NCBI GenBank assembly: GCA_903930515.1
Contig: CAIYYW010000357.1
Coordinates: 1-30,779, forward strand
Origin: an uncultured delta proteobacterium
GTDB taxonomy: Bacteria > RBG-13-61-14 > DRUE01
Direction of reading: 5' to 3'
Length of the DNA stretch: 30,779 nt
The position numbers were made by a program, and so were the translations under genes. This document shows, one piece after another, positions 1 to 30,779 of this stretch. Each line of letters starts with the position of its first letter. Positions within the stretch are counted from its first letter, which is position 1. The notes beneath the pieces are model-generated. The model ran no database searches, was not told where the DNA came from, and saw nothing but the letters and a program-made list of their open reading frames with translations.

Positions 1-632
1 CGCCTTTCAATGCCAGCAAAGAAAAAGCTCCAGTGAATTCATTCAGAGCTTTCACAGGCACTATAAGAAGATATTCTCTTGATCTTCAGCTTGAGAATAT
101 TCGATATGATGAAAGCCTCGCTGAATACAAGCCTCAAAGATACTTTGAGGGACCCAGAATACTTTTAAGGGAATTGATCAGCCGCCAATTTCGCTTACAG
201 GCTTACTTCACCGATAAAGATTTTATAACCAATAAATCCATGCAATCAATCTTAATCAAAGACAAAAACTATGATCTTTTATACTTGCTTGGCTTGCTAA
301 ATAGCCGACTGCTTTCTTGGTATTTCCTTGCCATCAGCAGTGTAGGACGAAGAGATGATTTTCCCAAAATCGTCCTTAAGCAGACAAGAGAACTGCCTTT
401 CCGACCAATAAGATTCACCGAGCCCAAAGAAAAGTCCATGCACGATAAGATTGTAGGATTGGTTGCCCAAATGCTAGATTTGCACAAGAGACTGCCAGCG
501 GCAAAAACTCCGGATGAGCGGGTTCGGCTTGAGCGTGAGATCAAGGTCGTGGATGACGAGATTGACCGGCTGGTGTATGAGCTTTATGGATTGACGGAGG
601 AGGAGATAAATATTGTTGAAGGAGAAAAATAA
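1..632 (+). CDS. C-terminal part of a type II restriction-modification enzyme (TaqI/Eco57I-like specificity region), 5' end outside window
   Basis: The reading frame is open to the left edge, with codons starting at base 3, so this is the 3' end of a longer gene and the GTG at 33 is not a real start. The roughly 209 visible residues match the C-terminal target-recognition region of Eco57I/TaqI-like methyltransferase-endonucleases. That region carries a RxLLRE-type segment, then LLGLLNSRLLSWYF, then RRDDFPKIVLKQTRELPF, in the usual order. A helical tail rich in charged residues follows (HDKIVGLVAQMLDLHKRL and EIDRLVYELYGL), which is typical of the end of these proteins. The family recognises a DNA site and methylates or cuts it. 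The catalytic methyltransferase and nuclease parts lie outside the window, so activity cannot be judged. The composition is more AT-rich than the metabolic genes downstream, consistent with a mobile defence gene. Confidence 0.8.
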   Translation, partial: PFNASKEKAPVNSFRAFTGTIRRYSLDLQLENIRYDESLAEYKPQRYFEGPRILLRELISRQFRLQAYFTDKDFITNKSMQSILIKDKNYDLLYLLGLLNSRLLSWYFLAISSVGRRDDFPKIVLKQTRELPFRPIRFTEPKEKSMHDKIVGLVAQMLDLHKRLPAAKTPDERVRLEREIKVVDDEIDRLVYELYGLTEEEINIVEGEK

Positions 633-634
633 GA

Positions 635-657
635 TTTACTGCAGAGGCGCAAAGAAA
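635..657 (-). repeat. Degenerate copy of the GCAAAG intergenic repeat
   Basis: This stretch just after the restriction gene reads like the reverse complement of the repeat at 1460-1488 and 3660-3688. It contains GCGCAAAGAA preceded by an ACTGCAGAG segment that corresponds to ACCGCAAAG. Several positions differ, so it looks like a decayed copy in opposite orientation. Confidence 0.45.
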
Positions 658-686
658 GCTGATGTAATACTTTGAGGGGGATTTAG

Positions 687-1265
687 ATGGGCAAAATAGA
701 AGAATCAGGAAAAGCAATCAGGTATTTTAATACTCCACACGCCATATTTGCCTCAGCCATAGTTTTCCCTTTAATAATTCTAATGCCTTTATTTTATAAT
801 AAGATTGATGTATCCAATCCGCCATTAAATGTGATTTCTTATGCCTTAATCATAATCCCTTGCGTAGCTTTTGCGGCTTATTTGTATATGTTGATATTTA
901 TGCATAATAGGATATATGCTCCCTCTCAATTTAAAAATGAAAATAATTTTATGAAACTTCAGGGCAGAATAAATGTACTAGAGGAAATACCAATGATTCA
1001 ATATGCAACAAAATTAACTGGAATAGGCAAACGATTGATTCTTGGAGTATATAGAGAGCCGCAAGAATTGACTAAATTCCACGATAAATTCAAAGAAAAG
1101 CACGGTAGAAATGAGATCGATATACAGGTTGATATTTTGAAGAAGATTGGGTGGCTAGAGCAAGTGGACGATCTTGTTAAAATTACTGAAAAAGGAAGGA
1201 AAGACCTGCAAACATTTCTTGATTTTGTTTATTCTAGGATTGCGCCTGCTGATTGGGGCGAATAA
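687..1265 (+). CDS. Two-helix membrane protein with charged C-terminal domain, function unknown
   Basis: I do not recognise this 192-residue protein. Residues about 17-37 and 48-72 are two strongly hydrophobic segments that should span the membrane as a hairpin. The remaining 110 residues are soluble and charged. The last 70 (DIQVDILKKIGWLEQ, then VKITEKGRKDLQTFL) have the look of a winged-helix fold, with a wing-like 'VKITEKGRK' seen in MarR/PadR-type domains. A membrane-anchored regulator or sensor is possible but not shown. The start at 687 is supported by a GAGGGGG ribosome binding site about 9 bases upstream. The gene is strikingly AT-rich compared with the genes from 1753 onward and lies directly behind a restriction enzyme gene, which suggests acquired DNA. 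Confidence 0.65.
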   Translation: MGKIEESGKAIRYFNTPHAIFASAIVFPLIILMPLFYNKIDVSNPPLNVISYALIIIPCVAFAAYLYMLIFMHNRIYAPSQFKNENNFMKLQGRINVLEEIPMIQYATKLTGIGKRLILGVYREPQELTKFHDKFKEKHGRNEIDIQVDILKKIGWLEQVDDLVKITEKGRKDLQTFLDFVYSRIAPADWGE

Positions 1266-1459
1266 GAGAAGCCACCGGGATCCGGCCTTAACTTTTAACT
1301 ATATTCACATAATAATAATATTAGCTGTTGATTAAAATGCAGGGAAGGAATGTTCTGGATGCTGGTTTCGGATTTCGGGTTAAAAGCCAATAGAAATTTT
1401 TGAATTCTCTGCTCCAGGGGCTTTCCACCGGAATGCCCGTACACTGCGCCCCAAGAATC

Positions 1460-1488
1460 CTTTGCGTTCTTTGCGGCTTTGCGGTGAA
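1460..1488 (+). repeat. 29-bp GCAAAG-type intergenic repeat, copy 1
   Basis: The sequence is built from three near-copies of CTTTGCG followed by GTGAA. It is identical to 3660-3688 except at one position (GCGGC here, GCGCC there). Elements of this wording are common between genes in many environmental genomes and give spurious peptides such as RKxAKNAK when translated. Its function is unknown. Confidence 0.75.
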
Positions 1489-1707
1489 GATTAAATTGAA
1501 CCGCGCCTGAATTCGCTCTCATCCCGGCTCGCTTCACTCCGCGGGATACCGCTCTCAAATTACTGCGCAGATTCGTGCCGCTCAAAAGATTCAACAGCGC
1601 GCGTGGATCAACACAAGCGGTCGTTGCCATTGGTCTATCCAGGTCTTGGCGGGAAAAACGGGAATGGCAATCTTTCTTCCTGGGTTTTTGATGGTTGGAA
1701 TTTTAAT

Positions 1708-1736
1708 TTGCGGATCAGAGGCGGGTTTGATAGAAT
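1708..1736 (+). promoter_or_regulatory. Possible sigma70-type promoter of the KDPG aldolase gene
   Basis: TTGCGG is followed after 17 bases by TAGAAT, and a TG dinucleotide sits one base before the -10 box (extended -10). Transcription would start around 1743, at the ribosome binding site AGGAG, so the leader would be very short. The -10 box is good and the -35 box is weak. Confidence 0.3.
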
Positions 1737-1752
1737 GGGGCTAGGAGAAGGA

Positions 1753-2379
1753 ATGAAATTTTTAAGCCAGACACCCTTGATCGGGATCCTGCGCGGGGCC
1801 GAGACCAAATCCCTGGAAGGCGCGGTGGAAGCGGCGGTAGAAGCCGGGATCCTGACTTTGGAAATCACTTTGAACCGGCCCGAGGCCTTTGAACAGATCG
1901 CCCTGATCAAGGACCGTTATGGGGATCAAATCCAGCTTGGGGCCGGGACCGTGCTGACTATGGAAGCCGCGCAAAAAGCGATCAAGGCCGGGGCGGAATT
2001 TATTGTCACGCCCGCGCTGGTGTTTGAGGTTATGGAATACTGCCGGAAAATATCCATCCCGATTTTTCCCGGCGCTCTGACCCCGAGCGAAATCCTCGGC
2101 GCGCATTTGGCCGGGGCGGAAATGGTCAAGGTGTTTCCGGCTTCATCTTTCGGTCCTTCATACCTCAAGAGTTTGCGCGGGCCCTTTCCCGAAATCAAGC
2201 TGATGCCCACCGGCGGGGTTACATTGGAAAGCGTTCCGGAATATTTCCAGGCCGGGGCGAACGCGCTGGGTGTGGGCGGGGAGCTGTTCAAAAAGGAATG
2301 GATGGAGCATTGGAATTGGGACAGGATCAATGACACCGCGCGGAAATATGTGGAGGCGGTTAAGGGCGCGAAGAAATAA
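1753..2379 (+). CDS. eda: 2-dehydro-3-deoxy-phosphogluconate (KDPG) aldolase
   Basis: This 208-residue protein has the full length of the KDPG/KHG aldolase family. It splits 2-keto-3-deoxy-6-phosphogluconate into pyruvate and glyceraldehyde 3-phosphate in the cytoplasm. The substrate-binding GILRG is at residues 11-15, with the conserved Arg at 14. The general acid/base Glu is at 38 in LEITLN. The Schiff-base lysine is Lys126 in MVKVFPAS. The phosphate-binding PTGGV loop is at 152-156. The frame is open much further upstream, but the ATG at 1753 is chosen because AGGAG at 1743-1747 sits 5 bases before it and the family begins here. The KDG kinase that makes its substrate follows 30 bases later, so the two form an operon for sugar-acid breakdown. 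Confidence 0.93.
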   Translation: MKFLSQTPLIGILRGAETKSLEGAVEAAVEAGILTLEITLNRPEAFEQIALIKDRYGDQIQLGAGTVLTMEAAQKAIKAGAEFIVTPALVFEVMEYCRKISIPIFPGALTPSEILGAHLAGAEMVKVFPASSFGPSYLKSLRGPFPEIKLMPTGGVTLESVPEYFQAGANALGVGGELFKKEWMEHWNWDRINDTARKYVEAVKGAKK

Positions 2380-2380
2380 G

Positions 2381-2393
2381 GCGGGATGCCCGC
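2381..2393. repeat. Short hairpin GCGGG-ATG-CCCGC before the kinase gene
   Basis: A 5-bp perfect stem with a 3-base loop lies between the aldolase and kinase genes. It is followed by CGCGCCACGAGG, whose end is the kinase ribosome binding site. The same arrangement (stem, then CGCGCCA, then a purine-rich site) recurs at 9839-9865, so these may belong to one family of small palindromic elements. Confidence 0.4.
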
Positions 2394-2409
2394 GCCACGA
2401 GGAAAAAAC

Positions 2410-3369
2410 ATGAAGTTTGACTTAACGACTTTCGGCGAGACCATGGTCCGGATTTCGGTCCGGCCCGGGCAGAGCCTGGAGAACGCGACCCGGATTGACC
2501 TGCATACCGGGGGCACCGAGAGCAATACCGCGGTGGCGCTTTCCCGTTTGGGGATGAAAACCGCCTGGGTGTCAAGGCTAACGGATAATGCGCTCGGAAG
2601 AAGGGTTGCCGCGGATATTTCTCGGCACGGCGTTGATACTTCCGGGATCGTCTGGACCAACCGGGACCGGATCGGGACTTATTATGTGGAATTCGCAACC
2701 CCGCCCCGAGCCAGCGCGGTCAGTTACGACCGGAAATTTTCCGCGGTGTCCAAACTCAAGCCCGGCGAGTTGGACTGGAATTTTCTGCTCAACACCAGGG
2801 TCCTCCACCTCACCGGGATTACGCCCGCACTTTCCGCTGGTTGCCGGCAGGCGGTTGCCGAGGCCAGGAAGCGCGCGCTGGCGAAAAGAATCCCGGTTTC
2901 CTTTGATCTCAACTATCGCGGCAAACTCTGGAAACCAAAAGCAGCCGCCAAGTCGCTCACTCCCTTGATTATGGATTGCGCAATCCTGATTATGACCAGG
3001 GATGACGCGGAAACCGTGTTCAAGATCAAGGGCGACCCGGAGCGGATGGTGCGCGAGATGAAAAAACGCTTTTCCCCCAGGATCGCGGTCCTGACCATCG
3101 GCGGAAAAGGCGGAATGGTCTGGGACGGAAAAAAACTTCTGTTTGAGCCGGGATACCCGATCGCCGAAACCGTGGACCGGCTCGGAGCCGGGGACGCGTT
3201 TACCGCGGGATTGATTTACGGATACCTTCATCACGACCTGGCCCTGGGACTCAAATTCGGCATCGCCGCCAGCGCCATGAAACTGGGCATGCGCGGGGAT
3301 TACTTCTGGGCGGGCAAGGAGGAAGTGGAGCAGGTGATCAAGAGCCGGGGAGGGGATGTCAGACGGTAG
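2410..3369 (+). CDS. kdgK: PfkB-family sugar kinase, probable 2-keto-3-deoxygluconate kinase
   Basis: This 319-residue protein is a ribokinase/PfkB-family kinase. It has the N-terminal sugar-binding signature GGTESNTAVALSRLG at 34-48 and the C-terminal signature DRLGAGDAF at 256-264, with catalytic Asp262 and the anion-hole GAGD. The segment TYYVEFATPPRAS near residues 90-102 followed by YDRKFSA resembles KDG kinases, where it lines the sugar site. The expected reaction is ATP-dependent 6-phosphorylation of 2-keto-3-deoxygluconate. The neighbouring KDPG aldolase would use the product, which supports the substrate assignment. I chose the start at 2410 over the ATG at 2386 because GAGG lies 7 bases before 2410 and the conserved fold begins there. 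Another 2-keto sugar could be the true substrate. Confidence 0.85.
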   Translation: MKFDLTTFGETMVRISVRPGQSLENATRIDLHTGGTESNTAVALSRLGMKTAWVSRLTDNALGRRVAADISRHGVDTSGIVWTNRDRIGTYYVEFATPPRASAVSYDRKFSAVSKLKPGELDWNFLLNTRVLHLTGITPALSAGCRQAVAEARKRALAKRIPVSFDLNYRGKLWKPKAAAKSLTPLIMDCAILIMTRDDAETVFKIKGDPERMVREMKKRFSPRIAVLTIGGKGGMVWDGKKLLFEPGYPIAETVDRLGAGDAFTAGLIYGYLHHDLALGLKFGIAASAMKLGMRGDYFWAGKEEVEQVIKSRGGDVRR

Positions 3370-3370
3370 C

Positions 3371-3389
3371 GTCAGGCCTTGTGCCTGAC
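3371..3389. repeat. REP-like hairpin GTCAGGC-CTTGT-GCCTGAC
   Basis: A perfect 7-bp stem with a 5-base loop follows the kinase stop codon directly. No T-run follows, so it is a poor rho-independent terminator. It may instead be one of the small interspersed palindromes found at 2381 and 9839. It could still protect the 3' end of the upstream mRNA. Confidence 0.5.
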
Positions 3390-3454
3390 CGGTGGGGAAT
3401 AAGAGCAAGAATAAAAAGTGTAAATTGTAAAATGTAAAGGGTAAAAAATCTTTA

Positions 3455-3649
3455 ATGAAAAAAGCGGAAAAACATGATAAAAAGAAAATTCGTTACACGG
3501 ACGAGCCGATCGGAGCGGAGGTGGTAGAGGACTTCTTGCCGCCGCCGAAAAATTTGACCCTTAAAAAGGATGCCGCAAAATTAAGGGGATCGTGGAGTGG
3601 TCGGACCAAGAAGGCAAATAAACTTAAGCCAAAGAAGACAAAAGAATAG
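3455..3649 (+). CDS. Antitoxin-like small protein, probably truncated
   Basis: This 64-residue, very basic protein contains KKKIRYTDEPIGAEVVEDFL followed by PPPKNLTLKKD. This resembles the N-terminal part of a CopG-type ribbon-helix-helix antitoxin family that begins with YTDEP-G and DFLP-P before the DNA-binding domain. Here the DNA-binding half is missing and is replaced by a Lys-rich tail (RTKKANKLKPKKTKE). No toxin gene sits next to it. The ribosome binding site is weak (GTAAAGGGTAAAA), and the region upstream is a low-complexity stretch with repeated TGTAAA. It is either a decayed antitoxin or a distinct small family. The resemblance is from memory. Confidence 0.45.
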   Translation: MKKAEKHDKKKIRYTDEPIGAEVVEDFLPPPKNLTLKKDAAKLRGSWSGRTKKANKLKPKKTKE

Positions 3650-3659
3650 AATAAAAAAT

Positions 3660-3688
3660 CTTTGCGTTCTTTGCGCCTTTGCGGTGAA
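3660..3688 (+). repeat. 29-bp GCAAAG-type intergenic repeat, copy 2
   Basis: This copy is nearly identical to 1460-1488, with one substitution. It ends directly at the ribosome binding site AAGGA (3689-3693) of the dehydrogenase gene at 3701, so it forms part of that gene's leader. Confidence 0.75.
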
Positions 3689-3700
3689 AAGGAATGACGG

Positions 3701-4654
3701 ATGAAAGTTGTAATCAACTACCAGGAATACACGGAGGTTGGAATAGAGAAGGGGATTCTCAGTCAGATCCCGGGGATAGAGATTGTGGAGAGCCACAGCC
3801 GTACGGCGGAGGAGTTTATTCCGGAGGTCAGGGATGCGGACGCCTTGATCGTCCAATACGCGCCATGCTCCAGGGAAGTGATCGGGGCGATGGAGAAGTG
3901 CAAGGTGATTGTGCGTTACGGGATCGCGGTGGATACGATAGACCTGGCCGCGGCCAAATCCCGGGGGATCAAGGTTTGTAATGTGCCTCACTATTGTCTG
4001 GACGAGGTGTCCAACCACGCGCTCGCGATGATTTTGGCGTTGCACCGGAGAATATTTATCGGCGACCGTCTGCTCCGGGAGGACCGGCATCAACTGGAAA
4101 AGCTCAGACCGATCCCGCGCTTGTCCGGCCTTACGCTCGGGCTGCTCGGGTTCGGCCGGATCGCGAGGAGGATGGTGAAAAAGGCCAAACCCTTATTCGG
4201 CGAGATCATTGCCTATGACCCGCTGATCCCTCCGGAGGAGCTTACGGTCAAAGGGGTCCGGCCGGTGAGTTTGGAAAAACTTTTTATGACCGGTGATTTC
4301 CTATCCATCCATATTCCGTCCACTCCCAAGACCAAACACCTGGTCAGCCGGGAAATGATTTTTAAAATGAAACCCTCAGCCTACCTGGTCAACACCAGCA
4401 GGGGAGCGGTGATTGACGAGCAGGCCCTGGTTGAGGCGCTCCAGGAGAAAAAAATCGCCGGGGCCGGAATGGATGTTTTTGAAATTGAGCCGCTGCCTTT
4501 GGAGAGTCCGCTCCGGAAGCTGGACAATGTGATCATCACCAGCCATTACGCCTGGTATTCCGAGGGCGCGATCAAGGAGCTGAAAGAGACCGCGGCAATG
4601 GAAGCGGTGCGCGTGCTCCGGGGCGAAGCTCCCTTATATCAGGTGATGGGATGA
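3701..4654 (+). CDS. D-isomer-specific 2-hydroxyacid dehydrogenase (SerA/CtBP-like)
   Basis: This 317-residue cytoplasmic NAD-dependent dehydrogenase interconverts a 2-keto acid and a D-2-hydroxy acid. The Rossmann motif GFGRIA is at 150-155 and Asp173 in AYDPL is placed to bind the NAD ribose. The catalytic triad is complete: Arg234 in NTSRGAVID, Glu263 in FEIEPL and His282 in TSHYAW. It has no C-terminal ACT domain, so it is not a classical regulated phosphoglycerate dehydrogenase. The ribosome binding site AAGGA at 3689-3693 supports this start. Its stop codon overlaps the next start (ATGA), so it is translated together with the radical SAM gene. Its position between KDG kinase and a KduD-like gene suggests a sugar-acid or 2-keto acid substrate, but the exact one is not visible. 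Confidence 0.85.
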   Translation: MKVVINYQEYTEVGIEKGILSQIPGIEIVESHSRTAEEFIPEVRDADALIVQYAPCSREVIGAMEKCKVIVRYGIAVDTIDLAAAKSRGIKVCNVPHYCLDEVSNHALAMILALHRRIFIGDRLLREDRHQLEKLRPIPRLSGLTLGLLGFGRIARRMVKKAKPLFGEIIAYDPLIPPEELTVKGVRPVSLEKLFMTGDFLSIHIPSTPKTKHLVSREMIFKMKPSAYLVNTSRGAVIDEQALVEALQEKKIAGAGMDVFEIEPLPLESPLRKLDNVIITSHYAWYSEGAIKELKETAAMEAVRVLRGEAPLYQVMG

Positions 4655-5946
4655 AGGATTTGGAGCCGAAGCCGCTCAAGTTCAATTACTATCAGCCCAA
4701 GGCCGGGCATCCGGACTGGAAAACGCTGCATGAGGAGGCGGTGGCGCTGGCGCGCGAGATCGAGCCGCTGATCCACAAAGACGCGGATGACAGCTGGACC
4801 GACCGGATCGCCGACCGGACGCGCAAGGCCAGTTCGCTCTTGACCGTGGCCAACAACTACCGGATCAACCGCTCGCGTTTCAAGAGCGGCAACCACGCGC
4901 TCCGGCCGCTCTATTTCATCTGGACCCTGCTTTACAAATGCAATTTCCGCTGCACCTATTGCGACGACCATCGCGGCAACGCCTACTACAACCTGGAGGA
5001 CGAGCATCTGGGCTTTGCCGACCGGGTGAAGGTGCTCAAGACCATGCGCACCGGCACCAGCGCGATCTACTTCTGCGGCGGAGAGCCGACCATGGACCCG
5101 GACCTTCCGGTGTTCACGGACATCTGCTTCAACCAGGGCTATCATCCGCTGATGATCAATACCAACGGCTATGTCCTGGACAGCGCCCTGAAAAAATCGG
5201 ACTGGCACAACTGGCTCCGCCAGATGGACATCATCATCGTGAGCCTGGACGGCCTGAACCTTGAGCGGCTGCGCGGGCTCTGGGGGGTGAAGAAGGTAGA
5301 GCAGGTTCTGGTCAATTTGCTCATGCTCCGGGAGTTGCGGAAGGTGGTGGACTTCAAGCTGATCGTCAACGCCGTGATCGGCGAGAACACGGTGGAAGAG
5401 GCCGGCGAGGTTTTGGATTTTGCCAACGACCTGGGCGATGTCTGGTTCGCGCCGGTCCCGATCAACTACCACGGCGAAAAGAGCGAGGGCGGGTTTGCCT
5501 TTAAGCGCGATATGATTTCCCGGCCGGACTATCAGACCCTGGCCGGGAAAATTCTCGCCCGCAAAAAGGCCGGCGAACTGATCGTCGGCTCAAACCATAT
5601 CCTGGATATGTTGCTCAAGGTCCAGGACTACCATTGCCTGCCCACGCTTAGGCCGCATGTGGACCCGGACGGACGGATCGCCTGGCCCTGCCGCGGCCCC
5701 AAGCATGTGGAGCCGGCCTATCTCAAGTTGCTGGACTATAAAAATGTGGACGAGTGCTGGCAGGCCGCGAACCAACTTCAGACCGCGAATAATTTCCATG
5801 GCCCCGGCCCGGACCAGTGCGGGGATATGTGCGCCTGGATGCAGAACTATACCACCGCCCGTTATTTTGAATTCCTGACCAACCCCCTCGGCGCCGGGGT
5901 CTGGTCCGAGCTCAAGGAATTTGGTTTCCAGACCGCAAAGAAATAA
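4651..5946 (+). CDS. Radical SAM enzyme with SPASM-like C-terminal cysteines, substrate unknown
   Basis: This 431-residue protein carries the radical SAM cluster motif CNFRCTYC (Cys97, Cys101, Cys104), which binds the [4Fe-4S] cluster that cleaves S-adenosylmethionine. The SAM-binding GGEP is at 143-146. The C-terminal part has further cysteines at 329, 347, 369, 390 and 394 (HCLP, PCRGP, DECW, QCGDMCAW), which look like a SPASM/twitch domain holding extra clusters. Residues 1-85 form an N-terminal extension without a recognised motif. The start codon overlaps the upstream stop (ATGA), so it is translationally coupled to the hydroxyacid dehydrogenase. SPASM proteins often modify peptides or act as dehydrogenases, but no precursor peptide gene is evident. 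I do not assign a reaction. Confidence 0.85.
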   Translation: MKDLEPKPLKFNYYQPKAGHPDWKTLHEEAVALAREIEPLIHKDADDSWTDRIADRTRKASSLLTVANNYRINRSRFKSGNHALRPLYFIWTLLYKCNFRCTYCDDHRGNAYYNLEDEHLGFADRVKVLKTMRTGTSAIYFCGGEPTMDPDLPVFTDICFNQGYHPLMINTNGYVLDSALKKSDWHNWLRQMDIIIVSLDGLNLERLRGLWGVKKVEQVLVNLLMLRELRKVVDFKLIVNAVIGENTVEEAGEVLDFANDLGDVWFAPVPINYHGEKSEGGFAFKRDMISRPDYQTLAGKILARKKAGELIVGSNHILDMLLKVQDYHCLPTLRPHVDPDGRIAWPCRGPKHVEPAYLKLLDYKNVDECWQAANQLQTANNFHGPGPDQCGDMCAWMQNYTTARYFEFLTNPLGAGVWSELKEFGFQTAKK

Positions 5947-5961
5947 ATTGAGGAACAAACC

Positions 5962-6720
5962 ATGAATCTGAAACAGTTTGAACTGAAAGGGAAAAAGGCC
6001 CTGGTCACCGGCGGGGCTTACGGCTTGGGCAAGGCTTTTGCAGAGGCTTTGCTGGAGGCCGGCGCGGAGGTCGGGATTGTTGACATCTCAAACGAACTCC
6101 CAGCCGCGGTCAAAGAATTGAAGAAATCCGGACCCGTGACCGGGATCAAGGCCGATCTTTCCAAAAGACCGGAGCGGAAACGCGCGTTCCAAAAATTCAT
6201 CAAAATTTTCGGGACCATTGACATCCTGGTCAATAACGCCGGAATCCAGCGCCGGCACCAAGCCGAGGATTTTCCGATCGCAGACTGGGACGCGGTTCTG
6301 GAAATCAACCTGACCGCTGCGTTTGAATTCTGCCGGATGGCCGGAAAGGTGATGCTGAAAAAAGGCTCGGGAAAGATCATCAACATCGCCTCCCTGCTTT
6401 CCTTCTCCGGTGGGATCACGGTTCCGGCTTATTCCGCGAGCAAAGGCGGGATCGCCCAACTCACCAAGGCGCTTGCCAATGAATGGGCGGGACGGGGCGT
6501 GAATGTCAACGCCCTCGCGCCCGGATATATGGACACCACGATGAACATCGCCCTGATCGCCGACTCAATCCGCAGCCGCCAAATCCTGGACCGGATTCCC
6601 GCCGGCCGATGGGGCAAACCCGATGACCTCAAAGGCGCAATCGTGTTCCTCGCTTCCCATGCGTCCGACTATGTGCAGGGAGCGATCATTGCGGTGGACG
6701 GCGGTTTTCTGGGGAGATAA
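5962..6720 (+). CDS. kduD: Short-chain dehydrogenase, probable 2-dehydro-3-deoxy-D-gluconate 5-dehydrogenase (KduD)
   Basis: This 252-residue protein is a classical SDR enzyme. The nucleotide-binding TGGAYGLG is at 16-23, the NNAG motif at 91-94, and the catalytic set is Asn116, Ser144, Tyr157 and Lys161 (YSASK). Several stretches are typical of KduD: NNAGIQRR, INIASLLSFSGG, LANEWAGRGVNVNALAPGYM and ILDRIPAGRWG. KduD reduces 2,5-diketo-3-deoxygluconate to KDG during pectin or other uronate breakdown. The window also encodes KDG kinase and KDPG aldolase, so the three form a continuous route. A 2-deoxygluconate dehydrogenase is the main alternative name for this family. GAGGA at 5949-5953 precedes the start. 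It lies 15 bases behind the radical SAM gene and probably shares its mRNA. Confidence 0.85.
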   Translation: MNLKQFELKGKKALVTGGAYGLGKAFAEALLEAGAEVGIVDISNELPAAVKELKKSGPVTGIKADLSKRPERKRAFQKFIKIFGTIDILVNNAGIQRRHQAEDFPIADWDAVLEINLTAAFEFCRMAGKVMLKKGSGKIINIASLLSFSGGITVPAYSASKGGIAQLTKALANEWAGRGVNVNALAPGYMDTTMNIALIADSIRSRQILDRIPAGRWGKPDDLKGAIVFLASHASDYVQGAIIAVDGGFLGR

Positions 6721-6765
6721 AAAGATCAAAGGCTAAAGGGTATAAGGAAAAAAACAAAGATCTAA

Positions 6766-6794
6766 TTGCATCGGTTCTGCACTTGTGCTACACT
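6766..6794 (+). promoter_or_regulatory. Promoter of the RHH/RelE toxin-antitoxin pair
   Basis: TTGCAT is followed after exactly 17 bases by TACACT, with TGC directly before the -10 box (extended -10). Transcription would begin near 6801, at the strong ribosome binding site AGGAGGTGAGG (6801-6811). The leader would therefore be only about 14 bases long. A start this close to the gene suits autorepression by the antitoxin. Confidence 0.5.
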
Positions 6795-6814
6795 TATTTC
6801 AGGAGGTGAGGAAA

Positions 6815-7051
6815 ATGCCGGCTAAAAATCCGAGATTGACTGCAGTGGTGGAAAAGCCGCTATATCGGTGGCTCAAGGAGAGCGCCCGGAGAAAAGGGAT
6901 TTCCTTGTCCCTGCGGTTGCGAGACTTGGTTAAGGAGGCTTATGAGGAAGAGGAGGATATCTTCTGGTCCAGAGAAGGGGAAGAGCGGCGAAAAACCTTT
7001 GATCCCAAGACCGCACTCACTCATGAGCAGGTTTTTGGCAAGAAGAAATGA
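6815..7051 (+). CDS. Ribbon-helix-helix antitoxin
   Basis: This 78-residue protein starts at ATG 6815 behind a near-perfect ribosome binding site (AGGAGGTGAGG). The pattern is that of a small RHH/CopG-like antitoxin: a short strand (RLTAVVEKPLYRWLKE), a helix, GISLSLRLRDLVKEAYEE, then an acidic linker and a C-terminal toxin-binding tail ending in ALTHEQVFGKK. The N-terminal part should dimerise on operator DNA and the tail should cover the toxin. The stop overlaps the toxin start (ATGA), so both proteins are made together. Antitoxin-toxin complexes of this type repress their own promoter, which fits the promoter at 6766-6794. Confidence 0.8.
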   Translation: MPAKNPRLTAVVEKPLYRWLKESARRKGISLSLRLRDLVKEAYEEEEDIFWSREGEERRKTFDPKTALTHEQVFGKKK

Positions 7052-7332
7052 AAAGATTTTCCCTGATTTATCACCCCCTGGTGCTGAGGGAAGATCGTGA
7101 TCGGCTGGGTGAATTTGAGTGGCAGAGAATCGGAAAAGCCATCGAACGGCGCTTGACCACGTTTCCGGAAAGGTTTGGCAAGCCTCTTCAAGGAGATCTT
7201 AAAGGGATGTGGTCGCTTCGGGTAGGTGATTGGAGGGTGATTTATGAAATCAGCGGTGAGCAAGTCAGGATTTTGAGGATCGGTCATCGCAGGGAGGTTT
7301 ACGGGATGAGGGGCCGGGAAATTAAAGATTAA
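7048..7332 (+). CDS. RelE/ParE-superfamily toxin
   Basis: This 94-residue basic protein is a RelE-family toxin. It shows the conserved core GMWSLRVGDWRVIYEI at 53-68 and the C-terminal VRILRIGHRREVY at 73-85. Candidate active-site residues are Arg58, Arg63, His80, Arg81, Arg82 and Tyr85. RelE toxins cut mRNA in the ribosomal A site, while ParE relatives poison gyrase. The basic and aromatic residues at the C-terminus favour the RelE type. It is translationally coupled to the antitoxin through a 4-base ATGA overlap. It looks full length and intact. Confidence 0.85.
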   Translation: MKRFSLIYHPLVLREDRDRLGEFEWQRIGKAIERRLTTFPERFGKPLQGDLKGMWSLRVGDWRVIYEISGEQVRILRIGHRREVYGMRGREIKD

Positions 7333-7386
7333 AATTTGGGAAAAGAGATTCTTGGTGAGATAAAAATATAGAAAAGGAGGTTTAAT

Positions 7387-7494
7387 ATGCCAGTCAAACA
7401 TCCAAAACCAGCTATTATTCATTCCAAAGAGAACATCCAATTATTAGAAAGAATTCCTTTGGAAAAAATTTATAAGACATCTGATTCTGAATAA
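7387..7494 (+). CDS. 35-residue small ORF between two toxin-antitoxin-type pairs
   Basis: The frame from ATG 7387 to TAA 7494 encodes 35 residues, starting MPVKHPKPAIIHSKENIQLL and ending KTSDSE. It has a strong ribosome binding site (AAAAGGAGG) at a good distance and is followed 20 bases later by the MNT gene. It is mildly basic with a short central helix. I know no family for it. It could be a leader peptide, a decayed antitoxin start or a real small protein of the module. The strong ribosome site is the main reason to list it. Confidence 0.45.
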   Translation: MPVKHPKPAIIHSKENIQLLERIPLEKIYKTSDSE

Positions 7495-7514
7495 AAAGGA
7501 TAGGAGGATAATTT

Positions 7515-7841
7515 ATGGTCCAAGATAAAACCATAAAGGAAGCCATCAAACGGCTCAGCAAAGCGGCTCCCGAGGCCATGATAATTCTATTCGGCTCTCG
7601 TGCGCGTGGGGAAGCCGGAGAGCGGAGCGATCTGGATTTACTGGTGGTGGAGCCGGAGGTGAAGGCGCGGAGGATGGAGATGGTGAGGCTGAGCGATGTG
7701 CTTCGGCCTTTGAAAATTCCGGTGGATATTTTGGTGACCAGTCGAAAGAATTTTGAGGAATGGTCCAAAATTCCGGGAACCGTGATTTACCGGGCCGCGA
7801 CCGAAGGAAAGGTGCTTTATGATCCAGAAAAAGCAGATTGA
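7515..7841 (+). CDS. MNT-type minimal nucleotidyltransferase, antitoxin of a HEPN/MNT pair
   Basis: This 108-residue protein is a polymerase-beta-like minimal nucleotidyltransferase. It has the signature FGSRARGEAGERSDLDLLVV at 26-45, with the metal-binding Asp39 and Asp41, and a third acidic residue Asp71 in VDILV. All key residues are intact. In HEPN/MNT modules this protein acts as antitoxin, in studied cases by adding AMP to a tyrosine of the HEPN toxin. AGGAGG upstream of 7515 supports the start. Its 3' end overlaps the HEPN gene by 23 bases, so the two are co-translated. Confidence 0.85.
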   Translation: MVQDKTIKEAIKRLSKAAPEAMIILFGSRARGEAGERSDLDLLVVEPEVKARRMEMVRLSDVLRPLKIPVDILVTSRKNFEEWSKIPGTVIYRAATEGKVLYDPEKAD

Positions 7842-8220
7842 ATTGTTATTTCTTAAAGCAGCTCAGGATGAATATATTCTTGATAAGACCCTTGATGATC
7901 CTGAGGCGCCGCTGGAGATTATCGGATTTCATGCCCAACAAGCCGCGGAAAAATTATTAAAGGCCATTCTGGTTGCAGGAGGGACGACTTATCCGCAGTC
8001 TCACCGGATTGCGGAGCTGATTGACTTGATCAAGGCTCAGGGCGTTAAGCTTCCTGAAAAATTTGAAGAGCTAAGGTATCTGACGCCATTTGCAGTGGAA
8101 TTTAGATATGATGTTTTGCCGGAGGAACCGGAAATGGAGTTGGACCGGGAGCAGGTAAGAGGATTAATCAAAGAATTGAAATCTTGGGCGGAAGATTTTG
8201 CTAAAGAAAAATATAAGTAG
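7819..8220 (+). CDS. HEPN-domain protein, toxin partner of the MNT protein
   Basis: This 133-residue all-helical protein has the HEPN pattern FHAQQAAEKLLKAILVAGG at 37-55, SHRIAELIDLI at 61-71, and a closing LTPFAVEFRYD at 88-98. HEPN proteins paired with MNT proteins are usually RNases or RNase-derived toxins. The classical R-x4-6-H catalytic motif is not visible here: Arg96 is followed by YDVLPEE without a histidine. It may therefore belong to the HEPN subgroup that lacks it, or have lost catalysis. The gene begins inside the end of the MNT gene (23-base overlap). The pair follows a RelE-type pair, making a stacked toxin-antitoxin island. Confidence 0.8.
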   Translation: MIQKKQIELLFLKAAQDEYILDKTLDDPEAPLEIIGFHAQQAAEKLLKAILVAGGTTYPQSHRIAELIDLIKAQGVKLPEKFEELRYLTPFAVEFRYDVLPEEPEMELDREQVRGLIKELKSWAEDFAKEKYK

Positions 8221-8247
8221 AAGAATTTAGTTGAGGAGGCAAAAAGA

Positions 8248-9246
8248 ATGGCAAGGGCGAGAAAGAAGGTAAGGGAGGATTACGAGCCGAGCTTTGAGCC
8301 GAAGTATCGGCAGGACGCGCTCCGGGCGTATCACACGGTGGAGGGGATGGGGTCGCGGCTGGGCACGATCAGCGAGGATCAGGTTGCCGGGATCATGCGC
8401 GGCGCCTGCGACCTTCATATCCATTGCTGGCCGGACCCGCTGATAGACACCGGCTGGACCCAGAGCGACATCGCCCGGCGCGCCACCGACGCGGGCATGA
8501 AAGCGGTGCTGTTCAAGTCCATGACCATGCCCACTGCCTTTACCGCGCCTTATGTCCAGGAGATTGTTGACCTTTACGCGGCGCAGAAAGGCATTCCCGC
8601 GGTAGCCGTGTTTGGAGGGATTGTCTGCAATTATTATGTGGGCGGACTTTTCCCGGAATCGGTGGAGATGTGTTTGCGCGCGGGCGGGAAAAAGGTCTGG
8701 CTGCCCAGCCACGACTCCGCGCATCATCGCCGGGTGATGGGGGAGAAGGGCGGGATTGAGCTTCTGGACGCGAAGGGGAAGCCTCGCAAGGAATTGATGG
8801 AAATCCTGGCGCTGGTGAAAAAATTTGACGCGATCCTTGACCCCTGCCACGCCTCGGTCAAGGAGCGGTTCGTGGTGATTGACGCCGCCCGCAAGATGGG
8901 GATCAAGAAGATTTTGCTCACTCATCCGAACTGGAATGTGAACCGGGCCACCATTGAGCAGCAGGTGGAAATGGCCAGACGGGGAGCGTTCGTGGGGTTG
9001 TTTATGTATTCGTCGGTGCCTCATTTCAACAACCCGAACGGGGACCCGTTTGAGATGCTTGAGATCATCAAGAAGGTGGGCCCGGACCGGGTCGTGATCA
9101 GCACGGATTTGGGGACCATGCTCAATGTCCATCCGGTGGAAGGGATGAAGCTGTTCATCAGATTGCTCCTGGCGCTGGAGGTGAAGGCAAAAGACATTGA
9201 AAAGATGGTGAAGAAGAACCCGTATTATCTGCTGGGACTGGCATAA
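8248..9246 (+). CDS. DUF6282-like metal-dependent hydrolase (amidohydrolase fold)
   Basis: This 332-residue protein has the marks of the amidohydrolase TIM-barrel superfamily. These are DLHIH at 55-59 (metal ligands His57 and His59), Lys90 in VLFKSMTMPT, PSHDSAHH at 153-160, a Pro-Cys-His at 199-201, LTHPNW at 224-229 and STDLG at 285-289. Together they can hold one or two divalent metals in the barrel centre. The order and the GACDLHIHCWPDP opening match the DUF6282 family, whose substrates are not established. GAGGAGG at 8233-8239 supports the start. No signal peptide is present, so it should act in the cytoplasm. A cupin gene follows after a REP-like repeat pair. Confidence 0.75.
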   Translation: MARARKKVREDYEPSFEPKYRQDALRAYHTVEGMGSRLGTISEDQVAGIMRGACDLHIHCWPDPLIDTGWTQSDIARRATDAGMKAVLFKSMTMPTAFTAPYVQEIVDLYAAQKGIPAVAVFGGIVCNYYVGGLFPESVEMCLRAGGKKVWLPSHDSAHHRRVMGEKGGIELLDAKGKPRKELMEILALVKKFDAILDPCHASVKERFVVIDAARKMGIKKILLTHPNWNVNRATIEQQVEMARRGAFVGLFMYSSVPHFNNPNGDPFEMLEIIKKVGPDRVVISTDLGTMLNVHPVEGMKLFIRLLLALEVKAKDIEKMVKKNPYYLLGLA

Positions 9247-9372
9247 GCCGATCCTTGCGGAGATGCCGTTGAGCCTCGAAAGCCGGGGCGCCGGCGGGAT
9301 CGAGGCCTGCGTCAAACGCCTGAAGGGCGAGCCGGCCGCAGGGGGCAGACCTATGTTGCTCGCAAGAAAATG

Positions 9373-9430
9373 AATCGCGAGCAAGCTCGCTCGCACAAGA
9401 AGAAATTGCGACTAAAGTCGCCCGCACAAG
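9373..9430. repeat. Tandem pair of REP-like palindromic elements
   Basis: Two 27-bp units start 31 bp apart, at 9373-9399 and 9404-9430. Each opens with AAT, then a 6-bp stem with an AA loop (GCGAGC-AA-GCTCGC in the first, GCGACT-AA-AGTCGC in the second), and ends with a shared YCGCACAAG tail. The stem bases changed together in both arms, so pairing is conserved while sequence is not. The wording resembles REP sequences known from Pseudomonas, which RAYT (IS200-like) transposases mobilise. The rest of the 202-bp gap (9247-9448) holds nothing else I can support. Confidence 0.7.
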
Positions 9431-9448
9431 CAGGAAGGAGGAATTAAT

Positions 9449-9832
9449 ATGGATGTAAGATCAATCAAGGACAAGGCGCCGACCATGGAGCATCAGGGCA
9501 CGGTCGCGGTCTGGTGGCTGGTGGAGCCGCGGGAATTCAAGAAGATCACCGAGGGTGGATTCCTGGAACTGGTCAGCGAGTTTGAAGTGGCGGGAGGCGG
9601 CTTTGTCAATCCGCATCAGCACCCGACCCACGAGTTCTATTATGTCACCTCGGGCTACGGGATCATGGCGATCGGCAAAGAGAAAAAACGGATCGGGCCC
9701 GGAGACCTCGTCCACATCCCGCCCAACCAGGTCCACAGCCTGAAACCGGTCAGCAAGCATGCCGCCATCCATTGCTTCTGCTTTGCCATCGGCGTCAAGG
9801 GCGCTCCCAAAATTGATTACACCGGGCATTAA
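9449..9832 (+). CDS. Small single-domain cupin protein
   Basis: This 127-residue protein is a single cupin barrel. Motif 1 is HQHPTHEFYYVTSGYG (residues 56-71), with putative metal ligands His56, His58 and Glu62. Motif 2 is GDLVHIPPNQVHSL (85-98), with His96. A complete 3-His/1-Glu site suggests a bound metal and an isomerase, dioxygenase or sensor role on a small molecule. Sequence alone does not say which. AAGGAGGAATT upstream gives a strong ribosome binding site. It sits between the metal-dependent hydrolase and a small orphan protein and could act on the same compound as the hydrolase. No signal peptide is present. Confidence 0.8.
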   Translation: MDVRSIKDKAPTMEHQGTVAVWWLVEPREFKKITEGGFLELVSEFEVAGGGFVNPHQHPTHEFYYVTSGYGIMAIGKEKKRIGPGDLVHIPPNQVHSLKPVSKHAAIHCFCFAIGVKGAPKIDYTGH

Positions 9833-9838
9833 AATTAC

Positions 9839-9860
9839 GCGCGGACAGGGGTGTCCGCGC
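9839..9860. repeat. Perfect hairpin GCGCGGACA-GGGG-TGTCCGCGC next to a ribosome binding site
   Basis: A 9-bp perfect stem with a GGGG loop lies between the cupin gene and the next gene. It is followed directly by CAGGAATGAC, which holds the ribosome binding site AGGA and then the start at 9871. There is no T-run, so a terminator role is unlikely. The tail CGCGCCA also follows the hairpin at 2381-2393. Confidence 0.6.
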
Positions 9861-9870
9861 CAGGAATGAC

Positions 9871-10431
9871 ATGCGCATAAAAGGCAACTTCTTAAAGGAC
9901 TATGTCCAGACCGTGAACCAGACCCCGGAGTTGGACTGGAACAAGTTCCTGACCGAGTCCGACTGGCAGATCGTGCGCAGCATCATCATTCCTTCCCAAT
10001 GGTATCCGGCCGAGCTGATGGGCAGGATCGGCCGCGGATTATTTGTCATGCGGACCAAAAATAATTACAGCCTGGTCCGGCTCCACGGACGGTCCCGGCT
10101 GGATACCGCCTTTGACGAGGAAACCAAAAAATTCCTGACCAAAGCCGACCCGGTTGCGGCCATCCAGGCTTATGTGATGATCGCCCGGCGCTACATTGAC
10201 GAGGTGAGCATCAAATTGGAAAAGTCCGGCCCGGGATTCGCCATCGTCTGCTGGTATCCGGTGGATGACACCCCCTCCTGGGATCTGTTCCGAGAAATCC
10301 AGGCAGGGACCATGGAAAAATTGATTGAATTGAACGGCGGCAAAAATCCGCAAACCAAATTTGCCTCCGAAATCCGCAACGGCCGCGAAGCCGGCATCAT
10401 CCATCTTACCTGGCAAGGACATAGCCCTTGA
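9871..10431 (+). CDS. Small protein resembling the TIGR02265/DUF2378 family, function unknown
   Basis: This 186-residue soluble protein has no signal peptide or membrane segment. Its layout recalls the TIGR02265 (DUF2378) proteins abundant in myxobacteria. An N-terminal helix pair (FLKDYVQTVNQ and WNKFLTESDWQIVRS) is followed by the conserved-looking PSQWYPAELMGRI, a mid helix bundle with VAAIQAYVMIARRYID, and a beta-strand-rich end with GPGFAIVCWYP. The assignment is from remembered pattern and is uncertain. That family has no established biochemical role. The gene follows the cupin gene by 38 bases, with a hairpin between, and ends just before convergent genes on the other strand. AGGA at 9862-9865 is the likely ribosome binding site. 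Confidence 0.5.
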   Translation: MRIKGNFLKDYVQTVNQTPELDWNKFLTESDWQIVRSIIIPSQWYPAELMGRIGRGLFVMRTKNNYSLVRLHGRSRLDTAFDEETKKFLTKADPVAAIQAYVMIARRYIDEVSIKLEKSGPGFAIVCWYPVDDTPSWDLFREIQAGTMEKLIELNGGKNPQTKFASEIRNGREAGIIHLTWQGHSP

Positions 10432-10471
10432 TCCCTTTATTCGTTCCCGGTTCCTCGCGCCCCGCGGTTTG

Positions 10472-11380
10472 CTACTGACTTTTTTGGCCGATCTCCGGAA
10501 TCTGCCTCACTCCATTTTCCCATTCCGAGAACGGCGCTCCGCGCAGGGCGCCCACGATCTTGGCCTGGATGAAGAGGGTGCCGGGATGGGGCGGCTTGGT
10601 GTAGTCATAATTCGGGGCCTGGCGCATCGGCTCTCCCCGGCCCATCAGATGACGGTATGCGAACAGGATTCCTTCCGGCATCATCAGAAACCATTGGCTT
10701 GGGTATCCATCCCGGACCTTCTTCCGGATCGCCCAGGCCTGGTCGTCCAGTTGGATATATTGAGGCGGGCCGTAGGATTCAATAAAATGGTTGAACCGGA
10801 GCGGCATCAGCTTCGGACCGGTGCGGTTGTAAGTGGGGAATTCAAACCGCTGGAAAGAAAAGTTCAGCCGGCGTGAAGCCACATACGCTGCGAGCGAAGT
10901 GGAATCGTGGTCCCAGTGCCCGCCTTCATAGGCGCAGGTGATCACCACGCTCGGCTGATATTTCCCGATCAGCTCCGTAACCTGGTCCGCGATCTCGGGC
11001 AGATGCTTGACCGCCTGCCGGTCCGGGAACCCGAGCAGATGCCGGTTCTCAACCGGGACGCCGGTGATCTTCGCCACCGATTCCATCTCCGCGGTCCGGC
11101 TTTCGCGAGTGCCATACCAGAAGCTGTCCATACCCGCAGTGGTCACCCAGACTTCGTGAACCTGCCATCCGGACCGGAGATACATATTCATCGTGCCCGA
11201 GATTGCGGAGTCATCGTCAAAATGACCGAAAACGAACATCACGGTTTTCCTCCCGGTCTGCTCCCCCGGATCCGTGAGCCAGTTCGGTAGCTTGACCGGT
11301 TCCTTGGAAAATGCCCGCGGGCAAAGCAGCAGGCCAAAGACCGCTGCCGACAGAAACGCGCCCAAAAAAATTTTCTTCAT
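10472..11380 (-). CDS. Exported PIG-L/LmbE-family deacetylase
   Basis: This 302-residue protein starts at 11380 with an N-terminal signal sequence (MKKIFLGAFLSAAVFGLLL), so it acts outside the cytoplasmic membrane. The PIG-L core follows: FGHFDDDS at 51-58 replaces the usual AHPDDE, and a second site EGGHWDH is at 152-158. The likely zinc ligands His53, Asp56 and His155 (or His158) are kept. The family removes acetyl groups from N-acetylglucosamine-type sugars or similar amides. The start overlaps the stop of the upstream YfhO-like gene (ATGA), which fits the signal peptide position better than the upstream in-frame start at 11431. Translational coupling suggests both proteins work on the same glycan or glycolipid. 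The third acidic residue of the usual motif is Asp rather than Glu. Confidence 0.85.
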   Translation of the reverse strand: MKKIFLGAFLSAAVFGLLLCPRAFSKEPVKLPNWLTDPGEQTGRKTVMFVFGHFDDDSAISGTMNMYLRSGWQVHEVWVTTAGMDSFWYGTRESRTAEMESVAKITGVPVENRHLLGFPDRQAVKHLPEIADQVTELIGKYQPSVVITCAYEGGHWDHDSTSLAAYVASRRLNFSFQRFEFPTYNRTGPKLMPLRFNHFIESYGPPQYIQLDDQAWAIRKKVRDGYPSQWFLMMPEGILFAYRHLMGRGEPMRQAPNYDYTKPPHPGTLFIQAKIVGALRGAPFSEWENGVRQIPEIGQKSQ

Positions 11381-13557
11381 CCGGGTCTTCCGGTTTCCTT
11401 GATCGGCTTGAGCCAGGAAAAAATCGCCCACGCTCCCAGCAAAAGTATCCCCAGAATGGTCGCGAGAATTCCAAGCTTGAAACTTCCGGGCTGAAAATTC
11501 CAGACCAGCCGATGATTCCCCGGCGAGGTGAGATACACCCCGCGGAAAGCAAAATTGAATTTAACGGTTTCAACCGCTTTCCCGTCCAGGGTCGCCCTCC
11601 AGCCGGGATGATAGCCCTCGGTGGAGCCGAGAACCATCGGCGTGGAATTTTCAAACTCCAATTCCATCCGGTTGATGGAATAATTTATCACCCGGACTCG
11701 GTTCAGCCCCAGCGATTCCAGGGAATACGCGGCCTCCGCGATGGTCTTGATTTCCAGCGGAGGCTCCCCAACAACCAGCGCCGGCATCGCCTTGATAATG
11801 GAGGCGCGTTTGAAAATCAAGAGCGCGTCCTCCAGATTGTCGTTGACCGAGACCGCGGGGACCAGGAAAAAAAACGGGGATTGGCCGACTACCCGGTGGA
11901 ACCCGGTATCCATTATTTTCCGGTAAGTGACCGAGGAGACGCTGGCGTAATCGGAGGTCTCGAATTTTTTGTAAACCATTCCGTTGTTTTCAAAATTCGG
12001 CCAGGTGTCAACCCGGCTGAGCCGGGTCAGGCGGTCCATCTGCCGGCTCCGGTTTTGGATAGAGTCAACCAGGATTTTGCGCCGGGTATAATCGAAATAA
12101 TCCCCTGCCAGGTCCAGGTTTGCCTGAACCATCAATCCCAGGTCCAGCCCGGCCAGGAACAGGATCCCGATCGCCCAATATTTGCGGTCGCTCCGGAGCC
12201 AGAAATAAAAAGCGAGCAGGAGCGAAATCTGGATCGGAAGGCTTTCCAGGAACAGGTCTTTCAATAGACGGCTGGTCTCGGGGTCCAAAGGCGCCAGCGC
12301 AACCGTAAGCGCTGCCGCGAATCCCAGGATCAGGCCGAAGGAAATTAACACCAATAAAATTGTTCGCCGGAATTTTTCCACCGCCCGGGAATCCGAATTG
12401 ACCAGGTCGTCCAATCCGAACCCGGCCAGCAAACAGAAGAACAAAATGAAAATACCCCGGAACAGGGCAGGGTGCTTGAGGTAACGCAAAAACGGCGCCA
12501 ACTCGAAAAGCAATCCCCGGAGCATCCCCCGGCTGCCCAGCGAGATCAGCAAGCCGGCCAGGCCGATCCCGGCCAGGATCAGCTTGTCGCGGGATTTTCC
12601 GGAGTAAAGCGCGAAGAGCGCGAGCAGGAGCGAGATGATGCCGAAATAACAGTTGAGCATTGTGATTGAGGTCTGGTTCTGGAACACCTCAAGCAGAGAA
12701 ACGAAGGGGGCGGTGGGCAAGATCAAACTGAGGAGCGCCCAAACCCGGAGCGGATTAAATTCCAGGACCGTCTGATAAGGCAGGCCCTGTTCCCGGCCGC
12801 TGTATTCCGCGAAATCGCTCAGCATCGGAACCAGGCTGATCCCGGAAATCAATCCCGCGAGCAGGAACGCCGAAACCATCTTTCCGAATTCCTTGACCAG
12901 GTCACGGTTCCAGCCCCGGTCATAAATCCGCTCCGCCAGCCGCGCCGCGACCACCCCCCCGATCAGGAACAGCGCGATCAAATTAGCGGACGGGTTTCCG
13001 CCCTGGAGCAGCAGGAAGAGTCCGATCCCGGCGAGCCAGAGGTTGCCCTTGGTTTTTTGATCCAGCCATCCCTGGATCCCGGCCAGGACCAGGGGAACCC
13101 AGGCGAAGGTGACCATAATATTCAGATGCTCGGAATGCCCGATGAAAATACCGCTCAGCATATAGCTGGAAGCGGAGAGCGCCGATGCCGGATAAGAGAG
13201 CTTGAATTTCCGGGCCAGAACATAGCAGCAAATCCCGGCCAGCAAAAAATGAAAAAGGAATTCGTATTGCATTGAATAGAAGGAATATCCGACGGTCCCG
13301 AAGATCAGTAGATGGGGCGGATACCAGAGGTGGCTCTGGGGGTTGGAAAAATGGGGCATCCCGCAATCCTGGAACGGGTCCCAGAGCGGCAGGCTCCCGG
13401 AACGGAAAGCGTCATTGGCGAATAACAGGAGCGGGAAGGTCTGCGCGGCCAGGTCATTATGGAAACAGCGTCGCAGGGAGATGAAAGGGAGCAGCGCCAG
13501 CGCGGCCAGCAGGAACAGCCAGAGGATCGGCCATTTGGTTTTGAGCGACCATTTCAT
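11377..13557 (-). CDS. YfhO-family polytopic membrane protein
   Basis: This protein of about 726 residues has an N-terminal anchor (WPILWLFLLAALALLPFIS), more than ten further hydrophobic segments, and a C-terminal soluble part ending in one more helix. It contains the family's typical early HNDLAAQTFPLLLF and HSEHLNIMVTFAWVPLVLA. The late block ..GYHPGWRATLDGK.. then FAFRGVYL is a hallmark of YfhO (PF09586). The fold relates to GT-C glycosyltransferases. Members decorate wall polymers or lipids with sugars, but the sugar here cannot be read off. The start is taken at 13557 (ATGAAATGG). GAGG lies only 2 bases before it, so an upstream TTG at 13593 is an alternative. It is coupled to the PIG-L deacetylase downstream. 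Confidence 0.85.
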   Translation of the reverse strand: MKWSLKTKWPILWLFLLAALALLPFISLRRCFHNDLAAQTFPLLLFANDAFRSGSLPLWDPFQDCGMPHFSNPQSHLWYPPHLLIFGTVGYSFYSMQYEFLFHFLLAGICCYVLARKFKLSYPASALSASSYMLSGIFIGHSEHLNIMVTFAWVPLVLAGIQGWLDQKTKGNLWLAGIGLFLLLQGGNPSANLIALFLIGGVVAARLAERIYDRGWNRDLVKEFGKMVSAFLLAGLISGISLVPMLSDFAEYSGREQGLPYQTVLEFNPLRVWALLSLILPTAPFVSLLEVFQNQTSITMLNCYFGIISLLLALFALYSGKSRDKLILAGIGLAGLLISLGSRGMLRGLLFELAPFLRYLKHPALFRGIFILFFCLLAGFGLDDLVNSDSRAVEKFRRTILLVLISFGLILGFAAALTVALAPLDPETSRLLKDLFLESLPIQISLLLAFYFWLRSDRKYWAIGILFLAGLDLGLMVQANLDLAGDYFDYTRRKILVDSIQNRSRQMDRLTRLSRVDTWPNFENNGMVYKKFETSDYASVSSVTYRKIMDTGFHRVVGQSPFFFLVPAVSVNDNLEDALLIFKRASIIKAMPALVVGEPPLEIKTIAEAAYSLESLGLNRVRVINYSINRMELEFENSTPMVLGSTEGYHPGWRATLDGKAVETVKFNFAFRGVYLTSPGNHRLVWNFQPGSFKLGILATILGILLLGAWAIFSWLKPIKETGRPG

Positions 13558-13586
13558 TTCCTCATTTTTATCACACTTGTCCGGGC

Positions 13587-13616
13587 TTGACAATTTTGTG
13601 ATCGGCTGGAAATGAT
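13587..13616 (+). promoter_or_regulatory. Possible promoter of the START-like lipoprotein gene
   Basis: A perfect TTGACA box is followed after 18 bases by AATGAT. It lies in the short gap between the divergent YfhO gene and the lipoprotein gene at 13635. The -35 box is excellent and the -10 box has four of six consensus bases. Confidence 0.4.
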
Positions 13617-13634
13617 GGTAGGATATTTAACAAT

Positions 13635-14717
13635 ATGAAGCGCAAAATGATTTTCGGTGGAAGTTTGATTGGGATCGTCATTTTGGCGACGATTTCGGTC
13701 GGTTGCGCCAGGAAAACCGAGGAATTAGGGGCGGTCCGGCAGGAATCGTCCACGGTTAAATTCAACGGCTACAAGCTGAGCGTGTTGGTGGACGCTTCTC
13801 CCGAGGAGCTGGAGAATTACCTGACGGATCCGGACAAGTTGAAGCAGGAATTGGGGAAGCTGATCAAGCTTGAGCGGCTGTCCGGCAAAAGATTTTCCCG
13901 GGTCGGAGACAGCGCGGATTACCAGTTCCGGGTATTGAATGTGGCGACCGTTCCCTACCGGATGACTATGATCCGATACCAGCCCTTGGATGAAATCTGG
14001 TATATGACCGAGACCAAGAACGAGTTTATAGTTTCGGTGTTGCGCTACCAGATGAAGCGGGTCAAGGACGGAACCATCCTGACCGTGCGTTTTGAATTGG
14101 AAGAGCCCCAGGACCCGTTCACCAAAGGGATTGACCGGGCGATCAATTTCCAGGAAAGCATTATCAAGGGAACCGAGCAGGGCACGGCGATGATCCAGGC
14201 ATATTTCAATAAAAATTTGACCGTGCCGGGGTTATTGGAAAAAGGACTGCGCGGGGAGTTTTATGTGTCCTTCTTCAGCTTCAACCGCCTGAGCGTTTTG
14301 GTCAACGCCCCTCCCCCAAAAGTACACCGATACCTGACCGACCCGGCGACCTGGAAAAAATGGGAAACCGAATACCAAGTCTATAATATGGGGCCTTGCC
14401 TGGTTGATCTCAAGGCCGGGTCCTGCCAGGCCAAAATCAATATCGTGGGCGTGGATTACACCCTGGATTTTTTCAGCGCCCAGCAAGTGCCTGGAAAATT
14501 TGTCTCCAGCTACTTTACCTCCCCGGTCATGGGACTGGGTTGGATTAGAACCTTCATCAACCCGGTGGATAAAGGCGCCGATCTCGGAATTGAATATATG
14601 GTCCAGATTTCACAAGCCAGCCCCGCGGGAACCCAGTTCCTGATCAACCTCTCCCAATTGCCCAAGATCATCGAAAAAATTATCCTGGACGCAAAGAACA
14701 ACTGCGAACTTCCGTAA
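13635..14717 (+). CDS. Lipoprotein with two tandem START/SRPBCC-like domains
   Basis: This 360-residue protein begins with a lipoprotein signal ending in the lipobox ISVGC (Cys24), so it should be anchored to a membrane by lipid. The rest splits into two similar halves, about 43-193 and 211-355. Each opens with the same wording: KLSVLVDASPEELENYLTDP (47-66) and RLSVLVNAPPPKVHRYLTDP (218-237). Opening strand, 'V-A-P--V--YLTDP' and a closing long helix are typical of SRPBCC/START-like hydrophobic-ligand pockets. The second half has two extra Cys (255 and 264). I infer it binds a lipid or other hydrophobic molecule in the envelope. It precedes an operon that starts with an SCP2-type lipid carrier, which fits. 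No specific ligand is visible. Confidence 0.6.
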   Translation: MKRKMIFGGSLIGIVILATISVGCARKTEELGAVRQESSTVKFNGYKLSVLVDASPEELENYLTDPDKLKQELGKLIKLERLSGKRFSRVGDSADYQFRVLNVATVPYRMTMIRYQPLDEIWYMTETKNEFIVSVLRYQMKRVKDGTILTVRFELEEPQDPFTKGIDRAINFQESIIKGTEQGTAMIQAYFNKNLTVPGLLEKGLRGEFYVSFFSFNRLSVLVNAPPPKVHRYLTDPATWKKWETEYQVYNMGPCLVDLKAGSCQAKINIVGVDYTLDFFSAQQVPGKFVSSYFTSPVMGLGWIRTFINPVDKGADLGIEYMVQISQASPAGTQFLINLSQLPKIIEKIILDAKNNCELP

Positions 14718-14855
14718 CCAGGGGTCGGCAATTTGCAGGTCCTTTTTTGGTTGCCCGATTCCGCAAAGTCTCCCGGGCCTGATCGGCTGACAGCGTTTAC
14801 GGGAATGCGGGGAGATGGTTTGAGAAAATATGTCGGACCCGGGCCTGGTTTTCGC

Positions 14856-14884
14856 TTGACAAGGATGGAGGGGTTTGCTAAGTT
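14856..14884 (+). promoter_or_regulatory. Promoter of the SCP2-to-hydrolase operon
   Basis: A perfect TTGACA is followed after 17 bases by TAAGTT, with TGC directly before it (extended -10). Transcription would begin near 14891, leaving a leader of about 46 bases before the ribosome binding site AGGAGG and the ATG at 14937. It is the only good promoter seen before the eight-gene run to 23509. The rest of the 219-bp gap (14718-14936) shows nothing else I can support. Confidence 0.5.
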
Positions 14885-14936
14885 TGCGCTTGATCAATAA
14901 AATTGACACAAACCAAAAAACAGGAGGAAAGCAAGT

Positions 14937-15506
14937 ATGGATTCAAAGGTTCCGAAAAATGTGACGGTTGATGAGTTTTTTAAGGTCTATGTTCCCAAAC
15001 AATTCCAGGAAACCCTGGGCAATCTGGAAGTGTCGGCCATGGCCGGCAAGGAATTCACGGTGCAGTTCAATATTGACGACAAAAAATATTGCCTGCGGAT
15101 CAAGGACGGCAAGAACCTGGAAGTGATCCCGGGCGGGATTGACAAGGCCATGCTCGCGATCGGGATCAGCGAGGAATTCTGGAGGGACGCGGTCACGGGC
15201 AAAGCCGCGGGCGCAACCGACCAGTTTACGGATCCGCGCCAGGCGGCCAACCTTGATCGTTACAATACCCTGCTCTCCACCAAAGGGACCATGAATGTGG
15301 AGTTGTCGCAGCCGGACGGCAAGGTCGCGCCCTTGAAAATGGTGTTTAACGGCGAGTCCAGCCCTAATGTCACCATGCGCATCAGCCTTTCCGACTGGAT
15401 TGGGATGCAAAAGAAGGAAACCGACGGACAGGCCTTGTTTATGGCAGGCAAGATGCAGGTTGACGGCGATATGATGTTTTTGATTCAGTTGCAATCGCTG
15501 ATCTAG
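14937..15506 (+). CDS. SCP2-like sterol/lipid carrier domain protein
   Basis: This 189-residue protein has the features of an SCP2 (sterol carrier protein 2) domain. N-terminal helices are followed by strands (KEFTVQFNIDDKKYCLRIKD) and a DKAMLAIGISEEFWRDAVTG segment. The closing block DWIGMQKKETDGQALFMAGK, then MQVDGDMMFLIQL, is the family's hydrophobic-tunnel end. Such domains hold lipids, sterols or acyl-CoAs for enzymes. There is no signal peptide, so it acts in the cytoplasm. The insert between the two SCP2 halves makes it longer than the minimal 110-residue domain. CAGGAGG upstream gives a strong ribosome binding site. It is the first gene of a tight operon with acyl-CoA dehydrogenases, so it may present a hydrophobic acyl substrate to them. 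Confidence 0.7.
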   Translation: MDSKVPKNVTVDEFFKVYVPKQFQETLGNLEVSAMAGKEFTVQFNIDDKKYCLRIKDGKNLEVIPGGIDKAMLAIGISEEFWRDAVTGKAAGATDQFTDPRQAANLDRYNTLLSTKGTMNVELSQPDGKVAPLKMVFNGESSPNVTMRISLSDWIGMQKKETDGQALFMAGKMQVDGDMMFLIQLQSLI

Positions 15507-15562
15507 CCAAGGGTGGTCTGATCGGCCAAGATTTTAATCGTCTGATCCGGAAAGGAGCAGTT

Positions 15563-16879
15563 ATGTCCGGTCTGGAAATAAAAATCAAGGACTTCGCGCG
15601 CGCCCAGGGAGTTGAATTGGTGGGCGTTGCCGGGCCGGAACGACTGGACGGGCCGCCTTCGCTTGATCCCGCTTACACGCTGAGCGGGGCGCAATCCATA
15701 ATTTCCCTGGCCCTGCCTATGAAGGTTTCCGCCATCTACGATTTCCTGGGCAAGAAATCTCCGGCGCCGCATAATATGGATCAACTGCTCGGCAATCAAA
15801 AGATGCACCGGATCTGCAAGAGTCTGGAACAATACCTTCAATCGCTCGGTCCTCGGGCAAAAGCGGTCCCGCCCAACAACACCTACCGGAGATCGCCGGA
15901 TGTGTTCGCCACCCATCCGAGTTTTTCGCACCGGTTCGGGGCGATCGTCGCCGGGATCGCGGCGCAGGGCTGGAGCGGAAATGTGATGACCAGGGAATAC
16001 GGCGCGGCCGTCTATCTCGGGACCGTGGTGACCGACGCGGTCCTGGCCAGCGACCCGCTCCTGCCTCCGCGATATTTCATTGACAACTACTGTTACAAAT
16101 GCAAGCTCTGCGACAAGGTCTGCCCGTCCGGAATGTTCCAGGCAGAGGGCGAGGAATATGTGCTCCTGAACGGAGAGCTTCATCCGCGCGGAAAACGGGG
16201 GAGTATTGACCTGTGCAACATCTCCTGCTTCGGCCTGCATGGACTTTCGCGCGACCGGAAATGGACCAGTTGGGGCAGGCATTGGATCAGCGCCTGGATC
16301 GAGCATGAACCCGACCCGGCCAACAAAAGAAAAATCCGACAGGCCCTGCTGGCCAAGGGTTCCCGGACAGGCGACTCCACGCTCAGATACGATTTGATCC
16401 GGCGGCTGGGGAGCATGCTCTGGCCCGAGGATTGGATCAAAGCCATGTCCGGGCTGGAGAACCCGCCGCAGGACGAACTGGAGCGGAATAAGGTTCTGTC
16501 CGAATACGCGGAGAAGGTCGGGATCAAGGGACTCAAGGATTTCAATGTGATCACCTGCGGCCAGTGCGCGCTGGTGTGCGGGCCGAACCTGAAGGAGACC
16601 GGGGACCGGTATCACTGCCTGATCGAGTCGGGGTTGGTGGTTCCGGGACCGGAGGGGAGGATGGTGAACGCGGCCACATTTGAGCAAGCCCTGGAAATCC
16701 GCAAGCAATATCCGCAAAAGATCGGCAAGGCAGAGATGGGCAGAGACGCGCGGGCGGGAGCCAAGCTCTGGCACAAATTTTATTTCGGGATTGAACCGAA
16801 ATCCATCCTTCAAAACCTGCTTTACCGGCGCAAGCTGAAGAAAGCCGCGGCCAAAGCAGGCAAGTCTTTGCCAACCTGA
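15563..16879 (+). CDS. QueG/reductive-dehalogenase-like two-cluster Fe-S protein
   Basis: This 438-residue cytoplasmic protein has a QueG-like N-terminal half: VELVGVAGPERLDGPP at 18-32, then SGAQSIISLALPM at 41-53. A ferredoxin-like region follows, with CYKCKLCDKVCP at 177-188 (Cys177, 180, 183, 187) and CGQCALVCG at 332-340 (Cys332, 335, 339). Cys218 or Cys222 may complete the second site. QueG and reductive dehalogenases share this plan and use cobalamin plus two [4Fe-4S] clusters for one-electron reductions. It is longer than QueG and lacks a Tat signal, so it is neither a typical QueG nor a respiratory dehalogenase. AAGGAG at 15552-15557 supports the start. The next gene resembles a haloalkane dehalogenase. 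The true substrate is unknown, and it could also be only an electron carrier for the dehydrogenases. Confidence 0.65.
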   Translation: MSGLEIKIKDFARAQGVELVGVAGPERLDGPPSLDPAYTLSGAQSIISLALPMKVSAIYDFLGKKSPAPHNMDQLLGNQKMHRICKSLEQYLQSLGPRAKAVPPNNTYRRSPDVFATHPSFSHRFGAIVAGIAAQGWSGNVMTREYGAAVYLGTVVTDAVLASDPLLPPRYFIDNYCYKCKLCDKVCPSGMFQAEGEEYVLLNGELHPRGKRGSIDLCNISCFGLHGLSRDRKWTSWGRHWISAWIEHEPDPANKRKIRQALLAKGSRTGDSTLRYDLIRRLGSMLWPEDWIKAMSGLENPPQDELERNKVLSEYAEKVGIKGLKDFNVITCGQCALVCGPNLKETGDRYHCLIESGLVVPGPEGRMVNAATFEQALEIRKQYPQKIGKAEMGRDARAGAKLWHKFYFGIEPKSILQNLLYRRKLKKAAAKAGKSLPT

Positions 16880-16901
16880 TATAATAACCGGGGAGGTTAC
16901 C

Positions 16902-17819
16902 ATGCCCATTCTCAGGACTCCGGAGGAGCGGTTTTTAAATCTGCCGGGATTTCCGTTCAAGCCGAACTACACGGAAATTTTCGGGGCGCGCGTGCATTAT
17001 CTTGACGAGGGATCGGGCGAGCCGATCCTCTGTTTGCACGGCGAGCCGAGTTGGTCTTATCTTTACCGCAAGATGATCCCGGTCCTGGCGAAAAAATATC
17101 GCGCGCTCGCCCCTGATTTCATCGGGTTCGGGCGGTCGGACAAGTTCAGCGAGGTTTCCGATTACACCTATCAGATGCACCGCGATACCATCATCAAATT
17201 CATTGAGGCGATCAAGCTGGAGGGGATCACGCTGGTGGTTCAGGACTGGGGAGGGCTGATCGGACTCCGGGTGGCGACGATGCTCCCGGAGAAAATCGCC
17301 CGGCTGGTGATTATGAACACCGGGCTGCCGACCGGGGAGCACCCGATGCCGGAGCCGTTTATGAAATGGCGTAATTTCGTGGAGAAAACCCCGGACCTTC
17401 CGATTGGAATGATCTTCCGCAATTCCACCTTTTTCGGAAAACAAATTTCCGACCGGGTGATCGCGGGATACCAGGCGCCCTTCCCGGACAGCAGCTACCA
17501 GGCGGGCGCGCGGGCGTTTCCGCTGATGGTCCCGATCAAGTTGGATGATCCGGCCGCGGCGGAGCTGAGAAAAGCGCGGGACGGGATGATGAAATGGAAT
17601 AAGCCGGCGTTGGTGATGTTCTCGGACCAGGACCCGATTACCCGGGGCGCGGACAAACTTTTTCGGGCCTGGATCCCCACGGCCAAGGATCAGCCGGAGA
17701 TTGTGATCAAGGACGCGGGACATTTTTTGCAGGAAGATAAAGGCGAGGAAATCGCGGGGCATATTTTGGAATTCATTGAGCGGACGCCGCTTAGGCGGAA
17801 AGGGAAAAGGAATGAATGA
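16902..17819 (+). CDS. Haloalkane-dehalogenase-like alpha/beta hydrolase
   Basis: This 305-residue protein aligns well with the subfamily I haloalkane dehalogenase DhlA. The oxyanion segment LHGEPSWSYLYRKMIP is at 45-60 and the nucleophile elbow VVQDWGG at 112-118, with Asp115 and halide-binding Trp116. The acid is Asp244 in SDQDP and the base is His274 in DAGHFLQED. APFPDSSYQAG at 192-202 in the cap is also shared. The catalytic triad is complete. By hand alignment the second halide-binding Trp of DhlA (Trp175) falls on Met170, and the Asn used by other subfamilies is Glu48 here. Dehalogenase activity is therefore not certain, and another C-X or ester hydrolysis is possible. No signal peptide is seen. 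It starts 22 bases after the Fe-S gene and overlaps the next gene by 8 bases. Confidence 0.75.
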   Translation: MPILRTPEERFLNLPGFPFKPNYTEIFGARVHYLDEGSGEPILCLHGEPSWSYLYRKMIPVLAKKYRALAPDFIGFGRSDKFSEVSDYTYQMHRDTIIKFIEAIKLEGITLVVQDWGGLIGLRVATMLPEKIARLVIMNTGLPTGEHPMPEPFMKWRNFVEKTPDLPIGMIFRNSTFFGKQISDRVIAGYQAPFPDSSYQAGARAFPLMVPIKLDDPAAAELRKARDGMMKWNKPALVMFSDQDPITRGADKLFRAWIPTAKDQPEIVIKDAGHFLQEDKGEEIAGHILEFIERTPLRRKGKRNE

Positions 17820-19263
17820 CTATCTGAATGTTGAGATCAGCCGGAGGAGCCTGTTGGAAATGGCTCCCCGTCTGAAAATCCTCTCTCCGTTGATGCCGGA
17901 TTATGTTGCCGCCCTGGAAGAGTGGCAGGCCAAGGCCAGGGAATATGCGGAGAAATATATCCGGCCGAACGCCCTGGCGATTGATCTCAAATGCTCAAAA
18001 GACCCGCGTTATGTTGACTGGGACCTGATTAAGAAATCCACCCCTTACGGTTTCTTGTCGCTCCTGGTTCCCAAAAGCCTGGGGGGCGGCGGGCAGATGT
18101 GCACGGCGTTCGCGATTGTGATGGAAGAGCTTTGCGCGGGATGCGCCGGGATCGCCAATATTTTCGGCGCCAACGCCCTGGGCGTTTCCGGCATCCTGCT
18201 GGGCATGGATTTTTATCATTATGACCGGGCGCTTTTTGAACTGGCCGAGGGAGACCGCAAGGGCGAGCCGGTGATTTTCGCCGCGGCGATCACCGAGCCG
18301 TTGGCCGGGTCGGATGTTGAGGATCCGGTTTACTTGAAGAGCGCGAAGCTGATGACCGAGCTTAAGCCGGTTAAAGGCGGATACCTGGTGAACGGCCGCA
18401 AGGTGTTCATCAGCAACGGGTCCATCGCCAAATACACCACCCTGATCGCGCCGACCGACAAGAAGCGGCCGGTGGAAAGCATGAGCGCGGTCCTGGTCAA
18501 GCAGGGCGACCAGGGATTTTCAATCGGAAGGGTTGAGGAAAAAATGGGAATGAAGGGATGCCCGGCCGCGGAGCAGGTGTTTGAGGACTGCTTCGTTCCC
18601 AAAGAAAATCTGATTGGCGAGGAAGGAATAGCGGTGAATTTTATTGAGGTTGTGCTCGGGGCGTCGCGCGGGCCGGTCGGGGCGATCGCAACCGGCACGG
18701 CGCGCGGAGCGTTTGAGCGGGTCGTGGAGTTCGCGAAAAATCACAAGGCGGGCGGCAGAAGATTGATTGACCAGCAATGGGTGCAGATCAAGCTCGCGGA
18801 GATGGCCCGCAAGATTCATCTTGCCCGGCAGGCATATCTGGACAGCACGATGAGCTTTGATTTCACCGGAACCCCCAAATTGATGAGCACCCTTACCACC
18901 AAAATGCTCCTGGATCTCACCCCGCGTTGGGTTAGAAAAACCGCTCCCTTTACCAAGTTCCTCCGTTCAAAAACCGTCCAGAAAATAAAGGAGCGGATGG
19001 TTGAGAAAGAACTCAAACCCCAAGACCAGCGCGACATCCAGGTTTATTCCTCGCTCGCCAAAGTGACCGGGAGCGATGTGGCGATGGAAGTGGCTTATCA
19101 GGCCTTGCAGATCGCGGGCGCGTCCTCCTCTCTCCATCGCTATGAGCTGGAAAAAATTTACCGCGACGCCAAGCTGACCCAGATTTACGAGGGGACCAAC
19201 CAGTTGAACCGGCACAATATGTTCATAAACTTTTTCCCGGAGGAGGCGGCCCATGCCGAATGA
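17812..19263 (+). CDS. Acyl-CoA dehydrogenase, catalytically competent subunit
   Basis: This 483-residue flavoprotein is an acyl-CoA dehydrogenase. It has the FAD-contact segment AAAITEPLAGSDVE at 157-170, the FISNG strand at 199-203, and the C-terminal RDAKLTQIYEGTNQLNR with the catalytic base Glu460. It should remove two hydrogens from the alpha-beta bond of an acyl-CoA and pass electrons to a carrier. It is about 100 residues longer than typical members. The excess lies mainly in an insert of about 60 basic residues at about 349-410 (LTPRWVRKTAPFTKFLRSKT and onward) between the C-terminal helices. Start 17812 is chosen because AGGG lies 7 bases before it. The gene overlaps the hydrolase stop by 8 bases and the next dehydrogenase by 11, so all three are co-translated. 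Confidence 0.9.
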   Translation: MNDYLNVEISRRSLLEMAPRLKILSPLMPDYVAALEEWQAKAREYAEKYIRPNALAIDLKCSKDPRYVDWDLIKKSTPYGFLSLLVPKSLGGGGQMCTAFAIVMEELCAGCAGIANIFGANALGVSGILLGMDFYHYDRALFELAEGDRKGEPVIFAAAITEPLAGSDVEDPVYLKSAKLMTELKPVKGGYLVNGRKVFISNGSIAKYTTLIAPTDKKRPVESMSAVLVKQGDQGFSIGRVEEKMGMKGCPAAEQVFEDCFVPKENLIGEEGIAVNFIEVVLGASRGPVGAIATGTARGAFERVVEFAKNHKAGGRRLIDQQWVQIKLAEMARKIHLARQAYLDSTMSFDFTGTPKLMSTLTTKMLLDLTPRWVRKTAPFTKFLRSKTVQKIKERMVEKELKPQDQRDIQVYSSLAKVTGSDVAMEVAYQALQIAGASSSLHRYELEKIYRDAKLTQIYEGTNQLNRHNMFINFFPEEAAHAE

Positions 19264-20356
19264 AACGAACCGATATCGGGAGTTGGAACTGAGCGCGTCC
19301 AAATTCGCGGCCCGCTGGATTGAGCCGTTCGCCGCGGAGCTTGACCACACCGGCCCGGCTTTCCCAACGCAAGCTTTTGCAGCCGGAATTGAAGCCGGGT
19401 TTGACCGGCTGCTTTTGCCGGAAAGCGCGGGCGGGTCTGGATTTGAGCTGTCTGATTTTTGCGCCCTGATCAGGACCCTGGCCCAAACCTGCGCCGGGCA
19501 CGCGATGGTCTTCGGCGTGCATATCGCCCTGGTCAAATCTCTCTCTGAACTCGCAACTGAAAATTCCCGCGTTTTGCTGGAACGGGTCCTTGCCTCCGGC
19601 CGGCCCGTCGGGATTGCGTTGCCGGATATGATTTCGCTGGACCGGATTGAAACCGAGCTCAAGATTGATCCGGCCGCGAAAATTTCCGGCCCGGCCGGGC
19701 TTGCGATCAATCTTGCTCCAAATGGTTTTATCATTGCCTTTGCCCAAAATGACAAAGGCGTTCCGGCCGCGCTGATGATTGAAAGCGATGCGAAAGATCT
19801 TTTGGCCGGCCCGGAATTGGCCATCGGACTGCGGGCGATGCCGGCCGCGGAACTCAAGCTTGAGGGAAAAAGTATCGGCCGCGCCAACATCGTCTGCGAA
19901 TCGGAACAGGCGTTAAAATTATTCCGGAGCATCATCGTAAATGTTTGCTTCGCGGTTTCCGCCTCCAGCCTGGGCACGATGGAAAAGGCGTCACAGAAAG
20001 CCTTCGCCTACGCCAACGAGCGCTACCAGGGATCCAGGATGATCATTGACCATTCACATTTGAAAAATATTCTCGGAGCAATTTCCGCGAAAGCGGCAGC
20101 CGGACGGGGAGCGGTTTTCAACGCCGCTTCGGATCCGGCCGATTTTTTGAGCGCTCTCCAAACCAAGGTCCGGGTCACCGATTCCGCGGTTCAGGTCTGT
20201 GCCGATGCCGTGCAAATTTTGGGCGGATACGGATATATGCGGGAATACGGCCTGGAAAAAATGATGCGCGACTCGGCATTGCTCTCGCTGCTTCCGCTTT
20301 CCAACGCTAGGGCCGAGCTGGCAATTGCCGATGCGGAAAAGAAAAAATTGGGATGA
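19253..20356 (+). CDS. Acyl-CoA dehydrogenase-like subunit lacking the catalytic glutamate
   Basis: This 367-residue protein has the acyl-CoA dehydrogenase helical domains. These include an N-terminal helix bundle, LLLPESAGGSGFELSDF at 53-69, a C-terminal bundle with AVQILGGYGYMREYGLEKMM at 319-338, then RDSALLSLLPLSNARAEL. The tract that normally reads IYEGT is LLPLS here, so Pro348 stands where the catalytic Glu should be. The middle FAD-contact motif TEPxxGSD is also missing, replaced by ALPDMISLD. It is therefore unlikely to be active alone and is probably the partner subunit of the dehydrogenase encoded just upstream, with an 11-base gene overlap. In the steroid-degrading mycobacterial dehydrogenases, two unlike subunits share active sites, which is a fitting precedent. 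GGAGGAGG supports the start. Confidence 0.8.
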   Translation: MPNETNRYRELELSASKFAARWIEPFAAELDHTGPAFPTQAFAAGIEAGFDRLLLPESAGGSGFELSDFCALIRTLAQTCAGHAMVFGVHIALVKSLSELATENSRVLLERVLASGRPVGIALPDMISLDRIETELKIDPAAKISGPAGLAINLAPNGFIIAFAQNDKGVPAALMIESDAKDLLAGPELAIGLRAMPAAELKLEGKSIGRANIVCESEQALKLFRSIIVNVCFAVSASSLGTMEKASQKAFAYANERYQGSRMIIDHSHLKNILGAISAKAAAGRGAVFNAASDPADFLSALQTKVRVTDSAVQVCADAVQILGGYGYMREYGLEKMMRDSALLSLLPLSNARAELAIADAEKKKLG

Positions 20357-20372
20357 CCAAAAGAGGGGCAAG

Positions 20373-21137
20373 ATGAAAGGGGATTTTTTCAAGGGGATCA
20401 AGCAATGGGAATTTGAAGCGCAGGGACGGAAAGGCATGCTGCCGGTATTTTATTATGACAATTCCTCAATGAGCGCGATTTACACGGCCAAGACCTCCGA
20501 GGCGAGGAAGCTGCTGCCGCTTAAGGAAATGAACCCGGTGGAATTTTTACCGGGAAGGTGCCTGGTGGCGTTCACCGCCTTTGAATACCGCAAGACCGAC
20601 ATTGACCCCTACAACGAATTCAGCATCGCCTTCCTGATTTCCTACAACCGGGCGCAAATCCCCGGCCTGACCGCGTTGAAGGGATTGTTAGCCAACACCT
20701 TCAGCGCCTATGTCTGGCAATTGCCGGTGACCACCGAGATCGCCCGGATCGGCGGGGTGGAGCTTTTCGGGTATCCGAAATTCCTCGCCGGGATCAAGTT
20801 CAACCAGGGCAAGGAATGGCGGGAATGCGAACTCTCCGAGGGCAACAGAAAAATCCTCAACTTCCGGGGCAAGGTCCTGCCCGGAAGCCCGGCAAAAGTA
20901 ACCCGCTATGTCACTTACTCGGTCCTGGACCGGATTCCGCTGGCGGCGAATATTTATACCAATCCGCTGGAATTCAAACAGAGCATCAGCGGCGACGACG
21001 CCGCGGTTGAATTGGGGGATCATCAGATCGCCGAGACCCTGAAACAGATCGGCCTGAGCAAGAAGCCGCTCGTTTACCAGTTCTCGCCGCTGACCGAGGT
21101 GATCCTGTTTGGAGGGAGAAATTTAATTGACCACTGA
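20373..21137 (+). CDS. Acetoacetate-decarboxylase-like (ADC superfamily) protein
   Basis: This 254-residue protein belongs to the ADC superfamily. Its best mark is VELFGYPKFLAGI at 129-141, matching the RELSAYPKKLGYP segment of clostridial acetoacetate decarboxylase. Lys136 aligns with the Schiff-base lysine. The neighbouring lysine that lowers its pKa in true decarboxylases is Phe137 here, so plain acetoacetate decarboxylation is doubtful. Other superfamily members act as aldolase-dehydratases or on other keto acids. Start 20373 is preferred over in-frame codons upstream because AGGGG precedes it and the overlap with the dehydrogenase is avoided. The gap to that gene is 16 bases. It is part of the operon and may act on a 3-keto or 2-keto intermediate. 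Confidence 0.7.
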   Translation: MKGDFFKGIKQWEFEAQGRKGMLPVFYYDNSSMSAIYTAKTSEARKLLPLKEMNPVEFLPGRCLVAFTAFEYRKTDIDPYNEFSIAFLISYNRAQIPGLTALKGLLANTFSAYVWQLPVTTEIARIGGVELFGYPKFLAGIKFNQGKEWRECELSEGNRKILNFRGKVLPGSPAKVTRYVTYSVLDRIPLAANIYTNPLEFKQSISGDDAAVELGDHQIAETLKQIGLSKKPLVYQFSPLTEVILFGGRNLIDH

Positions 21138-21156
21138 AAATTTGCGGGAGAATAAA

Positions 21157-22263
21157 ATGAGCGGAAACGATCCCTATTTAAAAATCTATGAAAAAATTGA
21201 ACGCGGCCCCCTGGGCGCGCCCAAGGCGGGCGGAGAAGTTTCCCAGGCCTTCCTGGCTTTTTTAAAACTGGTCTATACCCCGGATCAAGCCCAAGTGGTT
21301 CAGCAACTGGAGGTTCCTTACAGGTTTAAAAAGATTCCGGAGATAGCCCAGGCCGCGGGCAGGGATGAGGCCGCGGTGAAAAGCGCGCTTGACGCCCTGG
21401 CCGGAAAATGCGCGATCATCGGGATCAATGATATGTATTGCCTGCCGATGATTCCGATGCTTCTGAACAACCATCAGTTTTATGCCCGGCTCCAGCCGGA
21501 AGACCTGGAGGCCGCGAAATTATACCAGCAGTTTTTTATCAAGGAAGGCTTTTACAAATATTATGAAAGTTCGGAAAAAGGCACGCCGACTATGCGGGTG
21601 ATCCCGGTGCGGCGCTCGTTGGAGCCGAGCCAGAAAATTCTGGATACCGAAGAGGCGCATAAAATCATTCAATCCGCCAATCACCTGGCCCTGGTTCCCT
21701 GCCCGTGCCGGACCCGGACGGAAAAACTCGGGATCCGGGAATGCAAAGATAAATACCCGATCGGGTTCTGCATTATGACCAATGCCTCGGCGCTGGTTTT
21801 TGAAAAAGCCGGGTTGGGAAAAAGGGTGACGCCGGAGCAGGCTGCAAAATATTTTGACGAGATGCAGGACCTGGGCCTGGTCGGGATCACGGAAAACTAT
21901 CAGGACAAAAATCACGATGTGATCTGCTTATGCTGTGATTGCTGCTGCTCGCAGGTGCGGGGAAGGACCAGGTGGGAAAACCCGCTGGCCGTCGCCCCGG
22001 CCAACTTCGTTCCGGAAGCGAACGAGGATTGCATCCTGTGCGGGGATTGCGAGGAAAGATGTTTCTTTTCCGCGATCACTCTGGATGAGAAACTGGGGAG
22101 GGCCGTGGCGGACCCGAATAAATGCCTGGGTTGCGGAGTCTGCGCCATCGGCTGCCCGCAATCCGCGCTAAGACTCAAAAGGTTGGAACGACACACTCCG
22201 TTCGCGGGCCCGCGCGAGCTTTATTCAAAGGTTGCCGAAGAAAATAAGCGCGGGAAAAATTGA
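21157..22263 (+). CDS. Cysteine-rich ferredoxin-type protein with N-terminal helix-turn-helix-like domain
   Basis: This 368-residue protein joins three parts. Residues about 28-100 look like a winged-helix domain (KIPEIAQAAGRDEAAVKSAL, then a short helix and a wing). The middle has unusual cysteine groups: CPC at 182-184, Cys196, Cys205, and CLCCDCCC at 257-264. The C-terminus holds two classical [4Fe-4S] motifs, CILCGDCEERC at 292-302 and CLGCGVCAIGCP at 323-334. The C-terminal clusters suit electron transfer. The cysteine-rich middle could hold another cluster or metal. GGGAG at 21146-21150 supports the start at 21157. The gene lies in the acyl-CoA dehydrogenase operon and could accept electrons from it. 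An HTH-like front could also regulate the operon by redox state. I cannot tell which. Confidence 0.75.
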   Translation: MSGNDPYLKIYEKIERGPLGAPKAGGEVSQAFLAFLKLVYTPDQAQVVQQLEVPYRFKKIPEIAQAAGRDEAAVKSALDALAGKCAIIGINDMYCLPMIPMLLNNHQFYARLQPEDLEAAKLYQQFFIKEGFYKYYESSEKGTPTMRVIPVRRSLEPSQKILDTEEAHKIIQSANHLALVPCPCRTRTEKLGIRECKDKYPIGFCIMTNASALVFEKAGLGKRVTPEQAAKYFDEMQDLGLVGITENYQDKNHDVICLCCDCCCSQVRGRTRWENPLAVAPANFVPEANEDCILCGDCEERCFFSAITLDEKLGRAVADPNKCLGCGVCAIGCPQSALRLKRLERHTPFAGPRELYSKVAEENKRGKN

Positions 22264-22291
22264 GCCGCGCTGCTTAAAAGGGGGGAACAAA

Positions 22292-23509
22292 ATGAGAAAT
22301 GCGAAAAGGATTTCGGGTTCAATCATAATTTTCTTGCTGAGCCTGTTCTTGGCGGATCAAGCTTTCGCGCTCAAGACCTTTGCCCCGGATGGGCCGTATC
22401 CGGTGGGAGTCAGGATAGATCGTCTGCAACTCAAAGACCGGACCGCGCCGGTGATGGTCTGGTATCCCGCGGAAACAAATCCCGGCCCGGTTTATAAATA
22501 CACCGACAAGCTGGAAGGGGCGGCCCGGCTTAACGCCCCGGTGAAAAAATCCGGCGCGCCGTATCCGCTTCTTTTGTTCTCGCACGGGATGGGAGCGTGC
22601 GCCTGCCAGTCGGTTTATTACACGGAGAATTTGGCCAGCTTCGGATATGTGGTGGTGGCGCCGGATCATAAGGACTCGGCGATGTGCCATATTGACGGGC
22701 CTCCCGACATTACGGTCGGCCAGATCGCCAAGGCCGCGCTCAAGAGCGGGGGCGACCTTTCCCAAACCGTGTTCGGCCTGTTCCGGTCCAAGTTTGAGGA
22801 ACTCGGTTATGATTTTTCCTACCGGCCGATTGAAGCCAAGGCCGCGATTGATCTGGCGCTGGCCTGGAACCGGGATCGCAGCAGCCCCTTCTTCGGGATT
22901 ATGGACCCGGACCGGATCGGCGCCACCGGACATTCGCTGGGGGGATATACCACGATGATGGTCGGCGGCGTGCCCTTCCATTGTGAGGGATCCGCGCCCG
23001 GCCCCGAGCAATGCCAAACGGACAAGATCAGCCTGACTGATAATATCAATCCCTGCTGTATGAAATATCTCCAGGGGAAGGACCCCTTTGCGGCCCGCGA
23101 TCCCAGGGTCAAGGCGATGCTCCCGCTCGGACCCGCGGTTTTTTTCCCCAAGCTGGAACAAGCCGCGAAAGAAATTACCATCCCGGTAATGATCATCACC
23201 GGAGACAATCACAAGATGGAAGTGCCGTGGGAACGGATCCGGACTTTTTATCAGAACGCGCCCGCGCCCAAATATTTGATCCGGCTCAGGAAGACCGACC
23301 ATCTCACCATCTCCGACCTGACCCTGTCCTCCAGTTTTCTGACCCGGCTGCTCCTGCCGGGGTTCCGAGATCACTACCGGGAAAAGGCACAAGCCGCCAA
23401 GGACTACTCGGTTGCTTTTTTCAACAAGTATTTAAAGGCCGACAATTCTCAATCCCAAGTCTTGGAAAAGGCGTCCAACCCGGTGGTGGAGTTGTGGTTT
23501 GAGAAATGA
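22292..23509 (+). CDS. Exported alpha/beta hydrolase, PAF-acetylhydrolase/dienelactone-hydrolase-like
   Basis: This 405-residue protein has an N-terminal signal peptide (IIIFLLSLFLADQAFA, cleavage after Ala26), so it is exported. The hydrolase fold begins with PYPVGVRIDRLQL and VMVWYPA, a start typical of PAF-acetylhydrolase-like enzymes. The nucleophile Ser215 is in GHSLGG, the likely acid is Asp305 in ITGDNHK, and the base is His337 in KTDHLT. LFSHGMG at 95-101 forms the oxyanion region. Several Cys (103, 105, 132, 231, 241, 255, 256) may form disulfides. It should hydrolyse an ester or thioester outside the cytoplasm. Start 22292 is set by AAGGGGGG a few bases upstream and by the signal peptide. 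It is the last gene of the tight operon. It could release the substrate from an ester before uptake. Confidence 0.75.
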   Translation: MRNAKRISGSIIIFLLSLFLADQAFALKTFAPDGPYPVGVRIDRLQLKDRTAPVMVWYPAETNPGPVYKYTDKLEGAARLNAPVKKSGAPYPLLLFSHGMGACACQSVYYTENLASFGYVVVAPDHKDSAMCHIDGPPDITVGQIAKAALKSGGDLSQTVFGLFRSKFEELGYDFSYRPIEAKAAIDLALAWNRDRSSPFFGIMDPDRIGATGHSLGGYTTMMVGGVPFHCEGSAPGPEQCQTDKISLTDNINPCCMKYLQGKDPFAARDPRVKAMLPLGPAVFFPKLEQAAKEITIPVMIITGDNHKMEVPWERIRTFYQNAPAPKYLIRLRKTDHLTISDLTLSSSFLTRLLLPGFRDHYREKAQAAKDYSVAFFNKYLKADNSQSQVLEKASNPVVELWFEK

Positions 23510-23520
23510 AAGGAGCTGTC

Positions 23521-23646
23521 AGGGGATCGGGAAAGAGATGGCTGATCGGCTGGGGCAAGCCGAACAGGAAGAGATGTCTCCGATCCCCTCGGACTTGCGG
23601 ATGAGCCGAAGATAATCTTTAATAACCTCCAAGGGTAATTGGAGGT
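23521..23646 (+). promoter_or_regulatory. Structured leader with ribosome-site-burying hairpin before the dehydratase-like gene
   Basis: Between 23510 and 23655 several perfect inverted pairs occur. AGGGGATCGG (23521-23530) pairs with CCGATCCCCT (23580-23589) and encloses a TCGGCT/AGCCGA hairpin (23546-23551, 23558-23563). A second AGCCGA at 23604-23609 could compete for the same TCGGCT. The last hairpin ACCTCCAA-GGGTAA-TTGGAGGT (23625-23646) buries the ribosome binding site GGAGG, 10 bases before the ATG at 23656. This is what a translational switch would look like. It fits no riboswitch class that I recognise. Confidence 0.5.
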
Positions 23647-23655
23647 AAAAAAACA

Positions 23656-25125
23656 ATGGCGTTAAAAACCGCGTCCGAATATCTTGAGAGCCTGCGCCGG
23701 ATGAAGCTAAACCTTTTCCTGTTGGGAGAAAAGGTGGAGGATTGGGTTGAACATCCGATCATCCGGCCCTCAATCAACTCGGTGGCAATGACTTACAAGC
23801 TGGCCCAAAAGCCCGAGACCAGGGAACTCGCAATCACCGGCTCAACCTTGATCAAGGAACCGATCAACCGGTTCAACTCCCTGTTCCAGAGCGCGGCGGA
23901 ACTGGTGCTCAAGGTCAAGCTCCAGCGGGAAATGGGACGGAGGACCGGGGCCTGTTTTCAAAGATGCGTGGGCATGGACGCCATCAACGCGGTCTTCAGC
24001 GTCACCTTTGAAATGGACCGCAAGCATCAGACCGACTATCACCAACGCTTCCAGGACTGGCTAAAATATGTCCAGCAAAACGACCTGATGGTCCAGGGAG
24101 CGATGACCGATGTCAAGGGGGACCGCGGGCTTAGCCCCTCGGAGCAGAAAGACCCGGACCTGTTCGTGCATATCGTTGACCGGTCCAATCAGGGAATCGT
24201 GATCCGGGGAGCCAAGGCCAGCCAGACCGGCGCGGCCAACTCGCACGAAATCCTGGTTATGCCCACCCTGCGTCTTTCCGAAAAGGAAAAAGAATTCGCT
24301 CTCTGCTGCGCCACTCCCACGGACGCCCGGGGCATTCATCTGGTTTATGGCCGCCAGCCCAACGACACCCGCAAGCTGGAAAAGGCGGACCTGGATTTGG
24401 GCAATTTGGGGTTCGGCGGTCAGGAAACCCTGACCATTTTTGACAATGTTTTTATCCCGTGGGAGAGGGTGTTTATGGACGGGGAAACGGATTTTTCCAG
24501 CCCCCTGGTGGAGCGGTTCGCGTCATATCACCGCCAGAGTTACGGCGGGTGCAAGTCCGGGATCGGCGATGTTTTGATCGGAGCCGCGGCATCAATGGCC
24601 GATTACAACGGGGTGGCAAAAGCCTCTCATATCCGGGACAAGCTCGCGGAAATGGTCCATTTGGTGGAAACCATTTATTCCTGCGGACTGGCCTGCTCCT
24701 ATGAAGGGGAAAAAACCGCAGCCGGTAATTTCCAGTGCAACATCCTGCTCGCCAATGTCTGCAAGCTCAATGTCACCCGGCTACCCTATGAACTATGCCG
24801 GCTCGCGGAAGACATTGCCGGCGGACTCTTAGTGACCATGCCCTCGGAAAAAGACCTCAGGAACCCGGAGGTGGGCAGGCTGGTGGAAAAATATCTGCGC
24901 GGAAAGGCCGAAGTCAGCACCGAGGCCCGGATGCGGATGCTATCCCTGATCCATTCTATGACCATGGGAACCACCGCGCCCAGCTACCGGACCGAGTCAA
25001 TGCACGGAGCCGGCTCCCCCCAGGCACAAAAAATTATGATTGAGCGGCTGGCAAACCTGGATGCAAGAAAAAAACTCGCCCGAAAAATCGCCGGGATTGA
25101 CCAGAGAGAGGATGTGCTGGAATGA
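23656..25125 (+). CDS. 4-hydroxybutyryl-CoA dehydratase/vinylacetyl-CoA isomerase-family enzyme
   Basis: This 489-residue protein is of the HpaB/4-hydroxybutyryl-CoA dehydratase flavoprotein superfamily and has the full length of the clostridial enzyme. The four [4Fe-4S] ligands of 4-hydroxybutyryl-CoA dehydratase are present with the same spacing: Cys100 and Cys104 in GACFQRCVGMDAINA, and His292 and Cys299 in YHRQSYGGCKSG. True hydroxylases of the superfamily lack these, so a dehydratase-like radical mechanism is favoured. Such enzymes dehydrate 4-hydroxybutyryl-CoA to crotonyl-CoA using FAD and the cluster and are oxygen-sensitive, supporting an anaerobic host. Substrate relatives are possible. 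The ribosome binding site GGAGG sits in a hairpin, so expression may be controlled. The gene is 146 bases after the hydrolase and is the last plus-strand gene of the block. Confidence 0.8.
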   Translation: MALKTASEYLESLRRMKLNLFLLGEKVEDWVEHPIIRPSINSVAMTYKLAQKPETRELAITGSTLIKEPINRFNSLFQSAAELVLKVKLQREMGRRTGACFQRCVGMDAINAVFSVTFEMDRKHQTDYHQRFQDWLKYVQQNDLMVQGAMTDVKGDRGLSPSEQKDPDLFVHIVDRSNQGIVIRGAKASQTGAANSHEILVMPTLRLSEKEKEFALCCATPTDARGIHLVYGRQPNDTRKLEKADLDLGNLGFGGQETLTIFDNVFIPWERVFMDGETDFSSPLVERFASYHRQSYGGCKSGIGDVLIGAAASMADYNGVAKASHIRDKLAEMVHLVETIYSCGLACSYEGEKTAAGNFQCNILLANVCKLNVTRLPYELCRLAEDIAGGLLVTMPSEKDLRNPEVGRLVEKYLRGKAEVSTEARMRMLSLIHSMTMGTTAPSYRTESMHGAGSPQAQKIMIERLANLDARKKLARKIAGIDQREDVLE

Positions 25126-25197
25126 CCGCGGCTGACTGCTTAAAAAGGCAGACGCGAAGCCCGAACCGCCATTTTGATCCATTACACCCCGATAAAT

Positions 25198-26178
25198 TCA
25201 GGCCTTAAATCCACGGGGGCTTAAGACCGACACCCCTTTCCCGAAACTCCTGATCCAGCTCCTGATTTCTTCCGAGTCGAACAGCTCCATAATCAAAATT
25301 ACCGAGCCGTCCTTTTGGGTTTTCAGTTTCTGGCTCTTATGCCATTTCCGTTCCGAGATGTAGCGGCTGAGTGCCGCCTGAAACCTGAGCTTAAAAATCG
25401 TCCTGGGTTCTCCGCCAAAAATCCCGAAAGCCCCCTCCAGCATCTGCTCCGGATGATAGTCCTTGGGATAGTCAAATTTTTCCTTCAGCTCTTCGCAGTC
25501 CTGGAGCCGTTCAATGGCAAAATATAAAGGCTTTTCCCCGTCAACCGGCCTTGCCACCAAATAAAGCCCGCCCTTATACAAGAGCAGGGTATATGGTTCC
25601 ACAATGTATTCATCAGGCTCTCCGCGGTCGCGGGAACGGACCAGCTTGAGCCGCTTCTGGTAAACCAAGGCCTTGAGCGCGGTATTGAGGATATCGTCAT
25701 ACGCGCTGTAGTCCTTGGGCGCATAAGGCGCGGTAAAGATCTTCAAAGAAAGGTTCTTGAGCAGCTCGCGCTGGGACCCGGGAAGCCTGGACTCAACCTC
25801 CGTCATCAAATGGTCCACCTGGGTGGCGAAAATATTGTTCGCGCCCAGCATCTTGAAAATCTCCAAAGAAAGATAAACCGAGACCAGGTGGTAAATATTC
25901 GCGCTGGAAGCATCCCCAGTCCGGGGCCGCCGTTTCAACCATTCCTCCTGATGTATCCTCTCAATCACGAACTCCGGCTCTTCCTCCTCCGTTAAAAAAT
26001 GGTCCTCCATCGCCTTCACATACCGCCGCAAACTCTGCACGGTTATCCCCAGCCGCTCAGCCATGCCCTCAACCCGCACCCCGATGCTGTGCCTGGGCAT
26101 CTCATCCACCAGCTTGGCCATCCGCAAAGCCGACGGATATGTCGCCCGCCGATAAGACCCCTTCCGCTTAGCTTTCAT
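25198..26178 (-). CDS. WYL-domain transcriptional regulator
   Basis: This 326-residue protein has an N-terminal helix-turn-helix (RMAKLVDEMPRHSIGVRVEG, then MAERLGITVQSLRRYVKAME) and a central WYL domain. The WYL core is EYIVEPYTLLLYKGGLYLVA, then RPVDGEKPLYFAIERLQDCE. The Trp-Tyr-Leu trio is Leu-Tyr-Leu here. A C-terminal WCX-like segment with FKLRFQAALSRYISERKWHK follows. WYL proteins sense nucleotides or other ligands and control stress, DNA damage or defence genes. It is transcribed away from the TPR-like gene at 26293, and a 15-bp palindrome lies between them, so autoregulation is likely. GAAGAGGT lies upstream of 26178. It could regulate the dehydratase-like gene, to which it converges, but the divergent neighbour is the better guess. 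Confidence 0.85.
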   Translation of the reverse strand: MKAKRKGSYRRATYPSALRMAKLVDEMPRHSIGVRVEGMAERLGITVQSLRRYVKAMEDHFLTEEEEPEFVIERIHQEEWLKRRPRTGDASSANIYHLVSVYLSLEIFKMLGANNIFATQVDHLMTEVESRLPGSQRELLKNLSLKIFTAPYAPKDYSAYDDILNTALKALVYQKRLKLVRSRDRGEPDEYIVEPYTLLLYKGGLYLVARPVDGEKPLYFAIERLQDCEELKEKFDYPKDYHPEQMLEGAFGIFGGEPRTIFKLRFQAALSRYISERKWHKSQKLKTQKDGSVILIMELFDSEEIRSWIRSFGKGVSVLSPRGFKA

Positions 26179-26211
26179 TTTTTACCTCTTCCCCATAATA
26201 TCCGATTCCAA

Positions 26212-26226
26212 TATCAACCGTTGATA
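26212..26226. promoter_or_regulatory. Palindromic operator candidate TATCAAC-C-GTTGATA
   Basis: Two perfect 7-bp arms flank a single central C in the 114-bp gap between the divergent WYL regulator and TPR-like genes. The -10-like TATTAT for the WYL gene (minus strand, 26195-26200) and TATCAT (plus strand, 26238-26243) lie on either side. A dimeric regulator bound here could repress both genes. Confidence 0.5.
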
Positions 26227-26292
26227 AAGACATCGGCTATCATACCACAGGAAGAGAACAAGAGATAAAAATGGGGCAAAAAAGGGGGAAAA

Positions 26293-27687
26293 ATGATGGG
26301 CAAAAACGAACGGGATAAGATCCATCGCCTGACCCAAGGGATCACTACGGCAAATTGTCAAGCAAAGTTCCAGGCCCTGATCCCGCAGATCATAAAGGCA
26401 GAATGGCCTCACGGGGATTTATGTCCCGTGGTGGAAGACCTTAAGCAGCCTTGCCTGATCCAACCCCTGCTGATTAGCAAATTGTCTCAAACCCTTCCCG
26501 CATTCAAAGGCCTTTTGGAAAAATTTCTTGCCCTGGCCATCCTCGCGGAACTCCATTACCGGCTCAAGAATAAACGGAAGTTTGAGTCCTATGCCATTCA
26601 GGCGGTCAAGGTTATGGCCGAGACCGAAGGCCCGGTTGCCCATGGCTATAAAGAGCGGGATAGGAATGACCGAAAAAAATTGCATACGAAAGAATTGATG
26701 AACATAACCTTTTCTGAATTATTCCGCTGCCATCGGATCCGGTCCCGCAAGATGCTGATCCAAATTATCAAGATCATCCGCCGCATCAAGGACTCTAATT
26801 TCAAACTTCACTGTTTTTCTGAGCTGACCCGTTTTTATGAAGACCGGGAAGGCAAAGACCCGACCATCATGCGCGAAATGGAAAAATTCCCGGACTCGAT
26901 CCCGGACCTGCGCGATCAGGGATATGCCGGCCTGCAAGTCGCCTCCATTTACATCAAAGCCAAAAAATATCGCCGGGCCTGGAAATTACTCAAGCCGGAT
27001 GTCTTTTACATTCGCAACCTCAAATCCAGGCAAGTCTGGATCTGCGACTTATACGCCCGGATGGGAAAATTTGCTCAGGCCCTGGAATACGCCACCACCA
27101 ATGACAGAGCCCTTTCCGGGATCGCATTTCAATATGCCGAAGCTCGGGAATTCAAAAAGGCCATCGTCCTGTCGCGAAAGATCAAAGATAAAGAGGAAAA
27201 GGGCCTTGTTCTTAGATCTGTCGCCGCGGGATACGCCGAAGTCCGAAAATTCAAAAAAGCAATTGCCCTCGCCCAAAGCCTCCACAGCGAGCACCAATCC
27301 GTCGCCTTCTCCGAGATTGCCTGCCACTACGCCCTGGCCGGTAAATTTGAAAGCGCGCTTCGAATGGTATCCAGAGCCAAGCCTTCCCTCGATAAGACCT
27401 GGGCGCTCCAGGAAATCGCCGTCCAATACGCCAAGAGAAATCAATTTGACAAAGCCTTGGAGATAGTCAAAAAAATCGGTTCTAATTATTCCCCTTCGCT
27501 GCCTCCCATTATAGATGTGGCCGATACCTTCATCAAATCCCGATCCCAAGATCAAGCCCTGTTCCAAAAAATCCTGGAGCTCGCACGGCAAACCATATCT
27601 GATAAATATGATAAAGAGGAAATGCCCTGGAAATTCAGGAGGCTTCTGTTGCCGGCCAAAAACGGTCGGCGTATAATCGCCAAATAA
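26293..27687 (+). CDS. TPR-like repeat protein, function unknown
   Basis: This 464-residue protein has no signal peptide or membrane segment and is mostly helical. Residues about 250-395 contain five degenerate TPR-like units, each with Y-A followed by F-xxAL/I at 27-33-residue spacing: YARMGKFAQALE (254), YAEAREFKKAIV (281), YAEVRKFKKAIA (314), YALAGKFESALR (346) and YAKRNQFDKALE (379). The first 200 residues are helical, charged and not recognised. TPR-like arrays act as scaffolds for other proteins. No catalytic domain is visible. A run of five G lies shortly before the start, and the alternative ATG at 26296 cannot be excluded. The gene is divergent from the WYL regulator. Confidence 0.7.
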   Translation: MMGKNERDKIHRLTQGITTANCQAKFQALIPQIIKAEWPHGDLCPVVEDLKQPCLIQPLLISKLSQTLPAFKGLLEKFLALAILAELHYRLKNKRKFESYAIQAVKVMAETEGPVAHGYKERDRNDRKKLHTKELMNITFSELFRCHRIRSRKMLIQIIKIIRRIKDSNFKLHCFSELTRFYEDREGKDPTIMREMEKFPDSIPDLRDQGYAGLQVASIYIKAKKYRRAWKLLKPDVFYIRNLKSRQVWICDLYARMGKFAQALEYATTNDRALSGIAFQYAEAREFKKAIVLSRKIKDKEEKGLVLRSVAAGYAEVRKFKKAIALAQSLHSEHQSVAFSEIACHYALAGKFESALRMVSRAKPSLDKTWALQEIAVQYAKRNQFDKALEIVKKIGSNYSPSLPPIIDVADTFIKSRSQDQALFQKILELARQTISDKYDKEEMPWKFRRLLLPAKNGRRIIAK

Positions 27688-27690
27688 GCC

Positions 27691-27706
27691 GTGCAATTGA
27701 TTGCAC
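27691..27706. repeat. Perfect dyad GTGCAAT-TG-ATTGCAC
   Basis: A 7-bp perfect stem with a 2-base centre lies 5 bases after the TPR-like stop and just before the ribosome binding site AGGAGGG (27712-27718). It has no T-run, so it is not a convincing terminator. It could be an operator or a small RNA stem near the next gene's start. Confidence 0.45.
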
Positions 27707-27722
27707 AAAAAAGGAGGGCAAA

Positions 27723-28136
27723 ATGAGGAAAGCTAAAGATAAACCGGAGAGTCATTTGGCGAAGAACCTGGCTGTAATCGGTATTGTTTATTCGTTCATC
27801 ATGGTCGGATTATGTTATTGTGAAGGAGGATGCACGCCTTCCACGCCGCCTAAATCCCAGGCGGATATCAAGCAGGAATTGGTCGCCGGGCCGAAGCCTG
27901 TAAATAATGCCTGGGATGCCTCGGTTATAGAAGTGAAGCTTTTTTTAAGGGAGAATCTCAACGATCCGGATAGCGTTCAATACCTTGAGTGGTCGCCGGT
28001 GTTCGCTTATGATGAATATTGGTCGGTCCGCTGCAAATATCGAGCAAAGAATTCCTTCGGGGCTTTGATTCTTGCGGAAAAATTGTTCTATATCCAAAAC
28101 GGCAAAGTTGTGCATTTTGAAGATTATGAGAAATGA
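27723..28136 (+). CDS. Small membrane-anchored or exported protein, function unknown
   Basis: This 137-residue protein has a hydrophobic segment at about 16-33 after a basic start, then a Cys-rich CYCEGGC (31-37). It is anchored or exported. None of the Cys sits in a perfect lipobox. The mature part holds VKLFLRENLNDPDSVQYLEW and WSVRCKYRAKNSFG, a layout seen in small conserved bacterial proteins of unknown function ('DPDS-xxY-EWSPV ... KYRAKNxFG'). I know no activity for them. AGGAGGG at 27712-27718 supports the start. It follows the TPR-like gene by 35 bases and may share its transcript. Confidence 0.65.
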   Translation: MRKAKDKPESHLAKNLAVIGIVYSFIMVGLCYCEGGCTPSTPPKSQADIKQELVAGPKPVNNAWDASVIEVKLFLRENLNDPDSVQYLEWSPVFAYDEYWSVRCKYRAKNSFGALILAEKLFYIQNGKVVHFEDYEK

Positions 28137-28161
28137 TATTACTTTCCGAAGGGGGGAGAAG

Positions 28162-28491
28162 ATGAATAAAAAGAAGGAGCTTTTCAAAAAGCAGATCATT
28201 GACGATGATAAAGGCCTGAAGCGGATCGTGTGGGCAGCAATTATTGCCTGTCCGGTTTGCCAGGAGGAAGTGGAGGTCATATTTGAAGAGCGGCCATCCA
28301 AACTGGAGGAGCTGGAAGCCTCCTTTATGCCCTGCGATTGCTGCCTCAAAAAGCTGGAACACGAGGAATTCCGCGAGAAAATCTTCAAAGCCTCCCTCCG
28401 CAAAAAACCTCGCAAAACCATCAAAAAAGGCGCCAAAATCCTGCTCTTTCAGCCCAAAAACCTGAAAGATATAACCGATGACCGGCAATGA
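28162..28491 (+). CDS. Small cysteine-rich protein, possible zinc ribbon
   Basis: This 109-residue protein starts at 28162 behind GGGGGGAGAAG. The Cys pairs CPVC (30-33) and CDCC (58-61) are about 25 residues apart, which suits a zinc-ribbon or rubredoxin-like knuckle. A Lys/Arg-rich C-terminal tail (SLRKKPRKTIKKGAK) could bind nucleic acid. I do not recognise the family. It lies 25 bases after the small anchored protein and is the last gene before the AT-rich cassette. Confidence 0.55.
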   Translation: MNKKKELFKKQIIDDDKGLKRIVWAAIIACPVCQEEVEVIFEERPSKLEELEASFMPCDCCLKKLEHEEFREKIFKASLRKKPRKTIKKGAKILLFQPKNLKDITDDRQ

Positions 28492-28511
28492 ACCAGATCA
28501 TTACTTTTTGC

Positions 28512-28541
28512 TTGACAAAAAATTAAATTTGAGGCAAGATT
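28512..28541 (+). promoter_or_regulatory. Promoter of the AT-rich nuclease cassette
   Basis: A perfect TTGACA is followed after 18 bases by AAGATT (CAAGAT at 17 bases). It lies about 35 bases before the strong ribosome binding site AAAGGAGG and the ATG at 28573. The -35 is excellent and the -10 is weak. Confidence 0.4.
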
Positions 28542-28572
28542 ATAGCACATATCCTTACAAAGGAGGCTAAAA

Positions 28573-28923
28573 ATGCTAAAGGCAAGAATGGAGATCATTA
28601 CAAAGAATGGCTTTTCGGCTGACGACATTTTCAAGGTATGGAGGAAGCTCCAAGGAGGAACCTGGTTGTTTGCGAAAAAGGCAAAAGGCAAATATAAAAT
28701 CTGCCGTCGAGTTAAAGACGGTCGAACAGGCAAAATGATTATTGACACCAAATCAGGCGGAATTATCCTGGAGACCATAGAAGATATCACCTTTGCTACA
28801 GTCGAAGACAAATCCAAGGACCGCGATGACCATACAATTTGCGGCCGCTTCATCAATTGGCTGACATCTCATGTAGGTGAAAATATATATTCAATCCTTA
28901 TTAAGCCTGAGATAAATGCCTGA
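28573..28923 (+). CDS. Small orphan protein of the AT-rich cassette
   Basis: This 116-residue protein starts behind AAAGGAGG. I do not recognise it. It has a helical front (SADDIFKVWRKLQG), a beta-rich middle (TWLFAKKAKGKYKICRRV, then KMIIDTKSGGIILETIED), and a Cys plus hydrophobic tail (TICGRFINWLTSH). There is no signal peptide and no membrane segment. It is the first gene downstream of a good -35 box and precedes the PD-(D/E)XK-like gene by 35 bases. It may be part of that unit. Confidence 0.5.
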   Translation: MLKARMEIITKNGFSADDIFKVWRKLQGGTWLFAKKAKGKYKICRRVKDGRTGKMIIDTKSGGIILETIEDITFATVEDKSKDRDDHTICGRFINWLTSHVGENIYSILIKPEINA

Positions 28924-28958
28924 TACATTTCGAGCTTATATTCACTAAAGGTAGAGGA

Positions 28959-29732
28959 ATGGCAGCCAAGAAGCTAGCAAGAGCCAAGCGGGCATTAAAG
29001 GCATTTGTTGATCTTCGCCAAGAAACACTCTCTCATGCAGAAACATTACTTGCCGATTTCAACAAAAGCGGCTTGATAAAGTCCTTTCATAAATATAGGG
29101 AAAAGAATTTAGCAAAGGCGAAGAAAGCTCTTCAAATCTTTACAGATAATAAGCTCGGCCATTTCGATATCTTCAGAAAGGCAGGTTTTTCCGCAGATGA
29201 AGATCCCCTGAGCGATGCTATAGCCGCTCTGCTAGACCCGAAAGAATCCCATCAACTTGGCACATTGCCTCTAAAGAAGTTCTTAGAATCGATATGTTAC
29301 AAGGCTCCTGCCCGGATTAAGGGAATTATTTCTCATCTTGATAAATCTGCAGAATCTATCCATATTCATAAAAGAATATACTACCCAGGTGATGAAGAAG
29401 GATCAATGCCAGATATTGAGATTGCTTCAAGATATTTTATTATTTTCATAGAGCACAAAGCGCCTGGGGGCAGAGAAAATCCAGGCAGGAAATGGCAGAC
29501 GGAGAAATATTGGGGTGTTTTGGAGAAAAGGGCTGGAGATGAAGGCATACCTAAGAATCGTATCGTGGGAATTTACCTAACTCCTGATGGGAGCCCAGCA
29601 AGAAGCAAGCATTTTATACCTGTATCGTTCCATCAATTTGCGCGATCAATTATAGAAACTATTGATAGAGTGCCAGATTGTTCCTGTGCACATTCAATAA
29701 GAGCTTTTATGGATTTCTATTCTTGGCTTTAA
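28959..29732 (+). CDS. PD-(D/E)XK nuclease-superfamily protein with duplicated N-terminus
   Basis: This 257-residue protein has a PD-(D/E)XK-type core: MPDIEI at 150-155, FIIFIEHKA at 160-168, and a downstream WQTEKYW (179-185) whose Gln and Tyr suit the QxxxY tail of this fold. Asp152, Glu165 and Lys167 are the candidate metal and catalytic residues, as in the PDDEXK_4 family. The N-terminal 75 residues contain two similar units, LARAKRALKAFVD at 6-18 and LAKAKKALQIFTD at 51-63, which look like an ancient duplication. Nucleases of this fold are common in defence or repair systems. AAAGG at 28947-28951 supports the start. The orphan gene at 29748 follows after 15 bases. Confidence 0.6.
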   Translation: MAAKKLARAKRALKAFVDLRQETLSHAETLLADFNKSGLIKSFHKYREKNLAKAKKALQIFTDNKLGHFDIFRKAGFSADEDPLSDAIAALLDPKESHQLGTLPLKKFLESICYKAPARIKGIISHLDKSAESIHIHKRIYYPGDEEGSMPDIEIASRYFIIFIEHKAPGGRENPGRKWQTEKYWGVLEKRAGDEGIPKNRIVGIYLTPDGSPARSKHFIPVSFHQFARSIIETIDRVPDCSCAHSIRAFMDFYSWL

Positions 29733-29747
29733 AAAGGGAGGAATAAT

Positions 29748-30395
29748 ATGCAAAATGTCAAATGGAGTAGCGGTGACAAATATCTTGATTTCTTAATCCA
29801 AAATTACAAGAGCATCAAAGCATTTGAGGAGATTGTGCGCTATGCTAAAAATCTTTTGGCTTCTTATGTTGATAGAGAAGCTACTGAAGCGATTAAAGAT
29901 TTAAAATATCGATATTTTGAAAGGAATGGACTCAAAGTTGATGAGGATAATGGGATTATATTTTGGTATGATCCTGATTTTACTGAATGGGATCAAGATT
30001 TAAAAAAAGGCAAAGGACCAGTTATTCAATATGAATCTGAGCAGGTGGATATATGGAAATGGATTGAATCGGAAGATCAGGATGAGGCACCATATTTATA
30101 TTGTTTAGTAGATGTTTCTGGTATTAAGAAAATAAAAAATAAAAACTTATATAATCATGAATGGGCGCAATTATTGAATAGGGATGCAAAAATATTAAGT
30201 AAAAAGGGAATATCTATTCAAGAGGAAATATCTTGGGGTAATTTGTTGGCCTACTGGATTCTTGATAAGGAAATAACGATGGAGAAACTGGCAGATCGGG
30301 AGCAATTCCGTAAAGCAATTCAGCGAGCTGTAAGGAATTTCACGGATGCGCTTCTCCCAATTTTGCGAAAAGGGCAGAAAATTTCAAAAGATTAA
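29748..30395 (+). CDS. Orphan protein downstream of the nuclease-like gene
   Basis: This 215-residue soluble protein is not recognised. It has an acidic, Trp/Tyr-rich middle (IIFWYDPDFTEWDQDLKKGK, EQVDIWKWIESEDQDEAPYL) and a helical C-terminus with EEISWGNLLAYWILDKEITM, then FRKAIQRAVRNFTDAL. It is very AT-rich, unlike most of the window. GGGAGG at 29736-29741 gives a strong ribosome binding site 15 bases after the nuclease-like stop, so both are probably translated from one mRNA. It may be a partner or inhibitor of that protein; this is inferred from position only. Confidence 0.55.
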   Translation: MQNVKWSSGDKYLDFLIQNYKSIKAFEEIVRYAKNLLASYVDREATEAIKDLKYRYFERNGLKVDEDNGIIFWYDPDFTEWDQDLKKGKGPVIQYESEQVDIWKWIESEDQDEAPYLYCLVDVSGIKKIKNKNLYNHEWAQLLNRDAKILSKKGISIQEEISWGNLLAYWILDKEITMEKLADREQFRKAIQRAVRNFTDALLPILRKGQKISKD

Positions 30396-30471
30396 GCACA
30401 CAGCGATTATGGCTGTAATTCCCGGCGCATTAAACGGGACGGGCGGGAATTTCGAGCATGGTGGGCAAAGA

Positions 30472-30490
30472 AGCCAGCCGGGGGCTGGTT
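30472..30490. repeat. Hairpin AGCCAGCC-GGG-GGCTGGTT
   Basis: An 8-bp stem (one G-T pair) with a 3-base loop lies 77 bases after the orphan gene. No T-run follows, so it may be another small palindromic element rather than a terminator. Confidence 0.4.
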
Positions 30491-30517
30491 GGGTTTATGG
30501 CCGGGGTATGATATATT
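30489..30517 (+). promoter_or_regulatory. Possible promoter of the last, partial gene
   Basis: TTGGGT is followed after 17 bases by TATATT. Transcription would begin near 30524, about 50 bases before the GTG at 30575. The -35 box is weak. Confidence 0.3.
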
Positions 30518-30574
30518 GCAGGGGATGATGCGGATTGAGCAAGGAGTAAAGCGGCGGAGAGGGGATTTGCCGGC

Positions 30575-30779
30575 GTGAGTTTATTGAGATCGTTATTTGA
30601 CCGGCGCGGCTGGAAGACAATGGTCTCGGAAACCCTGGGTAAAGGCTCGCCCAAGCTTCCGGAGCTGACAAAGGGTTTGAGCCGGGAGATCAACCAGACC
30701 TGGCTGGAAGATTTCATTTATGATTTTGTCAGGAACGATTCCGGGAACCGTCTGGAGCAGGCATTTTCCAGCGAGCCGA
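30575..30779 (+). CDS. Start of an unidentified gene, cut by the window edge
   Basis: An uninterrupted frame runs from GTG 30575 to the edge (68 codons). GGAGAGGGG at 30556-30564 is the likely ribosome binding site. The peptide opens SLLRSLFDRRGWKTMVSETL and continues with LPELTKGLSREINQTWLEDF. It is helical and charged with no recognised motif. The G/C-rich third positions return to those of the central genes, which supports real coding and marks the end of the AT-rich cassette. Confidence 0.55.
   Translation, partial: MSLLRSLFDRRGWKTMVSETLGKGSPKLPELTKGLSREINQTWLEDFIYDFVRNDSGNRLEQAFSSEP

Follow-up and report, generated by a model that had tools for sequence, protein, structure and literature searches.

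A lineage-specific candidate catabolic operon with an active/inactive acyl-CoA dehydrogenase pair in an uncultured delta proteobacterium

The eight tightly packed genes described here are best read as a catabolic operon that is specific to its lineage, has a core that recurs elsewhere, and does not amount to a conserved, undescribed pathway. The part that recurs is an SCP2 lipid carrier together with a paired acyl-CoA dehydrogenase (ACAD), one subunit of which has the catalytic glutamate and one of which does not; SCP2 together with a QueG-like protein is not the recurring link. Our preferred reading, to which we give about even credence, is that the products of this operon, in an anaerobe, bind an acyl-CoA that is bulky and hydrophobic and begin to oxidize it.

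RESULTS

Source and layout of the gene run

The window, that is, the whole stretch of 30,779 nucleotides that was analyzed, is contig C357 of a 3.65-Mb genome present as 401 contigs and 93% complete. The nearest record among the named genome contigs scanned was CAIUDS010000478.1, from a same-genus "uncultured delta proteobacterium" bin of Alinen sediments. Comparisons were made across three genomes of the phylum, namely, the window's own genome (G000), a member of the same genus (G001, 87% complete), and a member of the same order (G002). Mis-binning of the contig was judged unlikely because five of its genes have orthologues (57 to 81%) in the two same-phylum relatives. No COX1 was found in any of the three phylum genomes, with the same search positive in 8 of 14 control genomes, and from this result the host is apparently an oxygen-independent anaerobe.

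Eight intact genes, all on the plus strand, occupy positions 14937 to 23509 in the order SCP2, QueG-like protein (QueGL), haloalkane-dehalogenase-like hydrolase (HLD), ACD1, ACD2, acetoacetate-decarboxylase-family protein (ADC), Fe-S protein, and exported PAF-acetylhydrolase-like (PAF-AH-like) hydrolase (Table 1). Neighboring genes overlap or lie close together (about −11 to +56 nt), and most starts are preceded by a Shine-Dalgarno-like sequence. For ACD1, the Fe-S protein, and the PAF-AH-like hydrolase, the likely true starts are those listed in Table 1, the Pfam-listed frames beginning at 17776, 21127, and 22232, respectively. All of the genes named in the earlier note were recovered, and each family was recognized by Pfam or NCBIfam, QueGL only distantly. 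The tight packing behind a promoter-like site was likewise confirmed, as were the START lipoprotein gene upstream (gap of 219 nt) and the 4-hydroxybutyryl-CoA-dehydratase-type gene (HBD) downstream (structured gap of 146 nt). No CoA ligase, hydratase, or thiolase and no later beta-oxidation enzyme was found in the run, which therefore cannot be a complete pathway; the remainder must be encoded elsewhere in the genome. A literature search for the gene combination returned no matching description.

Table 1. Features of the gene run and its flanks (window coordinates)
Feature	Coordinates	Strand	Basis
START/Polyketide_cyc2-like lipoprotein, two domains	13635..14717	+	Pfam PF10604/PF08327 (Polyketide_cyc2/AHSA1)
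Promoter-like site TTGACA-N17-TAAGTT	14856..14884	+	Sequence match
SCP2-domain lipid carrier, first in run	14937..15506	+	PF02036, 57 bits
QueGL, distant QueG/RdhA-like Fe-S protein, two Cys clusters	15563..16879	+	Profile scores
HLD-I type haloalkane-dehalogenase-like hydrolase (HLD)	16902..17819	+	PRK00870, 390 bits (subfamily cut-off, 265)
Acyl-CoA dehydrogenase, predicted catalytic subunit (ACD1)	17812..19263	+	Pfam; Glu kept in IYEGTNQLNR
Acyl-CoA dehydrogenase-like subunit without catalytic Glu (ACD2)	19253..20356	+	Pfam; residue alignment
Acetoacetate-decarboxylase-family protein (ADC)	20325..21137	+	PF06314, 55 bits
Fe-S protein	21157..22263	+	Pfam Fer4, motifs; open frame from 21127
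Exported PAF-acetylhydrolase-like alpha/beta hydrolase	22292..23509	+	PF03403 (PAF-AH_p_II); open frame from 22232
Structured intergenic leader	23510..23655	+	Fold z = −4.3 versus shuffles; inverted repeats
HBD, 4-hydroxybutyryl-CoA dehydratase/vinylacetyl-CoA isomerase type, HpaB fold	23656..25125	+	1u8v, 653 bits

The promoter-like site is one of two in the window that fit an exact TTGACA, a spacer of 16 to 18 nt, and TANNNT. A consensus promoter scanner made no call at this site; the weak sites that it reported somewhat exceeded those in shuffled sequences (12 versus 6.5 ± 2.6). The gap before HBD contains nested inverted repeats, with perfect pairing of 23521-23530 with 23580-23589, and its last hairpin (8 bp, ACCTCCAA/TTGGAGGT) occludes the Shine-Dalgarno sequence (ribosome-binding site) of HBD. 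As judged from this predicted folding, the segment could be a regulatory leader of HBD. It had no Rfam match at gathering scores, and a comparable structure was not visible upstream of the G002 HBD orthologue.

Other parts of the window hold further gene sets. To the left of the run is a sugar-acid catabolic set (1603 to 6720) of a radical SAM gene and, all named by inspection, KDPG-aldolase-like, sugar-kinase-like, 2-hydroxyacid-dehydrogenase-like, and SDR genes, followed by two small toxin-antitoxin-like pairs (6785 to 8220), one RelE-like (by inspection) and the other a nucleotidyltransferase-like gene with HEPN (PF05168). At 28959 to 30395, a PD-(D/E)XK nuclease-family gene (PF14281) and its neighbor have a third-position GC of 0.29 to 0.34, below most of the window.

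An active/inactive acyl-CoA dehydrogenase pair

In the residue alignment of the two adjacent dehydrogenases, ACD2 reads LLPLSNAR where ACD1 has IYEGTNQL, and the alternative glutamate position, that of isovaleryl-CoA and long-chain dehydrogenases, is also not Glu in ACD2, for which no middle-domain match was obtained in Pfam. The same pattern was observed at G000:C338, G001:C690 (with an acyl-CoA-synthetase-like frame after the pair), G002:C33, and G002:C129, and an inactive-type subunit is likewise encoded at G002:C93; where the glutamate would stand, the second subunits have P, F, A, D, or L. The assignment of ACD1/ACD2 as a putative active/inactive pair is a new observation here. In steroid dehydrogenases, the subunits come from adjacent genes and only one has the active glutamate (PMC8399759). 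Because the same adjacent, one-glutamate architecture is described there, we infer that ACD1 and ACD2 form a heteromeric complex of that kind. ACADs are very numerous in the window's own genome, so their presence within an operon is less telling.

SCP2 and the paired dehydrogenase as a recurring module

The SCP2 protein exceeded the Pfam PF02036 cut-off (57 versus 21.3 bits), the match spanning its C-terminal part only. With this protein as the query, relatives were found in 5 of 386 sampled genomes. One of them, G332 of another phylum, has the order SCP2-ACDa-ACDb, and its two dehydrogenases share 52% and 51% identity with the G002:C129 pair. Within the taxonomic order of G332 (loci L128 to L151), SCP2 was present in 24 of the 82 genomes searched and was followed directly 3′ on the same strand by ACDa in 22 of the 24; the start of ACDb was also visible in the short flank in at least 12 of those genomes, and D or L replaces the catalytic glutamate in the ACDa sequences checked. 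Six of the 24 SCP2-bearing genomes are near-identical genus mates, and thus the independent cases are fewer than 24; G002 and the two families concerned are clearly separate from one another. The position of SCP2 directly before an active/inactive-type pair in this order of another phylum is a second new observation. Since SCP2 stands near an ACAD pair in the window and in G002, as it does in 22 of the 24 SCP2-bearing genomes of that order, it was concluded that SCP2 travels with a paired ACAD. The window ACD1/ACD2 are only 23 to 32% identical to the SCP2-linked pairs of G002:C129 and the other phylum and hence represent a different ACAD subgroup, so the combination may have arisen more than once and, on these sequence identities, the link in the window may be a parallel case.

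The second lipid-binding fold is the START lipoprotein, which has a signal peptide with the lipobox SVGC. At least five paralogues were found in the window's own genome, and the family, which is expanded in the lineage, possibly handles envelope lipids. In its own genome and in G002, paralogues occur in tandem and adjoin ABC_sub_bind (PF04392)-type proteins; paralogue loci are L065 (8467 to 11032), L067 (427 to 3517), and L125 (10567 to 16280).

Conservation of the neighborhood

In G002, about 4 kb separates the orthologues of SCP2 (66%) and QueGL (70%); the genes run SCP2-second QueGL-ACDa-ACDb-QueGL, and a TetR gene is upstream. The best G002 relatives of HBD (57%), the Fe-S protein (64%), HLD (63%), and ACD1 (47%) stand singly on four other contigs. 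The G001 QueGL orthologue (81%) has a pyridine-nucleotide oxidoreductase and sulfatases among its neighbors, and no relative of SCP2, HLD, the Fe-S protein, HBD, or the START lipoprotein closer than about 40% was found in G001, where, given its incompleteness, a gap could have swallowed the operon. From the scattered G002 relatives and the solitary G001 QueGL, it was deduced that the run as a whole is specific to this genome among the genomes compared. The earlier note had looked to conserved gene order around SCP2 and QueGL as the sign of a unit and to scattered homologues as the sign against it. The two do stand with an ACAD pair in G002. Scatter is largely what was observed for HLD, the Fe-S protein, HBD, and ACD1 and also for QueGL, whose neighbors in G001 are quite different.

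That neither the order nor the genus keeps the gene content together counts against our main reading and favors a loose accessory operon, in which ordinary beta-oxidation and ester-hydrolysis genes were assembled by chance in the genus, with no dedicated pathway or special substrate. The heavy expansion of the ACAD, Fe-S protein, and START lipoprotein families in the lineage points the same way. We nevertheless consider such a chance assembly less likely than our main reading, as G002 keeps SCP2, QueGL, and the ACAD pair together, the link between SCP2 and an ACAD pair is widespread in another phylum, and the glutamate-less paired subunit speaks for a bulky substrate.

A more specific possibility is the anaerobic breakdown of the side chain of a steroid, hopanoid, or other polycyclic terpenoid, with SCP2 and the START lipoprotein handling the insoluble substrate. 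Two lipid-binding folds and active/inactive pairing like that of steroid ACADs speak for it, ACD2 is weakly similar to IpdE2 (3.5e-9), and a thiolase resembling lipid-transfer thiolases precedes another ACAD pair in G001 (L077). The scores are, however, all far under the steroid-family cut-offs (36.6 versus 450 bits for ACD2 against IpdE2), no steroid-specific family exceeded its cut-off anywhere in the run, and ACAD pairing does not require a steroid substrate; this assignment was therefore deemed improbable.

The QueG-like and Fe-S proteins

QueGL scored 31.5 bits against QueG (TIGR00276; equivalog cut-off, 200) and 32.5 bits against RdhA (TIGR02486; subfamily cut-off, 160), and with about 32 bits to both it can be only a distant relative. 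Profile matches were to QueG 5d6s (1.9e-7) and to PceA-type chains (3.6e-7 to 4.1e-6). The Cys sets CYKCKLCDKVC and one containing CGQCALVC are kept in six relatives, and QueGL is probably corrinoid-type. Neither a TAT signal nor an adjoining membrane-anchor gene was seen. The structure predicted from a two-sequence alignment (pLDDT 35.5) was too poor for fold reading. The family is rare, occurring in 7 of 386 genomes at 1e-25 and in 6 with a profile at 1e-50, a few best candidates per genome being scored. Relatives adjoin an acyl-CoA-synthetase-like gene at L013 (own genome) and L014, and one at L030 has thiolase and enoyl-CoA hydratase genes nearby. Three QueG-like genes stand in tandem in G034, an unrelated genome (L027, 1 to 3773), where they follow a gene for a relative of the window's Fe-S protein.

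The Fe-S protein comprises an N-terminal helical region, CPCR...C...C, CCDCCC, and two C-terminal [4Fe-4S] motifs and is a probable electron carrier; its single-sequence structure prediction (pLDDT 37.7) was also too poor for fold reading. Relatives adjoin a molybdopterin oxidoreductase (G026), a 2-hydroxyglutaryl-CoA-dehydratase-type subunit (G088), and an enoyl-CoA-hydratase-like gene (G173, by inspection). The neighbors of QueGL and of the Fe-S protein fit electron transfer in CoA-linked anaerobic metabolism and fix no substrate.

HLD, ADC, PAF-AH-like hydrolase, and HBD

Alignment of HLD with 4mj3 and 6f9o showed an intact catalytic pentad (an Asp nucleophile followed by Trp, a second Trp, an Asp acid, and a His base). 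The halogenated substrate suggested in the earlier note found nothing in its favor beyond these residues, and dehalogenation of a halogenated lipid by a hydrolytic dehalogenase with a reductive-dehalogenase-like corrinoid protein is given almost no credence, since the weak RdhA match lies at 32 bits against a cut-off of 160, neither a TAT signal nor an adjoining membrane-anchor gene was seen for QueGL, and the HLD orthologue (alone in G002) and the QueGL orthologue (in G001) stand away from any such partner.

In ADC, the YPK lysine, which we take to be the Schiff-base residue, is kept in all five aligned members (the window protein and four relatives), and the next residue is Phe. The residue after this lysine is important for decarboxylation in acetoacetate decarboxylase, and decarboxylation by ADC is therefore doubtful. 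A search of PDB gave no match for ADC. The PAF-AH-like hydrolase has a signal peptide and the nucleophile motif GHSLGG. HBD aligned to 1u8v keeps CFQRC and HRQSYGGCK, a pattern of three Cys and one His, residues which we take to be the Fe-S ligands. No 4-hydroxybutyrate pathway genes (CoA-transferase or dehydrogenase) were recognized in the window or, by inspection, beside the G002 HBD orthologue.

DISCUSSION

Of the earlier proposal that the genes serve binding and anaerobic oxidation of a lipid acyl-CoA, the operon-like unit, the acyl-CoA chemistry, the two lipid-binding folds, and the anaerobic host (no COX1 match) all stood, and the idea of a single pathway conserved in full was not supported. 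The preferred reading, a lineage-specific operon for a bulky hydrophobic acyl-CoA, can be set out as follows. The exported PAF-AH-like hydrolase would act extracellularly, splitting an ester to free its acid, and SCP2 would present the water-insoluble thioester to a heteromer of ACD1 and ACD2, which, with Glu in ACD1 only, would create the alpha,beta double bond. The Fe-S protein would pass electrons, and QueGL may perform, or feed, a low-potential reductive step. HLD, ADC, and HBD may work on side intermediates. The sequences themselves show the gene content, its order and packing, the residue patterns, and the repeated occurrence of SCP2 with ACAD pairs; from these we infer the roles, the complex, the substrate class, and the electron flow, and the QueGL, HLD, ADC, and HBD steps would be add-ons.

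In the most far-reaching form of this reading, the substrate would be a bulky acid, polycyclic or isoprenoid, handled without oxygen. A new corrinoid/Fe-S family with kinship to QueG and RdhA would reduce the SCP2-held, CoA-bound lipid beside a two-subunit ACAD; we see only a slim chance that this form is correct. If the proposed reading holds, the active/inactive ACAD design of steroid degraders would also serve anaerobes of little-known phyla, and the ACAD pair with the SCP2 carrier gene would be a cassette kept across phyla and a searchable genomic marker for bulky-lipid breakdown in anoxic sediment. The rare QueG/RdhA-like family would be placed in a lipid setting that permits reaction tests.

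Comparison with known systems

QueGL appears to have in common with QueG and RdhA/PceA a glycine-rich region, a C-x2-C-x2-C-x3-C set, and a second Cys group, with matches of 1e-7 to 1e-5. It differs from both in its scores below the cut-offs, its lack of a TAT signal, and its lipid-metabolism neighbors, and it forms a separate family. HLD can be aligned over its full length with the HLD-I enzymes 4mj3, 6f9o, and DhlA (1b6g), all catalytic residues being kept, and differs in its location in an acyl-CoA operon and in having a dehalogenase activity that is predicted only. HBD matches 4-hydroxybutyryl-CoA dehydratase (1u8v) and vinylacetyl-CoA isomerase (6vjr) over the full length, with CFQRC and HRQSYGGC common to all. 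ADC exceeds the Pfam cut-off of the acetoacetate decarboxylase family (PF06314) and has its YPK lysine but differs in the Phe that follows. Like the heteromeric steroid ACADs ChsE4/5, ChsE1/2, Scd1AB, and IpdE1-IpdE2 (PMC8399759), a type in which an alpha2beta2 complex has FAD at its interface, ACD1 and ACD2 are encoded by adjacent genes and have a single catalytic glutamate between them; unlike these, they score far under the family cut-offs, belong to an apparent anaerobe, and have SCP2 and a QueG-like protein encoded upstream.

Follow-up and report, generated by a model that had tools for sequence, protein, structure and literature searches.

In E. coli, stable hairpins without U-tracts are known to mark protected operon segments (PMC5927463), and ribosome binding sites that are buried in a stem can still be used via ribosome standby, e.g., in tisB (PMC7708055). 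These two cases, together with translational riboswitches and erm-type leader-peptide attenuation, are the systems with which we compare a locus in a window of 30,779 nt, by which we mean the whole stretch of DNA analysed. The locus is a structured intercistronic spacer of 146 nt (23510 to 23655, plus strand), in which a long hairpin is followed by a second one that covers the Shine-Dalgarno (SD) sequence of the downstream gene.

The gene run and its last enzyme

The spacer interrupts a plus-strand gene run that starts at 15563 and ends with the gene directly downstream of it (23656 to 25125, plus strand), which encodes a protein of the 4-hydroxybutyryl-CoA dehydratase/vinylacetyl-CoA delta-isomerase type. 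Upstream lies an esterase gene of the PAF-acetylhydrolase/chlorophyllase type (22232 to 23509, plus strand, as given in the ORF list; Pfam PF03403, E 8e-15), whose stop codon occupies 23507-23509 and whose true start is probably later than listed, near 22292. Allowing for likely starts, all other junctions in the run are overlaps or gaps of about 30 nt or less, and the 146-nt spacer is the sole gap exceeding roughly 30 nt. No promoter-like or terminator-like site was found in the spacer, and the genes of the run are assumed to be cotranscribed across it. The tightly packed region 15563-25125 comprises genes for a QueG-like iron-sulphur protein, a haloalkane-dehalogenase-like hydrolase, two acyl-CoA dehydrogenases, an acetoacetate-decarboxylase-family protein, a ferredoxin, the esterase and the dehydratase, several of these names being assigned from reading the sequence alone. 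The run possibly encodes an anaerobic degradation pathway; its gene set was not seen together around the fetched homologues. A gene for a WYL-domain regulator is located nearby (25198-26178), and there is no tRNA within the window.

The downstream protein of 489 amino acids matches the 4-hydroxybutyryl-CoA dehydratase structure PDB 1u8v over residues 3-481 (E 1.4e-195) and, likewise along the full protein, the vinylacetyl-CoA delta-isomerase 6vjr, both far better than it matches HpaB monooxygenases; it is a flavoprotein of this dehydratase/isomerase type. The motifs CFQRC and HRQSYGGC are aligned in both the downstream protein and 1u8v, so that the Cys-x3-Cys and His-x6-Cys positions are kept. 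The Cys/Cys/His/Cys positions of the 1u8v family are those which we take to be the ligands of the iron-sulphur cluster, and the downstream protein likely carries such a cluster as well. Because of the full-length family match and the kept Cys/His positions, the suggestion of the earlier note that the gene encodes an oxygen-sensitive enzyme is reasonable.

Predicted folding of the spacer

All stems that had been described for the spacer are present at their exact positions. The long imperfect hairpin (23521 to 23589, plus strand) begins 11 nt past the esterase stop codon, stands independent of the second hairpin and has arms that are single-copy in the genome. It consists of a 10-bp base stem with perfect arms (AGGGGATCGG, 23521-23530, and CCGATCCCCT, 23580-23589), a symmetric 9x9 purine-rich internal loop with the strands AAGAGATGG and GAAGAGATG, and an inner part of a 3-bp and a 6-bp stem, the latter formed by TCGGCT (23546-23551) and AGCCGA (23558-23563). 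The repeated motif AAGAGATG in the 9x9 loop can be aligned as G.A and A-U pairs, by which the element could become a nearly continuous rod, although the pairing is just weakly beyond chance (P about 0.07). The hairpin is stable and not terminator-like; since it lacks a U-tract, it is not an intrinsic terminator. It is followed by a second AGCCGA (23604 to 23609, plus strand), by an A/U-rich stretch (23610-23624) and by the SD-covering hairpin (23625 to 23646, plus strand), which has a perfect 8-bp stem of ACCTCCAA (23625-23632) and TTGGAGGT (23639-23646) closed by the loop GGGTAA. The Shine-Dalgarno sequence GGAGGT, with GGAGG at 23641-23645, is inside this stem ahead of the ATG at 23656, so that the ribosome binding site is indeed buried: in the predicted ensemble it is stably paired, with an unpaired probability near 0 and an opening cost of 9.8 kcal/mol.

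For the region 23521-23660 the minimum free energy is -54.2 kcal/mol with a z of -5.0, and none of 200 dinucleotide shuffles was as good. A different shuffle set with slightly different ends gave a z of -3.9, so that for the spacer a z between about -4 and -5 is adopted. For the upstream element by itself (23521-23609) the z is -3.4. With the background of about 0.92 Mb of contigs of the same genome and simple gene calls, the spacer ranks third by folding z among 282 leader-like regions, and the two regions outranking it precede ORFs that appear doubtful on inspection, one of them beside a simple inverted repeat. The 8-bp SD stem is the longest among about 740 genes of the sampled genome, and its opening cost ranks seventh of 294 genes (top 3%). 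SD stems of 6 bp occur in 11 genes, of 7 bp in two and of 8 bp in this one, and given this smooth tail, finding a single 8-bp SD stem in a genome lies close to the chance expectation. The overall structure of the spacer is thus a genome outlier, and the buried SD by itself is extreme, not unique; it is the combination of elements that is unusual, not the SD stem alone. Two regions of the genome attracted attention on inspection: region L136 (around 4640-4860), fourth by folding z, resembles RNase P RNA as recognised by eye, and region L142 (4393-4610) contains a strong inverted repeat, CTCCTCTCCCTTGATGGGAGAGGAACCAGGAGAGGG, that has the appearance of a dispersed genomic repeat or a REP-like element.

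These numbers bear on the simplest alternative, namely that the structure is unselected and that a spacer rich in G+C, located where two genes were joined recently, contains by coincidence two inverted repeats, of which one covers the SD. The expected frequency of one 8-bp SD stem per genome fits this reading, but the outlying z of the whole spacer does not, and neither does the 10-bp perfect inverted repeat, which was reached within the 146 nt in none of 400 dinucleotide shuffles. We consider chance structure possible, if rather unlikely.

The perfect 8-6-8 palindrome ACCTCCAA-N6-TTGGAGGT might also act as a DNA operator, e.g., of the adjacent WYL-domain regulator, instead of as an RNA hairpin. 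However, with up to three mismatches the palindrome occurs 17 times compared to 25 times for the reversed control, the spacer is free of promoter-like sites, and half of the palindrome is explained by the SD that it contains, which makes an operator very improbable. A regulon palindrome was likewise rejected, as the palindrome count is not above that of the control. The pattern ACCTCC..GGAGGT occurs three times in the genome versus once in the control, the other two occurrences apparently inside reading frames, and the SD hairpin was dismissed as a genome-wide repeat.

Possible switching and leader-peptide coupling

The earlier note had proposed a translational switch in which the second AGCCGA competes for TCGGCT. 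The second copy exists, but the fold in which it pairs loses about 7 kcal/mol of stability (an ensemble energy difference of 7.0 kcal/mol), and the SD hairpin is closed in this fold as well. When truncated transcripts were folded, the large hairpin formed immediately on its completion, and the strongest competitor for ACCTCCAA from upstream was a 4-bp GGAG-CTCC pairing that is lost once the SD is transcribed. As the SD stays closed in the rival fold and upstream rivals are weak, the two alternative folds do not control the SD, and in the predicted ensemble there are no alternative folds of which one exposes and the other hides it. In line with the earlier note no known riboswitch class could be assigned, as Rfam gave no family match for the spacer at gathering or at permissive thresholds, and a literature search for a riboswitch of a 4-hydroxybutyryl-CoA dehydratase-type enzyme yielded no relevant title. 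An orphan riboswitch or a protein-responsive translational switch, with the upstream domain controlling the SD hairpin, would agree with the layout of a folded domain before an SD-sequestering stem and with the metabolic enzyme downstream. Yet only the 4-bp pairing competes for the arms of the SD stem, the AGCCGA fold leaves the SD covered, and both an Rfam family and a second genomic copy are absent, so that we regard such a switch as improbable. We have equally little confidence in the wider form of this idea, in which an orphan regulatory RNA of a single lineage, from a poorly sampled phylum, would control translation of an oxygen-sensitive CoA dehydratase by sensing a metabolite, a protein or the redox state.

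Translation through the spacer was considered as another way of opening the hairpin. A 25-codon open frame (23538 to 23615, plus strand; peptide MADRLGQAEQEEMSPIPSDLRMSRR), which is not evidently a gene, traverses the large hairpin, includes two AAGAGATG motifs, each with an in-frame ATG codon, and stops 9 nt ahead of the SD hairpin. In the model a ribosome covering the RNA up to 23628 breaks the SD hairpin, but one covering it to 23625 leaves the hairpin closed. Moreover, frames of such length are found in 19% of shuffles, and this one has no clear SD, starts inside the large hairpin and contains no run of a single amino acid. That translation of this frame opens the SD hairpin is accordingly doubtful in our opinion, to about the same degree as the orphan switch.

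Distribution of the spacer

A covariance model (R1), weak by nature since it was built from a single sequence, matched in its own genome the spacer itself and, the hairpin being almost a palindrome, also the reverse strand of the spacer. Around homologues of the two genes R1 gave no match in any of the other loci, and under stricter filters it had none in 386 genomes besides the source genome. A DNA search of 41 genomes detected the spacer in no other genome. No copy was found in the two other genomes of the phylum either, which is represented by only three genomes in the set. Within the genome there is no second copy according to BLAST, the model or the arm pattern, and a repeated or mobile element was rejected on this basis. 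In a viral collection neither a core string nor the protein was matched.

The homologous leaders were also read directly. The earlier note had named leaders lacking the stems as the outcome that would refute a conserved RNA, and this is what was found: of the 64 that were folded, none shares either element, and their SD stems do not exceed 4 bp. Strong folding (z -4.3) was also seen in one of these leaders, L033, but it is due to an unrelated hairpin. In the same-order homologue the gap is 69 nt and its sequence is unrelated to the spacer, and no dehydratase homologue was present in the genome of the same genus, which is 87% complete. The dehydratase homologues elsewhere have different gene neighbours, and one would therefore expect distant homologues to lack the leader even if it has a function at this locus. 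As far as the sequences compared can tell, a conserved RNA class attached to the dehydratase gene is ruled out, and a local function remains compatible with the data. The failure of every search to find the spacer elsewhere and the changing neighbourhoods of the homologues are also what unselected structure would predict.

The homologous loci showed two further features. The same-order dehydratase homologue (L003) is flanked near 1441-1500 and 3000-3020 by GGGACACC.../...GGTGTCCC repeats, which hint at a family of REP-like repeats. In 9 of 65 homologue leaders (L019, L020, L023, L029, L030, L031, L032, L034, L053), mainly from Desulfosporosinus and Syntrophomonadaceae, there are sigma-54-like -24/-12 sites, e.g., TGGCACAGTAATTGCA, at about 100-190 nt before the start of the dehydratase homologue, versus 17 of 1106 control stretches; the window has none. 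Sigma-54 control of the 4-hydroxybutyryl-CoA dehydratase enzyme group has been reported in Clostridia (PMC12316311).

Proposed role and comparison with known systems

The explanation that we favour, with about an even chance of being correct, is that the structured spacer is specific to its lineage and allows the last gene of the run to be expressed at a level of its own, separately from the preceding genes. The SD hairpin would keep initiation at the dehydratase gene low, initiation would depend on ribosome standby at the A/U-rich stretch or on a trans factor. The large hairpin may, in the manner of protective operon hairpins, shield the 3' end of the mRNA upstream of it, or it may mark a processing site. 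Control of this kind would be local and unswitched and implies no ligand sensing. The proposal is based on the fold z of -5, on the SD stem being the longest in the genome sample and on the opening cost in the top 3%, as well as on the overlapping or short junctions elsewhere in the run and on a spacer devoid of promoter- and terminator-like sites. It is weakened because no relative carries the spacer, so that selection for the pairs is conjectural, because chance alone would nearly account for one SD stem of 8 bp in a genome and because cotranscription is assumed. Likely, the mRNA structure in the spacer is of an ordinary kind, or it is unselected. If the mechanism is true, this would be one more case in which RNA structure adjusts the output of the last enzyme in a gene run, and the tuned product would be an iron-sulphur flavoenzyme that could be costly when unneeded. 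As long as relatives are not seen to share it, the spacer has little value beyond this locus, since nothing ties it to a shared mechanism.

With translational riboswitches the spacer has in common the layout, a folded domain ahead of a stem that sequesters the SD, but it differs in having no SD-freeing alternative pairing, no family match and no homologues. Like the leaders of erm-type translational attenuation it contains a short open frame before a sequestered SD, whereas a frame of this length is readily expected by chance and there is no sign of a rearrangement that depends on stalling. The tisB mRNA (PMC7708055) is similar in that a stable stem lies over the ribosome site and an unpaired stretch and a structured element are located upstream. 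For tisB, however, experiments have shown that RNA processing and a standby site at a distance are required, whereas every such step is inferred for the spacer, and the gene behind the spacer is a metabolic one within a gene run. Many of the described protective hairpins of the malE-malF type (PMC5927463) are conserved among relatives, whereas the spacer was found in none and is known from its sequence only; as in these cases, its hairpin is stable, has no U-tract and is located just past a stop codon between two genes of a run.
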